NCBI GenBank assembly: GCA_035573895.1
Contig: DATLZR010000014.1
Coordinates: 1 to 39,034 of the forward strand
Length of the DNA stretch: 39,034 nucleotides
DNA from: Blastocatellia bacterium
GTDB taxonomy: Bacteria > Acidobacteriota > Blastocatellia > HR10
Direction of reading: 5' to 3'
The notes under the pieces were generated by a model. The model was not told the DNA's origin and ran no database searches. It saw nothing but the letters and a program-made list of their open reading frames with translations. Shown one piece after another: positions 1 to 39,034 of the stretch. A program made the translations under genes and the position numbers. Numbering within the stretch: position 1 is the first letter of the stretch; each line of letters begins with the position of its first letter.

Positions 1-78
1 GCAGTCGCCCCTGACGGGATCACTTTTTATGCCGACGCTGTCGGGGGTGGCGGCGATGGCTACAACGGCTACAACTGA
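1..78 (+). CDS. possible C-terminal end of a truncated gene
   Basis: Frame 1 is open from the first base to a TGA at 76-78 and reads 25 codons ending in a Gly/Asn-rich tail (GGGGDGYNGYN). With only this stub I cannot assign a family, and an open frame this short can occur by chance. It lies just upstream of decayed transposase sequence, so it may be part of the same debris. Confidence 0.2.
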   Translation, partial: AVAPDGITFYADAVGGGGDGYNGYN

Positions 79-205
79 GCTGTCGCGTCAGCCCTCAAGC
101 CATTGATGCCCCGTTTACGGGGCGGGCCGTGGCCCTGGATACAAGCACTCTTTCTGCGGGCATTGCAGCAGATGATCCCCAACCTCACCCGGGCCGCCCT
201 TGGTC

Positions 206-479
206 GCGAGCTTCTCGGCGGTCTACGCGCTGGATAGCACAGTCATCCGTTTGCCGGTGAGCTTATGGGGCTGTTTGCTGGCTATGGCGGCAGATCGAGC
301 GCAGCAGCCCACAGGTTATCTCTGCTACTGGAGTGGCTGAGGGGGCGCTGGCAGGCCCTTCTTTTGCCAGCCTCACTTGATCTGCGTGCCACTCCCCGGA
401 GGTCGCCAACCGGCGTCGGCAGCGGGCCCGCGAAGCCGCCCGACGACAATGGCGCACCCCTAGGAAACAGCGGCGTTAG
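206..479 (+). pseudogene. decayed IS4-type transposase fragment
   Basis: The frame starting at 206 reads SAVYALDSTVIRLPVSLW, which matches the YALDST box holding the first catalytic aspartate of IS4-family DDE transposases (Asp codon 233-235). The frame ends soon after in a stop. A second frame at 402-479 reads VANRRRQRAREAARRQW, resembling the basic stretch that precedes the last catalytic region in the same family. The two pieces are in different frames with stops between them, so the gene is frameshifted and non-functional. No clear terminal inverted repeats were found. The family is inferred from the first motif; the second piece is weaker support. Confidence 0.5.
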
Positions 480-827
480 AGCGAACCAATAGCGAAAAAC
501 CCGAGCGCGTGATGTGCGAGTAGTAGCTGATGGAAGCGGCGAATCAGTGAGCGATGGCGCGAGCAGGTTGCCGGCCACGGCCGACTAGTGCGTCGTGGCC
601 GAGGGTTCAAACAGTTGCCGGCGCTGTGGAGTATCTGCAGCGGCGGGCGCGCATGTAAGCGGCAGAAATATCCCAGCACCTGGCAACGGCTGGAAAAGGC
701 CCACTCGCCCCCAGCAGTGTCACGCTGGACCTGGTTGAGCACCGGCGTATTGATCCTCAGGCATTGTTCTCCTCATTTCTTCCAGATGATGCAATAATTC
801 ACCCGGGTGCCGATATAGAGCGGGGAT
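480..827. other. no gene seen; probable mobile-element debris
   Basis: Short open frames occur on both strands, but none has a ribosome-binding site or a recognisable motif. The stretch lies between the transposase remnant and the toxin-antitoxin pair, so it is probably decayed insertion-sequence DNA. That is inference only. Confidence 0.3.
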
Positions 828-1259
828 TTATCCACGGCTTTGCTGTTCTATATATCGCTTGATGTGCCTCGCAAAGCGATCGAAGTCATCGAGACGGTCC
901 CGAATGATCTCATAGACCTTCGCGACATCAACCTCAGCATACTGATGCACCAGGACATTGCGCGTGCCGATCATGGCTTGCAGGATCTCGACGCTTGACT
1001 CAGGGATGACGCGATGCCTGGCCAGGCGGAGCGGAATCTCTCTGTATTCGTCCCATTGGGAATCTCCGAGCGCGGCTAAGATATGGGCGCCGATATAGAT
1101 CAAGTTCTGGACGGCAGTCTGAATGCCCCGCTCGGCGGCATAGACTGCCTGCCAGTCGCCGATGAATTTTTCAAATGGGTACTGCTGATACTGGCGCAAG
1201 TGGGCTACGCGAGTAGCCATATCTTCTAAATGTTTGTCAATGATTTGGCGCTTGATCAC
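828..1259 (-). CDS. hepT: HepT-like HEPN ribonuclease toxin (DUF86)
   Basis: This 143-aa all-helical protein belongs to the HepT/DUF86 group of HEPN RNases. The signature R-x4-H-x-Y is intact as RNVLVHQY (Arg100, His105, Tyr107). In characterised pairs the Arg and His form the RNase site, and the MNT partner silences the toxin by adding AMP to the tyrosine. The start codon lies inside the end of the upstream mntA gene (23-base overlap), so the two are probably translationally coupled. The intact motif and full length suggest a functional toxin. The pair follows the CRISPR effector operon on the same strand, in keeping with a defence island. Confidence 0.85.
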   Translation of the reverse strand: MIKRQIIDKHLEDMATRVAHLRQYQQYPFEKFIGDWQAVYAAERGIQTAVQNLIYIGAHILAALGDSQWDEYREIPLRLARHRVIPESSVEILQAMIGTRNVLVHQYAEVDVAKVYEIIRDRLDDFDRFARHIKRYIEQQSRG

Positions 1260-1710
1260 AGCCGGTCAATTTGCTGAAGGTGCCCTGTTCGATACGTTCG
1301 TATATATACTGGCGCTTGATCTCTCTCAGGGGCCGGGTGTCCACATATCTATGTTTCACCGTGACCTCGAAGGCGATTCTCAGATCTTCATCCCGACAAA
1401 ACAGAAGACGTCCATCACTGATCACCTCGTTGGCCAGGAGAGGGGGTGCTTCATGGAGCAAGACCAGATCTATCTCGTTCTTCTGGAGCAAGCCCATCAA
1501 GTCGGCAATCACGGCGGCCTTATAGCCGTAGGGCTCCTTGGCGTCGAGCTTCCGCAACTTCTTCTCATCCACGAGCAAAGCGATATCGAGATCGCTGAGC
1601 TCATTCGTGCGGCTTCGAGCAACTGAGCCGAACAGATAAGCGAGCAAAATCTCGCTTCTTTGCTCGAAGTAGGGAGCAAGCTTTCTCTTTATCGCCCCTG
1701 CGGCCAGCAT
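1237..1710 (-). CDS. mntA: MntA-like nucleotidyltransferase antitoxin
   Basis: This 157-aa protein has the minimal nucleotidyltransferase signature: GSVARSR (Gly28-Ser29) followed by SDLDIALL (Asp40, Asp42), and a third acidic residue in EIDLVLL (Asp82). These residues coordinate metal and nucleotide in the polymerase-beta-like fold. In known MntA/HepT modules this protein adds AMP groups to the HEPN toxin and so acts as an enzymatic antitoxin. It is the upstream partner and overlaps hepT by 23 bases. There is no clear Shine-Dalgarno sequence before the ATG, while a promoter-like -10 sits only 17 bases upstream, suggesting a very short 5' leader. Confidence 0.85.
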   Translation of the reverse strand: MLAAGAIKRKLAPYFEQRSEILLAYLFGSVARSRTNELSDLDIALLVDEKKLRKLDAKEPYGYKAAVIADLMGLLQKNEIDLVLLHEAPPLLANEVISDGRLLFCRDEDLRIAFEVTVKHRYVDTRPLREIKRQYIYERIEQGTFSKLTGCDQAPNH

Positions 1711-1727
1711 AAAAAATTGCTTGTTAG

Positions 1728-1757
1728 ATTTTAACTGGCCTCTCTCTTGCCGATCAA
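1728..1757 (-). promoter_or_regulatory. candidate sigma-70 promoter for mntA-hepT
   Basis: Read on the minus strand, TTGATC (1752-1757) and TAAAAT (1728-1733) are separated by 18 bases. The -10 lies 17 bases before the mntA ATG, giving a leader of about ten bases with no Shine-Dalgarno sequence. This is a match by eye to the consensus only. Confidence 0.4.
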
Positions 1758-1847
1758 CCAGGGAGCCCCTTCTCCGGACAGAACGACTTTAATGATTTTT
1801 GAACACTGCTCATGCCACTTTCAAAATAGCTCCGCGATTTCACTTTT

Positions 1848-2063
1848 CTAACGGTCAGCTTGGATGAGATGGTCTATAAGAAACCCTCGACGAGGCTGGT
1901 AACAGGAGGCGCGCTCGCACACGAGTCCTCCGAGCAATAACCCGTCGCTTGATGGCTCCATACCGATGCCATGGCTATAGGGTCACGGGGTGCTCTGGCA
2001 AACAGCGTCGCCGTTCACGCTGATGCCAATAACTTTCACTTGTTCAAACTCATCGTGGGTCAT
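1848..2063 (-). pseudogene. interrupted small reading frame, unknown
   Basis: The stretch 1711-2123 between mntA and cas3 holds no intact gene. One minus-strand frame starts at ATG 2063 (MTHDEFEQVKVIGISVNG...), stops at 1983-1985, and continues in the same frame for 44 more codons to a TAG at 1848-1850. The frame is also open upstream of the ATG. It could be a short gene with one nonsense mutation or chance. I do not recognise the family. No CRISPR repeats were found here. Confidence 0.2.
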
Positions 2064-2123
2064 AGCGTTGTTTGAAAGTTCTCCCAGCGTAGCGGTTCGA
2101 TCATCGCAATGGCCCAAGCTTGG

Positions 2124-4397
2124 TTAGTCTATCATAATCCCCCCGCCCGCGCTGTCTGGCGATAATGGCGATACCAATCCTATCTGCTTGCTGTATTTCA
2201 GCGTTGTTTGAATACACCGCAAATCTTCTATCGGTGTGAAAAACTCAGTATGCTTAAGCCAGTACACTGGCACAGGCACTAACAATTCCGGCAGCCGCCA
2301 GCTTTCGCCGCGTTCCTTGAATTCATAGGCTTCCTGCAAGAACTCAGTAGGCAAAACCTCTACCGAGATTTGTCCTCGCCTAGCAGTGAAGCGCGAGCGC
2401 ATTTCTTCATCGGAAAGGTCGATCGTGTAACAGCCTAAGATACGTTGCACTTCATCTATTGTCCGGCGTCCCTCACAAAATTCTATCTTCCAATCCTCAG
2501 ACGCCATTACCTGATCGTAGAGGCGATGAGTAACATCGGCTAAATCTCGATCTGTAGGCATTTCTGAAAGAGTCTCCAGAAGTTCCAGGCTCCATTGAAG
2601 CATTTCTTTACCATAAACGCGCTGCGAACCCTCCGACCACTGGCGATAGATGATAACAGGAGCTGGGGGAGTCTCTCCTCGACGATTGACGCGCCCCATG
2701 CGCTGCACCAAAGCATCAATCGGTGCTATTTCGGTCAGAAGCACATCGTAAGAAATGTCCAAGCTGACCTCTACGACCTGCGTGGCGACAAAGATCGTGC
2801 CGGGTTGTGGCTTTTCTGCTCGAGCTTCCTTTTTCTGTCGGTCGCGGAAGATGAAGCGGGCATGAAGTAGCTCACACTTCCTCCAGCCTCGTTCTTTAAG
2901 CTGCTTATAAAGTGTCTGCGCTTCGCTGATGGTATTGGCGATAAGGAGTACAGAGCGCCCGTCGCGAGCATACCGGAGCGCTTCTTCAATCCCGTCCTTC
3001 AGCAGAGCGCCTTCGCGCCGTTGCAGTTGGTGGCGCTTGCGCTGCCAGAGGGGGAGTTCGGCTTCCACCAGCCTACCCTGTTGGAAAAGCTCAAGGAGCC
3101 GTGTCGGAAGCGTGGCGCTGGCCAACGCCAACCGTGCTGGTTGCTCGCGGCTGAGAGCTTCTAATAGCAGGCCCAGCGTGTAAGGCTCATAGGCGTGAAT
3201 TTCATCCAAGATTATGGTAGCTCTTTTGGCTAGGCTTCGACGTTCCTCCCAGTGACGTCCGTTTAGGTGCGCCAGTAGGTACTGGTCCAGTGTTGCCACC
3301 GTGACAGGCCTAGCAAAGACCGAACCAAAAAGTTTCATGTCCAGCGGGTCTTCATCGAACTCTTTCCGCAGCACATAACTGGCCCGCCCGTGAGCCAGCG
3401 CCACACGGCTGTCGCCATAGATTTTCCGTAACCGCCTCCACATGGCATTGACCGTTGCCTGTGTGGGAAGGAGGTAAATCAGGCGCTTCGTATTTCCTGC
3501 CCAGAGCAAGAGGGCCTCGGTCTTACCTGTACCTGTCGGCGCCCGCAGAAAAAGGGTATTGTGTGTCGCGTTGGCTGCTTGTCGTTGGAATTCGCGCAAG
3601 GGGAACTGCTGGATATGGGCCTCAACAGAAGCCCTACCCTGATCAAGAAAGAGCAATGCAGGATCAGGCTGTTTTGCCGATACTAGCCAGTCAGCTAGGT
3701 GGAGCACCGCTTTGACCTGAGCGAATTCCTGCACAGGTAGAGCTTGAAGGATGCCCCGCAAGCTCTTCCTTTCTTGCCCAAACGGGAAGCTTTGGTCGAG
3801 CAACGCTGCTGGCGATTGCTTGAGCAGCGGTTGTAAAGCAGTCATAAGATTTTTGGCCGGCATCAAGTCATCCACGCCAACACGTTGAAGCAGTTCCCAA
3901 ACAACTTCCAGTGCCTCTGCTAGCTTCGAGTGAAGGTCTGGCACACCATAGCCTTTATAAAGTTCTGGCCCCAGTGGTGAATGGTGCGTCAAAACGGCAG
4001 CCGTAGCGCTGAAGTCACGGATATGCCACCCACACTTCTGCCCCAAGTACTTTTCAGCAACTAATGCGAATGGTAGCGATGCCAGAGCGTGAGGGTACGC
4101 TGCGGCTTTTTTCCTCCTCACCTCTCGCTTCAAGCAATCAATTTCCCTAGAGGTAGCGCCGCGTTCTACGGCCAACTCTAGCTGTCGGATTGTGCGCATG
4201 TATTCTTGAAAGCTATGGGTAGCTTTGCCAATATCGTGCAAGGCGCACGCGAGCAGAGCTTTAGTTCGCAGACGCTCATCAAGTCTTAAGCGGTCTGCGA
4301 TCTTTTCGCCCAAGCATATCACATTCCATAGATGATCTGTAAGCGGAACGTCAGGCTTGGCTAAGAGTTCATCCACACGAAGTTTCTCCCTCTGCAT
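2124..4397 (-). CDS. cas3: Cas3 HD nuclease-helicase
   Basis: This 757-aa protein is a complete single-chain Cas3. The HD nuclease residues are all visible: His22, His54-Asp55 (ALHDIGKA), His103, His138-His139 and Asp236 (LADWL). The superfamily-2 helicase follows with Walker A APTGTGKT at 286-293, DEIH at 398-401, SATLP at 427-431 and QRMGRVNRRG at 565-574. Cas3 is recruited by target-bound Cascade to nick, unwind and degrade DNA. It is the last gene of the operon and overlaps cas5 by 37 bases. A GTG at 4376, preceded by AGAGGGAGAA, is an alternative start with a better ribosome-binding site than the ATG at 4397. Confidence 0.93.
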   Translation of the reverse strand: MQREKLRVDELLAKPDVPLTDHLWNVICLGEKIADRLRLDERLRTKALLACALHDIGKATHSFQEYMRTIRQLELAVERGATSREIDCLKREVRRKKAAAYPHALASLPFALVAEKYLGQKCGWHIRDFSATAAVLTHHSPLGPELYKGYGVPDLHSKLAEALEVVWELLQRVGVDDLMPAKNLMTALQPLLKQSPAALLDQSFPFGQERKSLRGILQALPVQEFAQVKAVLHLADWLVSAKQPDPALLFLDQGRASVEAHIQQFPLREFQRQAANATHNTLFLRAPTGTGKTEALLLWAGNTKRLIYLLPTQATVNAMWRRLRKIYGDSRVALAHGRASYVLRKEFDEDPLDMKLFGSVFARPVTVATLDQYLLAHLNGRHWEERRSLAKRATIILDEIHAYEPYTLGLLLEALSREQPARLALASATLPTRLLELFQQGRLVEAELPLWQRKRHQLQRREGALLKDGIEEALRYARDGRSVLLIANTISEAQTLYKQLKERGWRKCELLHARFIFRDRQKKEARAEKPQPGTIFVATQVVEVSLDISYDVLLTEIAPIDALVQRMGRVNRRGETPPAPVIIYRQWSEGSQRVYGKEMLQWSLELLETLSEMPTDRDLADVTHRLYDQVMASEDWKIEFCEGRRTIDEVQRILGCYTIDLSDEEMRSRFTARRGQISVEVLPTEFLQEAYEFKERGESWRLPELLVPVPVYWLKHTEFFTPIEDLRCIQTTLKYSKQIGLVSPLSPDSAGGGIMID

Positions 4398-5077
4398 TGC
4401 AGTGCGGGTAGCTTTGGCTCTTCCACCTCTAGCTCTAACTCCAGGGGAAGAAAGCTCAGCGCGGTTGAGCGCTTCGGTTGGCGAAGTCCGCGTGCATCTA
4501 CCGTAAAGCCTAGCGGCAGCATCTCCACAACCGGCGGCTCAAACCGAATGCCAGGACGCAAATTCGGAAGGCGAGTTCGCATCTGGCGAATGTCGCCCGG
4601 CAGCACCGTGCCTCGGAAGCGCGGCTCGCCTTTGGAAGCGTCCTCCAGCGCAGCATCCTCCACGAGTAACAACTCGTCCTCCCGTCCCAGCGAGAGTGGA
4701 TACACGGGATTGTGGAGTGCTTGCTCCAATTTTTGAAGCAACGTCTCTTCACCACCGTACAGAAGCGTGTAGCGAACGAAAAAGAGCAGCTCCCGGAAAT
4801 ACGGTGAACGCTCCATCCTGCCGCCCTTGATTTTGAGTAGGGTCCACATATCACGGGCGCGCGCAGGCTCAGTGTCCATCCAGACGGCGACCTTCGCGTG
4901 AGCCAGTAGGCTACTCTCTGCCCAGAGTTCACGATCCGAAAGCCCCAGCGCAGCCCCAGCAATACCCATCAACGTGGTTGGCGGTGGCATCGGTAGTGTC
5001 CGTTGGTAGTTGTGATCCAGCGGACGGCGAAAAGACGCTACCGGCGCACGGACACTCACGTAGAGGATTCGTTCCAT
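4361..5077 (-). CDS. cas5: Cas5 (Cst/Tneap type) Cascade subunit
   Basis: This 238-aa protein begins MERILYVSVRAPVASFRRP followed by PMPPPTTLMGIAGAALGL, the usual N-terminal pattern of Cas5 RAMP proteins: a first strand, then a proline-rich turn and the TxxG helix. Cas5 caps the 5' handle of the crRNA in Cascade. No catalytic His for crRNA processing is expected, because a separate Cas6 is present upstream. A GGAG lies 7 bases before the ATG. The gene overlaps cas7 by 22 bases and cas3 by 37, so these genes are tightly coupled. Confidence 0.87.
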   Translation of the reverse strand: MERILYVSVRAPVASFRRPLDHNYQRTLPMPPPTTLMGIAGAALGLSDRELWAESSLLAHAKVAVWMDTEPARARDMWTLLKIKGGRMERSPYFRELLFFVRYTLLYGGEETLLQKLEQALHNPVYPLSLGREDELLLVEDAALEDASKGEPRFRGTVLPGDIRQMRTRLPNLRPGIRFEPPVVEMLPLGFTVDARGLRQPKRSTALSFLPLELELEVEEPKLPALQCRGRNFVWMNS

Positions 5078-5985
5078 AGGTTCTCCACATCAGCTCGGGC
5101 CCTGGAGATGGCTTCATGGACCGAAAGGACCTCTCCATAGCTCGCCAGCACATCACGAATTTCCTCCTCGTTGCCGAAAATGCCCGGCTCAATCCCGAAC
5201 AAAGTGTGCTGGCGATAGGCTGCAAATTTGTTCAAGGCATTTCGCAGCGGTTCCAATTCCAGACCGTATTTGCTGTCTTCATAGTGAGCAACGAGCGCCT
5301 CTAGGAACACTGGATGCTTGACCGAAAGCCGGCTGTAAGCAATGAACTTCGGCGAAAGGTCTGTGAGCATCCGAGCCGTTCGCCCGCCGCCCCAAAGGAG
5401 ATTCAAGGCTTCGAAGAGCGTCTGGACGCGCCTTCTCCTTTCATTCGGGGGAAGTTGTTGGTCGTTTGACTGACCGGTTTCTAGCGCCCGAAAGGTGCCC
5501 ACCCGGTCGAGTTCTATTAGCATTGTTCCCTTGAAAAGGTTGGCGTAAAGTTCAGTCTCAAACATGTTTCCGCCAGCAGCCATTTCCTGTCCAAAGCGTT
5601 CAAAGGATCGCGTGCCGAGGTCGCGGTCACCCTGAAATGGAAATAGCCCCACGGCAGCCGAGACACGCACCGGCGAAGTGCGACGCCGCCCGCCCGATGG
5701 GTCTAAGTAACCGAAGAGATCCTCATCCACAAACTCGTGCGGGCGCACCGGTGGGGTGACTTCTTGCCCGCTCACTTGTGCAGATGGCTCGGAAAGTGAG
5801 TAACCCAACTCTTCCAGCCGATCCCGCAGCATCCGCCGGATGGCCTGCCCGGAGATGTAGGGAATAGTGCTGCCATCGGGCAGCGTGACTTTCTTTGCGA
5901 CGACGACGTTCCCTTCCGTGTGAGAAGCGTTCACATTCGCCGCCGAGACTTTCATAAGGTAGCCAATGGCAATTGCTCTGCTCAT
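5056..5985 (-). CDS. cas7: Cas7 (DevR/Cst2 family) Cascade backbone
   Basis: This 309-aa protein carries the DevR/Csa2/Cst2 hallmark N-terminus: IGYLMKVSAANVNASHTEGN, then a basic strand and ISGQAIRRMLRD. Cas7 forms the helical backbone that holds the crRNA spacer. Length and motifs fit the Tneap/I-B Cst2 group. It starts 3 bases after the cas8 stop. The last three Glu codons of cas8 (GAGGAGGAG) lie just before the TGA and serve as the Shine-Dalgarno sequence for this gene, so cas8 and cas7 translation should be coupled. Confidence 0.9.
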   Translation of the reverse strand: MSRAIAIGYLMKVSAANVNASHTEGNVVVAKKVTLPDGSTIPYISGQAIRRMLRDRLEELGYSLSEPSAQVSGQEVTPPVRPHEFVDEDLFGYLDPSGGRRRTSPVRVSAAVGLFPFQGDRDLGTRSFERFGQEMAAGGNMFETELYANLFKGTMLIELDRVGTFRALETGQSNDQQLPPNERRRRVQTLFEALNLLWGGGRTARMLTDLSPKFIAYSRLSVKHPVFLEALVAHYEDSKYGLELEPLRNALNKFAAYRQHTLFGIEPGIFGNEEEIRDVLASYGEVLSVHEAISRARADVENLWNESST

Positions 5986-5988
5986 AGA

Positions 5989-7500
5989 TCACTCCTCCTC
6001 TGATGATTGGGACTCTTCCGCTTGCGGTGCCCCTTTGCGTAAGAAGGCGTTCATCGCGTAGATGGAAAGAAGCGTTTTGATCCTTACCCATGGAGTTCCG
6101 CCAATTCGCTCGCCCCGTTCGATCTTGAGCAAGGCTTCCGGGATGGTCAGCTCAAGGCGAAATTGAGCGTCATTAAGCACACGGTAGAATTCCTCCGGGT
6201 TTTTAGCATTCCGCAACGAATAGAGCAAACCCATCTCTTTATGCTCTTGTGCTGCGGTTCCTAAGGTGTGGCCAAAGCCGGTCAGTGTTCGCTGGAATTG
6301 TGCATCCATGTTGAGCACCTCCTGTACGTATTGGTTCAGTAAGTCTATCGTGCCTCGAACCAACGGTCGAGGATTATCTTCCCTAGCACGAGCGTCGAAA
6401 AGAAACTGTTCGACAAACGGTGCCGGGTCGCCAAATTCCATCACCGCCCAAGAAATTTTATCCCTCCACAGGGTCTCGTACCTATCCCCCTGTCGCGCCT
6501 CAAACTGTCGAAAGATCATCACAACGCGTTGATGGGGATTAGGATCAATCTGATGTTGAGCGATGATATCCGTCCAGCGTTCGTAGAGCCGGTACAGCGA
6601 CTGGAGCTTGGAGAACTCCCGCAGTGCCTGCATATTGAATGCTTGTCCGGGTGTACCTGTGACAGCATACAGTCTGATTGGTACCGGAGGCCTATCTGTT
6701 CCGCTGGCACCCAATAGTGTAGCCAAATACTGTCGTGCTTCGTTAGAAAGCAGGTCGGATTGCCGCACATGAGCAAACAACGCCAGTAACAACCCGAGCG
6801 TGGTTTCGTGGATGTAGGGCCCAAAGAAAGCAACCGGAGCATTCCCACCTCTGCTCCCTCTCACCTGAAGGGGTTGAAGGACTTCTTTATGGAGCCGGTC
6901 CAATTCGCGCAAGTCGGAATGGAAAACGAAAAAGTGAAACGCATCACGTCCTTGGGCTTTCCAAAGCCAGCCCAAATACCCTGCTAATCCCGCCAGCGCG
7001 CAGCGGGCACAGAATCGCAATCCTCGTTTCCCGCCCGAGTAGAAGTTTCCGAATTTGTTGGGATCAACTACGAAGGGATACATCCACATCTTGGCGTCGG
7101 TAAGCGGTACAGTGTCGCCGCAGAGGTCACATACATTGGACTTTCTGCTCAATTTCAAGTCTAGCTTAAACTCAGGAGGATTAGTAAAATAATTTTCTTC
7201 CTTGCCTTCGACCTCGACTTTAATCTTCGGCGCTGAGCCGGAGACTTTAATGAAAAGGTTTGTCGGATAGACCCAGTTGACTTTATCGTACTCCCGAATG
7301 TCTCCGGTTACTTCGTCGTAGTACTTTCCCTTTTTGCCGGTGGGTCGTACGAGTTGGCTCAGTAACCACTTTAGGACATCTTCCACTTGGTAGCAGCCTT
7401 CGCCGAACTGTTCGATGAGTACGATAAGTCCCGTATCCACCCAAAAGTTGCCGGTGGAGCGATTATAGGAAAGCTGAATCAAGAACGGTGGCGGTGTCAT
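5989..7500 (-). CDS. cas8: Cas8 large subunit, CXXC-CXXC (Cst1) family
   Basis: This 503-aa protein has two CXXC pairs, CDLC (Cys124, Cys127) and CARC (Cys164, Cys167), separated by about 37 residues. This is the zinc-ribbon signature of the Cst1 (CXXC-CXXC) Cas8 family of Tneap-type I-B systems. Cas8 is the large Cascade subunit, expected to take part in PAM recognition and Cas3 recruitment. I chose the ATG at 7500 (MTPPPFLIQLSYN) over an upstream in-frame ATG at 7551 because AGAGGG sits 7-8 bases before it and the extra 17 residues look unlike the family. The start lies inside the 3' tail of the glycoside hydrolase gene (38-base overlap). Confidence 0.85.
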   Translation of the reverse strand: MTPPPFLIQLSYNRSTGNFWVDTGLIVLIEQFGEGCYQVEDVLKWLLSQLVRPTGKKGKYYDEVTGDIREYDKVNWVYPTNLFIKVSGSAPKIKVEVEGKEENYFTNPPEFKLDLKLSRKSNVCDLCGDTVPLTDAKMWMYPFVVDPNKFGNFYSGGKRGLRFCARCALAGLAGYLGWLWKAQGRDAFHFFVFHSDLRELDRLHKEVLQPLQVRGSRGGNAPVAFFGPYIHETTLGLLLALFAHVRQSDLLSNEARQYLATLLGASGTDRPPVPIRLYAVTGTPGQAFNMQALREFSKLQSLYRLYERWTDIIAQHQIDPNPHQRVVMIFRQFEARQGDRYETLWRDKISWAVMEFGDPAPFVEQFLFDARAREDNPRPLVRGTIDLLNQYVQEVLNMDAQFQRTLTGFGHTLGTAAQEHKEMGLLYSLRNAKNPEEFYRVLNDAQFRLELTIPEALLKIERGERIGGTPWVRIKTLLSIYAMNAFLRKGAPQAEESQSSEEE

Positions 7501-8998
7501 CGAATTCCCTCTTTCGTGGGGGATTTTCGCAAATGTATGTTCCCCTGCCAAGAAGTTTCCCCGGAAAGCCCATGAGCATCCTCATCGGGCTCAAACTCCG
7601 GTGGGTATTGTCAGCGAGCGCATCGGCGGACCTCAAAGCGTTTGTCACCCGAGAAGGCTCGACACATCTGAGGACCCGCCGCGCTTTAGAATCCATTTTC
7701 TTCGCCACAGCCCCAGCGGGGCGTTCGAGATGATATGCCTTTCGCGGCGCGTACGCGGCAATGAGAGTGCGATAGTAGGCTCCCGTTGGACTGACCTCCC
7801 CACGCAGGATGTTCCTGGCAGCCGCGGCGTCCGCCAAGCCAAGGAGTCGCGCCGGAGAGAGACGCTCATGCGCCGGCGCGTAATCCACATAAGCGAAGAA
7901 ATATTTGCTCCAGAAGAACGAGAGGAATTCAACCCCTTCCGCCGACGCCCAACGGACGATCGCTTCGATGAATTTCTGATCGAGCGGAGCCCAGAAGGAG
8001 AAGACGTCGCGGGCGAAGATCGGTCCAGGGGCGACGTTTCGCATCAGTTCCGGCGCCGACGCCTTATACAGCCACGCTTCGCCGATGATCACCGGCTTGC
8101 CTTGCGCGCGGACCAGGCGCACCATCTCGGCCGCCCGATTCAGAAGACCAAGCGTCGCCGGATAGACGTGGATGTCCACGTAAGTGAGCTCATCCATCTT
8201 CGCGAGGCGCTGGACGAACTCCACGGCCTCCCAATTCCCCGCCCCGGCTCCGACCCGAATGCCCGCGCGCACATCGGCGAGCCCATCGAGCACGAATCGC
8301 ACCAGGCGCATATACTCGTCCACATCCGCGAGCTGCCGCAATCCTGTGGCGCGCGCTTCCGTAGTCGGCTCATTGGCAATAGTCAGGTAATCGGGCTGCA
8401 GCTCGCGCGCGATGGTGCGAGCGATCTGGCGGCGCGCCTCGCGGTAACGCTCCATCGTCAATCCCGGGTGAGGGCCGACTCCGGTCGTCTCATCGGGGAT
8501 CAGGACGCCCGTGCCAACGAGAAGTCGCATCCCGCGCTGACGGACTTCGCGAACGATATCGCGATAAAATGCCAGATAGGCATCGCGATGAGGATCGTCC
8601 CCGGAGAGGATCGGATAACTGATTGCGACTTTCACGCCACGCACGCCCAGCGCCCGCAACGCGTCGAGATAGAGAGCTATCCCCGCGCGCGTGTCTGGCC
8701 GGAGCAGGGCCGGCCCGCGATGCGCGTTCGCCGGGAGAAGCTCGGCGCCGAAGATCGGCACGCTCGCCCGCACATCGGGCACGCGACGCGCGAAGGCCTC
8801 CAGGGCGCGCTCCAGTTGCCGGTAGAGGGATTGGTATCGAAGAGGCCCTTCCGCCCCCGGGCATCTCCCGAGCAAGAAGAGCAATGCCAAGGTGATCGCG
8901 CCGCCGCACACCGACGCACGCCGCCAGCGTCGCCCCAAGCTCCGGGCGATGGCCCACGACCGCTTGGTATTGAGACGATCGCTCAATGATGCCCGCAT
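7463..8998 (-). CDS. membrane-anchored or secreted clan-A-like glycoside hydrolase
   Basis: This protein of about 511 aa has an N-terminal hydrophobic segment (about residues 31-45) after a basic stretch, so it is probably exported. The body resembles TIM-barrel glycoside hydrolases of clan GH-A. YLTIANEP supplies the acid/base Glu210 and KPVIIGEAWL the nucleophile Glu307, at the ends of strands 4 and 7; VDIHVYP lies between. The substrate cannot be told. The start at 8998 is chosen because the residues before it are Arg/Gly-rich, unlike protein, and lie in sequence that codes for Cas6 in another frame. The last 80 or so residues look non-homologous and run into cas8. Its place between cas6 and cas8 is odd. 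Confidence 0.7.
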   Translation of the reverse strand: MRASLSDRLNTKRSWAIARSLGRRWRRASVCGGAITLALLFLLGRCPGAEGPLRYQSLYRQLERALEAFARRVPDVRASVPIFGAELLPANAHRGPALLRPDTRAGIALYLDALRALGVRGVKVAISYPILSGDDPHRDAYLAFYRDIVREVRQRGMRLLVGTGVLIPDETTGVGPHPGLTMERYREARRQIARTIARELQPDYLTIANEPTTEARATGLRQLADVDEYMRLVRFVLDGLADVRAGIRVGAGAGNWEAVEFVQRLAKMDELTYVDIHVYPATLGLLNRAAEMVRLVRAQGKPVIIGEAWLYKASAPELMRNVAPGPIFARDVFSFWAPLDQKFIEAIVRWASAEGVEFLSFFWSKYFFAYVDYAPAHERLSPARLLGLADAAAARNILRGEVSPTGAYYRTLIAAYAPRKAYHLERPAGAVAKKMDSKARRVLRCVEPSRVTNALRSADALADNTHRSLSPMRMLMGFPGKLLGRGTYICENPPRKREFDDTATVLDSAFL

Positions 8999-9090
8999 GA
9001 ACGGCGCAATGGAGCGCTCCTCAACCTCCCCTCCCTCGCCCGGATGAGGGGATAACCGGATGCCTTTTCGCCTGTCAGAGTCGCCTCTTC

Positions 9091-9858
9091 TCATGATACC
9101 TTTTGCGAAATCGCCGGATGCTCCTGCAGCAAGCCCACCATCCCGAATCCCTGGGCGTTGCGTTCGCCGAAGCCGGCGTCGTAGCCAAGCTGCAGGAGCT
9201 CTACCGGGCCGCTGACGCGAAATCGCATCATCCACCCTCGAACGTCGGTCTCCTTCACCCGCATCAATTTCGATTTCGGCTCGCCGAGCCACTCGAAGCG
9301 GAGTTCGCCCTCGGGAACTTCGCCGAGCAGAGCCTGAGCCTTGCGCCTGAGATTGTCGCCGAGCACGCGCGCGAAATCCGGCTCCTTGGGAGAAAGAAAG
9401 CGCTTCCGTAACTGCCCCGTTGCATCGCGTTCGCCCGTCGAAACGAAGATCGGCGACAGGGTCGTAAACGTCATCGTCTCGGTGAATGTCGGCGGCAGGG
9501 CGACCCCTATCTGCCCGACGTGGACTTTCTCTTTGCCCAATTGCACCTCCGGTGCGGCCAGAAGTCCGAGCGCAAGGGCTTCGATCAACGGTTCGAGCGG
9601 CGAAGCGATCCACCAGCGGATGATGCCCTGTGTGCGTATTCCATCGGTCACTTTCTCGTATCGTTCGGGATAAAGCAGCGAGAAGGTCGCCAGCTTATAG
9701 CGTTTGCCGCCGCCGAAGAACCCCTCGTCGTGCACCTCACGAGCCAGCCGGGGAATGCCGCGCTCCATCGCCCGGTAGAAAATCCCCTGCAGCCAATCCA
9801 GATAATTCCAGGGCAAGGTGATCTGCCGTTCTGAAAAGAGATCAACTTCGATTCGCAC
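9091..9858 (-). CDS. cas6: Cas6 crRNA endoribonuclease
   Basis: This 255-aa RAMP protein ends in the glycine-rich loop typical of Cas6 (GYDAGFGERNAQGFGMVGLL). The N-terminus has the pattern PWNYLDWLQGIFYRA followed by LAREVHDEG, where His43 is the likely catalytic histidine. Cas6 cuts the CRISPR precursor transcript within repeats to make crRNAs. The start is a GTG at 9858 (VRIEVDLF) with a GAGG about 12 bases upstream. It lies upstream of the other cas genes but is separated from them by the glycoside hydrolase gene, and its base composition matches the GC-rich surroundings rather than cas8-7-5-3. Confidence 0.85.
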   Translation of the reverse strand: MRIEVDLFSERQITLPWNYLDWLQGIFYRAMERGIPRLAREVHDEGFFGGGKRYKLATFSLLYPERYEKVTDGIRTQGIIRWWIASPLEPLIEALALGLLAAPEVQLGKEKVHVGQIGVALPPTFTETMTFTTLSPIFVSTGERDATGQLRKRFLSPKEPDFARVLGDNLRRKAQALLGEVPEGELRFEWLGEPKSKLMRVKETDVRGWMMRFRVSGPVELLQLGYDAGFGERNAQGFGMVGLLQEHPAISQKVS

Positions 9859-10428
9859 GATGTTTTTTCCTCTCTCGCTCTCGTTGTGAAAAGCAGCGGG
9901 TGCGGGAGAAGGGCAGAGTTACTTGTGTGAAGCCATTATTTATCTCTGCTCTTGCTGCCCCTCACCCATGAGCAAGAGCATGACTGACGGCCTCCATCAT
10001 TGCATAAACCCGATGGGCGCGTCAAGCATCCGTTGGGGCGACGGAAAAATCAGCCGTGAAGCAGCCAGAGAAGCTGGAGATTTCGCCCCGGGCTCCCCGA
10101 GCCCAACGTCATGTGCCCACTGTGGTGGCAGGTCACGCATCACACGGTGGCCAGTCGAGCCACGCATGTGATCGGTGAACCGACCGAGGGGACGTGTCAG
10201 TGTATTCTGGGCGTGAGGTCTGACTGGCGGCCGCATCAGGCCGGCATTCCCTCGGGCGATTTCCAGCTCACTAAGGATTGAGTCGTGAACGATAGGTATG
10301 ACTCAGTTTGCCGACCTCTTGACTCTCCCGATGGAGTCACGTACTTTCTTGCGCTCAGCAGGAAGGACGTGGTTTTCCGATTCCGAACTTGAGATTTGAA
10401 ATTTGGTCGAGCAGAAAGGAGGGCCGCC
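9859..10428. other. intergenic region between divergent units; no gene seen
   Basis: No supported gene or CRISPR repeat is seen in these 570 bases between cas6 (minus) and the NHL protein gene (plus). A candidate plus-strand promoter is TTGACT (10319-10324), 17 bases, TACTTT (10342-10347), about 80 bases before the next start; its spacer contains the dyad GACTC/GAGTC. A small GC stem (10090-10094 with 10100-10104) has no T-run. Confidence 0.4.
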
Positions 10429-11466
10429 ATGTATTCTCAGCACGATTCGAAGAAGGGAACAATGCTGGTGCTTCTGGGGTGTTTGTTCCTCGGGTTGGTT
10501 CCGGTGCGTGCGCAACGTCCCCCGGAGCGCTATCCCAAGATCAATGTGGCCGTCGGCTATCGTCTGGACCCGACCTGGCCGCAGAAACCGGCTGAAGCTG
10601 TTTGGGGAGCGATGCCGGGAATCGCCGTTGATAAGGCCGGGAACATCTGGACGTTCAATCGAGGCAACATCCCCATTCAGGTCTATGCGCCCGATGGAAA
10701 GCTCATCCGCATGTGGGGTCAGGGAGAATTCAAAAATCCCCATCACATCAAGGTGGATGAGGAGGGCAACGTCTGGGTGGCCGATACACAATGGCATACC
10801 GTGCGCAAGTTCACGCCCGAAGGAAAGCTGCTCATGACTCTGGGCACACCGGGACAAGCCGGAGCCGATGAGACGCACCTCGATCAACCCACCGATATGG
10901 CCATTGCACCGTCAGGGGACATCTTCGTGGCTGACGGCTACGGCAACAACCGAATCGTTCACTTCGATGCACGGGGACGGTTCGTTAAAGCCTGGGGCAC
11001 GCTGGGCGTCGCTCCCGGCCAGTTCAGCCTGCCTCACGCCATTGCCATGGATTCACGCGGACGCCTCTACGTGGCCGACCGAAACAACGCGCGCATCCAG
11101 GTCTTCGACCAGAAGGGAAATTTCCTGGCCCAGTGGAAGAATCTGATCACCCCCTGGGGCATCTGGATCACACCGAAAGATGAGATCTACGTCTGCGGCT
11201 CATCGCCGATGCTGTGGAGCGAAACGCGCGGCAGCATGTTGGGTATCCCGCCCAAAGATCAAATCGTCATGAAGTTTGCTACTGATGGGCGCGTCCTCGA
11301 ACTCTGGACGTTTCCTAAAGGTGAGGATGGAAAAGAGAAACCGGGCGAGTTGAACTGGGTTCATGCCATCGCCGTGGATTCCCGCGGCGCGCTCTATCTC
11401 GGCGACATCAACGGCAAGCGGGCCCAGCGTTTCATTCGCGTCGAGCCGTCTTCGTCCGCGCCGTGA
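10429..11466 (+). CDS. secreted NHL-repeat protein, peptidylglycine amidating-lyase-like
   Basis: This protein of about 345 aa has a signal peptide (MLVLLGCLFLGLVPVRAQ) followed by a six-bladed propeller built of NHL repeats, seen as recurring units such as GIAVDKAGNIWTF, HIKVDEEGNVWVAD, DMAIAPSGDIFVAD and AIAMDSRGRLYVAD. The order of blades and the PTDMAIAPSGDIFVADGYGNNR core resemble bacterial proteins named after peptidyl-alpha-hydroxyglycine alpha-amidating lyase. Whether it has lyase activity is unknown. The ATG at 10429 is preceded by AAAGGAGG at a good distance. It lies 13 bases before fdhD and may be co-transcribed with it, though no functional link is evident. Confidence 0.75.
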   Translation: MYSQHDSKKGTMLVLLGCLFLGLVPVRAQRPPERYPKINVAVGYRLDPTWPQKPAEAVWGAMPGIAVDKAGNIWTFNRGNIPIQVYAPDGKLIRMWGQGEFKNPHHIKVDEEGNVWVADTQWHTVRKFTPEGKLLMTLGTPGQAGADETHLDQPTDMAIAPSGDIFVADGYGNNRIVHFDARGRFVKAWGTLGVAPGQFSLPHAIAMDSRGRLYVADRNNARIQVFDQKGNFLAQWKNLITPWGIWITPKDEIYVCGSSPMLWSETRGSMLGIPPKDQIVMKFATDGRVLELWTFPKGEDGKEKPGELNWVHAIAVDSRGALYLGDINGKRAQRFIRVEPSSSAP

Positions 11467-11479
11467 GTCTCGTGCGACG

Positions 11480-12313
11480 ATGAGTGATCGGTCGCTCAAA
11501 AAACAATTGATCTCGATGGCCGCCGATGGACGGATTAATCCGCCGTCCGACGATGTACTGGCCGTCGAAGAGCCGCTGGAGATTCGTTTGAGGGGGCCGG
11601 GTCACGAGCCGCTCAGTCTCGCCATCACCATGCGCACGCCGGGACATGATTTCGAGCTGGCTGCGGGGTTCCTCTTCAGCGAAGGCATCATCCGTCGTCG
11701 TGAGGACATTCGCTCGATCTCCTATTGCACCGATCACGACGACCGACCGAGCGAAAACATCGTCATTGTGACGCTGGCCGATCACTGTACCATTGATCCC
11801 GAGCGTTTCAGCCGTCACGTCTTCACGACTTCCAGTTGCGGCATTTGCGGCCGGGCGGCGCTGGAATTTGTCCGTACTCTCGGACCGCCGGTATTGAATC
11901 CTCGGCTGCGCGTCTCGCGGGACGTGATCTGTTCTCTTCCTGACGCGCTCCGACGCGCCCAGACGCTCTTTGCTCGAACGGGGGGCGTGCATGCCTCGGC
12001 GCTCAGCGATTGCAACGGGCAAATCTTCCTCGCGCGCGAAGATGTCGGGCGTCATAATGCCATGGACAAACTCATAGGCTCCCTCCTGATGGAGGGAGGG
12101 ATTCCGGCATCGGAGGCCATCGTAGTGGTGAGTGGACGCGCGAGTTTCGAGCTTGTGCATAAGGCCGTGCTCGCGGGAATTTCCATTCTCGTCGCCGTGG
12201 GAGCGCCGAGCAGTCTGGCCGTCGAGGTGGCCGCCGATGCCGGGATGACGCTCATCGGCTTTGTGCGCGACCGACGGTTCAACATTTATTCTGGCCCGGA
12301 GCGCATCGTGTAA
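11480..12313 (+). CDS. fdhD: FdhD formate dehydrogenase sulfurtransferase
   Basis: This 277-aa protein carries the FdhD motif SSCGICGRAALE (Cys120, Cys123), matching the cysteine pair of the E. coli enzyme that carries persulfide sulfur. FdhD passes sulfur from IscS to the molybdenum/tungsten bis-MGD cofactor of formate dehydrogenase. Other conserved blocks present are RTPGHDFELAAGFLFSEGI, TGGVHASAL and AREDVGRHNAMDK. No formate dehydrogenase gene is in the window, so the client enzyme must be encoded elsewhere. The gene follows the NHL protein by 13 bases and ends in a terminator-like hairpin. Confidence 0.95.
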   Translation: MSDRSLKKQLISMAADGRINPPSDDVLAVEEPLEIRLRGPGHEPLSLAITMRTPGHDFELAAGFLFSEGIIRRREDIRSISYCTDHDDRPSENIVIVTLADHCTIDPERFSRHVFTTSSCGICGRAALEFVRTLGPPVLNPRLRVSRDVICSLPDALRRAQTLFARTGGVHASALSDCNGQIFLAREDVGRHNAMDKLIGSLLMEGGIPASEAIVVVSGRASFELVHKAVLAGISILVAVGAPSSLAVEVAADAGMTLIGFVRDRRFNIYSGPERIV

Positions 12314-12359
12314 TGCCTCGCCCGGATCCCGTGGAGACGCCGGCTGAGGCATCTGTTTT
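12313..12359 (+). terminator. intrinsic terminator after fdhD
   Basis: The arms ATGCCTC (12313-12319) and GAGGCAT (12346-12352) form the stem, with an inner CCGG/CCGG pairing, followed by CTGTTTT. It starts at the fdhD stop codon. The T-run is short, so efficiency is uncertain. Confidence 0.5.
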
Positions 12360-12818
12360 CGTTGCCTGAAAATCACCACGGATCGTCTCGCTGCTCCATC
12401 TCCATCGGATTCATCGGCGGTGAGAATTTCATCGTTTCTGGACGGCCCCTGTGCTCCGTGAGGGGTCCTGCCGATTGCGAATCTGAATCTGGAAAATCGG
12501 CAATCCGCAATCGGTCTCACCCGGAGCTGTGCTGACGGTGCGTCCCGGGCGAGATTGCGACCGCCCACGCCGGAGGCCGAAAGATGCGGGGAGAACTTTC
12601 AATAAAGGACAGAGGGCCTTGGTCTTGCATAAGAAGTAACTTTCCGGCCACCTGCTTGACACCCGCCGTCGGGCTGAGGCACAATGGTGTCGGTTTCTTA
12701 TGGGGCTCGCACAAAAGGGTCGCAAGCGTGTGAGAGATCAGTTCTTTGATACCGTGGGCCGGCCGACAGTCATCGAGACTGCGGCCAGCTTCTCTGACCG
12801 AACGGAAGGGGGAACTTT
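12360..12818 (+). promoter_or_regulatory. intergenic region with sigma-70-like promoter for 12819-17438
   Basis: TTGACA (12656-12661), 18 bases, CACAAT (12680-12685) is a good promoter match about 130 bases before the next start codon. Upstream, CCGATTGCG (12471-12479) and CGCAATCGG (12506-12514) are a perfect inverted repeat with a 26-base gap, function unknown. No gene is seen. Confidence 0.45.
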
Positions 12819-14474
12819 ATGATCCGAAGGTGGACCGTTGCGGCTATTCTCGCCGCCGTCTTTGGAGTCCCGTGCGGCCATGCTATGGCTAAACCTCCCG
12901 GCGGTGCCATTGCCGGCCTGGTCAAGGATGACGCGGGCAACCCTATCATCGGCGCCGTCGTGAAGGTCATTGATCCCACCTCCTTCAAAGAGCCCATCCG
13001 AACGCTCCGAACAGATGCTCAGGGACGATTTGTGGCCAGGAGTTTAACGCCCGGACAATACCGCCTGCGTGCCGAAGCTCGGGGGTTTATCTCCGTCGCC
13101 CATCCGATCGAGATCAAGCCCGATGTGACGCTCACCCTCACGTTTGAATTGAAGCGGCTGGGAACACTCGCTCAGGAGCGCGAGGATCGTGACGACTATC
13201 GCTGGCTCGTGCGCGCGTCGCGTCGTCACGTTCTGCGATTCAACAAAAACGGCGAGACGCCTCCCGATGATTTTCTCCGCACGATGGCTCGGGGGCGGTG
13301 GGTTCCATCTCACGGCATGATTCAATGGATCAGCGGCGCTTCCGGGAAATCGCGCACGCTGGCTTCGCTCGGAATGCTCAATTTTGTGGCCATCAGCGAG
13401 TTGACGCCCACGACCGAGCTTCTTTTTGTCGGGCAAGTTGCCGGAGCCGATTCTCCCGGCCGGTTTGAACTGATGTCCACGTCAGCTCTGGATGAAGCCC
13501 ATGCGCTGACCATCGCCGTTGGTATGGCGACGGTGCTACCGGAGACCGGTGGGGCGACCTCCGCTCCCACGAAGCTGCTCTCTTTACGGGTGGCCGATTC
13601 CTGGCGGGTGGCAGACCCGGTGGTCGTCGTCTACGGGGCGGATATCACGAAGGTCGTCGGACAGAAGGCGGCCATGGCCGTGCTGCCGCGTTTGGGCGTG
13701 CAGATGTCCCTGCCGGGCCGAAGCATGATGACCGCCGAATGGGTGCCGGTGCGCACGCAGGATGTTCACGCCCGCTATGATCACCACGGCCGCCAGGTGC
13801 TGCTCACCGAGCCGGAGACACCAGCCGTCGTCAACGGGCGTGTGATGGCGGATCGCACGCGCCGATTCCAGCTCCAGTGGGAGAAGGGGCTCGGTGAAAC
13901 GTCAACGCTCGAAGCGGCCTTCTTCCTCGATGATGTTGCCGGCCGCGGAAGCAGCATCATTGCCCGTCCTCGCTCCGCTTCTGAAATCATCCATCCGCTG
14001 GCCCTCAAGGGTCAGGCTCAGGGGCTGCGGGTGATGTATCGTCGTCGTCTGGGCGAAACGCTTCAAGCCACGATCGGCTATGCGGTGGGGCAGGGGCTGA
14101 AGCTTTCGCCGCGGGGGCTTGAGGATCCGGCGCAGGCCGTTACTACGGGACTGTTTCAGGTCTTCGCCGCCCAGCTCGATGCGCTCATCTCACCGACGCG
14201 CACGCGCATCTCAGCTCATTTTCGGGCGGCTTCCCGAGCGAGCCTCTTTGCCATTGATCCCTTCTACGCCCGGCTACCGATACTGGATCCGAGCCTCAGT
14301 CTGATGGTCACGCAAGAGCTTCCTCTGGTAGCGCTGCTGCCCGGTCACTGGGAGGCCGGTGTGGATGTGCGGAATCTGCTGGACCTTCCCGGTTATGCGA
14401 GTTCGGATCGAGGAGTTCTCTTGATCCATCGCCCCCAGCGCCTTGTGCGTGGCAGCGTGTCAGTGAGATTCTGA
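12819..14474 (+). CDS. secreted carboxypeptidase-regulatory-like domain protein, probable outer-membrane barrel
   Basis: This 551-aa protein has a signal peptide (cleavage near HAMA-KP), then a carboxypeptidase-regulatory-like beta-sandwich at about 28-110 (GAIAGLVKDDAGNPIIGAVV, DAQGRFVARSLTPGQYRLR). The rest lacks a TonB plug but contains alternating strands and ends in Phe (GSVSVRF), as outer-membrane beta-barrel proteins often do. It is followed after 39 bases by a sensor kinase gene on the same strand, so the two are probably one transcript and may be functionally linked. No enzyme motif is visible. The ATG is preceded by GGAAGGGGGAAC. Confidence 0.65.
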   Translation: MIRRWTVAAILAAVFGVPCGHAMAKPPGGAIAGLVKDDAGNPIIGAVVKVIDPTSFKEPIRTLRTDAQGRFVARSLTPGQYRLRAEARGFISVAHPIEIKPDVTLTLTFELKRLGTLAQEREDRDDYRWLVRASRRHVLRFNKNGETPPDDFLRTMARGRWVPSHGMIQWISGASGKSRTLASLGMLNFVAISELTPTTELLFVGQVAGADSPGRFELMSTSALDEAHALTIAVGMATVLPETGGATSAPTKLLSLRVADSWRVADPVVVVYGADITKVVGQKAAMAVLPRLGVQMSLPGRSMMTAEWVPVRTQDVHARYDHHGRQVLLTEPETPAVVNGRVMADRTRRFQLQWEKGLGETSTLEAAFFLDDVAGRGSSIIARPRSASEIIHPLALKGQAQGLRVMYRRRLGETLQATIGYAVGQGLKLSPRGLEDPAQAVTTGLFQVFAAQLDALISPTRTRISAHFRAASRASLFAIDPFYARLPILDPSLSLMVTQELPLVALLPGHWEAGVDVRNLLDLPGYASSDRGVLLIHRPQRLVRGSVSVRF

Positions 14475-14513
14475 GCGGGAGGCCCACGACGCCGAGTATC
14501 TGAGGGAAGAGCC

Positions 14514-17438
14514 ATGCGGCTGCGAACGTTGAGCGGACGAACGATCCTGCTTCTGGGGATTACGGCGGCGGCGGTGGTCGTCGGCGGGCTCAATCTCCAG
14601 GCCCGGCTGAGGAGTCCTCAGATTCCCTCCGATGGCGTGATCTGGGCGGATTCACCCGGGGGAGTGAAAGCGGAGATTGTTGATCCTTCGGGTCCGGCGG
14701 CTCGCGCCGGAGTGCGTCGGGGCGATCTACTGATCGGCATCAGCCTCGATGGAGGCCGCGATTTCGATGAGATCACCCGCGCCAGCGATGTTCAGATCTA
14801 TCTCGACACGGCGGGCGTGCACCATCCGGTGTCGTATCTGATCGAGCGGCGCAATGCCTACGGCGATGCGTCACGCTGGGCCGCCGATCTCACCGGACTG
14901 CAAGCGAAACCCCAGCGCCTGTGGCGTGGTCTTTATCTGGCCGCCATCGGATTGGTCTATCTCATCATCGGGCTCTACGTCCTCATTCGCCAGGGGCGGT
15001 CTCCCTACACGCGTCACTTCTACGTCATCTGCCTGGCCGCTTTCATCGTCCACTTCTACAGCTTCACGGAGCAGCTCGACCGTCTGGATTGGATTGTTTT
15101 CCTCGCCGACAACGCGGCGTTGACGTTGCTGGCTCCGCTCTTTCTCCACTTCGCCGCTCTCTTCCCGATCAAGCAGCAAATCGTCGAGAGCCGTCGTGTG
15201 GTCACCGCCGTGCTTTACATCCCGGCCATGATCATGCTGGGGCTGGAGGCTCTGCTGGTCATGCGCTGGCGTCCGACCGCCGACGTGGCGTTGCGTCTGC
15301 GCATGGGGCTCGATTCGGCGGAGGTCATCCAGTTCATCCTCTGCTTCCTCATCGGTGGAGCATTGCTCGTTCGCACCTTCACCCGAGCCGAGAGCCCGAT
15401 CCTGCGGCAGCAGATGAAATGGGTCGTCTGGGGATTGGGCGTGAGCATCGTTCCCTTCACCGCCTATCAGGTCTACTCCTACTTCATCAATCCCAACGCC
15501 TCGCCGGTAATCGAAGCGATCGCCGTCGGACCGCTCATTTTCATTCCGCTGTCGTTCGGCTACTCGATTGTGCGCTACCGCCTGATGGATGTGGACGTGA
15601 TCATGCGGCGCAGCGTCGTTCATGCTCTGGCGACGGCGTCGGTTCTCGCTCTCTATCTCGCGCTGTTGATCAAGGGAGCCGACATCGTGGATTGGGTTGT
15701 TCCCAATGCGCCGCTGTGGCTGGTCCAGGCGGTCACGGTCACGGGCATGCTCATCATCGCCATGCTCTTCGCCCCGGTGCGCAACTGGATGCAGCAGCAG
15801 ATGGATCGCCTTTTTTACGGTCCCCGCTACAGCGCCCGGGCCAGCCTCGGCCAGTTCATCCAGACCATTTCCGCCACCACCGCTCTCGACCCTCTGCTGT
15901 CGTCGGTTGCCGAACGGCTCGGCGAGATGGTGCCCGTGGGCAAGATCGTCATCTTCATTGAAGACGCGTCAGCCCCGGCGGGTTATCGGATCGCCTTCAG
16001 TTCCGAAGGGAGCGAACAACGGCCTCTTCCTCCCGGGTTCGCTGATGTGATTCGTACGGAGAGCGCTTCGCAGGGAGTGCTCTCGGTCGAGGTCACCCCC
16101 TGGTTGCCCGAATCCTTTCTCGCTCACTTCCGCGACCTTCACTACTTCGTCCCCTGCATCGTGCGGGATCGCATGGTGGCCATCATCGGATTGGGACGGA
16201 ACGCGGAGGCTCCATTACTCACGTCGGAAGAGATCGAGCTGCTGCGGGCGATTTCCGGCTATGTCGCCGTTGCCATCGAGAACAGCTTGCTCTATCAAGA
16301 ACAAGCCGCACGAGCGGCCGAACTGGCTGAACTGAAGGAATTCAACGAAAGCATCATCGAGTCCATCAACGTCGGGATCCTGGCCCTTACTCCCGAAGGG
16401 CGCATCACGACCTGCAACAGTGCTCTGGAAGAACTCCTCGGCCTGCCTCGCAGTCAGGCCATCGGCCAGCCGATTGATAGCGTCCTCGATCCGGAACTCG
16501 TGCGGGCTCTCCGTCAGATCGTGGGACATGAGGGGTGGGTGGTGGATGAGGCTCGAACTCTCTACAAGTTTCGCCTGGTACTCGGCGAGGATCGAGACCT
16601 CGTTCTCAACATCTCCCTCACTCCGTTTGTGACGCCTCAGGGGCAGAATGTCGGCTCGCTTCTGGTCCTGGAAGACCTCACCCACCGCGTGCGACTCGAA
16701 GAACAGTTGCAGCAGCGAGAAAAACTCTCCTCGATCGGGCTTCTCGCCGCGGGCGTCGCTCACGAAGTCAATACGCCGCTGGCCGGCATCGCCAGCTATA
16801 CGCAGATGCTGTTGCGACAGTTTCCTCCGAGCGATCCGCGTCGGGCACTGCTGGAGAAGATCCAGACGCAGGCCATGCGGGCTTCGAACATCGTCACCAA
16901 CCTCCTCAATTTCGCCCGCGTTGAACGGACGGACTTCGCCGAATTGGATCTCCATCAGGTTCTCGACGACACGCTCCAGCTCATTGAGCCACAGTTGCGC
17001 ACGAGTGGAATTGTCGTGGTGAAGGACTACGCTCCGGAACTGCCCGCGATTCTGGGGAATTTCACCAAGCTTCAGCAAGTCTTCATGAACCTCATCCTCA
17101 ATGCCCGCGACGCCATGCCCGATGGAGGACAGCTCACCTTGCGAACTGACGCTCGTGATGCAGTGGTGGAGGTGGAGGTCATAGATACCGGCGTCGGTAT
17201 TCCCCCGGAACATCTCTCCAAAATTTACGATCCCTTCTTCACCACCAAAGAGATCGGACGCGGAACGGGACTCGGTCTGGCGCTCACCTACGGGATCGTC
17301 CAGGAGCACGCCGGCCGTATCTCGGTCGAAAGCAAAGTGGGGTGTGGAACCCGGTTCACTCTCACGTTCCCGGCGGCTCGCGTCGCCCGCATTCCCTCTC
17401 GCCGCCGCGAGGAATACGCCACCGCGACCGGTGACTAA
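14514..17438 (+). CDS. membrane sensor histidine kinase with PDZ, GAF and PAS domains
   Basis: This 974-aa protein starts with a membrane anchor (about 10-27), then a PDZ-like domain (about 38-110, including DPSGPAARAGVRRGDLLIGI). A multi-helix membrane region follows (about 138-430), then a GAF-like domain (about 450-600) and a PAS domain (about 615-735). The HisKA domain carries the H-box HEVNTPLAG (His750). The HATPase has the N-box NLILNARDAMPDG, G1 DTGVGIP and G2 GTGLGLALTYGIV. It should autophosphorylate on His750 and pass phosphate to a response regulator. None is encoded nearby, so it is an orphan kinase here. The kinase core resembles NtrB/AtoS-type enzymes, whose partners are often sigma-54 activators. 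Confidence 0.9.
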   Translation: MRLRTLSGRTILLLGITAAAVVVGGLNLQARLRSPQIPSDGVIWADSPGGVKAEIVDPSGPAARAGVRRGDLLIGISLDGGRDFDEITRASDVQIYLDTAGVHHPVSYLIERRNAYGDASRWAADLTGLQAKPQRLWRGLYLAAIGLVYLIIGLYVLIRQGRSPYTRHFYVICLAAFIVHFYSFTEQLDRLDWIVFLADNAALTLLAPLFLHFAALFPIKQQIVESRRVVTAVLYIPAMIMLGLEALLVMRWRPTADVALRLRMGLDSAEVIQFILCFLIGGALLVRTFTRAESPILRQQMKWVVWGLGVSIVPFTAYQVYSYFINPNASPVIEAIAVGPLIFIPLSFGYSIVRYRLMDVDVIMRRSVVHALATASVLALYLALLIKGADIVDWVVPNAPLWLVQAVTVTGMLIIAMLFAPVRNWMQQQMDRLFYGPRYSARASLGQFIQTISATTALDPLLSSVAERLGEMVPVGKIVIFIEDASAPAGYRIAFSSEGSEQRPLPPGFADVIRTESASQGVLSVEVTPWLPESFLAHFRDLHYFVPCIVRDRMVAIIGLGRNAEAPLLTSEEIELLRAISGYVAVAIENSLLYQEQAARAAELAELKEFNESIIESINVGILALTPEGRITTCNSALEELLGLPRSQAIGQPIDSVLDPELVRALRQIVGHEGWVVDEARTLYKFRLVLGEDRDLVLNISLTPFVTPQGQNVGSLLVLEDLTHRVRLEEQLQQREKLSSIGLLAAGVAHEVNTPLAGIASYTQMLLRQFPPSDPRRALLEKIQTQAMRASNIVTNLLNFARVERTDFAELDLHQVLDDTLQLIEPQLRTSGIVVVKDYAPELPAILGNFTKLQQVFMNLILNARDAMPDGGQLTLRTDARDAVVEVEVIDTGVGIPPEHLSKIYDPFFTTKEIGRGTGLGLALTYGIVQEHAGRISVESKVGCGTRFTLTFPAARVARIPSRRREEYATATGD

Positions 17439-17860
17439 GGCTTCCTCGTGATTTCCAGCATTCGTTTCTGGCAGAACCCTCTCGGTTGCGGACATTGCTG
17501 TGCCCCCCGGAAGCTGCCGCCCGGAAGCCGACGCTCATCCCGAACGAAGGAAACGATCCCTTCGCATCGTCGGCCTGCGAGGTGGACTATTTGTTCACAG
17601 GAATCGCCCGTGTGCTCATGCCCGCCACGAGGAATGAAAATGCGTCTGCCAACGGATCAAAGGGGCCAACTGATGAGCGATCCGCTGGAACCTTTCATCC
17701 GTGGGGAGATCATTTTCAAGGGAGTTCCTCATGGAAGCCAAGCTTCCACCGGGAAACCATGAAAAATCTCACCGCAGAAGGACACGGATGGGCACGCCGT
17801 GAAGGGGACGATCCGCGTTAATCCGTGTCCATCTGTGGTGACTGTCGGAGGAGGATAGCG
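17439..17860. repeat. intergenic region with palindromic element at 17772-17838
   Basis: No gene is supported in these 422 bases. The main structure is an inverted repeat: the left arm at 17772-17789 (CCGCAGAAGGACACGGAT) pairs with the right arm at 17821-17838 (ATCCGTGTCCATCTGTGG), 16 of 18 positions matching. The right arm resembles that of the element at 35269-35331 (13 of 18 positions), so they may belong to one interspersed family. Confidence 0.5.
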
Positions 17861-19786
17861 ATGACACGATACATCTCGGTCACTCTCTTCATCGTGACGG
17901 TTTTGCTCATCGGGAGTTTTCCGAGGACCGGCGTCCTCGCGGTTGCTCGTGCAGCGGGCCAGATCCCGCCCATTGTTCTTGAGGTGGACGCCCGGGAAGC
18001 TCCGCGGAAGATTTTGCATGCGCGGCTGACGATTCCGGTCACACCGGGACCGTTGACCTTATACTATCCCAAATGGCTTCCGGGAGAACACGGACCGACC
18101 GGACCGATTCTCAATCTGGCGGGATTGAAACTGAGTGCCGGAGGTCAGACCATTTCCTGGCAGCGTGATCCGGTGGAGATGTACGCCTTTCACTGTCAGA
18201 TTCCCGCCGGAGCCCGCAGTCTCGAGGTGGCCCTTGATTTTCTTCTGCCCGTCGGTGGGGATGGATTCACCTCGGCCGCGTCCACGACGGCACAGCTTGC
18301 CGTCATCAACTGGAATCAGGTGCTGCTCTATCCCCAGGGGCGCCGAACCGATGACCTCCTCTACGCGGTGCGACTGCAGTTGCCTTCGGGCTGGCGCTAC
18401 GCAACGGCTCTTCGCAAAGCGAGAGAATCCGCCGGAGTGATCGAGTTCGAGCCGGTCTCGCTCACGATGCTGGTGGATTCGCCGCTTCTGGCTGGAGCCC
18501 ACATGCGCACGATCACGCTGACGACCGAGCCATCCCCGCCGACCTTCATCCATCTGGCGGCGGATAGCCCGGAGGCGCTGGAAATGAGTCCGAAGATGAT
18601 CGCGGATTTGAAGCAACTCGTCAGCGAAGCTGGCGCTCTCTTCGGAGCCTACCACCACACCGAATATCACTTTCTTCTCGCCCTGAGCGACCATGTCGCC
18701 CATTTCGGTCTGGAACATCATCAGTCGAGCGATAACCGCGTGCCGGAACGGACGCTTCTGGAGGACGCCCTTCGGAAAGTCCACATCGGCGTTCTCTCCC
18801 ACGAGTACGTGCACTCCTGGAACGGCAAATATCGCCGTCCGGCCGACCTCACGACGAGCGACTACGGTCAGCCGATGGTGGGCGATCTACTGTGGGTCTA
18901 CGAAGGGCTCACGCAATATCTGGGAGGCGTGCTGGCGGCGCGCAGCGGACTGTGGTCGCCGGAAGAGTATGAGCAGGCGCTGGCCGTAGCAGCGGCATCG
19001 CTCGATCACCGGCCGGGACGAAGCTGGCGGCCGCTGGCCGACACGACGCGAGCGGCTCAGATCCTCTACGGAGCACCGGCGGCATGGGATGCCTGGCGTC
19101 GCGGCGTGGATTTTTACGACGAGGGGTGGCTTCTCTGGCTGGAGGTTGACGCGATCATCCGCAGTGAAACCCGGGGCGCTCGGTCGCTTGATGATTTTTG
19201 CCGCCGCTTTCACGGAGGGACATCCGGCGGCCCCACGGTCAAACCGTACACCTTTGACGATCTTGTGGCGACGCTCGCCGAAGTCGCTCCCTACGACTGG
19301 CGCGGCTTTTTCACAACGCGGCTGGCTGCGACAACACCACGAGCGCCGCTTGGCGGCATCGAACGAAGCGGCTGGCGCCTGGTCTATCGGGAAACGCCTT
19401 CCGATTTCCAGCAGGCCCTCGAACAGGTCAGCCGAATCCTCGATCTCGCGTACTCGCTTGGCCTGCGCCTGCGCGATGACGGCCTCATTCTCGATGTGGT
19501 GCCGGAGACCGTCGCCGCTCGCGCCGGTCTCGGTCCGGGAATGCGGCTCGTCGCGGTGAATGGACGACGGTTCGCTCCCCACATTCTGCGAGCGGCCCTC
19601 CGGGCAGCCAGGACCAGTTCGGATCCCATCGAGCTGCTCGTCGAAAGCGAAGAGTTCTACAAGACCTATCGGCTCGCCTATCACGAGGGCGAACGGTATC
19701 CTCACCTGGAGCGCGACGCGTCGCGGCCCGATCTCCTCAGCCAAATCCTCAAACCGCGCCAGACCCGTATCGCCACCTCTCGATAA
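17861..19786 (+). CDS. M61-family (glycyl aminopeptidase-like) metallopeptidase with PDZ domain
   Basis: This 641-aa exported protein has a signal peptide (about 1-32) and an N-terminal beta domain. The zinc peptidase core has HEYVH (His314, Glu315, His318) and third ligand Glu348 in YEGLT. The motif HHQSSDNRVPE upstream is typical of M61 peptidases. A C-terminal PDZ-like domain follows (about 535-610, LILDVVPETVAARAGLGPGMR). Family members cleave peptides with N-terminal Gly or Ala; the substrate here is unknown. The ATG at 17861 has GGAGGA about 8 bases upstream; upstream codons in the frame fall within the palindromic element. It converges on the receptor gene and is separated from it by a strong hairpin. 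Confidence 0.85.
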   Translation: MTRYISVTLFIVTVLLIGSFPRTGVLAVARAAGQIPPIVLEVDAREAPRKILHARLTIPVTPGPLTLYYPKWLPGEHGPTGPILNLAGLKLSAGGQTISWQRDPVEMYAFHCQIPAGARSLEVALDFLLPVGGDGFTSAASTTAQLAVINWNQVLLYPQGRRTDDLLYAVRLQLPSGWRYATALRKARESAGVIEFEPVSLTMLVDSPLLAGAHMRTITLTTEPSPPTFIHLAADSPEALEMSPKMIADLKQLVSEAGALFGAYHHTEYHFLLALSDHVAHFGLEHHQSSDNRVPERTLLEDALRKVHIGVLSHEYVHSWNGKYRRPADLTTSDYGQPMVGDLLWVYEGLTQYLGGVLAARSGLWSPEEYEQALAVAAASLDHRPGRSWRPLADTTRAAQILYGAPAAWDAWRRGVDFYDEGWLLWLEVDAIIRSETRGARSLDDFCRRFHGGTSGGPTVKPYTFDDLVATLAEVAPYDWRGFFTTRLAATTPRAPLGGIERSGWRLVYRETPSDFQQALEQVSRILDLAYSLGLRLRDDGLILDVVPETVAARAGLGPGMRLVAVNGRRFAPHILRAALRAARTSSDPIELLVESEEFYKTYRLAYHEGERYPHLERDASRPDLLSQILKPRQTRIATSR

Positions 19787-19903
19787 TATTCACGAACACA
19801 ACCGGAGCGATCCCTCGTCACAGAGGGGCGCTCCGGCACAAAAGGGGGACCTGTTTCCCGGGACGTCTATCCCTACCCCGCCATGGGGAAGCGTAGCGGA
19901 TAA

Positions 19904-19939
19904 GTCGGGGAGACTTCAGGGGGAAGAAGTCTCCCCGAC
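19904..19939. terminator. bidirectional hairpin between convergent genes
   Basis: GTCGGGGAGACTTC (19904-19917) and GAAGTCTCCCCGAC (19926-19939) form a perfect 14-bp stem with an 8-base loop. It lies between the M61 peptidase gene (plus) and the first receptor gene (minus). No strong T-run follows on either strand, so it may stop transcription only partly or protect 3' ends. Confidence 0.6.
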
Positions 19940-19952
19940 GCTCACTCACCTT

Positions 19953-22900
19953 TTACCAGTTAATGGCCAGGGTAAAGGTGATGACGCGCGATCCTCCGCT
20001 TTGACTGTTGATGCGAGCGAAGGTCGCGGAATCAAAGGTCAAACTGCCGATGGCGAAGTTGGTGTTGTTGAAGGCATTGATGAAGGCCGCCTTGAATTCC
20101 ACGTTGGCCTTCTCGGTGAAGTACGTGCGCTTGATGAGCGAAAGATCGGTCTGGAAGAAGCGCGGACCGTTAATGGACGCCCGCGGGAAGTTCCCAAACG
20201 TCCCCGGAGCAGGAGAGGCGAGGAGTCCTTCCTTGAGCGTCGCCGTTTGCAGACGACCGGCTGAATCCACCGTGATGTTAAGCAGCGCCGGATTGATGAA
20301 GAACACTCCCGAACCGGTGCGGAAGATGCCGAAGTTCTTCTTGAACTCCTCGAAGCTGATGCCGACCAGTTGAGCAGGGTTCAGTTCCGGATTGAAGTTG
20401 TTGAACGTGGAGCGGCCGGAGAAGACGGCAATCGGCGGCCGGGACTGCCAGTTGATGATGCTTCCCACGGACCACCCTTCGATGACCTTGCGGATGACTC
20501 CCGGTCCACCGGACCAGAAGCGACGGCCCGGTCCGACCGGCAGCTCATAGAGGAAGTTGGCGATGAACCGGTGCGTCTGATCGAATCCGGAGCGGTGGCG
20601 ATCCAGCCGAGGATTGCGCAGCGTGCGGAAGGATTCGAGCGTGCTCTGGCTGCCCTCGCTGTCGGTGATGGCCTTGCTGAAGGTGTAATTGGCCTGGAGG
20701 TAGAGTCCGCTCGACACCCGCCGCCGCAATTCGATCTGCAAGGAGTTGTAGTTGGAGAACGAGGCATTGGTCAGCAGCCGCGCGAAGGCGGCAAAGGGAT
20801 TGGCCACAAAGAAGTTGGGCGGCAACTTCGCTCGATTCGCCGCGTAGGTCGGGCTGAAAGCGAGCGTTTGCGCCATCGCTCCCACGTTGTTGTTGACAAG
20901 CGCCGTGATGAAGGTCGAGCTGGCAAAACCGACCGAGGCTGGCAGCCCGCTGAACAAGGTCGAGAGGATCGGCAGCGGAACCGTTCCCGGGGCCCCCGGA
21001 GCGAAGCTGCGTCCCCCGTTGATCTCCAGGTTCTTTTGCGCGTTGAGGAACTCCTGCAGGAAGCCGTTCTCGAAGATGTTGACCTCGTTATAGTCAATGG
21101 CGCGGAAGATCTTCACGGCGTGGTTGCCCACGTAGCGGATCTCCAGAGCGGTATTGCGCGCAATCTCCCGCTCGATGCCGAACGACCACTGCTGCACGTA
21201 GGGCGTTCGGAGGTTCGGATCGAACGTCCAGAGGCCGTTGTTGGGATTGACGGCGAAGTTCTCCGCATCGGTCACCGGCATCTTGAACGTGGGGGTCGGC
21301 AAAGGAACGCCCGCCGCTGTGAGCACGCCCGTCGGCGTCGTATTGGCCACCGTCTGAATCAAACCGGGATTGGTGGTTCCTACGCCCAGCGCGTTGCTCA
21401 CGACGGTGAACCCATCGCGGAGATAGCTGATCGAGAAGCCGGCGCGAATGGCGCTCTTCCCTTCACCGCCGAAGAGCCAGCGCAAGAGCCGGTTTTTCGG
21501 CTCCGGCGAGTAGGCGAATCCGATGAAGGGAGCGAAGTTGTTCGTATCGTTCTTGTAGAGAGGTCGTCCGGTCTTCCCGCTGACGAAGTCAATGATCGTC
21601 GGCGCTGATCCCTTGAGCACTCCGGGATTGAACAAATTGCCCGGTCCCGAAATGCCGAACAGGCCCGCCACCCCGCCGAGCGGTTGAATCGCCAGCCCGT
21701 TGGGGATTGTCGGCACGGCCAGGAATTCGTAGCGCACTCCGTAGTTGAGGGTAAAGTTGCGCACAATCCGCCATTGATCCTGGAAGTAAAAGCTCACTTC
21801 ACGCTGACGGAAGACGCGCTCGCGCGTGGCTCCGGGAACGAACCCCGACGTCGGACTGGTGACGTTGAACGTGCGTTGAGCCGAACCGAGCAGCCCCACC
21901 AAATCACGGTAGATCGGTCGGGCGCGATTGACAATCGCCGTTCCCGTAGCGCCGGCAGGGAGATTCGGGAAGGCGGTGTTCAAAATGCCGTCGGGATTAG
22001 CCGTGTTCGTCCCCAATGCGATCGTCGGGTGAATCCCCGCATCGTTGAAGGTCACCGCCGAAATGGAGACCGCTTCTGCTCCCATGCGGAACGTGTGCGT
22101 CTTCCTCACCCAGGAGAAGTTGTCCACGAACTGATAGACGAGCGTATTGCGCCCCTGGGACATGAACGTCAGCTCAGGTGTCGTGACCGAACCGAATGTC
22201 GTGAAAAACGGCTTATCCGGGGGAGCTTCGCGCAAAAATCCCACCGGCGCTCGCTGATGCCCGTAGCGAACCTCATTGGCAAACGACGTACCGAAGGTGG
22301 AATGGATGGCCGCCGCCGTCAGCCAGCGCGTGGACTCCTGAAAGGCATTGATACCCCCAGGGAATGGGGACTCCAACCCGTTGAACGTGTCGGGCGTCAG
22401 GATGAAGTGGGCGCGATGCAGCACCCACTCGAGCTTGTGCGATCCCCACCTGTCGAACAGCTTTTGGTCAATGCGCAAACTGATCTTGTCGTTGTTGTTG
22501 ACGCCCGCCACGTTGTAACGGAAACCGGCGGTATTGAGCCCATCTCCCACGAGCGTGTTGTTCGGCGCCGGCATTGCATTCAGCACCGCCGACGTGATCG
22601 GATTGAGCGTCTTCACATTCCCGATCTGGAGCAGATTGACGGATTGAAGCTGACCATTGGCTCCGATATAGCGGAAGATCCCCTGTCGTGCTTCCGGCGT
22701 GAGAACCGTTCGGTTCCGGGTGGCCGAGAAGGGCTCGCGGAATCCTTCGTAGGAGAAGAACCAGAAGCTCCGGTTCCGTCCGTCATAGATCTTGGGCAGA
22801 TAGACGGGACCGTTGGTGACGAACCCGAACCAGTTCTGGAGCTGGATCGGTCGTGGAGTCCCCGTCGCATTGTTGAAGAACGAGTTGGCATTGAGATTGT

Positions 22901-23660
22901 CGTTGCGATGCTGCCAGAAGACCTTCCCGTGGAACTCGTTGCCCCCCGAAGGCGTGACAATACGCACCTGAGCGACGCCACGACCCGCATCTGATCCCAC
23001 CGTTCCAATCGTCACGCTGAACTCATTGGTTGATTCCAGCGAGGGAGCCGTGATGGCAAAGAACGAGTCAGTCTTCACGAAATTGTCCATCGCATTGATG
23101 CCATCCTGGGTGACGTTGGTGGCCGTGCCCCGCAGCCCCCCGACGGAAGCACTGCGCGTGTCAGTGCCGATGACGGCAATGCCCGCTTGCAATCGAGCCA
23201 GCTCAATCGGATTACGGTTGGGCAGAGGAAGATCTCTCACCTGACGCGCATTGATGACATTGGTGAGCGTCGGGCTGACGGTGTTGATCACGGCTTGTGC
23301 CTCCCCAACCACCGTGACCTCTTCTGTGACAGCTCCAACCTCAAGGCTCACAGTGATCCGGGCCGGGATGGACACTTCGATGACCACGTCCTGGATTTCA
23401 GCTCGCTTGAACCCCTGAGCTTCTACGGAAACGGTATATCGGCCGATGGGGAGCGAAGGAAGGACAAATGCTCCCTGAGCATCGGTCGTGGCGCGAAACT
23501 GAGCCCCCGTGGCAATGTTTTTCACCGTCACAGAGGCGCCGGGAATGGCCGCGCCGACCGGGTCCGTCACGATCCCCGTTAAGCTTCCCGACGTCTGACC
23601 AAACACCGGTACACTGCTGAGCATCAAAAGCGTCAACAAAACAGCGATATGGTGTCTCAC
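19953..23660 (-). CDS. TonB-dependent receptor with carboxypeptidase-regulatory N-terminal domain (copy 1)
   Basis: This 1235-aa outer-membrane receptor has a signal peptide (1-21, ending VPVFG-Q) and a carboxypeptidase-regulatory-like domain (about 25-105, GSLTGIVTDPVGAAIPGASV). A plug domain follows (about 125-260, VNVTQ-DGINAMDN region), then a long beta-barrel ending in the aromatic C-terminus TFTLAINW. Such Oar-like proteins import large substrates with TonB energy; the ligand is unknown. I chose the GTG at 23660 because AAGGAGG lies just before it and the layout mirrors the second receptor (AAGGAGGGAAAC then (A/G)TGAGACA), which gives matching lengths. It has its own sigma-54-type promoter. 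Confidence 0.88.
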   Translation of the reverse strand: MRHHIAVLLTLLMLSSVPVFGQTSGSLTGIVTDPVGAAIPGASVTVKNIATGAQFRATTDAQGAFVLPSLPIGRYTVSVEAQGFKRAEIQDVVIEVSIPARITVSLEVGAVTEEVTVVGEAQAVINTVSPTLTNVINARQVRDLPLPNRNPIELARLQAGIAVIGTDTRSASVGGLRGTATNVTQDGINAMDNFVKTDSFFAITAPSLESTNEFSVTIGTVGSDAGRGVAQVRIVTPSGGNEFHGKVFWQHRNDNLNANSFFNNATGTPRPIQLQNWFGFVTNGPVYLPKIYDGRNRSFWFFSYEGFREPFSATRNRTVLTPEARQGIFRYIGANGQLQSVNLLQIGNVKTLNPITSAVLNAMPAPNNTLVGDGLNTAGFRYNVAGVNNNDKISLRIDQKLFDRWGSHKLEWVLHRAHFILTPDTFNGLESPFPGGINAFQESTRWLTAAAIHSTFGTSFANEVRYGHQRAPVGFLREAPPDKPFFTTFGSVTTPELTFMSQGRNTLVYQFVDNFSWVRKTHTFRMGAEAVSISAVTFNDAGIHPTIALGTNTANPDGILNTAFPNLPAGATGTAIVNRARPIYRDLVGLLGSAQRTFNVTSPTSGFVPGATRERVFRQREVSFYFQDQWRIVRNFTLNYGVRYEFLAVPTIPNGLAIQPLGGVAGLFGISGPGNLFNPGVLKGSAPTIIDFVSGKTGRPLYKNDTNNFAPFIGFAYSPEPKNRLLRWLFGGEGKSAIRAGFSISYLRDGFTVVSNALGVGTTNPGLIQTVANTTPTGVLTAAGVPLPTPTFKMPVTDAENFAVNPNNGLWTFDPNLRTPYVQQWSFGIEREIARNTALEIRYVGNHAVKIFRAIDYNEVNIFENGFLQEFLNAQKNLEINGGRSFAPGAPGTVPLPILSTLFSGLPASVGFASSTFITALVNNNVGAMAQTLAFSPTYAANRAKLPPNFFVANPFAAFARLLTNASFSNYNSLQIELRRRVSSGLYLQANYTFSKAITDSEGSQSTLESFRTLRNPRLDRHRSGFDQTHRFIANFLYELPVGPGRRFWSGGPGVIRKVIEGWSVGSIINWQSRPPIAVFSGRSTFNNFNPELNPAQLVGISFEEFKKNFGIFRTGSGVFFINPALLNITVDSAGRLQTATLKEGLLASPAPGTFGNFPRASINGPRFFQTDLSLIKRTYFTEKANVEFKAAFINAFNNTNFAIGSLTFDSATFARINSQSGGSRVITFTLAINW

Positions 23661-23692
23661 CGTGTTTCCCTCCTTAGCTTCGTGTTGAAAAA

Positions 23693-23723
23693 CGGAAGGC
23701 GTTAAAACCGCTTTGCGCTTCCG
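23693..23723 (-). other. 5'-leader hairpin of receptor copy 1
   Basis: CGGAAG (23693-23698) and CTTCCG (23718-23723) close a stem with further inner pairing (GCG/CGC-type). It lies 33 bases before the start codon and, from the promoter position, at the predicted 5' end of the mRNA. A structure in the same place precedes receptor copy 2. Confidence 0.45.
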
Positions 23724-23735
23724 ACACTGAAAAAG

Positions 23736-23750
23736 GCAAACGGTGTGCCA
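23736..23750 (-). promoter_or_regulatory. sigma-54 (-24/-12) promoter of receptor copy 1
   Basis: Read on the minus strand this is TGGCAC (complement at 23745-23750), 5 bases, TTGC (complement at 23736-23739), the canonical RpoN -24/-12 spacing. The expected start of transcription is near 23725, giving a leader of about 65 bases. Receptor copy 2 has the same signal at the matching position, which makes chance unlikely. Confidence 0.7.
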
Positions 23751-23827
23751 CATCGGTCCCCATAAGGTAACTTCCTGAGGCTCCAGCAATTACAGGGTTA
23801 CAAAAATTTGCAATGACAGGAGTCTTT

Positions 23828-23860
23828 CCATTTTTTCGGAAAGTCCATCCGAAATTTTGG
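23828..23860 (-). promoter_or_regulatory. palindromic upstream activator site of receptor copy 1
   Basis: CCATTTTTTCGGA (23828-23840), a 7-base spacer, and TCCGAAATTTTGG (23848-23860) form a near-palindrome. It begins 78 bases beyond the end of the -24 element (23750), the same offset as at receptor copy 2. The 36-base block 23826-23861 is identical to 27843-27878 except one base. Position near -120 fits an enhancer site for a sigma-54 activator. Confidence 0.65.
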
Positions 23861-23909
23861 ACGACTTGCGGGTTCACCCCGAACCCGGAGGGACTTTAAG
23901 AGGGGGAGA

Positions 23910-23954
23910 GACTCACGATGCCGGCGGCTCTTTGCAGAGGCGGCATCGTGAGTC
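23910..23954 (-). terminator. hairpin downstream of receptor copy 2
   Basis: GACTCACGATGCCG (23910-23923) and CGGCATCGTGAGTC (23941-23954) are a perfect 14-bp inverted repeat with a 17-base loop, 14 bases after the stop codon of receptor copy 2. There is no clear T-run, so it is a likely but not certain terminator. It separates the two receptor transcription units. Confidence 0.55.
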
Positions 23955-23968
23955 CTCCAGATCAGCTC

Positions 23969-26900
23969 TCACCAATTGAATCGCGCCGCCAGTTGGACGA
24001 TACGAGGATCGTAGGCTCCGTTGGTGCCGGAGATGCGACCGAAGTTTGTACTGTTGATGTTGGTCGTCGGTCCACCGAAGCTGACCGTGTTGAGGAGGTT
24101 GAAGAACTCGGCGCGGAATTGGAAGCTTGTCGTTTCAGTGATCCGGATGCTCTTGATCGCGTTGAAGTCGAGTCGCCAGAATCCCGGGACGCTCAACACG
24201 CCGAAGCCCAGCGAACCCAGTCGGCCCGCTGCAGGATTCCGGAAGATTTGCGTATTGGCGCGACCATCCGGGCCGATGAGGCTCGGGTCGAAGTAGAAAA
24301 CGCCGTTGCCGGTTCGCCGCACGCGCACGAGCCGGCGAAGATCCTCAACGGTCATGCCGACGAGGTCAACGGTATTGCTCCCCGAACGTCCCGCGCGGTT
24401 GAGCGTGCCACGACCGGAGACAAACGAGAGCGGTTGCCCGGTATAGGCGATCAGGATTCCTCCGATCTGCCAGCCGCCGAAGACCCGCCCCACCCAACTG
24501 CTCGTATTCAGGAAGCGCTTGCCGGGACCGAACGGAAGCTCGTAAACAAATGTGGCGTTGACCCGATGGCGAGTGTCGAAGCTGGCGCGGCTGTATTCGT
24601 AGCGGGGACTGCGCAGCGTCACGAAGGCGGAGAAATTCGAACCGGAGCCTTCAAAATCCGTCAGAGCGCGTCCGAACGTGTAGTTGACGTTGAACTGCAA
24701 TCCCGATGCCAATCGGCGCCGCAGCTCCACCTGAAGAGAATGGTAGTTGGAGCTCGAACCGTTGGTGATCACATCGGAGAAGGACGCCTCCGGGTTCACG
24801 ACGAAGAAGTTGATCGGCAACCCACCGCGCGGACCCGTGAGCGCATTGAGGAAGTTCGTGAAAAGTTGATTGGCGAACTCGCCGGCCTCGTTTTGATCGA
24901 GCAAGGTGATGAAGGTGGAATTGCTGTAGAGAGCGCCCGATGTCGCTCCGAAGATCGCCGCCAGGATCGGCAGGGGGACTTGACCGGGAAGCCCTTGATT
25001 GTCAAATCGAGCCCCTCGTCCCATCTGACGGCTGATGGCAAGGTTTTGTTGTGCGGCCAGGAATTCCTGGAGGAAGCCGTTCTCGAAGATGTTCGTTTCG
25101 TTCAAATCAATCCCGCGCCAGAGCTTCAGACCGCGATTGCCGACATAACTGACTTCCAGAGCCAGGTTGGGCGTGAGCTCGCGGGCGATACTGAGCGACC
25201 ACGTTTGCACATAGGGCGTGCGGAGGTTCTCGGCGAAACCGAAGATCCCGCTGCCTCGATTGTCACGGAAGTTATCCAGTTGAGGAATGGGCACGCGGAA
25301 AGTTGGAACAGCCGGGACGGGGAATCCATTGCGGAACGAGGTGAACTGCGCTCCTCCCCGAATTCCCTGATCTGCCGTCGTGAGGGAGATCGTCTTGATG
25401 AACCCCGCATTGCTTCCTAAAGCGTTCGTGATGACGCTGGCGCTCTCGAGCGAATAAGCGATGGAGTATCCACCGCGAATGGATCCTTTGCCGGCTCCGC
25501 CCAGGAGGATGCGAGTTAACCAGTTGCGCTTCTCCGGCGCCCAGGCAAAGCCGAACGTCGGCGAGAAGTTGTTGTAGTCCTCGTTGAAGAACTTCCGCCC
25601 GTTGGATGAGCCGGCGAGATCAAGCATCACCGGTGACCCCGCGAGCACGCCCGGACGAAACAGGTTGCCCTTGCCTGAAACTCCGAAGAAGGCCGCTTCC
25701 CCGCCGACGGGCTGGAGCGCCAGCCGATTCGCTTGATCCGGCACACTCATATACTCATAGCGAAGGCCATAATTGAGCGTGAGAGTCGGCCTCGCTCTCC
25801 ACGAATCGGAGAAGTAGAAACCGAGGTAATTCTGACGGATCTTGTTGAAGAAAAATTCTCCTTCAACGAACCCCACCTTGGGATCCTTCACGTTGAAGGT
25901 GCGGGTCGTGCTGGCGATCTGACCGATGAGGATCGAGTAGACGTTCTGCGCCAGGCTGCGCGTCGTCGCCGTGCTGCTGGGGAAGGCGCTGGCGGGCAGT
26001 GCCGACGGATTCGCTGTGCTGACGCCGAGGATCAACCGCAGAATCGTCCCCGTGGTGCTGGTCGTCTGGTTGGCTGTGATCGAACGAAAGTCGCCGCCAA
26101 ACCGAATCGTGTGTCGTCCTCGAATCCAGGAGAAGTTATCGAGCCACTGGAAGTTCCGCGTGTTGCGCCCGCTGGTGACGCTGATGAGCTGAGGATCAAC
26201 GATCGTGGGAAAGTCAATGAAGACCTCCCGCCCCGCCACCTGGAACCGGTCCGGCTCCGTCCCGAAGATCACCGGAGCCGTCTGGAAGCCGAATCGAGCC
26301 TCATTGACTTTATTCGCTCCGAAGGTCGAGCGCAGAGCAAAGGAACCCGTCCGCCGCCACGAATCCTGGAATCCTCCCTTCATCCCGGGGAAGATGGGCT
26401 CGAATCCATTGAGCGTATCATTATCCGTATCGAAGCGGACGATGTGCAGGATTCCCTCGACCGTATGAGTATTGTTCAACCGCCAATCAACCCGCCAGCT
26501 CGGCCGGATGATCCGGGTCTTTGTCGGCACATTCCAACGAAAGCCGCCCGTGACCAACCCGTCCCCGATCTGGAAGTTATTCGGCAACGGATACCTGTCG
26601 CTGAGGATCTTGGTCGTGAAGGGATCGGCACTAATACCTCCCGCCTGGAACAGATCCACCGTGCGAAGCTGCCCGTCAGTACCGATGTAGCGAAAGATTC
26701 CTCGTCGCGCCTCATCCGTGAGGACTGTCCGATTGCGCGTCACTTCGCTGGCCTGCGTGGTGATGTCAAGTGACGTCCAGAGGAAGACTTTGTCCTTGAT
26801 GATGGGGAAGCTCGCGCGCCCACCGAATTGGTTCCGAATGAGCTTCTCGCGAGGAGTCCCCGTCAGGTTGTTGAAGAAGCTATTGGCATTGAGCACGGTG

Positions 26901-27670
26901 TTGCGGTGGAACTCGAAGAGACTCCCATGAAACTCATTGGTGCCGCTCGGTGTGACCATGCGGATGAAGGCCGCTCCGCTACCGGTCGCCGAAGCATCGG
27001 TGGTACTCGTCGTGATGCTGAATTGCTCGACGTTCTCCACCGTCGGCGAGGAGATGATGAAAAAGCCATCACCGGATCGGAGAAAGTTGTCCTGCACGTT
27101 GATCCCATCTTGCGTGATGTTGATGACCGACTGACGCAGTCCGTTGATGCGTGAGGCCCGCTCTCCGCCCGACGTCGAAATCCCCGCAACGGTCGTGGCG
27201 ATGGTGATGGGATTACGCGCCACCAGTGGCAGATCGAGAATTCGCCGCCGGTCAACGACAGTGGTCAGCTCCTGGCTGCTTTTGTTGATGACCTCTTCAC
27301 CGGTGCTGGTGACGGTCACCTCTTCGACCACACCTCCCACTTCCAGCTTCACGGTCACCGTCGCATAGGTCGCCACATCAATCCGCACATTCTCCCGAAC
27401 GAACTTCTTAAATCCCGGGGCGTCCACCGTCAGCGTGTAGACCCCGACGGGCAGAACCGGGAAGATGTAGACACCCTGTTCATTGGTCTCGGTCGTCCAG
27501 GTCGCATTGGTCCCCACATTGCGCACCTCGACTTTGACGCCCGGCAGGTAAGCCCCCTGGGGGTCTTGCACTGTTCCATCCAGACGCCCTGTATTGGCTT
27601 GCCCCCGGACGGCAGTAACTGAGACCACGACCAAAAGCAAAGAAAGGAAAAGTCGCAGAGGATGTCTCAT
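23969..27670 (-). CDS. TonB-dependent receptor with carboxypeptidase-regulatory N-terminal domain (copy 2)
   Basis: This 1233-aa paralogue of the downstream receptor has the same order of parts: signal peptide (1-24, ending VRG-Q), carboxypeptidase-regulatory-like domain (about 27-107, GRLDGTVQDPQGAYLPGVKV), plug (about 130-265) and beta-barrel ending VQLAARFNW. Shared blocks such as NITQDGIN, NANSFFNN and ETNIFENGFLQEFL/EVNIFENGFLQEFL show a tandem duplication followed by divergence. The ATG at 27670 is preceded by AAGGAGG. It has its own sigma-54-type promoter and palindromic site, and ends before a hairpin, so it is probably a separate transcript under the same control as copy 1. The ligand is unknown. 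Confidence 0.9.
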   Translation of the reverse strand: MRHPLRLFLSLLLVVVSVTAVRGQANTGRLDGTVQDPQGAYLPGVKVEVRNVGTNATWTTETNEQGVYIFPVLPVGVYTLTVDAPGFKKFVRENVRIDVATYATVTVKLEVGGVVEEVTVTSTGEEVINKSSQELTTVVDRRRILDLPLVARNPITIATTVAGISTSGGERASRINGLRQSVINITQDGINVQDNFLRSGDGFFIISSPTVENVEQFSITTSTTDASATGSGAAFIRMVTPSGTNEFHGSLFEFHRNTVLNANSFFNNLTGTPREKLIRNQFGGRASFPIIKDKVFLWTSLDITTQASEVTRNRTVLTDEARRGIFRYIGTDGQLRTVDLFQAGGISADPFTTKILSDRYPLPNNFQIGDGLVTGGFRWNVPTKTRIIRPSWRVDWRLNNTHTVEGILHIVRFDTDNDTLNGFEPIFPGMKGGFQDSWRRTGSFALRSTFGANKVNEARFGFQTAPVIFGTEPDRFQVAGREVFIDFPTIVDPQLISVTSGRNTRNFQWLDNFSWIRGRHTIRFGGDFRSITANQTTSTTGTILRLILGVSTANPSALPASAFPSSTATTRSLAQNVYSILIGQIASTTRTFNVKDPKVGFVEGEFFFNKIRQNYLGFYFSDSWRARPTLTLNYGLRYEYMSVPDQANRLALQPVGGEAAFFGVSGKGNLFRPGVLAGSPVMLDLAGSSNGRKFFNEDYNNFSPTFGFAWAPEKRNWLTRILLGGAGKGSIRGGYSIAYSLESASVITNALGSNAGFIKTISLTTADQGIRGGAQFTSFRNGFPVPAVPTFRVPIPQLDNFRDNRGSGIFGFAENLRTPYVQTWSLSIARELTPNLALEVSYVGNRGLKLWRGIDLNETNIFENGFLQEFLAAQQNLAISRQMGRGARFDNQGLPGQVPLPILAAIFGATSGALYSNSTFITLLDQNEAGEFANQLFTNFLNALTGPRGGLPINFFVVNPEASFSDVITNGSSSNYHSLQVELRRRLASGLQFNVNYTFGRALTDFEGSGSNFSAFVTLRSPRYEYSRASFDTRHRVNATFVYELPFGPGKRFLNTSSWVGRVFGGWQIGGILIAYTGQPLSFVSGRGTLNRAGRSGSNTVDLVGMTVEDLRRLVRVRRTGNGVFYFDPSLIGPDGRANTQIFRNPAAGRLGSLGFGVLSVPGFWRLDFNAIKSIRITETTSFQFRAEFFNLLNTVSFGGPTTNINSTNFGRISGTNGAYDPRIVQLAARFNW

Positions 27671-27711
27671 TGGTTTCCCTCCTTAGTTTTGGTTGTCCCG
27701 CGTCAAAAGCA

Positions 27712-27741
27712 GCGGAAAGCACAATGCGCTGTACTTTCCGC
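27712..27741 (-). other. 5'-leader hairpin of receptor copy 2
   Basis: GCGGAAAG (27712-27719) and CTTTCCGC (27734-27741) form a perfect 8-bp stem, extended by inner AC/GT pairs. The predicted transcription start from the -12 element is about 27742, so the mRNA would begin with this stem. It may stabilise the transcript or affect initiation. Confidence 0.5.
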
Positions 27742-27752
27742 GACCAGTTTAT

Positions 27753-27767
27753 GCAAATCCCGTGCCA
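27753..27767 (-). promoter_or_regulatory. sigma-54 (-24/-12) promoter of receptor copy 2
   Basis: On the minus strand TTGGCACGGGATTTGCAT contains TGGCACG with TTGCA at the exact RpoN spacing (TGGCAC complement 27762-27767, TTGC complement 27753-27756). This is a full match to the -24/-12 consensus. The leader would be about 72 bases. A TTGACT/TAAACT pair overlaps it with a 16-base spacer, so sigma-70 use is not excluded. Confidence 0.75.
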
Positions 27768-27844
27768 AGTCAAGCCTAATAAAGCAAATTACTGATCTGC
27801 TTCTCGTTAAAAGAGCAAAGGTCAGATTCGCTCCGCCCGATCTT

Positions 27845-27877
27845 CCATTTTTTCGGAAAGTTCATCCGAAATTTTGG
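27845..27877 (-). promoter_or_regulatory. palindromic upstream activator site of receptor copy 2
   Basis: CCATTTTTTCGGA (27845-27857), spacer AAGTTCA, and TCCGAAATTTTGG (27865-27877) repeat the palindrome of receptor copy 1. Its near edge is offset 78 bases from the -24 element, exactly as in copy 1, while the sequence between differs. Conservation of sequence and spacing in otherwise diverged DNA points to a bound regulator. Confidence 0.65.
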
Positions 27878-27878
27878 A

Positions 27879-28180
27879 TGAGCATGCCGCAGGCAGCCGA
27901 TGGCGGCCCTGACAGGGGCACGTCTGAAGGGAGACGTTCCTCGTCGGAGCAGGTCGTACTGTCTCAGTTTACGAGCCGTCTCCCTGTGAGGGCTCTTGAG
28001 TCCGCATTGATTCGCGGGTGATCAAGGCGGTGCTCCTGATGACCCCGGCTATGTCGGATACCACTGAGCGGTAGTGGTAGAATGGCATCGGGAGGACTTC
28101 CGCAAGGAGCCACATTGTTTATTGCCAGCGCGCCCACACGTCGGGAGACGCGCCGGTGAAAAGGTGCTCCCAAAGATGCA
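27879..28180. other. intergenic stretch, no gene seen
   Basis: No supported coding frame is seen between the receptor control region and the next promoter. Two inverted repeats occur: GGGAGACG (27929-27936) with CGTCTCCC (27977-27984), and TACCACT (28059-28065) with AGTGGTA (28073-28079), the latter a compact 7-bp stem with a 7-base loop. Their role is unknown. Confidence 0.35.
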
Positions 28181-28209
28181 TTGACAAAACTCTGGCTAAT
28201 TTTTATCAT
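28181..28209 (+). promoter_or_regulatory. strong sigma-70 promoter for the PuuD-like gene
   Basis: TTGACA (28181-28186), 17 bases, TATCAT (28204-28209) is a near-ideal housekeeping promoter. Transcription should start near 28216, giving an unusually long leader of about 237 bases before the start codon at 28453. Confidence 0.65.
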
Positions 28210-28236
28210 CATGCACCTGGCGATACAAGGAGGATG

Positions 28237-28347
28237 ATGGGCAAGCAGCAGGCGATCTCGGTTTGCTCCCTGGGTATCACGGGAATGTTGTTCTCATGTG
28301 ATGAAGGAAGGCCATCACATCTCTCACCGGAGGGACACAAACAATGA
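28237..28347 (+). CDS. possible leader ORF with lipoprotein-like signal
   Basis: This 36-codon frame lies in the long leader of the PuuD-like gene. A perfect AAGGAGG (28227-28233) precedes it, but only 3 bases separate it from the ATG at 28237, or none from an in-frame ATG at 28234, which is closer than usual. The peptide has a hydrophobic stretch ending in GMLFSC-D, reminiscent of a lipobox, and then a short polar tail. It could be a regulatory leader peptide, a tiny lipoprotein, or chance. Confidence 0.25.
   Translation: MGKQQAISVCSLGITGMLFSCDEGRPSHLSPEGHKQ
28296..28320 (+). other. leader hairpin 1 of the PuuD-like gene
   Basis: ATGTGATG (28296-28303) and CATCACAT (28313-28320) form a perfect 8-bp stem with a 9-base loop, inside the possible leader ORF and about 80 bases after the predicted transcription start. 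Confidence 0.4.
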
Positions 28348-28403
28348 GGGAGAGGGCGTCGCGTGTGACCTCCGGCAGAAGCAGTTGCAGGTGAACGACA
28401 GAA

Positions 28404-28426
28404 CGTCATGAGCTGGGCTCATGACG
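28404..28426 (+). other. leader hairpin 2 near the ribosome-binding site
   Basis: CGTCATGAGC (28404-28413) and GCTCATGACG (28417-28426) form a perfect 10-bp stem with a 3-base loop. It ends 13 bases before the AAAGGAGG of the PuuD-like gene. No T-run follows. It could affect translation or mRNA stability. Confidence 0.5.
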
Positions 28427-28452
28427 ATTCTCGAGCAGCAAAGGAGGGGGAT

Positions 28453-29253
28453 ATGCTGACACTACCTGTGATGGGTCTCATTGTGCTTTTGCTCCTTCAG
28501 CCGGAGCAGGGGCTCATTCATGCTCCGGATGCAACCTCCATGTTTAAGATTGCGCTGCGGTGGCTTCACTTCGCCGCCGGAATTACCTGGATCGGGCTCC
28601 TCTATTTCTTCAACCTGGTGAATGTGCCGGTGATGAAGAAGCTCGATCCCGCGACCCGAGGGAAAGTGGTTCCCGAGTTGATGCCGCGAGCCCTGTGGTG
28701 GTTTCGCTGGGGCGCGGTGGTGACCGTTTTGGTGGGATTGACCTACTATGCCATGTATATTCTTGCGTCGGAAGCGGAGAATGCGGGATTCAGTACCTGG
28801 AGCCTGTTTGGCCAGTGGCTCCTGGTGGTCATCATCGCCTGGGCGATCATCTACGGCTGCCTTCAGCCCGTCTCCGGCGTCCTCAACAAAGGGGCCGTTC
28901 TCGCCGTGATTGATGCGGTGGTCGTTCTCGTGATGTTCTATGTGTTGCTGAAGATCATGGGCACGACCAGCGAGGCCGGGAAGACACTGGGGAACAAATC
29001 GCTCTCGATCGCCTTCGGCGGTGGGCTGGGCATCATCATGCTGCTCAACGTATGGGGCATTATCTGGCCGGCGCAGAAGCGGATCATCGCCTGGACTAAA
29101 GAGAACGCCGAAAAGGGCACGGCCATGCCGCCTGAATCCGCCAAGCTTGCCCGCCGGGCCTTTCTCGCTTCGCGGACGAATGCCTGGCTCTCGTTGCCGA
29201 TGCTCTTTTTCATGGGTACGTCTCACGGCGATTACATCTGGTTTGCCCAGTAG
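28453..29253 (+). CDS. PuuD-like (urate oxidase N-terminal domain) membrane protein
   Basis: This 266-aa integral membrane protein has about seven hydrophobic segments (near 3-17, 29-55, 79-103, 116-136, 145-169, 182-206, 245-260). The segment LRWLHFAAGITWIGLLYFFNLVNVPVMKKL and later GIIWPAQKRIIAW resemble the membrane domain of PuuD urate hydroxylases. Full PuuD proteins carry a C-terminal cytochrome c domain; this one has no CXXCH and ends soon after the last helix. It may therefore be a stand-alone membrane subunit with a different role. The ATG at 28453 follows a strong AAAGGAGGGGG. No purine-degradation genes are nearby, so the urate function is uncertain. Confidence 0.6.
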   Translation: MLTLPVMGLIVLLLLQPEQGLIHAPDATSMFKIALRWLHFAAGITWIGLLYFFNLVNVPVMKKLDPATRGKVVPELMPRALWWFRWGAVVTVLVGLTYYAMYILASEAENAGFSTWSLFGQWLLVVIIAWAIIYGCLQPVSGVLNKGAVLAVIDAVVVLVMFYVLLKIMGTTSEAGKTLGNKSLSIAFGGGLGIIMLLNVWGIIWPAQKRIIAWTKENAEKGTAMPPESAKLARRAFLASRTNAWLSLPMLFFMGTSHGDYIWFAQ

Positions 29254-29326
29254 GGATGAGCGTTTTCGCGGCGCACCATCCGATGAGCCGACGATGAACA
29301 AAAGCGCCAGGCTCAGGTGATGAAGT

Positions 29327-29743
29327 CTATTTCCTGCGTTCCTCCTGATGCTGCCAGCAACGGCTCCCGGGAGGAACGCGACGCTGGCAGGGCTGACCGC
29401 TTCTTGTACGTGCGCCGCAGATGGTATAGCGGGATTCAGAAGAATCAGTTCTGTTCGTCGGAGGCACAGCGTCCCCATTTGTGCGAGGAAGAGCGTGCTC
29501 ATTGGAAGGAAGGACGTGCTCAATGTGAAGGGGTGGAGATGATTGGCGGGCCGGCCGCTGACTGATCATCCCGACGACAAATCCCAGGAGAAAGCCCGAT
29601 GCCAGAATGAAGCCCAGAAGTGTTACGCGGACGAACCGCCATTTCCTCGCGCAGCCGTCGCAGAATTGGCGGCTGTGCCATACGCGCCAGCGGAGGCGCT
29701 CAATCCGCTGACCACACTCCGTACAAAAGCGCGGCCTGTACAT
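29327..29743 (-). CDS. small zinc-ribbon membrane protein with C-terminal Cys/His motif
   Basis: This 138-aa protein has a zinc ribbon at the N-terminus (Cys7, Cys10, Cys28, Cys31: CTEC...CDGC) and one transmembrane helix at about 38-62 (VTLLGFILASGFLLGFVVGM). A Ser/Pro-rich linker leads to a second probable metal site, CGARTRSGQPCQRRV...CWQH. The C-terminal motif resembles a small family (DUF5763-like) that I recall by pattern only. The topology suggests one metal site on each side of the membrane. The function is unknown. It converges on the PuuD-like gene, with its stop 74 bases away. Confidence 0.6.
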   Translation of the reverse strand: MYRPRFCTECGQRIERLRWRVWHSRQFCDGCARKWRFVRVTLLGFILASGFLLGFVVGMISQRPARQSSPPLHIEHVLPSNEHALPRTNGDAVPPTNRTDSSESRYTICGARTRSGQPCQRRVPPGSRCWQHQEERRK

Positions 29744-29872
29744 CGCTTTCGATCATGCCCCGGAGAAGAGAACTCCCTCCGTGCACAGACCCGGATTGAC
29801 GTATCACGGGAGCCGGCAAAGGAACGATTTCCCCCTGCGACTCCTGTTGCTCAAGCATAAGCAATGAGTCGA

Positions 29873-30430
29873 ACCTCTGGCAACACGCTCGAAGGTGAGT
29901 CGTGTACCCTGCCGCGAAGAGATGAATACGCCCGGTCCACCGGCGCCGATTGCCGCGGCAATCGTGGCCGTACCGATCGTAGTAATGGGAGCGACCCGTA
30001 CACCCGCGACGATCACACCGGGGGTGAACAGCAGATCCACCTGCCCGAGAAGCTCTCCCTCAATCATGCCATAGCGCGAGTGGCTTCGCGGATGGCCGGA
30101 TCAATTCCGCGAATCCCCGCGAATGTGGTTGCGCCCAATTAGCAAGAGGGCATGCAGCGCAAGGGCCAGAATGGCCGCCCCGCCTCGACCCCACCGATCA
30201 ACGGGATCGGAATGAGAAATCCGAACAGCGCAGGGCCGGGAATCGTTCGAATCATGTTGATGAATCCCATCACGGGCTCGCGGAGCGGGAGATGGAGGGA
30301 TGAGATAGATCGCGATCGGAATACCGATCGTCAGAGCGCTCCCCGTGGGGAGAGCAACCAGTTCGAGATGCTCCATCGTCAATCGCCGGATTCCCTGACC
30401 GTCGTGCGAGAAAAATCCAGGGATACTCAT
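29873..30430 (-). pseudogene. frameshifted osmoprotectant ABC permease (OpuBB/ProW-like)
   Basis: Successive pieces of one permease occur in order on the minus strand but in changing frames. They are LTMEHLELVALPTGSALTIG (from 30430), GFINMIRTIPGPALFGFLI with PLIGG, AAILALALHALLLIGRNHI, GIRGIDPAIREATRAMA followed by a stop, and finally GVRVAPITTIGTATIAAAIG with GAGGPGVF. These match the consecutive helices of OpuBB/ProW glycine-betaine-type permeases. At least three frame changes separate the pieces, so the gene is dead. No ATPase or binding-protein gene adjoins it, so the rest of the transporter is lost or elsewhere. Region 29744-29872 holds nothing else recognisable. Confidence 0.8.
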
Positions 30431-30545
30431 AGAAGCGGATCCCGTGCTCGTTGCCTTTGAGCCGGACCGATAAAAATCCGGGGAGAAAGATCCGTCTTCT
30501 TTTTCCGAGGTATTTTTGACGATGGAGCAAGTGCTCCGGGGAGAA

Positions 30546-31586
30546 TCACGCCAGCGCCAGCATTCGGTCCAGCGACCGGCGGGCATCGGCGGCAACCGCC
30601 TCAGGCACCGTGATCCGATAGATCAGTTTCTGGAGCGAGCGAAGGACTTTGTCCAGCGTGATGCACTTCATGTACTCGCACAGGGCATCCTCCGAAACCG
30701 GGTAGAACTTTCGATCAGGGAAGAGGACCCGGAGCCGATAGACCATTCCCTTCTCCGTTCCGACGAGGAACTCTCGCGCCGATGATTTCTCCACGTGGCG
30801 AATCATTCCCTCGGTGGAGAGGAAATAAGAATTTCGCGGCAAATTGTCGCTCATGGCGCGGGCCAGGCAGGTTGTGGCGCAACCGCACTCCGGGTGAATG
30901 AGCAGATCGGCCTCGGGATGTTCTTCCCTCATGCGGTCAATGGCGGTCTCCTTGATCTTGGCGTGAACGTGACACTGCCCCGGCCAGAGCTGAAGTGGAC
31001 GCCGGGTCAATCCGCTCACCACCGCGCCGAGATATTTATCGGGGACGAAGAGAATCTCCCGCTCGGGAGGAACCGCCCGGATGACGTCCTGAGCATTACG
31101 CGACGTGCAGCAGTAATCCGATAGAGCTTTCACCTCGGCGGTGGAGTTGACATAGGTCACCACCACTGCATCGGGATTTTTCTTGCGCCAGGCTCGCAGT
31201 TGATCGGCGGTGACCGAGGCCGCCAGCGAGCATCCCGCCTCCAGATCGGGCAACAGAACCGTTTTGGACGGGCAGAGGATCGCTGCCGTCTCTGCCATGA
31301 AGTGAACACCGCAAAAGACGATCACCTCGGCATCGGTCCGGGCCGCCTGCTGACTCAGTCCAAGCGAGTCGCCGATGTAATCGGCCACTTCTTGAATTTC
31401 GGGAAGCTGGTAATTGTGGGCCAGAAGGATGGCCCGCCGCTCGACTTTCCAGCGGAGGACCTCGTTGGCCAGTTCCGCCAGCTCCTGGCAGAATTCCCGA
31501 CGGTCATAGCGACCCGGATAGAGATCGGCCGCGAACCGGTTGAACCGGTCGTAGAAGTATTCGCCCGTCAATGGTGCGTGGCTCAT
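30546..31586 (-). CDS. nadA: quinolinate synthase A
   Basis: This 346-aa protein is a complete NadA, which condenses iminoaspartate with dihydroxyacetone phosphate to quinolinate in de novo NAD synthesis. The three [4Fe-4S] ligands correspond to Cys119 (DLEAGCSLA), Cys234 (HPECGC) and Cys303 (ALCEYMKC), matching E. coli Cys113, Cys200 and Cys297. The substrate-binding blocks AHNYQLPEIQ, YVNSTAEVKA and WPGQCHVH are present. No nadB or nadC is nearby, so it is an isolated pathway gene. The ATG at 31586 (MSHAPLTGEYFYDRF) is the only plausible start. Confidence 0.96.
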   Translation of the reverse strand: MSHAPLTGEYFYDRFNRFAADLYPGRYDRREFCQELAELANEVLRWKVERRAILLAHNYQLPEIQEVADYIGDSLGLSQQAARTDAEVIVFCGVHFMAETAAILCPSKTVLLPDLEAGCSLAASVTADQLRAWRKKNPDAVVVTYVNSTAEVKALSDYCCTSRNAQDVIRAVPPEREILFVPDKYLGAVVSGLTRRPLQLWPGQCHVHAKIKETAIDRMREEHPEADLLIHPECGCATTCLARAMSDNLPRNSYFLSTEGMIRHVEKSSAREFLVGTEKGMVYRLRVLFPDRKFYPVSEDALCEYMKCITLDKVLRSLQKLIYRITVPEAVAADARRSLDRMLALA

Positions 31587-31728
31587 CTCCCGTGCGTCCG
31601 CGTCAAATCACAATTCTACCCGAAGTCGGGGAATCGGGAAAATGGAGAAACCAAATCCCGACGTGGCGCCGCAACCTCGCTCAAGTCCTGATTTCAACAC
31701 CGACCAAGCGACGCCGTACGGATTCGCA

Positions 31729-33321
31729 TCATTTCCTTCGGATGACAATCTCCACCCGCTGATTGCGGCGACTCGCCGGAGCCGTCGGTGCTTTGACCAA
31801 AGGGGCTTCTGCTCCACGTCCGACGGGGATGAGCTTATCCCCCGGAACCCCCTTCGACAGGAGATAGGCGACGACGGCAGCAGCGTTTGCCTTGGATATT
31901 TCCCGGAGTCGTTCCGCCGGTCCGGGCCCGCTCACATGTCCTTCAACGGTATAGGTGCCCAGGGGGAACGTAGCTAAAACAGTAGCGATGTAATCGAGTT
32001 TGGGCAGAAAGGCCGGATTAAGCTCAGGCACGCCTGATGCTGGCCGACGCCCGGCGAGGAACAATTCGTCGTTAGGAAGAACCAGAACGAAATCGTCTCC
32101 GTCGTCGCGAGTCTCCACCACGCGGGTCAAGGCGACTTTCGCCCGGTATTCGTTAATGGAGATGCTGCTTTGGCGAATCGCATCGAGTTCCGCCTCCAGA
32201 GCACGCTGTCGTTGTTCAGCCGCCTGCCGAAGGTTTTGTTCCTCGGAGAGTCGTTTCTGAACGGCATCCAGTTGCTCCCGGAGCATCCGTTCGGTTTGGT
32301 CGGCCTGAGTCAACCGGCTCTGTGCCCGTTCCAGCGAGGCGGCGAGGTCCTCGGCGCGAGCCCGGAGTTGATGCAATTCGTCAGTTTTTTGATCGAGGGT
32401 CCTGGTCAGTTGCTCGATCTCTTTCCGAGCGGCGGCCAGGTTTTCTTCCGCTTCTCGCGCGCGTTCCAGCGTATCGGCCAGAGAGGACTCTTGCTTCCGT
32501 CGTTCGGCTGATTCTCTTCGCTCGCGAGCCCGACGGCGAGCGACCTCGACGCGAATGATCGCACGGCGGGCCAGCACGGCGGCTTTCTCGTCCAGTCCTC
32601 GATCAAACGCCCGCTCCGCTTCGGCCAGAAGATCTTCAGCCTGTTTGAACTCGGCAGAAGCATGCTCTTCGACCCGGAAGTAACGACCGATATCGAGGGC
32701 GCGTCGGGCTTCTAACAATTCAACCGGTGTTTCCCGGTCTCGCTCAGTGCTCAGGCGGTCTTCCCGCCAGGGAACGCTCTCCAGACCAATATCGCCGCGG
32801 AAGCTCACTTCGACCGGTTCCGTCTCCAATCCTTCTTTTTCATCGGGGGGAGCACTGGCCAGAACGACCTCTCGACTGGGCGACTCGACCAGAAAATGAG
32901 GCTCCGCCGTCATGACGATGCAGAATGTCCGATGGCGCGTCGCCGTCTCGATGGTTCCACCCCAGGATCGGGCGAAGATTCTTAAAATGCTCGTCTTTCG
33001 CGGGCGAAACTCGCCGATGTTCTCGGTCAGGCCTTCGGGCGTCACGGCCCAGAAGACGTAGGTTGTATACTGGCGCTGGCTCGGCGGATCCAGCTCTTTG
33101 ACGTTGAGCGTGAGGCGAGTGATGCCGTCCTTGTATTCCACCGTGGCGGTTCCATTGGTTCGAGGATAGCGCGTCGTCCCTCGCAGTTTCAGTTCGACTT
33201 TTCGATCTGTTGGAAATGTGACGGCCGTCGCGCTGAAACGGAGATCGCTTCGCTCCTGCGACAGAGCCACCGGAGCAGCGAGAAAGATCACAGCAATGAT
33301 GTCTCGAAAACAGCGTCTCAT
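31729..33321 (-). CDS. OmpA-like envelope protein with central coiled coil
   Basis: This 530-aa protein has a signal peptide (1-21, ending VALS-Q) and a beta-rich N-terminal domain (about 25-160). A long charged heptad-like coiled coil follows (about 225-385), then a C-terminal OmpA-like domain (about 405-530, YTVEGHVSGPG ... RRNQRVEIVI). OmpA domains normally bind peptidoglycan. Here the canonical GHTD aspartate is Ser (GHVS) and the later arginine position appears to be Lys (ISKANAAAV), so binding may be changed. The coiled coil could span the periplasm. It follows the VWA gene by 30 bases and is probably in its operon. Confidence 0.8.
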   Translation of the reverse strand: MRRCFRDIIAVIFLAAPVALSQERSDLRFSATAVTFPTDRKVELKLRGTTRYPRTNGTATVEYKDGITRLTLNVKELDPPSQRQYTTYVFWAVTPEGLTENIGEFRPRKTSILRIFARSWGGTIETATRHRTFCIVMTAEPHFLVESPSREVVLASAPPDEKEGLETEPVEVSFRGDIGLESVPWREDRLSTERDRETPVELLEARRALDIGRYFRVEEHASAEFKQAEDLLAEAERAFDRGLDEKAAVLARRAIIRVEVARRRARERRESAERRKQESSLADTLERAREAEENLAAARKEIEQLTRTLDQKTDELHQLRARAEDLAASLERAQSRLTQADQTERMLREQLDAVQKRLSEEQNLRQAAEQRQRALEAELDAIRQSSISINEYRAKVALTRVVETRDDGDDFVLVLPNDELFLAGRRPASGVPELNPAFLPKLDYIATVLATFPLGTYTVEGHVSGPGPAERLREISKANAAAVVAYLLSKGVPGDKLIPVGRGAEAPLVKAPTAPASRRNQRVEIVIRRK

Positions 33322-33351
33322 GGTCGGCCTCCCCTCGGTCCACCTGCGGAG

Positions 33352-34386
33352 TCATCGCTCCTTCGGGGCGACGTAACCGGCGCGGTGGGCCACCGTCCAG
33401 TTCTCGTGGTCACGAATTTTCACCTGAAGCCGGCGGAAGCGCCCATCGCGCGCCGAGTTTGTTGGATAATAGGCCACCAGGTACTGACTGCTCAGGTCTT
33501 CCGCGATCTGATCGAATGCGAGGCGAAGATCGTCCTCGCTCCGGGGATAAAAAGCTCGACCTCCCGTGGCCTGGGTCAGCTCGTTGAGGACCTGAGCGTT
33601 GACATCGGCAAAGCGAAAGGAATCGCTCAGGCCAATGGCATAGATGAGGACTCCTGCTCGTTGAGCGCGTTCAATGGCCTCCGCCAGCTTATGCTCGGAG
33701 GACGTATCGTGCCCGTCGGTGATGAGGATCAGCGCACGGCGAATCCGATTTTCGTTGCGCGCCCGGACCCGCCGGGCGGTGGGTCCATCGAGGACGTCCT
33801 CGACGGTGATATAGATGGCATCATAGAGCGATGTCCCCTGACTGGCATAGCCTTCATCCCGGCGAACCAGCGACTGAAGGGCTTCCGCCAGTCGGGCCGG
33901 ATCGCTTGTGAGCCCTCGATGCAGCTCAACCGTGCTGCGGAAACTCACAAGGGCCGCATAGTCCTTTCCCCAGCGGAACGTCTCGGCGAAGAACTTCTCC
34001 GCCGCTCGACGCTCAGCGGGCCAGTTGAATTCCTGACTTCCGCTGAAATCAATCGCCAGCGCCAACACCATCGGCACATCTGTATTCCGTCCGAAAAACT
34101 CGATCTTTTGAGGGACCCCATCCTCCAGCACGACGACGGACTCCGGCGCGAGATCGCGCACGAAGCGATTCTTCTCGTCCGTCACGGAGAAGACAACGTC
34201 AACGAGTGTGCTCCTCAGGTCAATGGTTGGCTCCGGAGGTTCGGGCGGAGGTTTTTGAGGCGTCTCCTGGGACGAGACCGAAGCAATTTCTGTGCGAGTC
34301 AGAAGCATGAACGGATTTGGTGTGGCCCCGGCCATGCCCATGACGGCGACGCCGAGAAAAACTGCTCTGATCAACTTCGCACCCAT
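33352..34386 (-). CDS. secreted VWFA-related domain protein
   Basis: This 344-aa exported protein has an N-terminal hydrophobic segment, a Pro/Glu-rich linker (PQKPPPEPPEP, about 43-53) and a von Willebrand factor A domain. The MIDAS motif is intact: DFSGS (Asp113, Ser115, Ser117), with later metal-site segments SLYDAIY and ILITDGHD. It resembles the VWFA-related family abundant in acidobacteria. Such domains mediate metal-dependent protein binding; the partner is unknown, but the OmpA-like protein encoded 30 bases downstream is a candidate. I chose the ATG at 34386 (MGAKLIRAVFLGV) because the 14 codons before it overlap the likely promoter. Confidence 0.8.
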   Translation of the reverse strand: MGAKLIRAVFLGVAVMGMAGATPNPFMLLTRTEIASVSSQETPQKPPPEPPEPTIDLRSTLVDVVFSVTDEKNRFVRDLAPESVVVLEDGVPQKIEFFGRNTDVPMVLALAIDFSGSQEFNWPAERRAAEKFFAETFRWGKDYAALVSFRSTVELHRGLTSDPARLAEALQSLVRRDEGYASQGTSLYDAIYITVEDVLDGPTARRVRARNENRIRRALILITDGHDTSSEHKLAEAIERAQRAGVLIYAIGLSDSFRFADVNAQVLNELTQATGGRAFYPRSEDDLRLAFDQIAEDLSSQYLVAYYPTNSARDGRFRRLQVKIRDHENWTVAHRAGYVAPKER

Positions 34387-34416
34387 GGTCTCACCGTGTC
34401 CGCTCAGTGCCTGGGC

Positions 34417-34422
34417 ATTGTA
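34417..34422 (-). promoter_or_regulatory. candidate -10 box for the VWA-OmpA operon
   Basis: TACAAT on the minus strand lies 30 bases before the VWA start codon. No good -35 hexamer was found at the usual spacing, so support is weak. Confidence 0.25.
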
Positions 34423-34535
34423 CCACATCGCCTCCGCTCAGCTACAGCGGCGAATCGGCGGGATTGTCTTCCGCGCCTCCGGGGCCGGAGAACTAAAGTG
34501 ATTTCCTCCCCTGGCTGCCAGTGCCCAGAATTCTT

Positions 34536-34564
34536 TGTAACCGTCACAGAGGCGATGGCGTCTG
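34536..34564 (+). promoter_or_regulatory. ECF-sigma-type promoter upstream of 34612
   Basis: TGTAACC (34536-34542), 16 bases, CGTCTG (34559-34564) fits the AAC / CGTC pattern recognised by many ECF sigma factors. The predicted start is near 34570, 42 bases before the ATG. An ECF sigma gene lies about 1.5 kb downstream, but a link is only inferred. The same pattern was not found before that sigma gene. Confidence 0.5.
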
Positions 34565-34611
34565 TAAGTCTGGATGTAAGTGACACACAAAGTCAGCAAG
34601 GAGGTTGAACG

Positions 34612-35133
34612 ATGAAAAAATCACTGGTATGCCTGGTTGCACTAGCGATGCTGGTCGGCGCCGTCGTCGCTCAGGACAAGACCCCCAATTTCAGCGGAAC
34701 GTGGGTCCTCGATCGGTCCCAGAGTGATCCGCCCGGAGGTTTTGGCGCAGGGCGCGGCGGTGGCGGTCAGATGGCCAATGCCGAGGTCCTGCTCATCATC
34801 GAGCACCAGGAACCGACGCTCAAAATCAAACGGATCATCAGGACCGAACAGGGAGAGCGCACGCAAGAACTCGTCTATACCACCGATGGCAAAGAGAATA
34901 AGAACCCGGGAATGCGCGGAGCGGAGGTGAAATCGAAGTCGAAGTGGGAGAAAGGGAAACTCGTGACCAAAGCCTCGCAGACCATTGAAACGCCGCAGGG
35001 GACAGTGGACCTGGAAATCACCGAGATTCGGAGCCTCTCCGAAGATGGAAAGACGTTGACCGTCGAGATTACGACCGTCACACCGATGGGCGAGCGCAAG
35101 CGCAAAGAAGTGTACGTCAAGAAGGAAGGCTAG
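34612..35133 (+). CDS. small secreted protein of unknown function
   Basis: This 173-aa protein has a clear signal peptide (MKKSLVCLVALAMLVGAVVAQ) and a mature part that begins NFSGTWVLDRSQSDPPGG, a start common in secreted lipocalin-like proteins of acidobacteria. A Gly-rich stretch (FGAGRGGGG) and alternating beta strands rich in Lys and Glu follow. It is probably periplasmic or outer-surface; no catalytic motif is visible. An AAGGAGG lies 7 bases before the ATG. An ECF-type promoter upstream suggests envelope-stress control. It stands alone, divergent from the VWA operon. Confidence 0.7.
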   Translation: MKKSLVCLVALAMLVGAVVAQDKTPNFSGTWVLDRSQSDPPGGFGAGRGGGGQMANAEVLLIIEHQEPTLKIKRIIRTEQGERTQELVYTTDGKENKNPGMRGAEVKSKSKWEKGKLVTKASQTIETPQGTVDLEITEIRSLSEDGKTLTVEITTVTPMGERKRKEVYVKKEG

Positions 35134-35204
35134 GGCGAGCCCTTCAGCAGATTCCATTCGGAGTTCGGGCCTGTCTGTTCCACCATTAAGACGAGGAGCG
35201 CGGA

Positions 35205-35239
35205 CTTTCCCGTCGGCGGAAAGAGCACGGACGGGAAAG
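35205..35239. other. inverted repeat downstream of 34612-35133
   Basis: CTTTCCCGTC (35205-35214) and GACGGGAAAG (35230-35239) form a perfect 10-bp stem with a 15-base loop between convergent genes. There is no T-run; it may act as a weak bidirectional terminator. Confidence 0.35.
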
Positions 35240-35268
35240 CCTGCGCCACACTGCGGAAGCGGTTTTAG

Positions 35269-35331
35269 CCACAGATTTACCGATTTTTCACCGGGAGAAC
35301 CCCATCGGTGTGAATTCGCGTCATCCTGTGG
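35269..35331. repeat. palindromic element, second copy
   Basis: CCACAG (35269-35274) pairs with CTGTGG (35326-35331), with inner CACCG/CGGTG pairing. The right arm resembles that of the element at 17772-17838 at 13 of 18 positions. Both lie between genes, suggesting a degenerate interspersed family. Confidence 0.4.
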
Positions 35332-35373
35332 CCTTCCTCGGAGGGGGGTCGGCAAAGGGAGCCAGCATAACTG

Positions 35374-35904
35374 CTAGCCTGCCCGACATTCGATCTGCCG
35401 CAGGGCCTCGTACATGACGATGGCTACGGCTGTCGCCAGGTTCAGACTGCGCACATGGGGCGAGCGCATCGGGATCTTCAAGGCGTGATCCCAGTTGGCC
35501 TCCAGTAGCTCACGCGGTAGCCCTCGCGTCTCGCTGCCGAAGACCAAACAATCCCCCGGTTCATAGACAACGGAGGTATAGGGCTTCTCGGCTTTGGTCG
35601 TGTAGTAGAAAAATCGCGCTCCCGGCAGCACGGCATAAAGCTCCTCCATCGAGCGATGACGACGAAGGTCCACGTAAGGCCAGTAATCCAGCCCCGCACG
35701 CCGCACCGATTTTTCATCAATGTGAAAGCCGAGCGGTCCCACCAGGTGGAGGGCGACCTCATTGGCGGCACAGAGCCGGGCGATGTTGCCGGTGTTGGGA
35801 TGAATCTCCGGTTCCACCAGAACAACATGAAGGATGGGCGCGGGTCGTGGTTGTGCCCCCCGCTCGTTCCTTTCTCGATCTGCGTTCATCTCCCCTGATG
35901 TCAT
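35374..35904 (-). CDS. trmL: tRNA (cytidine/uridine-34-2'-O)-methyltransferase
   Basis: This protein of about 176 aa has the SPOUT methyltransferase signature of TrmL: EPEIHPNTGNIARLCAANE, the motif-2 segment VFGSETRGLP, and the motif-3 knot IPMRSPHVRSLNLATAVAI. TrmL methylates the 2'-O of the wobble nucleotide of certain leucine tRNAs using S-adenosylmethionine. I chose the ATG at 35904; a TTG 15 bases upstream would overlap the promoter, and an ATG at 35889 is also possible. A TATACT lies 16 bases before 35904 and no Shine-Dalgarno sequence is seen, so the leader may be very short. Confidence 0.9.
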   Translation of the reverse strand: MTSGEMNADRERNERGAQPRPAPILHVVLVEPEIHPNTGNIARLCAANEVALHLVGPLGFHIDEKSVRRAGLDYWPYVDLRRHRSMEELYAVLPGARFFYYTTKAEKPYTSVVYEPGDCLVFGSETRGLPRELLEANWDHALKIPMRSPHVRSLNLATAVAIVMYEALRQIECRAG

Positions 35905-35920
35905 CTCGGCTCCCGGCAAA

Positions 35921-35926
35921 AGTATA
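35921..35926 (-). promoter_or_regulatory. candidate -10 box for trmL
   Basis: TATACT on the minus strand is a near-perfect -10, but the -35 region (35944-35949, GGTCAT) is poor. The closeness to the start codon implies a leader of under about ten bases. The remaining stretch to 36117 holds no gene; in particular no anti-sigma gene was recognised. Confidence 0.35.
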
Positions 35927-36117
35927 CGACATCTGCGAGAGAAATGACCGGGATATTACTCCTGATTCCGGCCCTCGATGTAAACCCGGGGGACTTTATT
36001 GTGGATGCCCGTTGTGTGCGGCCTCCGGTCGTGAGAGGTTGATTCGGCGCAGCTGGTGGGAGAAAATCAGGGCCGAGCTTTCGCGGGCAGCGGCAGGCTT
36101 CCATCCTCATGAGGGCG

Positions 36118-36711
36118 TCACGACTCCCGTCCGTGAGAGGGAAAACGCCGGTGCGACCGGCAGAGAGAGCGACGAACTTTCATTCGGGCTTTGTGCAGTT
36201 GCGACTTTGTGGCTCCCACGCTGATGCCGAGCAGGGCGGCGATCTCATCATGACGATAGCCTTCGACATCGTGCAGGACGAGTACGGTGCGATACCCGCG
36301 CGGCAAATTCCTGATGGCCCGCCAGAGGGCGATGCGATCAATCGGCGAGAGCCCCTCATGCTCGCGCGCCCGCGCGTCAGCGATTTTTCTCACTTCGTCC
36401 CGATCTTCCGCCAGCTCATGACGCACCGAGCTTTTCCGCAGATGCATCAGGGCGCGATTCACCGCGACTCGATACAACCAGGTGGAGAAAGAGGAATCCC
36501 CCCGGAAGCTCCCGAGCTTTCGGTGCACCAGGAGGAAGATGTCCTGAGTCAGGTCCTCGGCATCATCAACGCTGCCGGTCAGACGCAAGCAGAGGGAATA
36601 AACGCGCCGACAGTAGCGGTGATACAGTTCTTCAAAAGCCGAGGCATCGCCCGTCGAAGCACGGAGGACGGCGCTTTCGACCTCTCTCGGCGTCGTTGCT
36701 ACACTCATCAT
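36118..36711 (-). CDS. ECF-type RNA polymerase sigma factor
   Basis: This 197-aa protein has the region 2 and region 4 layout of ECF sigma factors. Region 2 shows FEELYHRYCRRVYSLCLRLTG, DAEDLTQDIFL and FSTWLYRVAVNRALMHLRK. Region 4 carries GYRTVLVLHDVEGYRHDEIA followed by LLGISVGATKSQLHKAR, the helix-turn-helix that reads the -35. It should direct RNA polymerase to stress-type promoters. No zinc-finger anti-sigma gene is next to it on either side, unusual for this class. AAGGGGGG lies about 10 bases before the ATG. A typical AAC/CGTC autoregulatory promoter was not seen upstream. Confidence 0.9.
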   Translation of the reverse strand: MMSVATTPREVESAVLRASTGDASAFEELYHRYCRRVYSLCLRLTGSVDDAEDLTQDIFLLVHRKLGSFRGDSSFSTWLYRVAVNRALMHLRKSSVRHELAEDRDEVRKIADARAREHEGLSPIDRIALWRAIRNLPRGYRTVLVLHDVEGYRHDEIAALLGISVGATKSQLHKARMKVRRSLCRSHRRFPSHGRES

Positions 36712-36858
36712 CCTGGCATCACCCCCCTTATGTGATTCGGACTTGAGAATACGCCTCCTGGCGATCCCTCACAATCAGAGGGAATCCCATCGGGTTGTCA
36801 GAAGGGGATGATTCTCGTGTCGGCGTTTGTCCTACGTCCCCGAAGGAGCGCCCGAACC

Positions 36859-36886
36859 TTGCCCCGAGAGCCGATATGTGTATCAT
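36859..36886 (+). promoter_or_regulatory. candidate sigma-70 promoter of yraN
   Basis: TTGCCC (36859-36864), 16 bases, TATCAT (36881-36886). Only 9 bases separate the -10 from the ATG at 36896, so the transcript would be leaderless or nearly so, in keeping with the absence of a Shine-Dalgarno sequence. Confidence 0.45.
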
Positions 36887-36895
36887 CAAACGGGA

Positions 36896-37354
36896 ATGAA
36901 CGACCGGGAACGGGACAAGAGGGCGGCGGTGGAGCTGGGGCGACGAGGGGAACAGTTTGCTCTCGAATACCTGAAGCATCGTGCCGGATACCGCATCGTG
37001 GCCACCAATGTCCAGATTCCCATCGGGCGGACGCGCCGGGGGACACCGATTGTCGGCGAGATTGACATCGTGGGCTATGATGGAGATGTGCTCGCTTTTG
37101 TCGAAGTCAAAGCGCGAACGGCGACCGACATCGCACGACCGGAAGCAGCCGTTGATCGGCGAAAGCAACGGACTCTGGCGCGAACCGCTCGCGCCTATCG
37201 CCGAGTGTTGCGACTGGAAGCAGTCTCCTATCGGTTCGACACCGTTGCCGTCGTCTTCGGTGAGGGATCTTCTCCTGACATCACCCTCACGAAAGGGTCG
37301 TTTGGCGACGTGACAGGGGGATCGCTTCACCCGGCTCCGTTCTACGAGGAGTAG
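36896..37354 (+). CDS. yraN: YraN/UPF0102 endonuclease-fold protein
   Basis: This 152-aa protein has the UPF0102 pattern: GRRGEQFALEYLK, then GEIDIVGYDGDVLAFVEVKAR, which contains the PD-(D/E)XK-type catalytic residues (Glu and Asp of GEID, and EVK). RRKQRTLARTARAYRR and FDTVAVVF follow. The fold is that of a Holliday-junction-resolvase-like nuclease, and the cellular role is not settled. I chose the ATG at 36896 (MNDRERDKRAAVELG), which fits the family start, over an upstream in-frame ATG at 36827. It lies 76 bases before the polyprenyl synthase gene on the same strand. Confidence 0.88.
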   Translation: MNDRERDKRAAVELGRRGEQFALEYLKHRAGYRIVATNVQIPIGRTRRGTPIVGEIDIVGYDGDVLAFVEVKARTATDIARPEAAVDRRKQRTLARTARAYRRVLRLEAVSYRFDTVAVVFGEGSSPDITLTKGSFGDVTGGSLHPAPFYEE

Positions 37355-37430
37355 CCTTTGTCACTCCCCGGGCGAGTATGGTAAAGTCATCGGCTCCTGT
37401 GGGCGACGGAGGTTTGGGGAGACATCGAGG

Positions 37431-38450
37431 ATGACGGTTCCAACTGAAGTCAGCGTGCGACAGCAGGCTGAACGCACAGCCGATGAATTGTTTTCCCTCA
37501 TCAAGGAGGATCTGGCGGAGGTGGAGCGGGAATTCACCCGCCATGTCAGCTCCCACGTTCAGATCGTGGCCGAGATCGGCCGGTATCTCCAGGATGGCGG
37601 GGGCAAGCGCGTTCGCCCGGCGCTGTTGCTTCTGGCGTCCAAACTCTGGGGGCAACCGACCACGGCCCACATCATTCGCATGGCCGTTGTGGTGGAATTC
37701 ATTCACACGGCGACACTCGTTCACGACGACATTATTGACGGTGCGGACACACGACGCGGTCGCCCCTCGGTCAACGCCCGCTGGGGGAATCAAATCACCG
37801 TCCTCATGGGCGACTGGCTCTACATGATGGCTTTTGAGCTGGCGCTCGGAGAACGCAACTTTCGAATCCTCGACATCCTGACGCGCCTCACGCGCGAGAT
37901 GACCGAGGGAGAACTGATTCAACTCACCCACATCGGCAATGTGCGCATCACCCGCCCGGAGTATTTCGACATCGTGCGCCGGAAGACGGCATATCTCTTC
38001 AGCGCCTGTACGGAGATCGGAGGGCTCCTGGGGGGCGCGAGCGAAGCCGAGCAGCAGCGGCTGCGGAATTACGGGCTCAACCTGGGCATCGCCTTTCAGG
38101 TGATTGACGATATCCTCGATTTCACCTCCACCGATCATGTCCTCGGCAAGCCGGCGGGAAACGATTTGCGCGAGGGGAAGGTCACGCTTCCCTTGATCTA
38201 CCTGGTAGAGATGGGCGACACGCGCACCATCGAGATGATCGAATCGGTCATTGCCGACGGGGATTATTGCCGGGTGACGCGAGCCGATCTGGTCAGTATC
38301 CTCGAATCGCGCGGCGCGATTGAGCGGGCACGAGCCGAAGCCCGCGAGTATGCTCAGCGAGCCTGTGAGTGTCTGGACGGATTAGCGGCGTCCCCGTACC
38401 GGGATGTCCTCTACTCGCTCGCCCGATTTATTGTGGAGCGTCGGAACTGA
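37431..38450 (+). CDS. polyprenyl diphosphate synthase
   Basis: This 339-aa trans-prenyltransferase has both aspartate-rich motifs: DDIID (99-103) and DDILD (226-230). GGKRVRPALLLLAS and DTRRGRPSVN are also typical. It adds isopentenyl diphosphate units to an allylic primer to make the long side chain of a quinone. The small-to-large ratio of residues before the first motif (EFIHTATLVHDD) fits medium to long chain synthases such as octaprenyl or heptaprenyl types; the exact length cannot be read. No quinone genes adjoin it. The start has GGGGAGACATCGAGG before the ATG. Confidence 0.92.
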   Translation: MTVPTEVSVRQQAERTADELFSLIKEDLAEVEREFTRHVSSHVQIVAEIGRYLQDGGGKRVRPALLLLASKLWGQPTTAHIIRMAVVVEFIHTATLVHDDIIDGADTRRGRPSVNARWGNQITVLMGDWLYMMAFELALGERNFRILDILTRLTREMTEGELIQLTHIGNVRITRPEYFDIVRRKTAYLFSACTEIGGLLGGASEAEQQRLRNYGLNLGIAFQVIDDILDFTSTDHVLGKPAGNDLREGKVTLPLIYLVEMGDTRTIEMIESVIADGDYCRVTRADLVSILESRGAIERARAEAREYAQRACECLDGLAASPYRDVLYSLARFIVERRN

Positions 38451-38505
38451 TGACGGAGCCTCGCGGGTGCTGGGGACGGTCTTCGTGCTTCGGGGGGAAT
38501 CATGC

Positions 38506-39034
38506 ATGAAGGATGGCTCACGGCAGGTTCCCTGGAGAGCATGGCGAGCCAGCCTCTCCGAAGCCCGTTTCGTTGAGCGTGTCAGGGACTGGGCTCGCCT
38601 CTCGGAGGACGAGCGAACCATCGGCGCTCGATTTCATGAAGCCACCTGCAGTTTTCTCGTCCTGGCTGGAGATTTTTACGCCGAGGCCCGCGGATGCGTC
38701 CTCGCGGAAGCGAATCTCCCACCGGCTATTCTCCAGGAACCTCGCTTGCAGCGACAGCTCTGGGGATTCTTTCTCGCGTCGAAAGCGACGCTGGACGCGC
38801 TGGCGCGAGAGATCAATCTCGTTTACTGGGCCCTCGATCCGCTCAAGCGGTTTTTCAACCCTCTTGACCGACAACGGTGGGTGACGTTTTACACCGTACG
38901 GGAGAGGGTGATGCTCCACGCCGGCGAGGACGATCCGCTCCTCCCTCTGCTCGTGGAGCGAACGCGCTCGCCGGCGGGGGATCGCCCCTATCGGGATTTG
39001 AGTCACTTCGCCACTGCCTGTCTCTTCCACCCGC
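38506..39034 (+). CDS. unknown protein, truncated by the window end
   Basis: An open frame begins at ATG 38506 (MKDGSRQVPWRAWRASLSEA) and runs without a stop to the last base, at least 176 codons. GGGGGG lies 8 bases before the ATG. The protein is rich in Arg, Leu and Ala and looks helical and soluble, with motifs such as FHEATCSFLVLAGDFYAEA and LVYWALDPLKRFFNP that I do not recognise. It follows the polyprenyl synthase by 55 bases on the same strand and could share its transcript. The opposite-strand frame here is judged a shadow because of the coding-like composition of this one. Confidence 0.6.
   Translation, partial: MKDGSRQVPWRAWRASLSEARFVERVRDWARLSEDERTIGARFHEATCSFLVLAGDFYAEARGCVLAEANLPPAILQEPRLQRQLWGFFLASKATLDALAREINLVYWALDPLKRFFNPLDRQRWVTFYTVRERVMLHAGEDDPLLPLLVERTRSPAGDRPYRDLSHFATACLFHP

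Follow-up and report, generated by a model that had tools for sequence, protein, structure and literature searches.

Tandem TonB receptor genes of a Blastocatellia bacterium with predicted sigma-54 promoters, a recurrent double operator and a candidate NtrC-type controller

We suggest that two tandem TonB-dependent receptor genes in a 39,034-nucleotide stretch of Blastocatellia bacterium DNA (hereafter the window) have sigma-54 promoters which would be switched by an NtrC-type activator encoded on another contig (C104), with a histidine kinase encoded in the window acting upstream of it, and that both genes belong to a regulon dispersed over the genome. We give this reading a probability of about 0.83. 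It is the best explanation for the observed conservation, geometry, genome-wide distribution and gene linkage, from which we infer binding, phosphorylation and promoter use.

Promoters and operators of the receptor pair

Both genes lie on the minus strand, receptor 1 at 19953..23660 (1235 aa, GTG start) and receptor 2 at 23969..27670 (1233 aa). Their products each combine an N-terminal PF13620 domain (E=9e-21 and 9e-19, respectively) with a large outer-membrane beta-barrel, PF25183 (E=1.5e-137 and 3e-156), which is the make-up of CarboxypepD_reg (Oar-like) receptors. As the earlier note had claimed, both are preceded by TGGCAC-N5-TTGC, at 23736..23750 (TGGCACACCGTTTGC, minus strand) for receptor 1 and 27753..27767 (TGGCACGGGATTTGC, minus strand) for receptor 2, and the window contains no other exact match; the GG/GC spacing of 10 bases in YTGGCACRNNNNTTGCW is that of a sigma-54 -24/-12 promoter. 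Further upstream lie double-palindrome operators, predicted to be UASs, at 23826..23862 and 27843..27879 (both minus strand), which score 39.7 and 39.9 bits with our operator model R1, the latter being the highest value in the genome. At both receptors 75 bases separate this 37-mer from TGGCAC.

A 36-base block around the palindromes does differ at a single base between the two genes, as had been noticed before, and the shared arrangement is beyond chance. A 35-base operator pattern is present in exactly 2 copies in the window (0 expected from shuffles), and a search of the 3.9-Mb genome for a 25-base core at 3 mismatches or fewer gave exactly 2 places, both of them in the window. Because the flanking DNA has diverged (27/75 identical bases between operator and -24 element, a divergence also claimed earlier, and 20/100 in the 100 bases upstream) and the receptor proteins are 43% identical, the operator stands out as a conserved island. 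It is exceedingly improbable that the block was instead left behind by a recent tandem duplication or by gene conversion, and not kept by selection: the two genes are indeed tandem paralogues with one difference over the 36 bases, but flanks at or near random identity and the distance between the proteins speak against such an origin, and the occurrence of the same operator before unlinked receptors in ten genomes refutes it in the main.

The conserved block, which had been described as a 13-7-13 palindrome, is real, but an alignment of relatives favours reading it as a pair of 16-bp palindromes, TTCC-N8-GGAA, with starts 21 bp apart (consensus TTCCrAAwTTTyGGAw-N5-TTCCGAAAAwwTGGAA). In both halves TCC and GGA do not vary among the first 13 sites, and they hardly vary among 43. 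In other members, such as the operator on contig C27, one half repeats the other in direct orientation, so that each 16-mer, rather than a long inverted repeat, is probably the site of one dimer; since 21 bp correspond to two turns of DNA, two bound dimers would share one face of the helix. The paired dyads are located at about -102 to -138, which fits the usual description of a UAS (80-150 bp upstream, often paired, on one face).

A dispersed regulon with phased spacings

A strict operator search returned the window's two sites alone, and the regulon emerged only under a relaxed model (R1), built from operator sequence without any promoter information. When 150 of 1451 first-look candidates in the window's genome were scored with R1, at least 12 places were found, and further weak sites may exist. 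Eleven are convincing and accompanied by a sigma-54 element; the twelfth (C21) is weak and lacks one. The eleven precede nine CarboxypepD_reg TonB receptor genes (C14 with two, C27, C42, C44, C62, C73, C96 and C152), out of roughly 50 such receptors in this genome, as well as a PII gene (C80) and a gene for a CHRD-domain protein (C176). Co-regulation of the window pair, proposed previously, is thus supported by recurrence of the operator before other receptors, while a regulon of two genes proves too small. One of the best operators precedes a receptor gene (L152, G000:C42, ~4667-7882, minus strand) that an in-frame TAG splits into 341 and 730 codons, either a pseudogene or a sequencing error.

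Sites matching R1 were present in 10/10 genomes of the order. After removal of duplicates, the loci fetched across the order held 50 sites, 49 of them with a promoter-like element, and the targets of these 49 are 41 CarboxypepD_reg receptors (called by inspection of the N-terminus, including L135 and L140), the kinase-activator operon discussed below (5), one PII gene, one CHRD gene and one unclear case (G009:C45). An element that scores >=12 out of a possible 14.5 and lies 60-102 bases downstream accompanies 47/50 sites, compared to 1.2% of random positions in the same loci, and one scoring >=13.5 accompanies 37/50, compared to 0.45%; chance hits become about twice as frequent when the better side of each site is chosen, which leaves the conclusion unaffected. 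Palindromes alone cannot separate an activator from a repressor, and exact TGGCAC-N5-TTGC matches are merely about twofold more frequent genome-wide than in the control (24 vs 11), as would be expected if the operator served a repressor or an unrelated regulator and the promoter matches were incidental. We nevertheless regard this as very improbable, given that 47 of the 50 sites have the element on one side at phased distances and that even promoter positions left out of the scoring agree with the sigma-54 consensus (a purine after TGGCAC in 49/49, A/T after TTGC in 41/49).

Two further sigma-54 elements of the genome have other surroundings. One (L019, G000:C144:6968-6982) has a different pair of dyads upstream, TGTCCGAAAAATCAGACA and TGTCCGACAGATCGGACA, likely the site of another activator; the other (L025, G000:C179:33383-33397) has a GTTACACACCAGTGTGTAAC palindrome upstream and precedes an outer-membrane-efflux-like gene, and its contig also carries two genes for enhancer-binding proteins (EBPs).

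Gaps between operator and promoter fall into classes near 64, 75, 87 and 98 bp (ranges 62-66, 72-78, 85-91 and 97-100). Such clustering was reached by 0/5000 uniform nulls for all 49 gaps and by 2/5000 with one gap per orthologue group, with the reservation that promoters of paralogues are only partly independent of one another; the period that fits best is 11.8, not 10.5, and within this genome alone periodicity was not significant (698/5000). Orthologues of receptor 2 in G001-G004 (79-81% identical) retain the same kind of operator upstream, with a gap of 63-65 bases compared to 75 here, or about one helical turn shorter. The equal spacing emphasized in the earlier note therefore holds for the window pair, as one of several allowed distances, but not as a strict rule, and spacings across the order are apparently phased rather than fixed.

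Candidate activator and sensor kinase

An rpoN gene was looked for and found (PF04552, C73:103545-104018, E=3.5e-58), together with 17 clear EBPs and one weaker; with the recurrence of the operator before sigma-54 elements, this lends support to the RpoN control proposed at the outset. The candidate activator (C104:72-1484) has the domains of an NtrC-type protein, namely a receiver (PF00072), a sigma-54 interaction AAA+ domain (PF00158) with the GAFTGA motif, and a Fis-type helix-turn-helix (HTH_8, PF02954). Its orthologue is the sole EBP gene encoded in any site-bearing locus. In five genomes of one genus (G001-G005) the kinase-activator operon has an operator immediately upstream, where the -24/-12 elements are weak (CGGAAY). 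The order in G003 is CarboxypepD_reg protein, operator and promoter, kinase, activator, SbcD-like and SbcC-like genes (named by inspection), a second operator and promoter, and the receptor 2 orthologue; G002 has the same arrangement from the CarboxypepD_reg gene to the activator.

The kinase directly before the activator in G001-G005 is 66-68% identical, over its full length, to a 974-aa histidine kinase encoded in the window (14514..17438, plus strand) with PDZ-like, GAF, PAS, HisKA and HATPase_c domains (Pfam) and membrane segments recognized by inspection, making the latter the probable cognate sensor. Before it lies a gene for a 551-aa CarboxypepD_reg protein (12819..14474, plus strand; PF13620), whose homologues, 32-42% identical, precede kinase and activator in eight other genomes of the order (including G002 and G003) and in two others of the class (G011 and G013), so that the trio appears to be a conserved operon; its predicted structure had a mean pLDDT of 34, too low for use. 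Other Acidobacteriota, more distantly, have a related kinase ahead of a related activator. In the genome from which the window comes, the two are on different contigs and an M61 peptidase gene follows the kinase, and hence they are either separated or the assembly is broken; the 71 bases at the head of C104 shared no 12-mer with the window and hence gave no overlap with the kinase region. Their partnership in this genome is probable, judging by linkage elsewhere. The idea of a single activator encoded outside the window remains likely, with C104 as its location, and we add that its probable sensor is encoded inside.

The gene of the M61 peptidase, which has a PDZ-like domain (17825-19786, plus strand), separates the kinase gene from the receptor genes that converge on it. 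The left end of the window is possibly a type I CRISPR-Cas operon, with a Cas3 helicase-nuclease gene at 2124-4397 (minus strand; HD, DEAD and Cas3 C-terminal domains) and more minus-strand frames up to ~9858.

We consider it unlikely, though worth weighing, that the sigma-54 promoters and the enhancer are real while another of the 17 EBPs binds there, the C104 protein lying near a site by chance in one genus. The operator is order-specific and the protein class-wide, and no operator was seen in the 71 bp assembled upstream of the activator in its own genome, both as this alternative would have it. However, none of this genome's EBP loci (3 kb each) contains a site, site-bearing loci encode no other EBP, and five genomes have the operator before the kinase-activator operon itself. 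Under the preferred reading, with C104 as the activator, the membrane kinase of the window would phosphorylate the activator, two dimers of which would occupy the two 16-bp palindromes; the phosphorylated protein would then assemble, loop to RNA polymerase-sigma-54 and open the promoter. The same switch would serve the dispersed regulon, mainly CarboxypepD_reg receptors, and in one genus would also drive the kinase-activator operon, amounting to autoregulation. The signal might, as a guess, be an envelope or nutrient-limitation cue. The PII-family target (L148, G000:C80, 2961-3525; operator-promoter gap 87 bases) adjoins a phosphate-permease-like gene, which suggests a nutrient link.

Distribution and relation to known systems

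The activator is found in 56/58 genomes of the class with a nearly identical recognition helix. A class-wide search did not find the operator outside the order, where the hits were for the most part 21-bp tandem repeats or single matches that lacked sigma-54 elements; one TTCC-N8-GGAA pair (G016, L213) is a possible exception. Tandem 21-bp TTCC-N8-GGAA repeats, likewise without sigma-54 elements, occur in another family of the class (L222-L226 in G047, G060, G044, G073 and G080). Before 30 receptors of three other class genomes a strong sigma-54 element was absent. As the activator is class-wide and the operator confined to the order, either receptors were recruited, recently, in this order or the operator has diverged elsewhere. 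A more specific scenario, which we offer only tentatively and think doubtful, is that an ancient Acidobacteriota kinase-activator pair, encoded together with an outer-membrane-like CarboxypepD_reg protein, became the master switch of scattered TonB receptors in one order through spread of the double operator; the CarboxypepD_reg partner would take part in envelope sensing, and the activator would control the operon that encodes it.

TonB receptors under FecIR-type control are governed by ECF sigma and anti-sigma factors; the present system shares with these the envelope control of receptor genes, with sigma-54 and a two-component activator instead. The proposed mechanism is standard NtrC-type sigma-54 activation. 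Promoters of the NtrC/glnA type have two tandem dyads ~90-140 bp upstream of the start, a -24/-12 element and a REC-AAA+-HTH activator with a histidine kinase (PMC7408454, PMC7175178), all of which have counterparts here, whereas the TTCC-N8-GGAA sites with their 21-bp repeat and the TonB receptor targets differ. The C104 protein falls below the NCBIfam cut-offs for NtrC (417.5 vs 558.6) and AtoC (467.7 vs 714). AtoS/AtoC gave the top NCBIfam scores for both activator and kinase, but at 467.7 against 714 and 297 against 646, respectively, the two are not members, and no acetoacetate genes were seen among the regulon targets.

Sigma-54 has been described as a controller of the bacterial exterior whose genes tend toward transport and envelope functions (Francke et al. 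2011, PMC3162934), a theme that the present regulon shares; that article does not mention TonB or Acidobacteria, and a 2025 survey (PMC12316311) mentions TonB itself alone, in Flavobacteriia, unconfirmed. Our search of the literature found nothing relevant on TonB receptors controlled by sigma-54 in Acidobacteria, and the regulon, its operator and the probable two-component controller appear to be new. Each genome of Acidobacteriota and their relatives encodes dozens of CarboxypepD_reg TonB receptors, whose switching is undescribed in the literature searched. The regulon adds a clear sigma-54 case for nutrient receptors, together with a large set of promoters for comparison, and since a precise operator, a promoter and candidates for both activator and sensor are now specified, receptor switching becomes directly testable.
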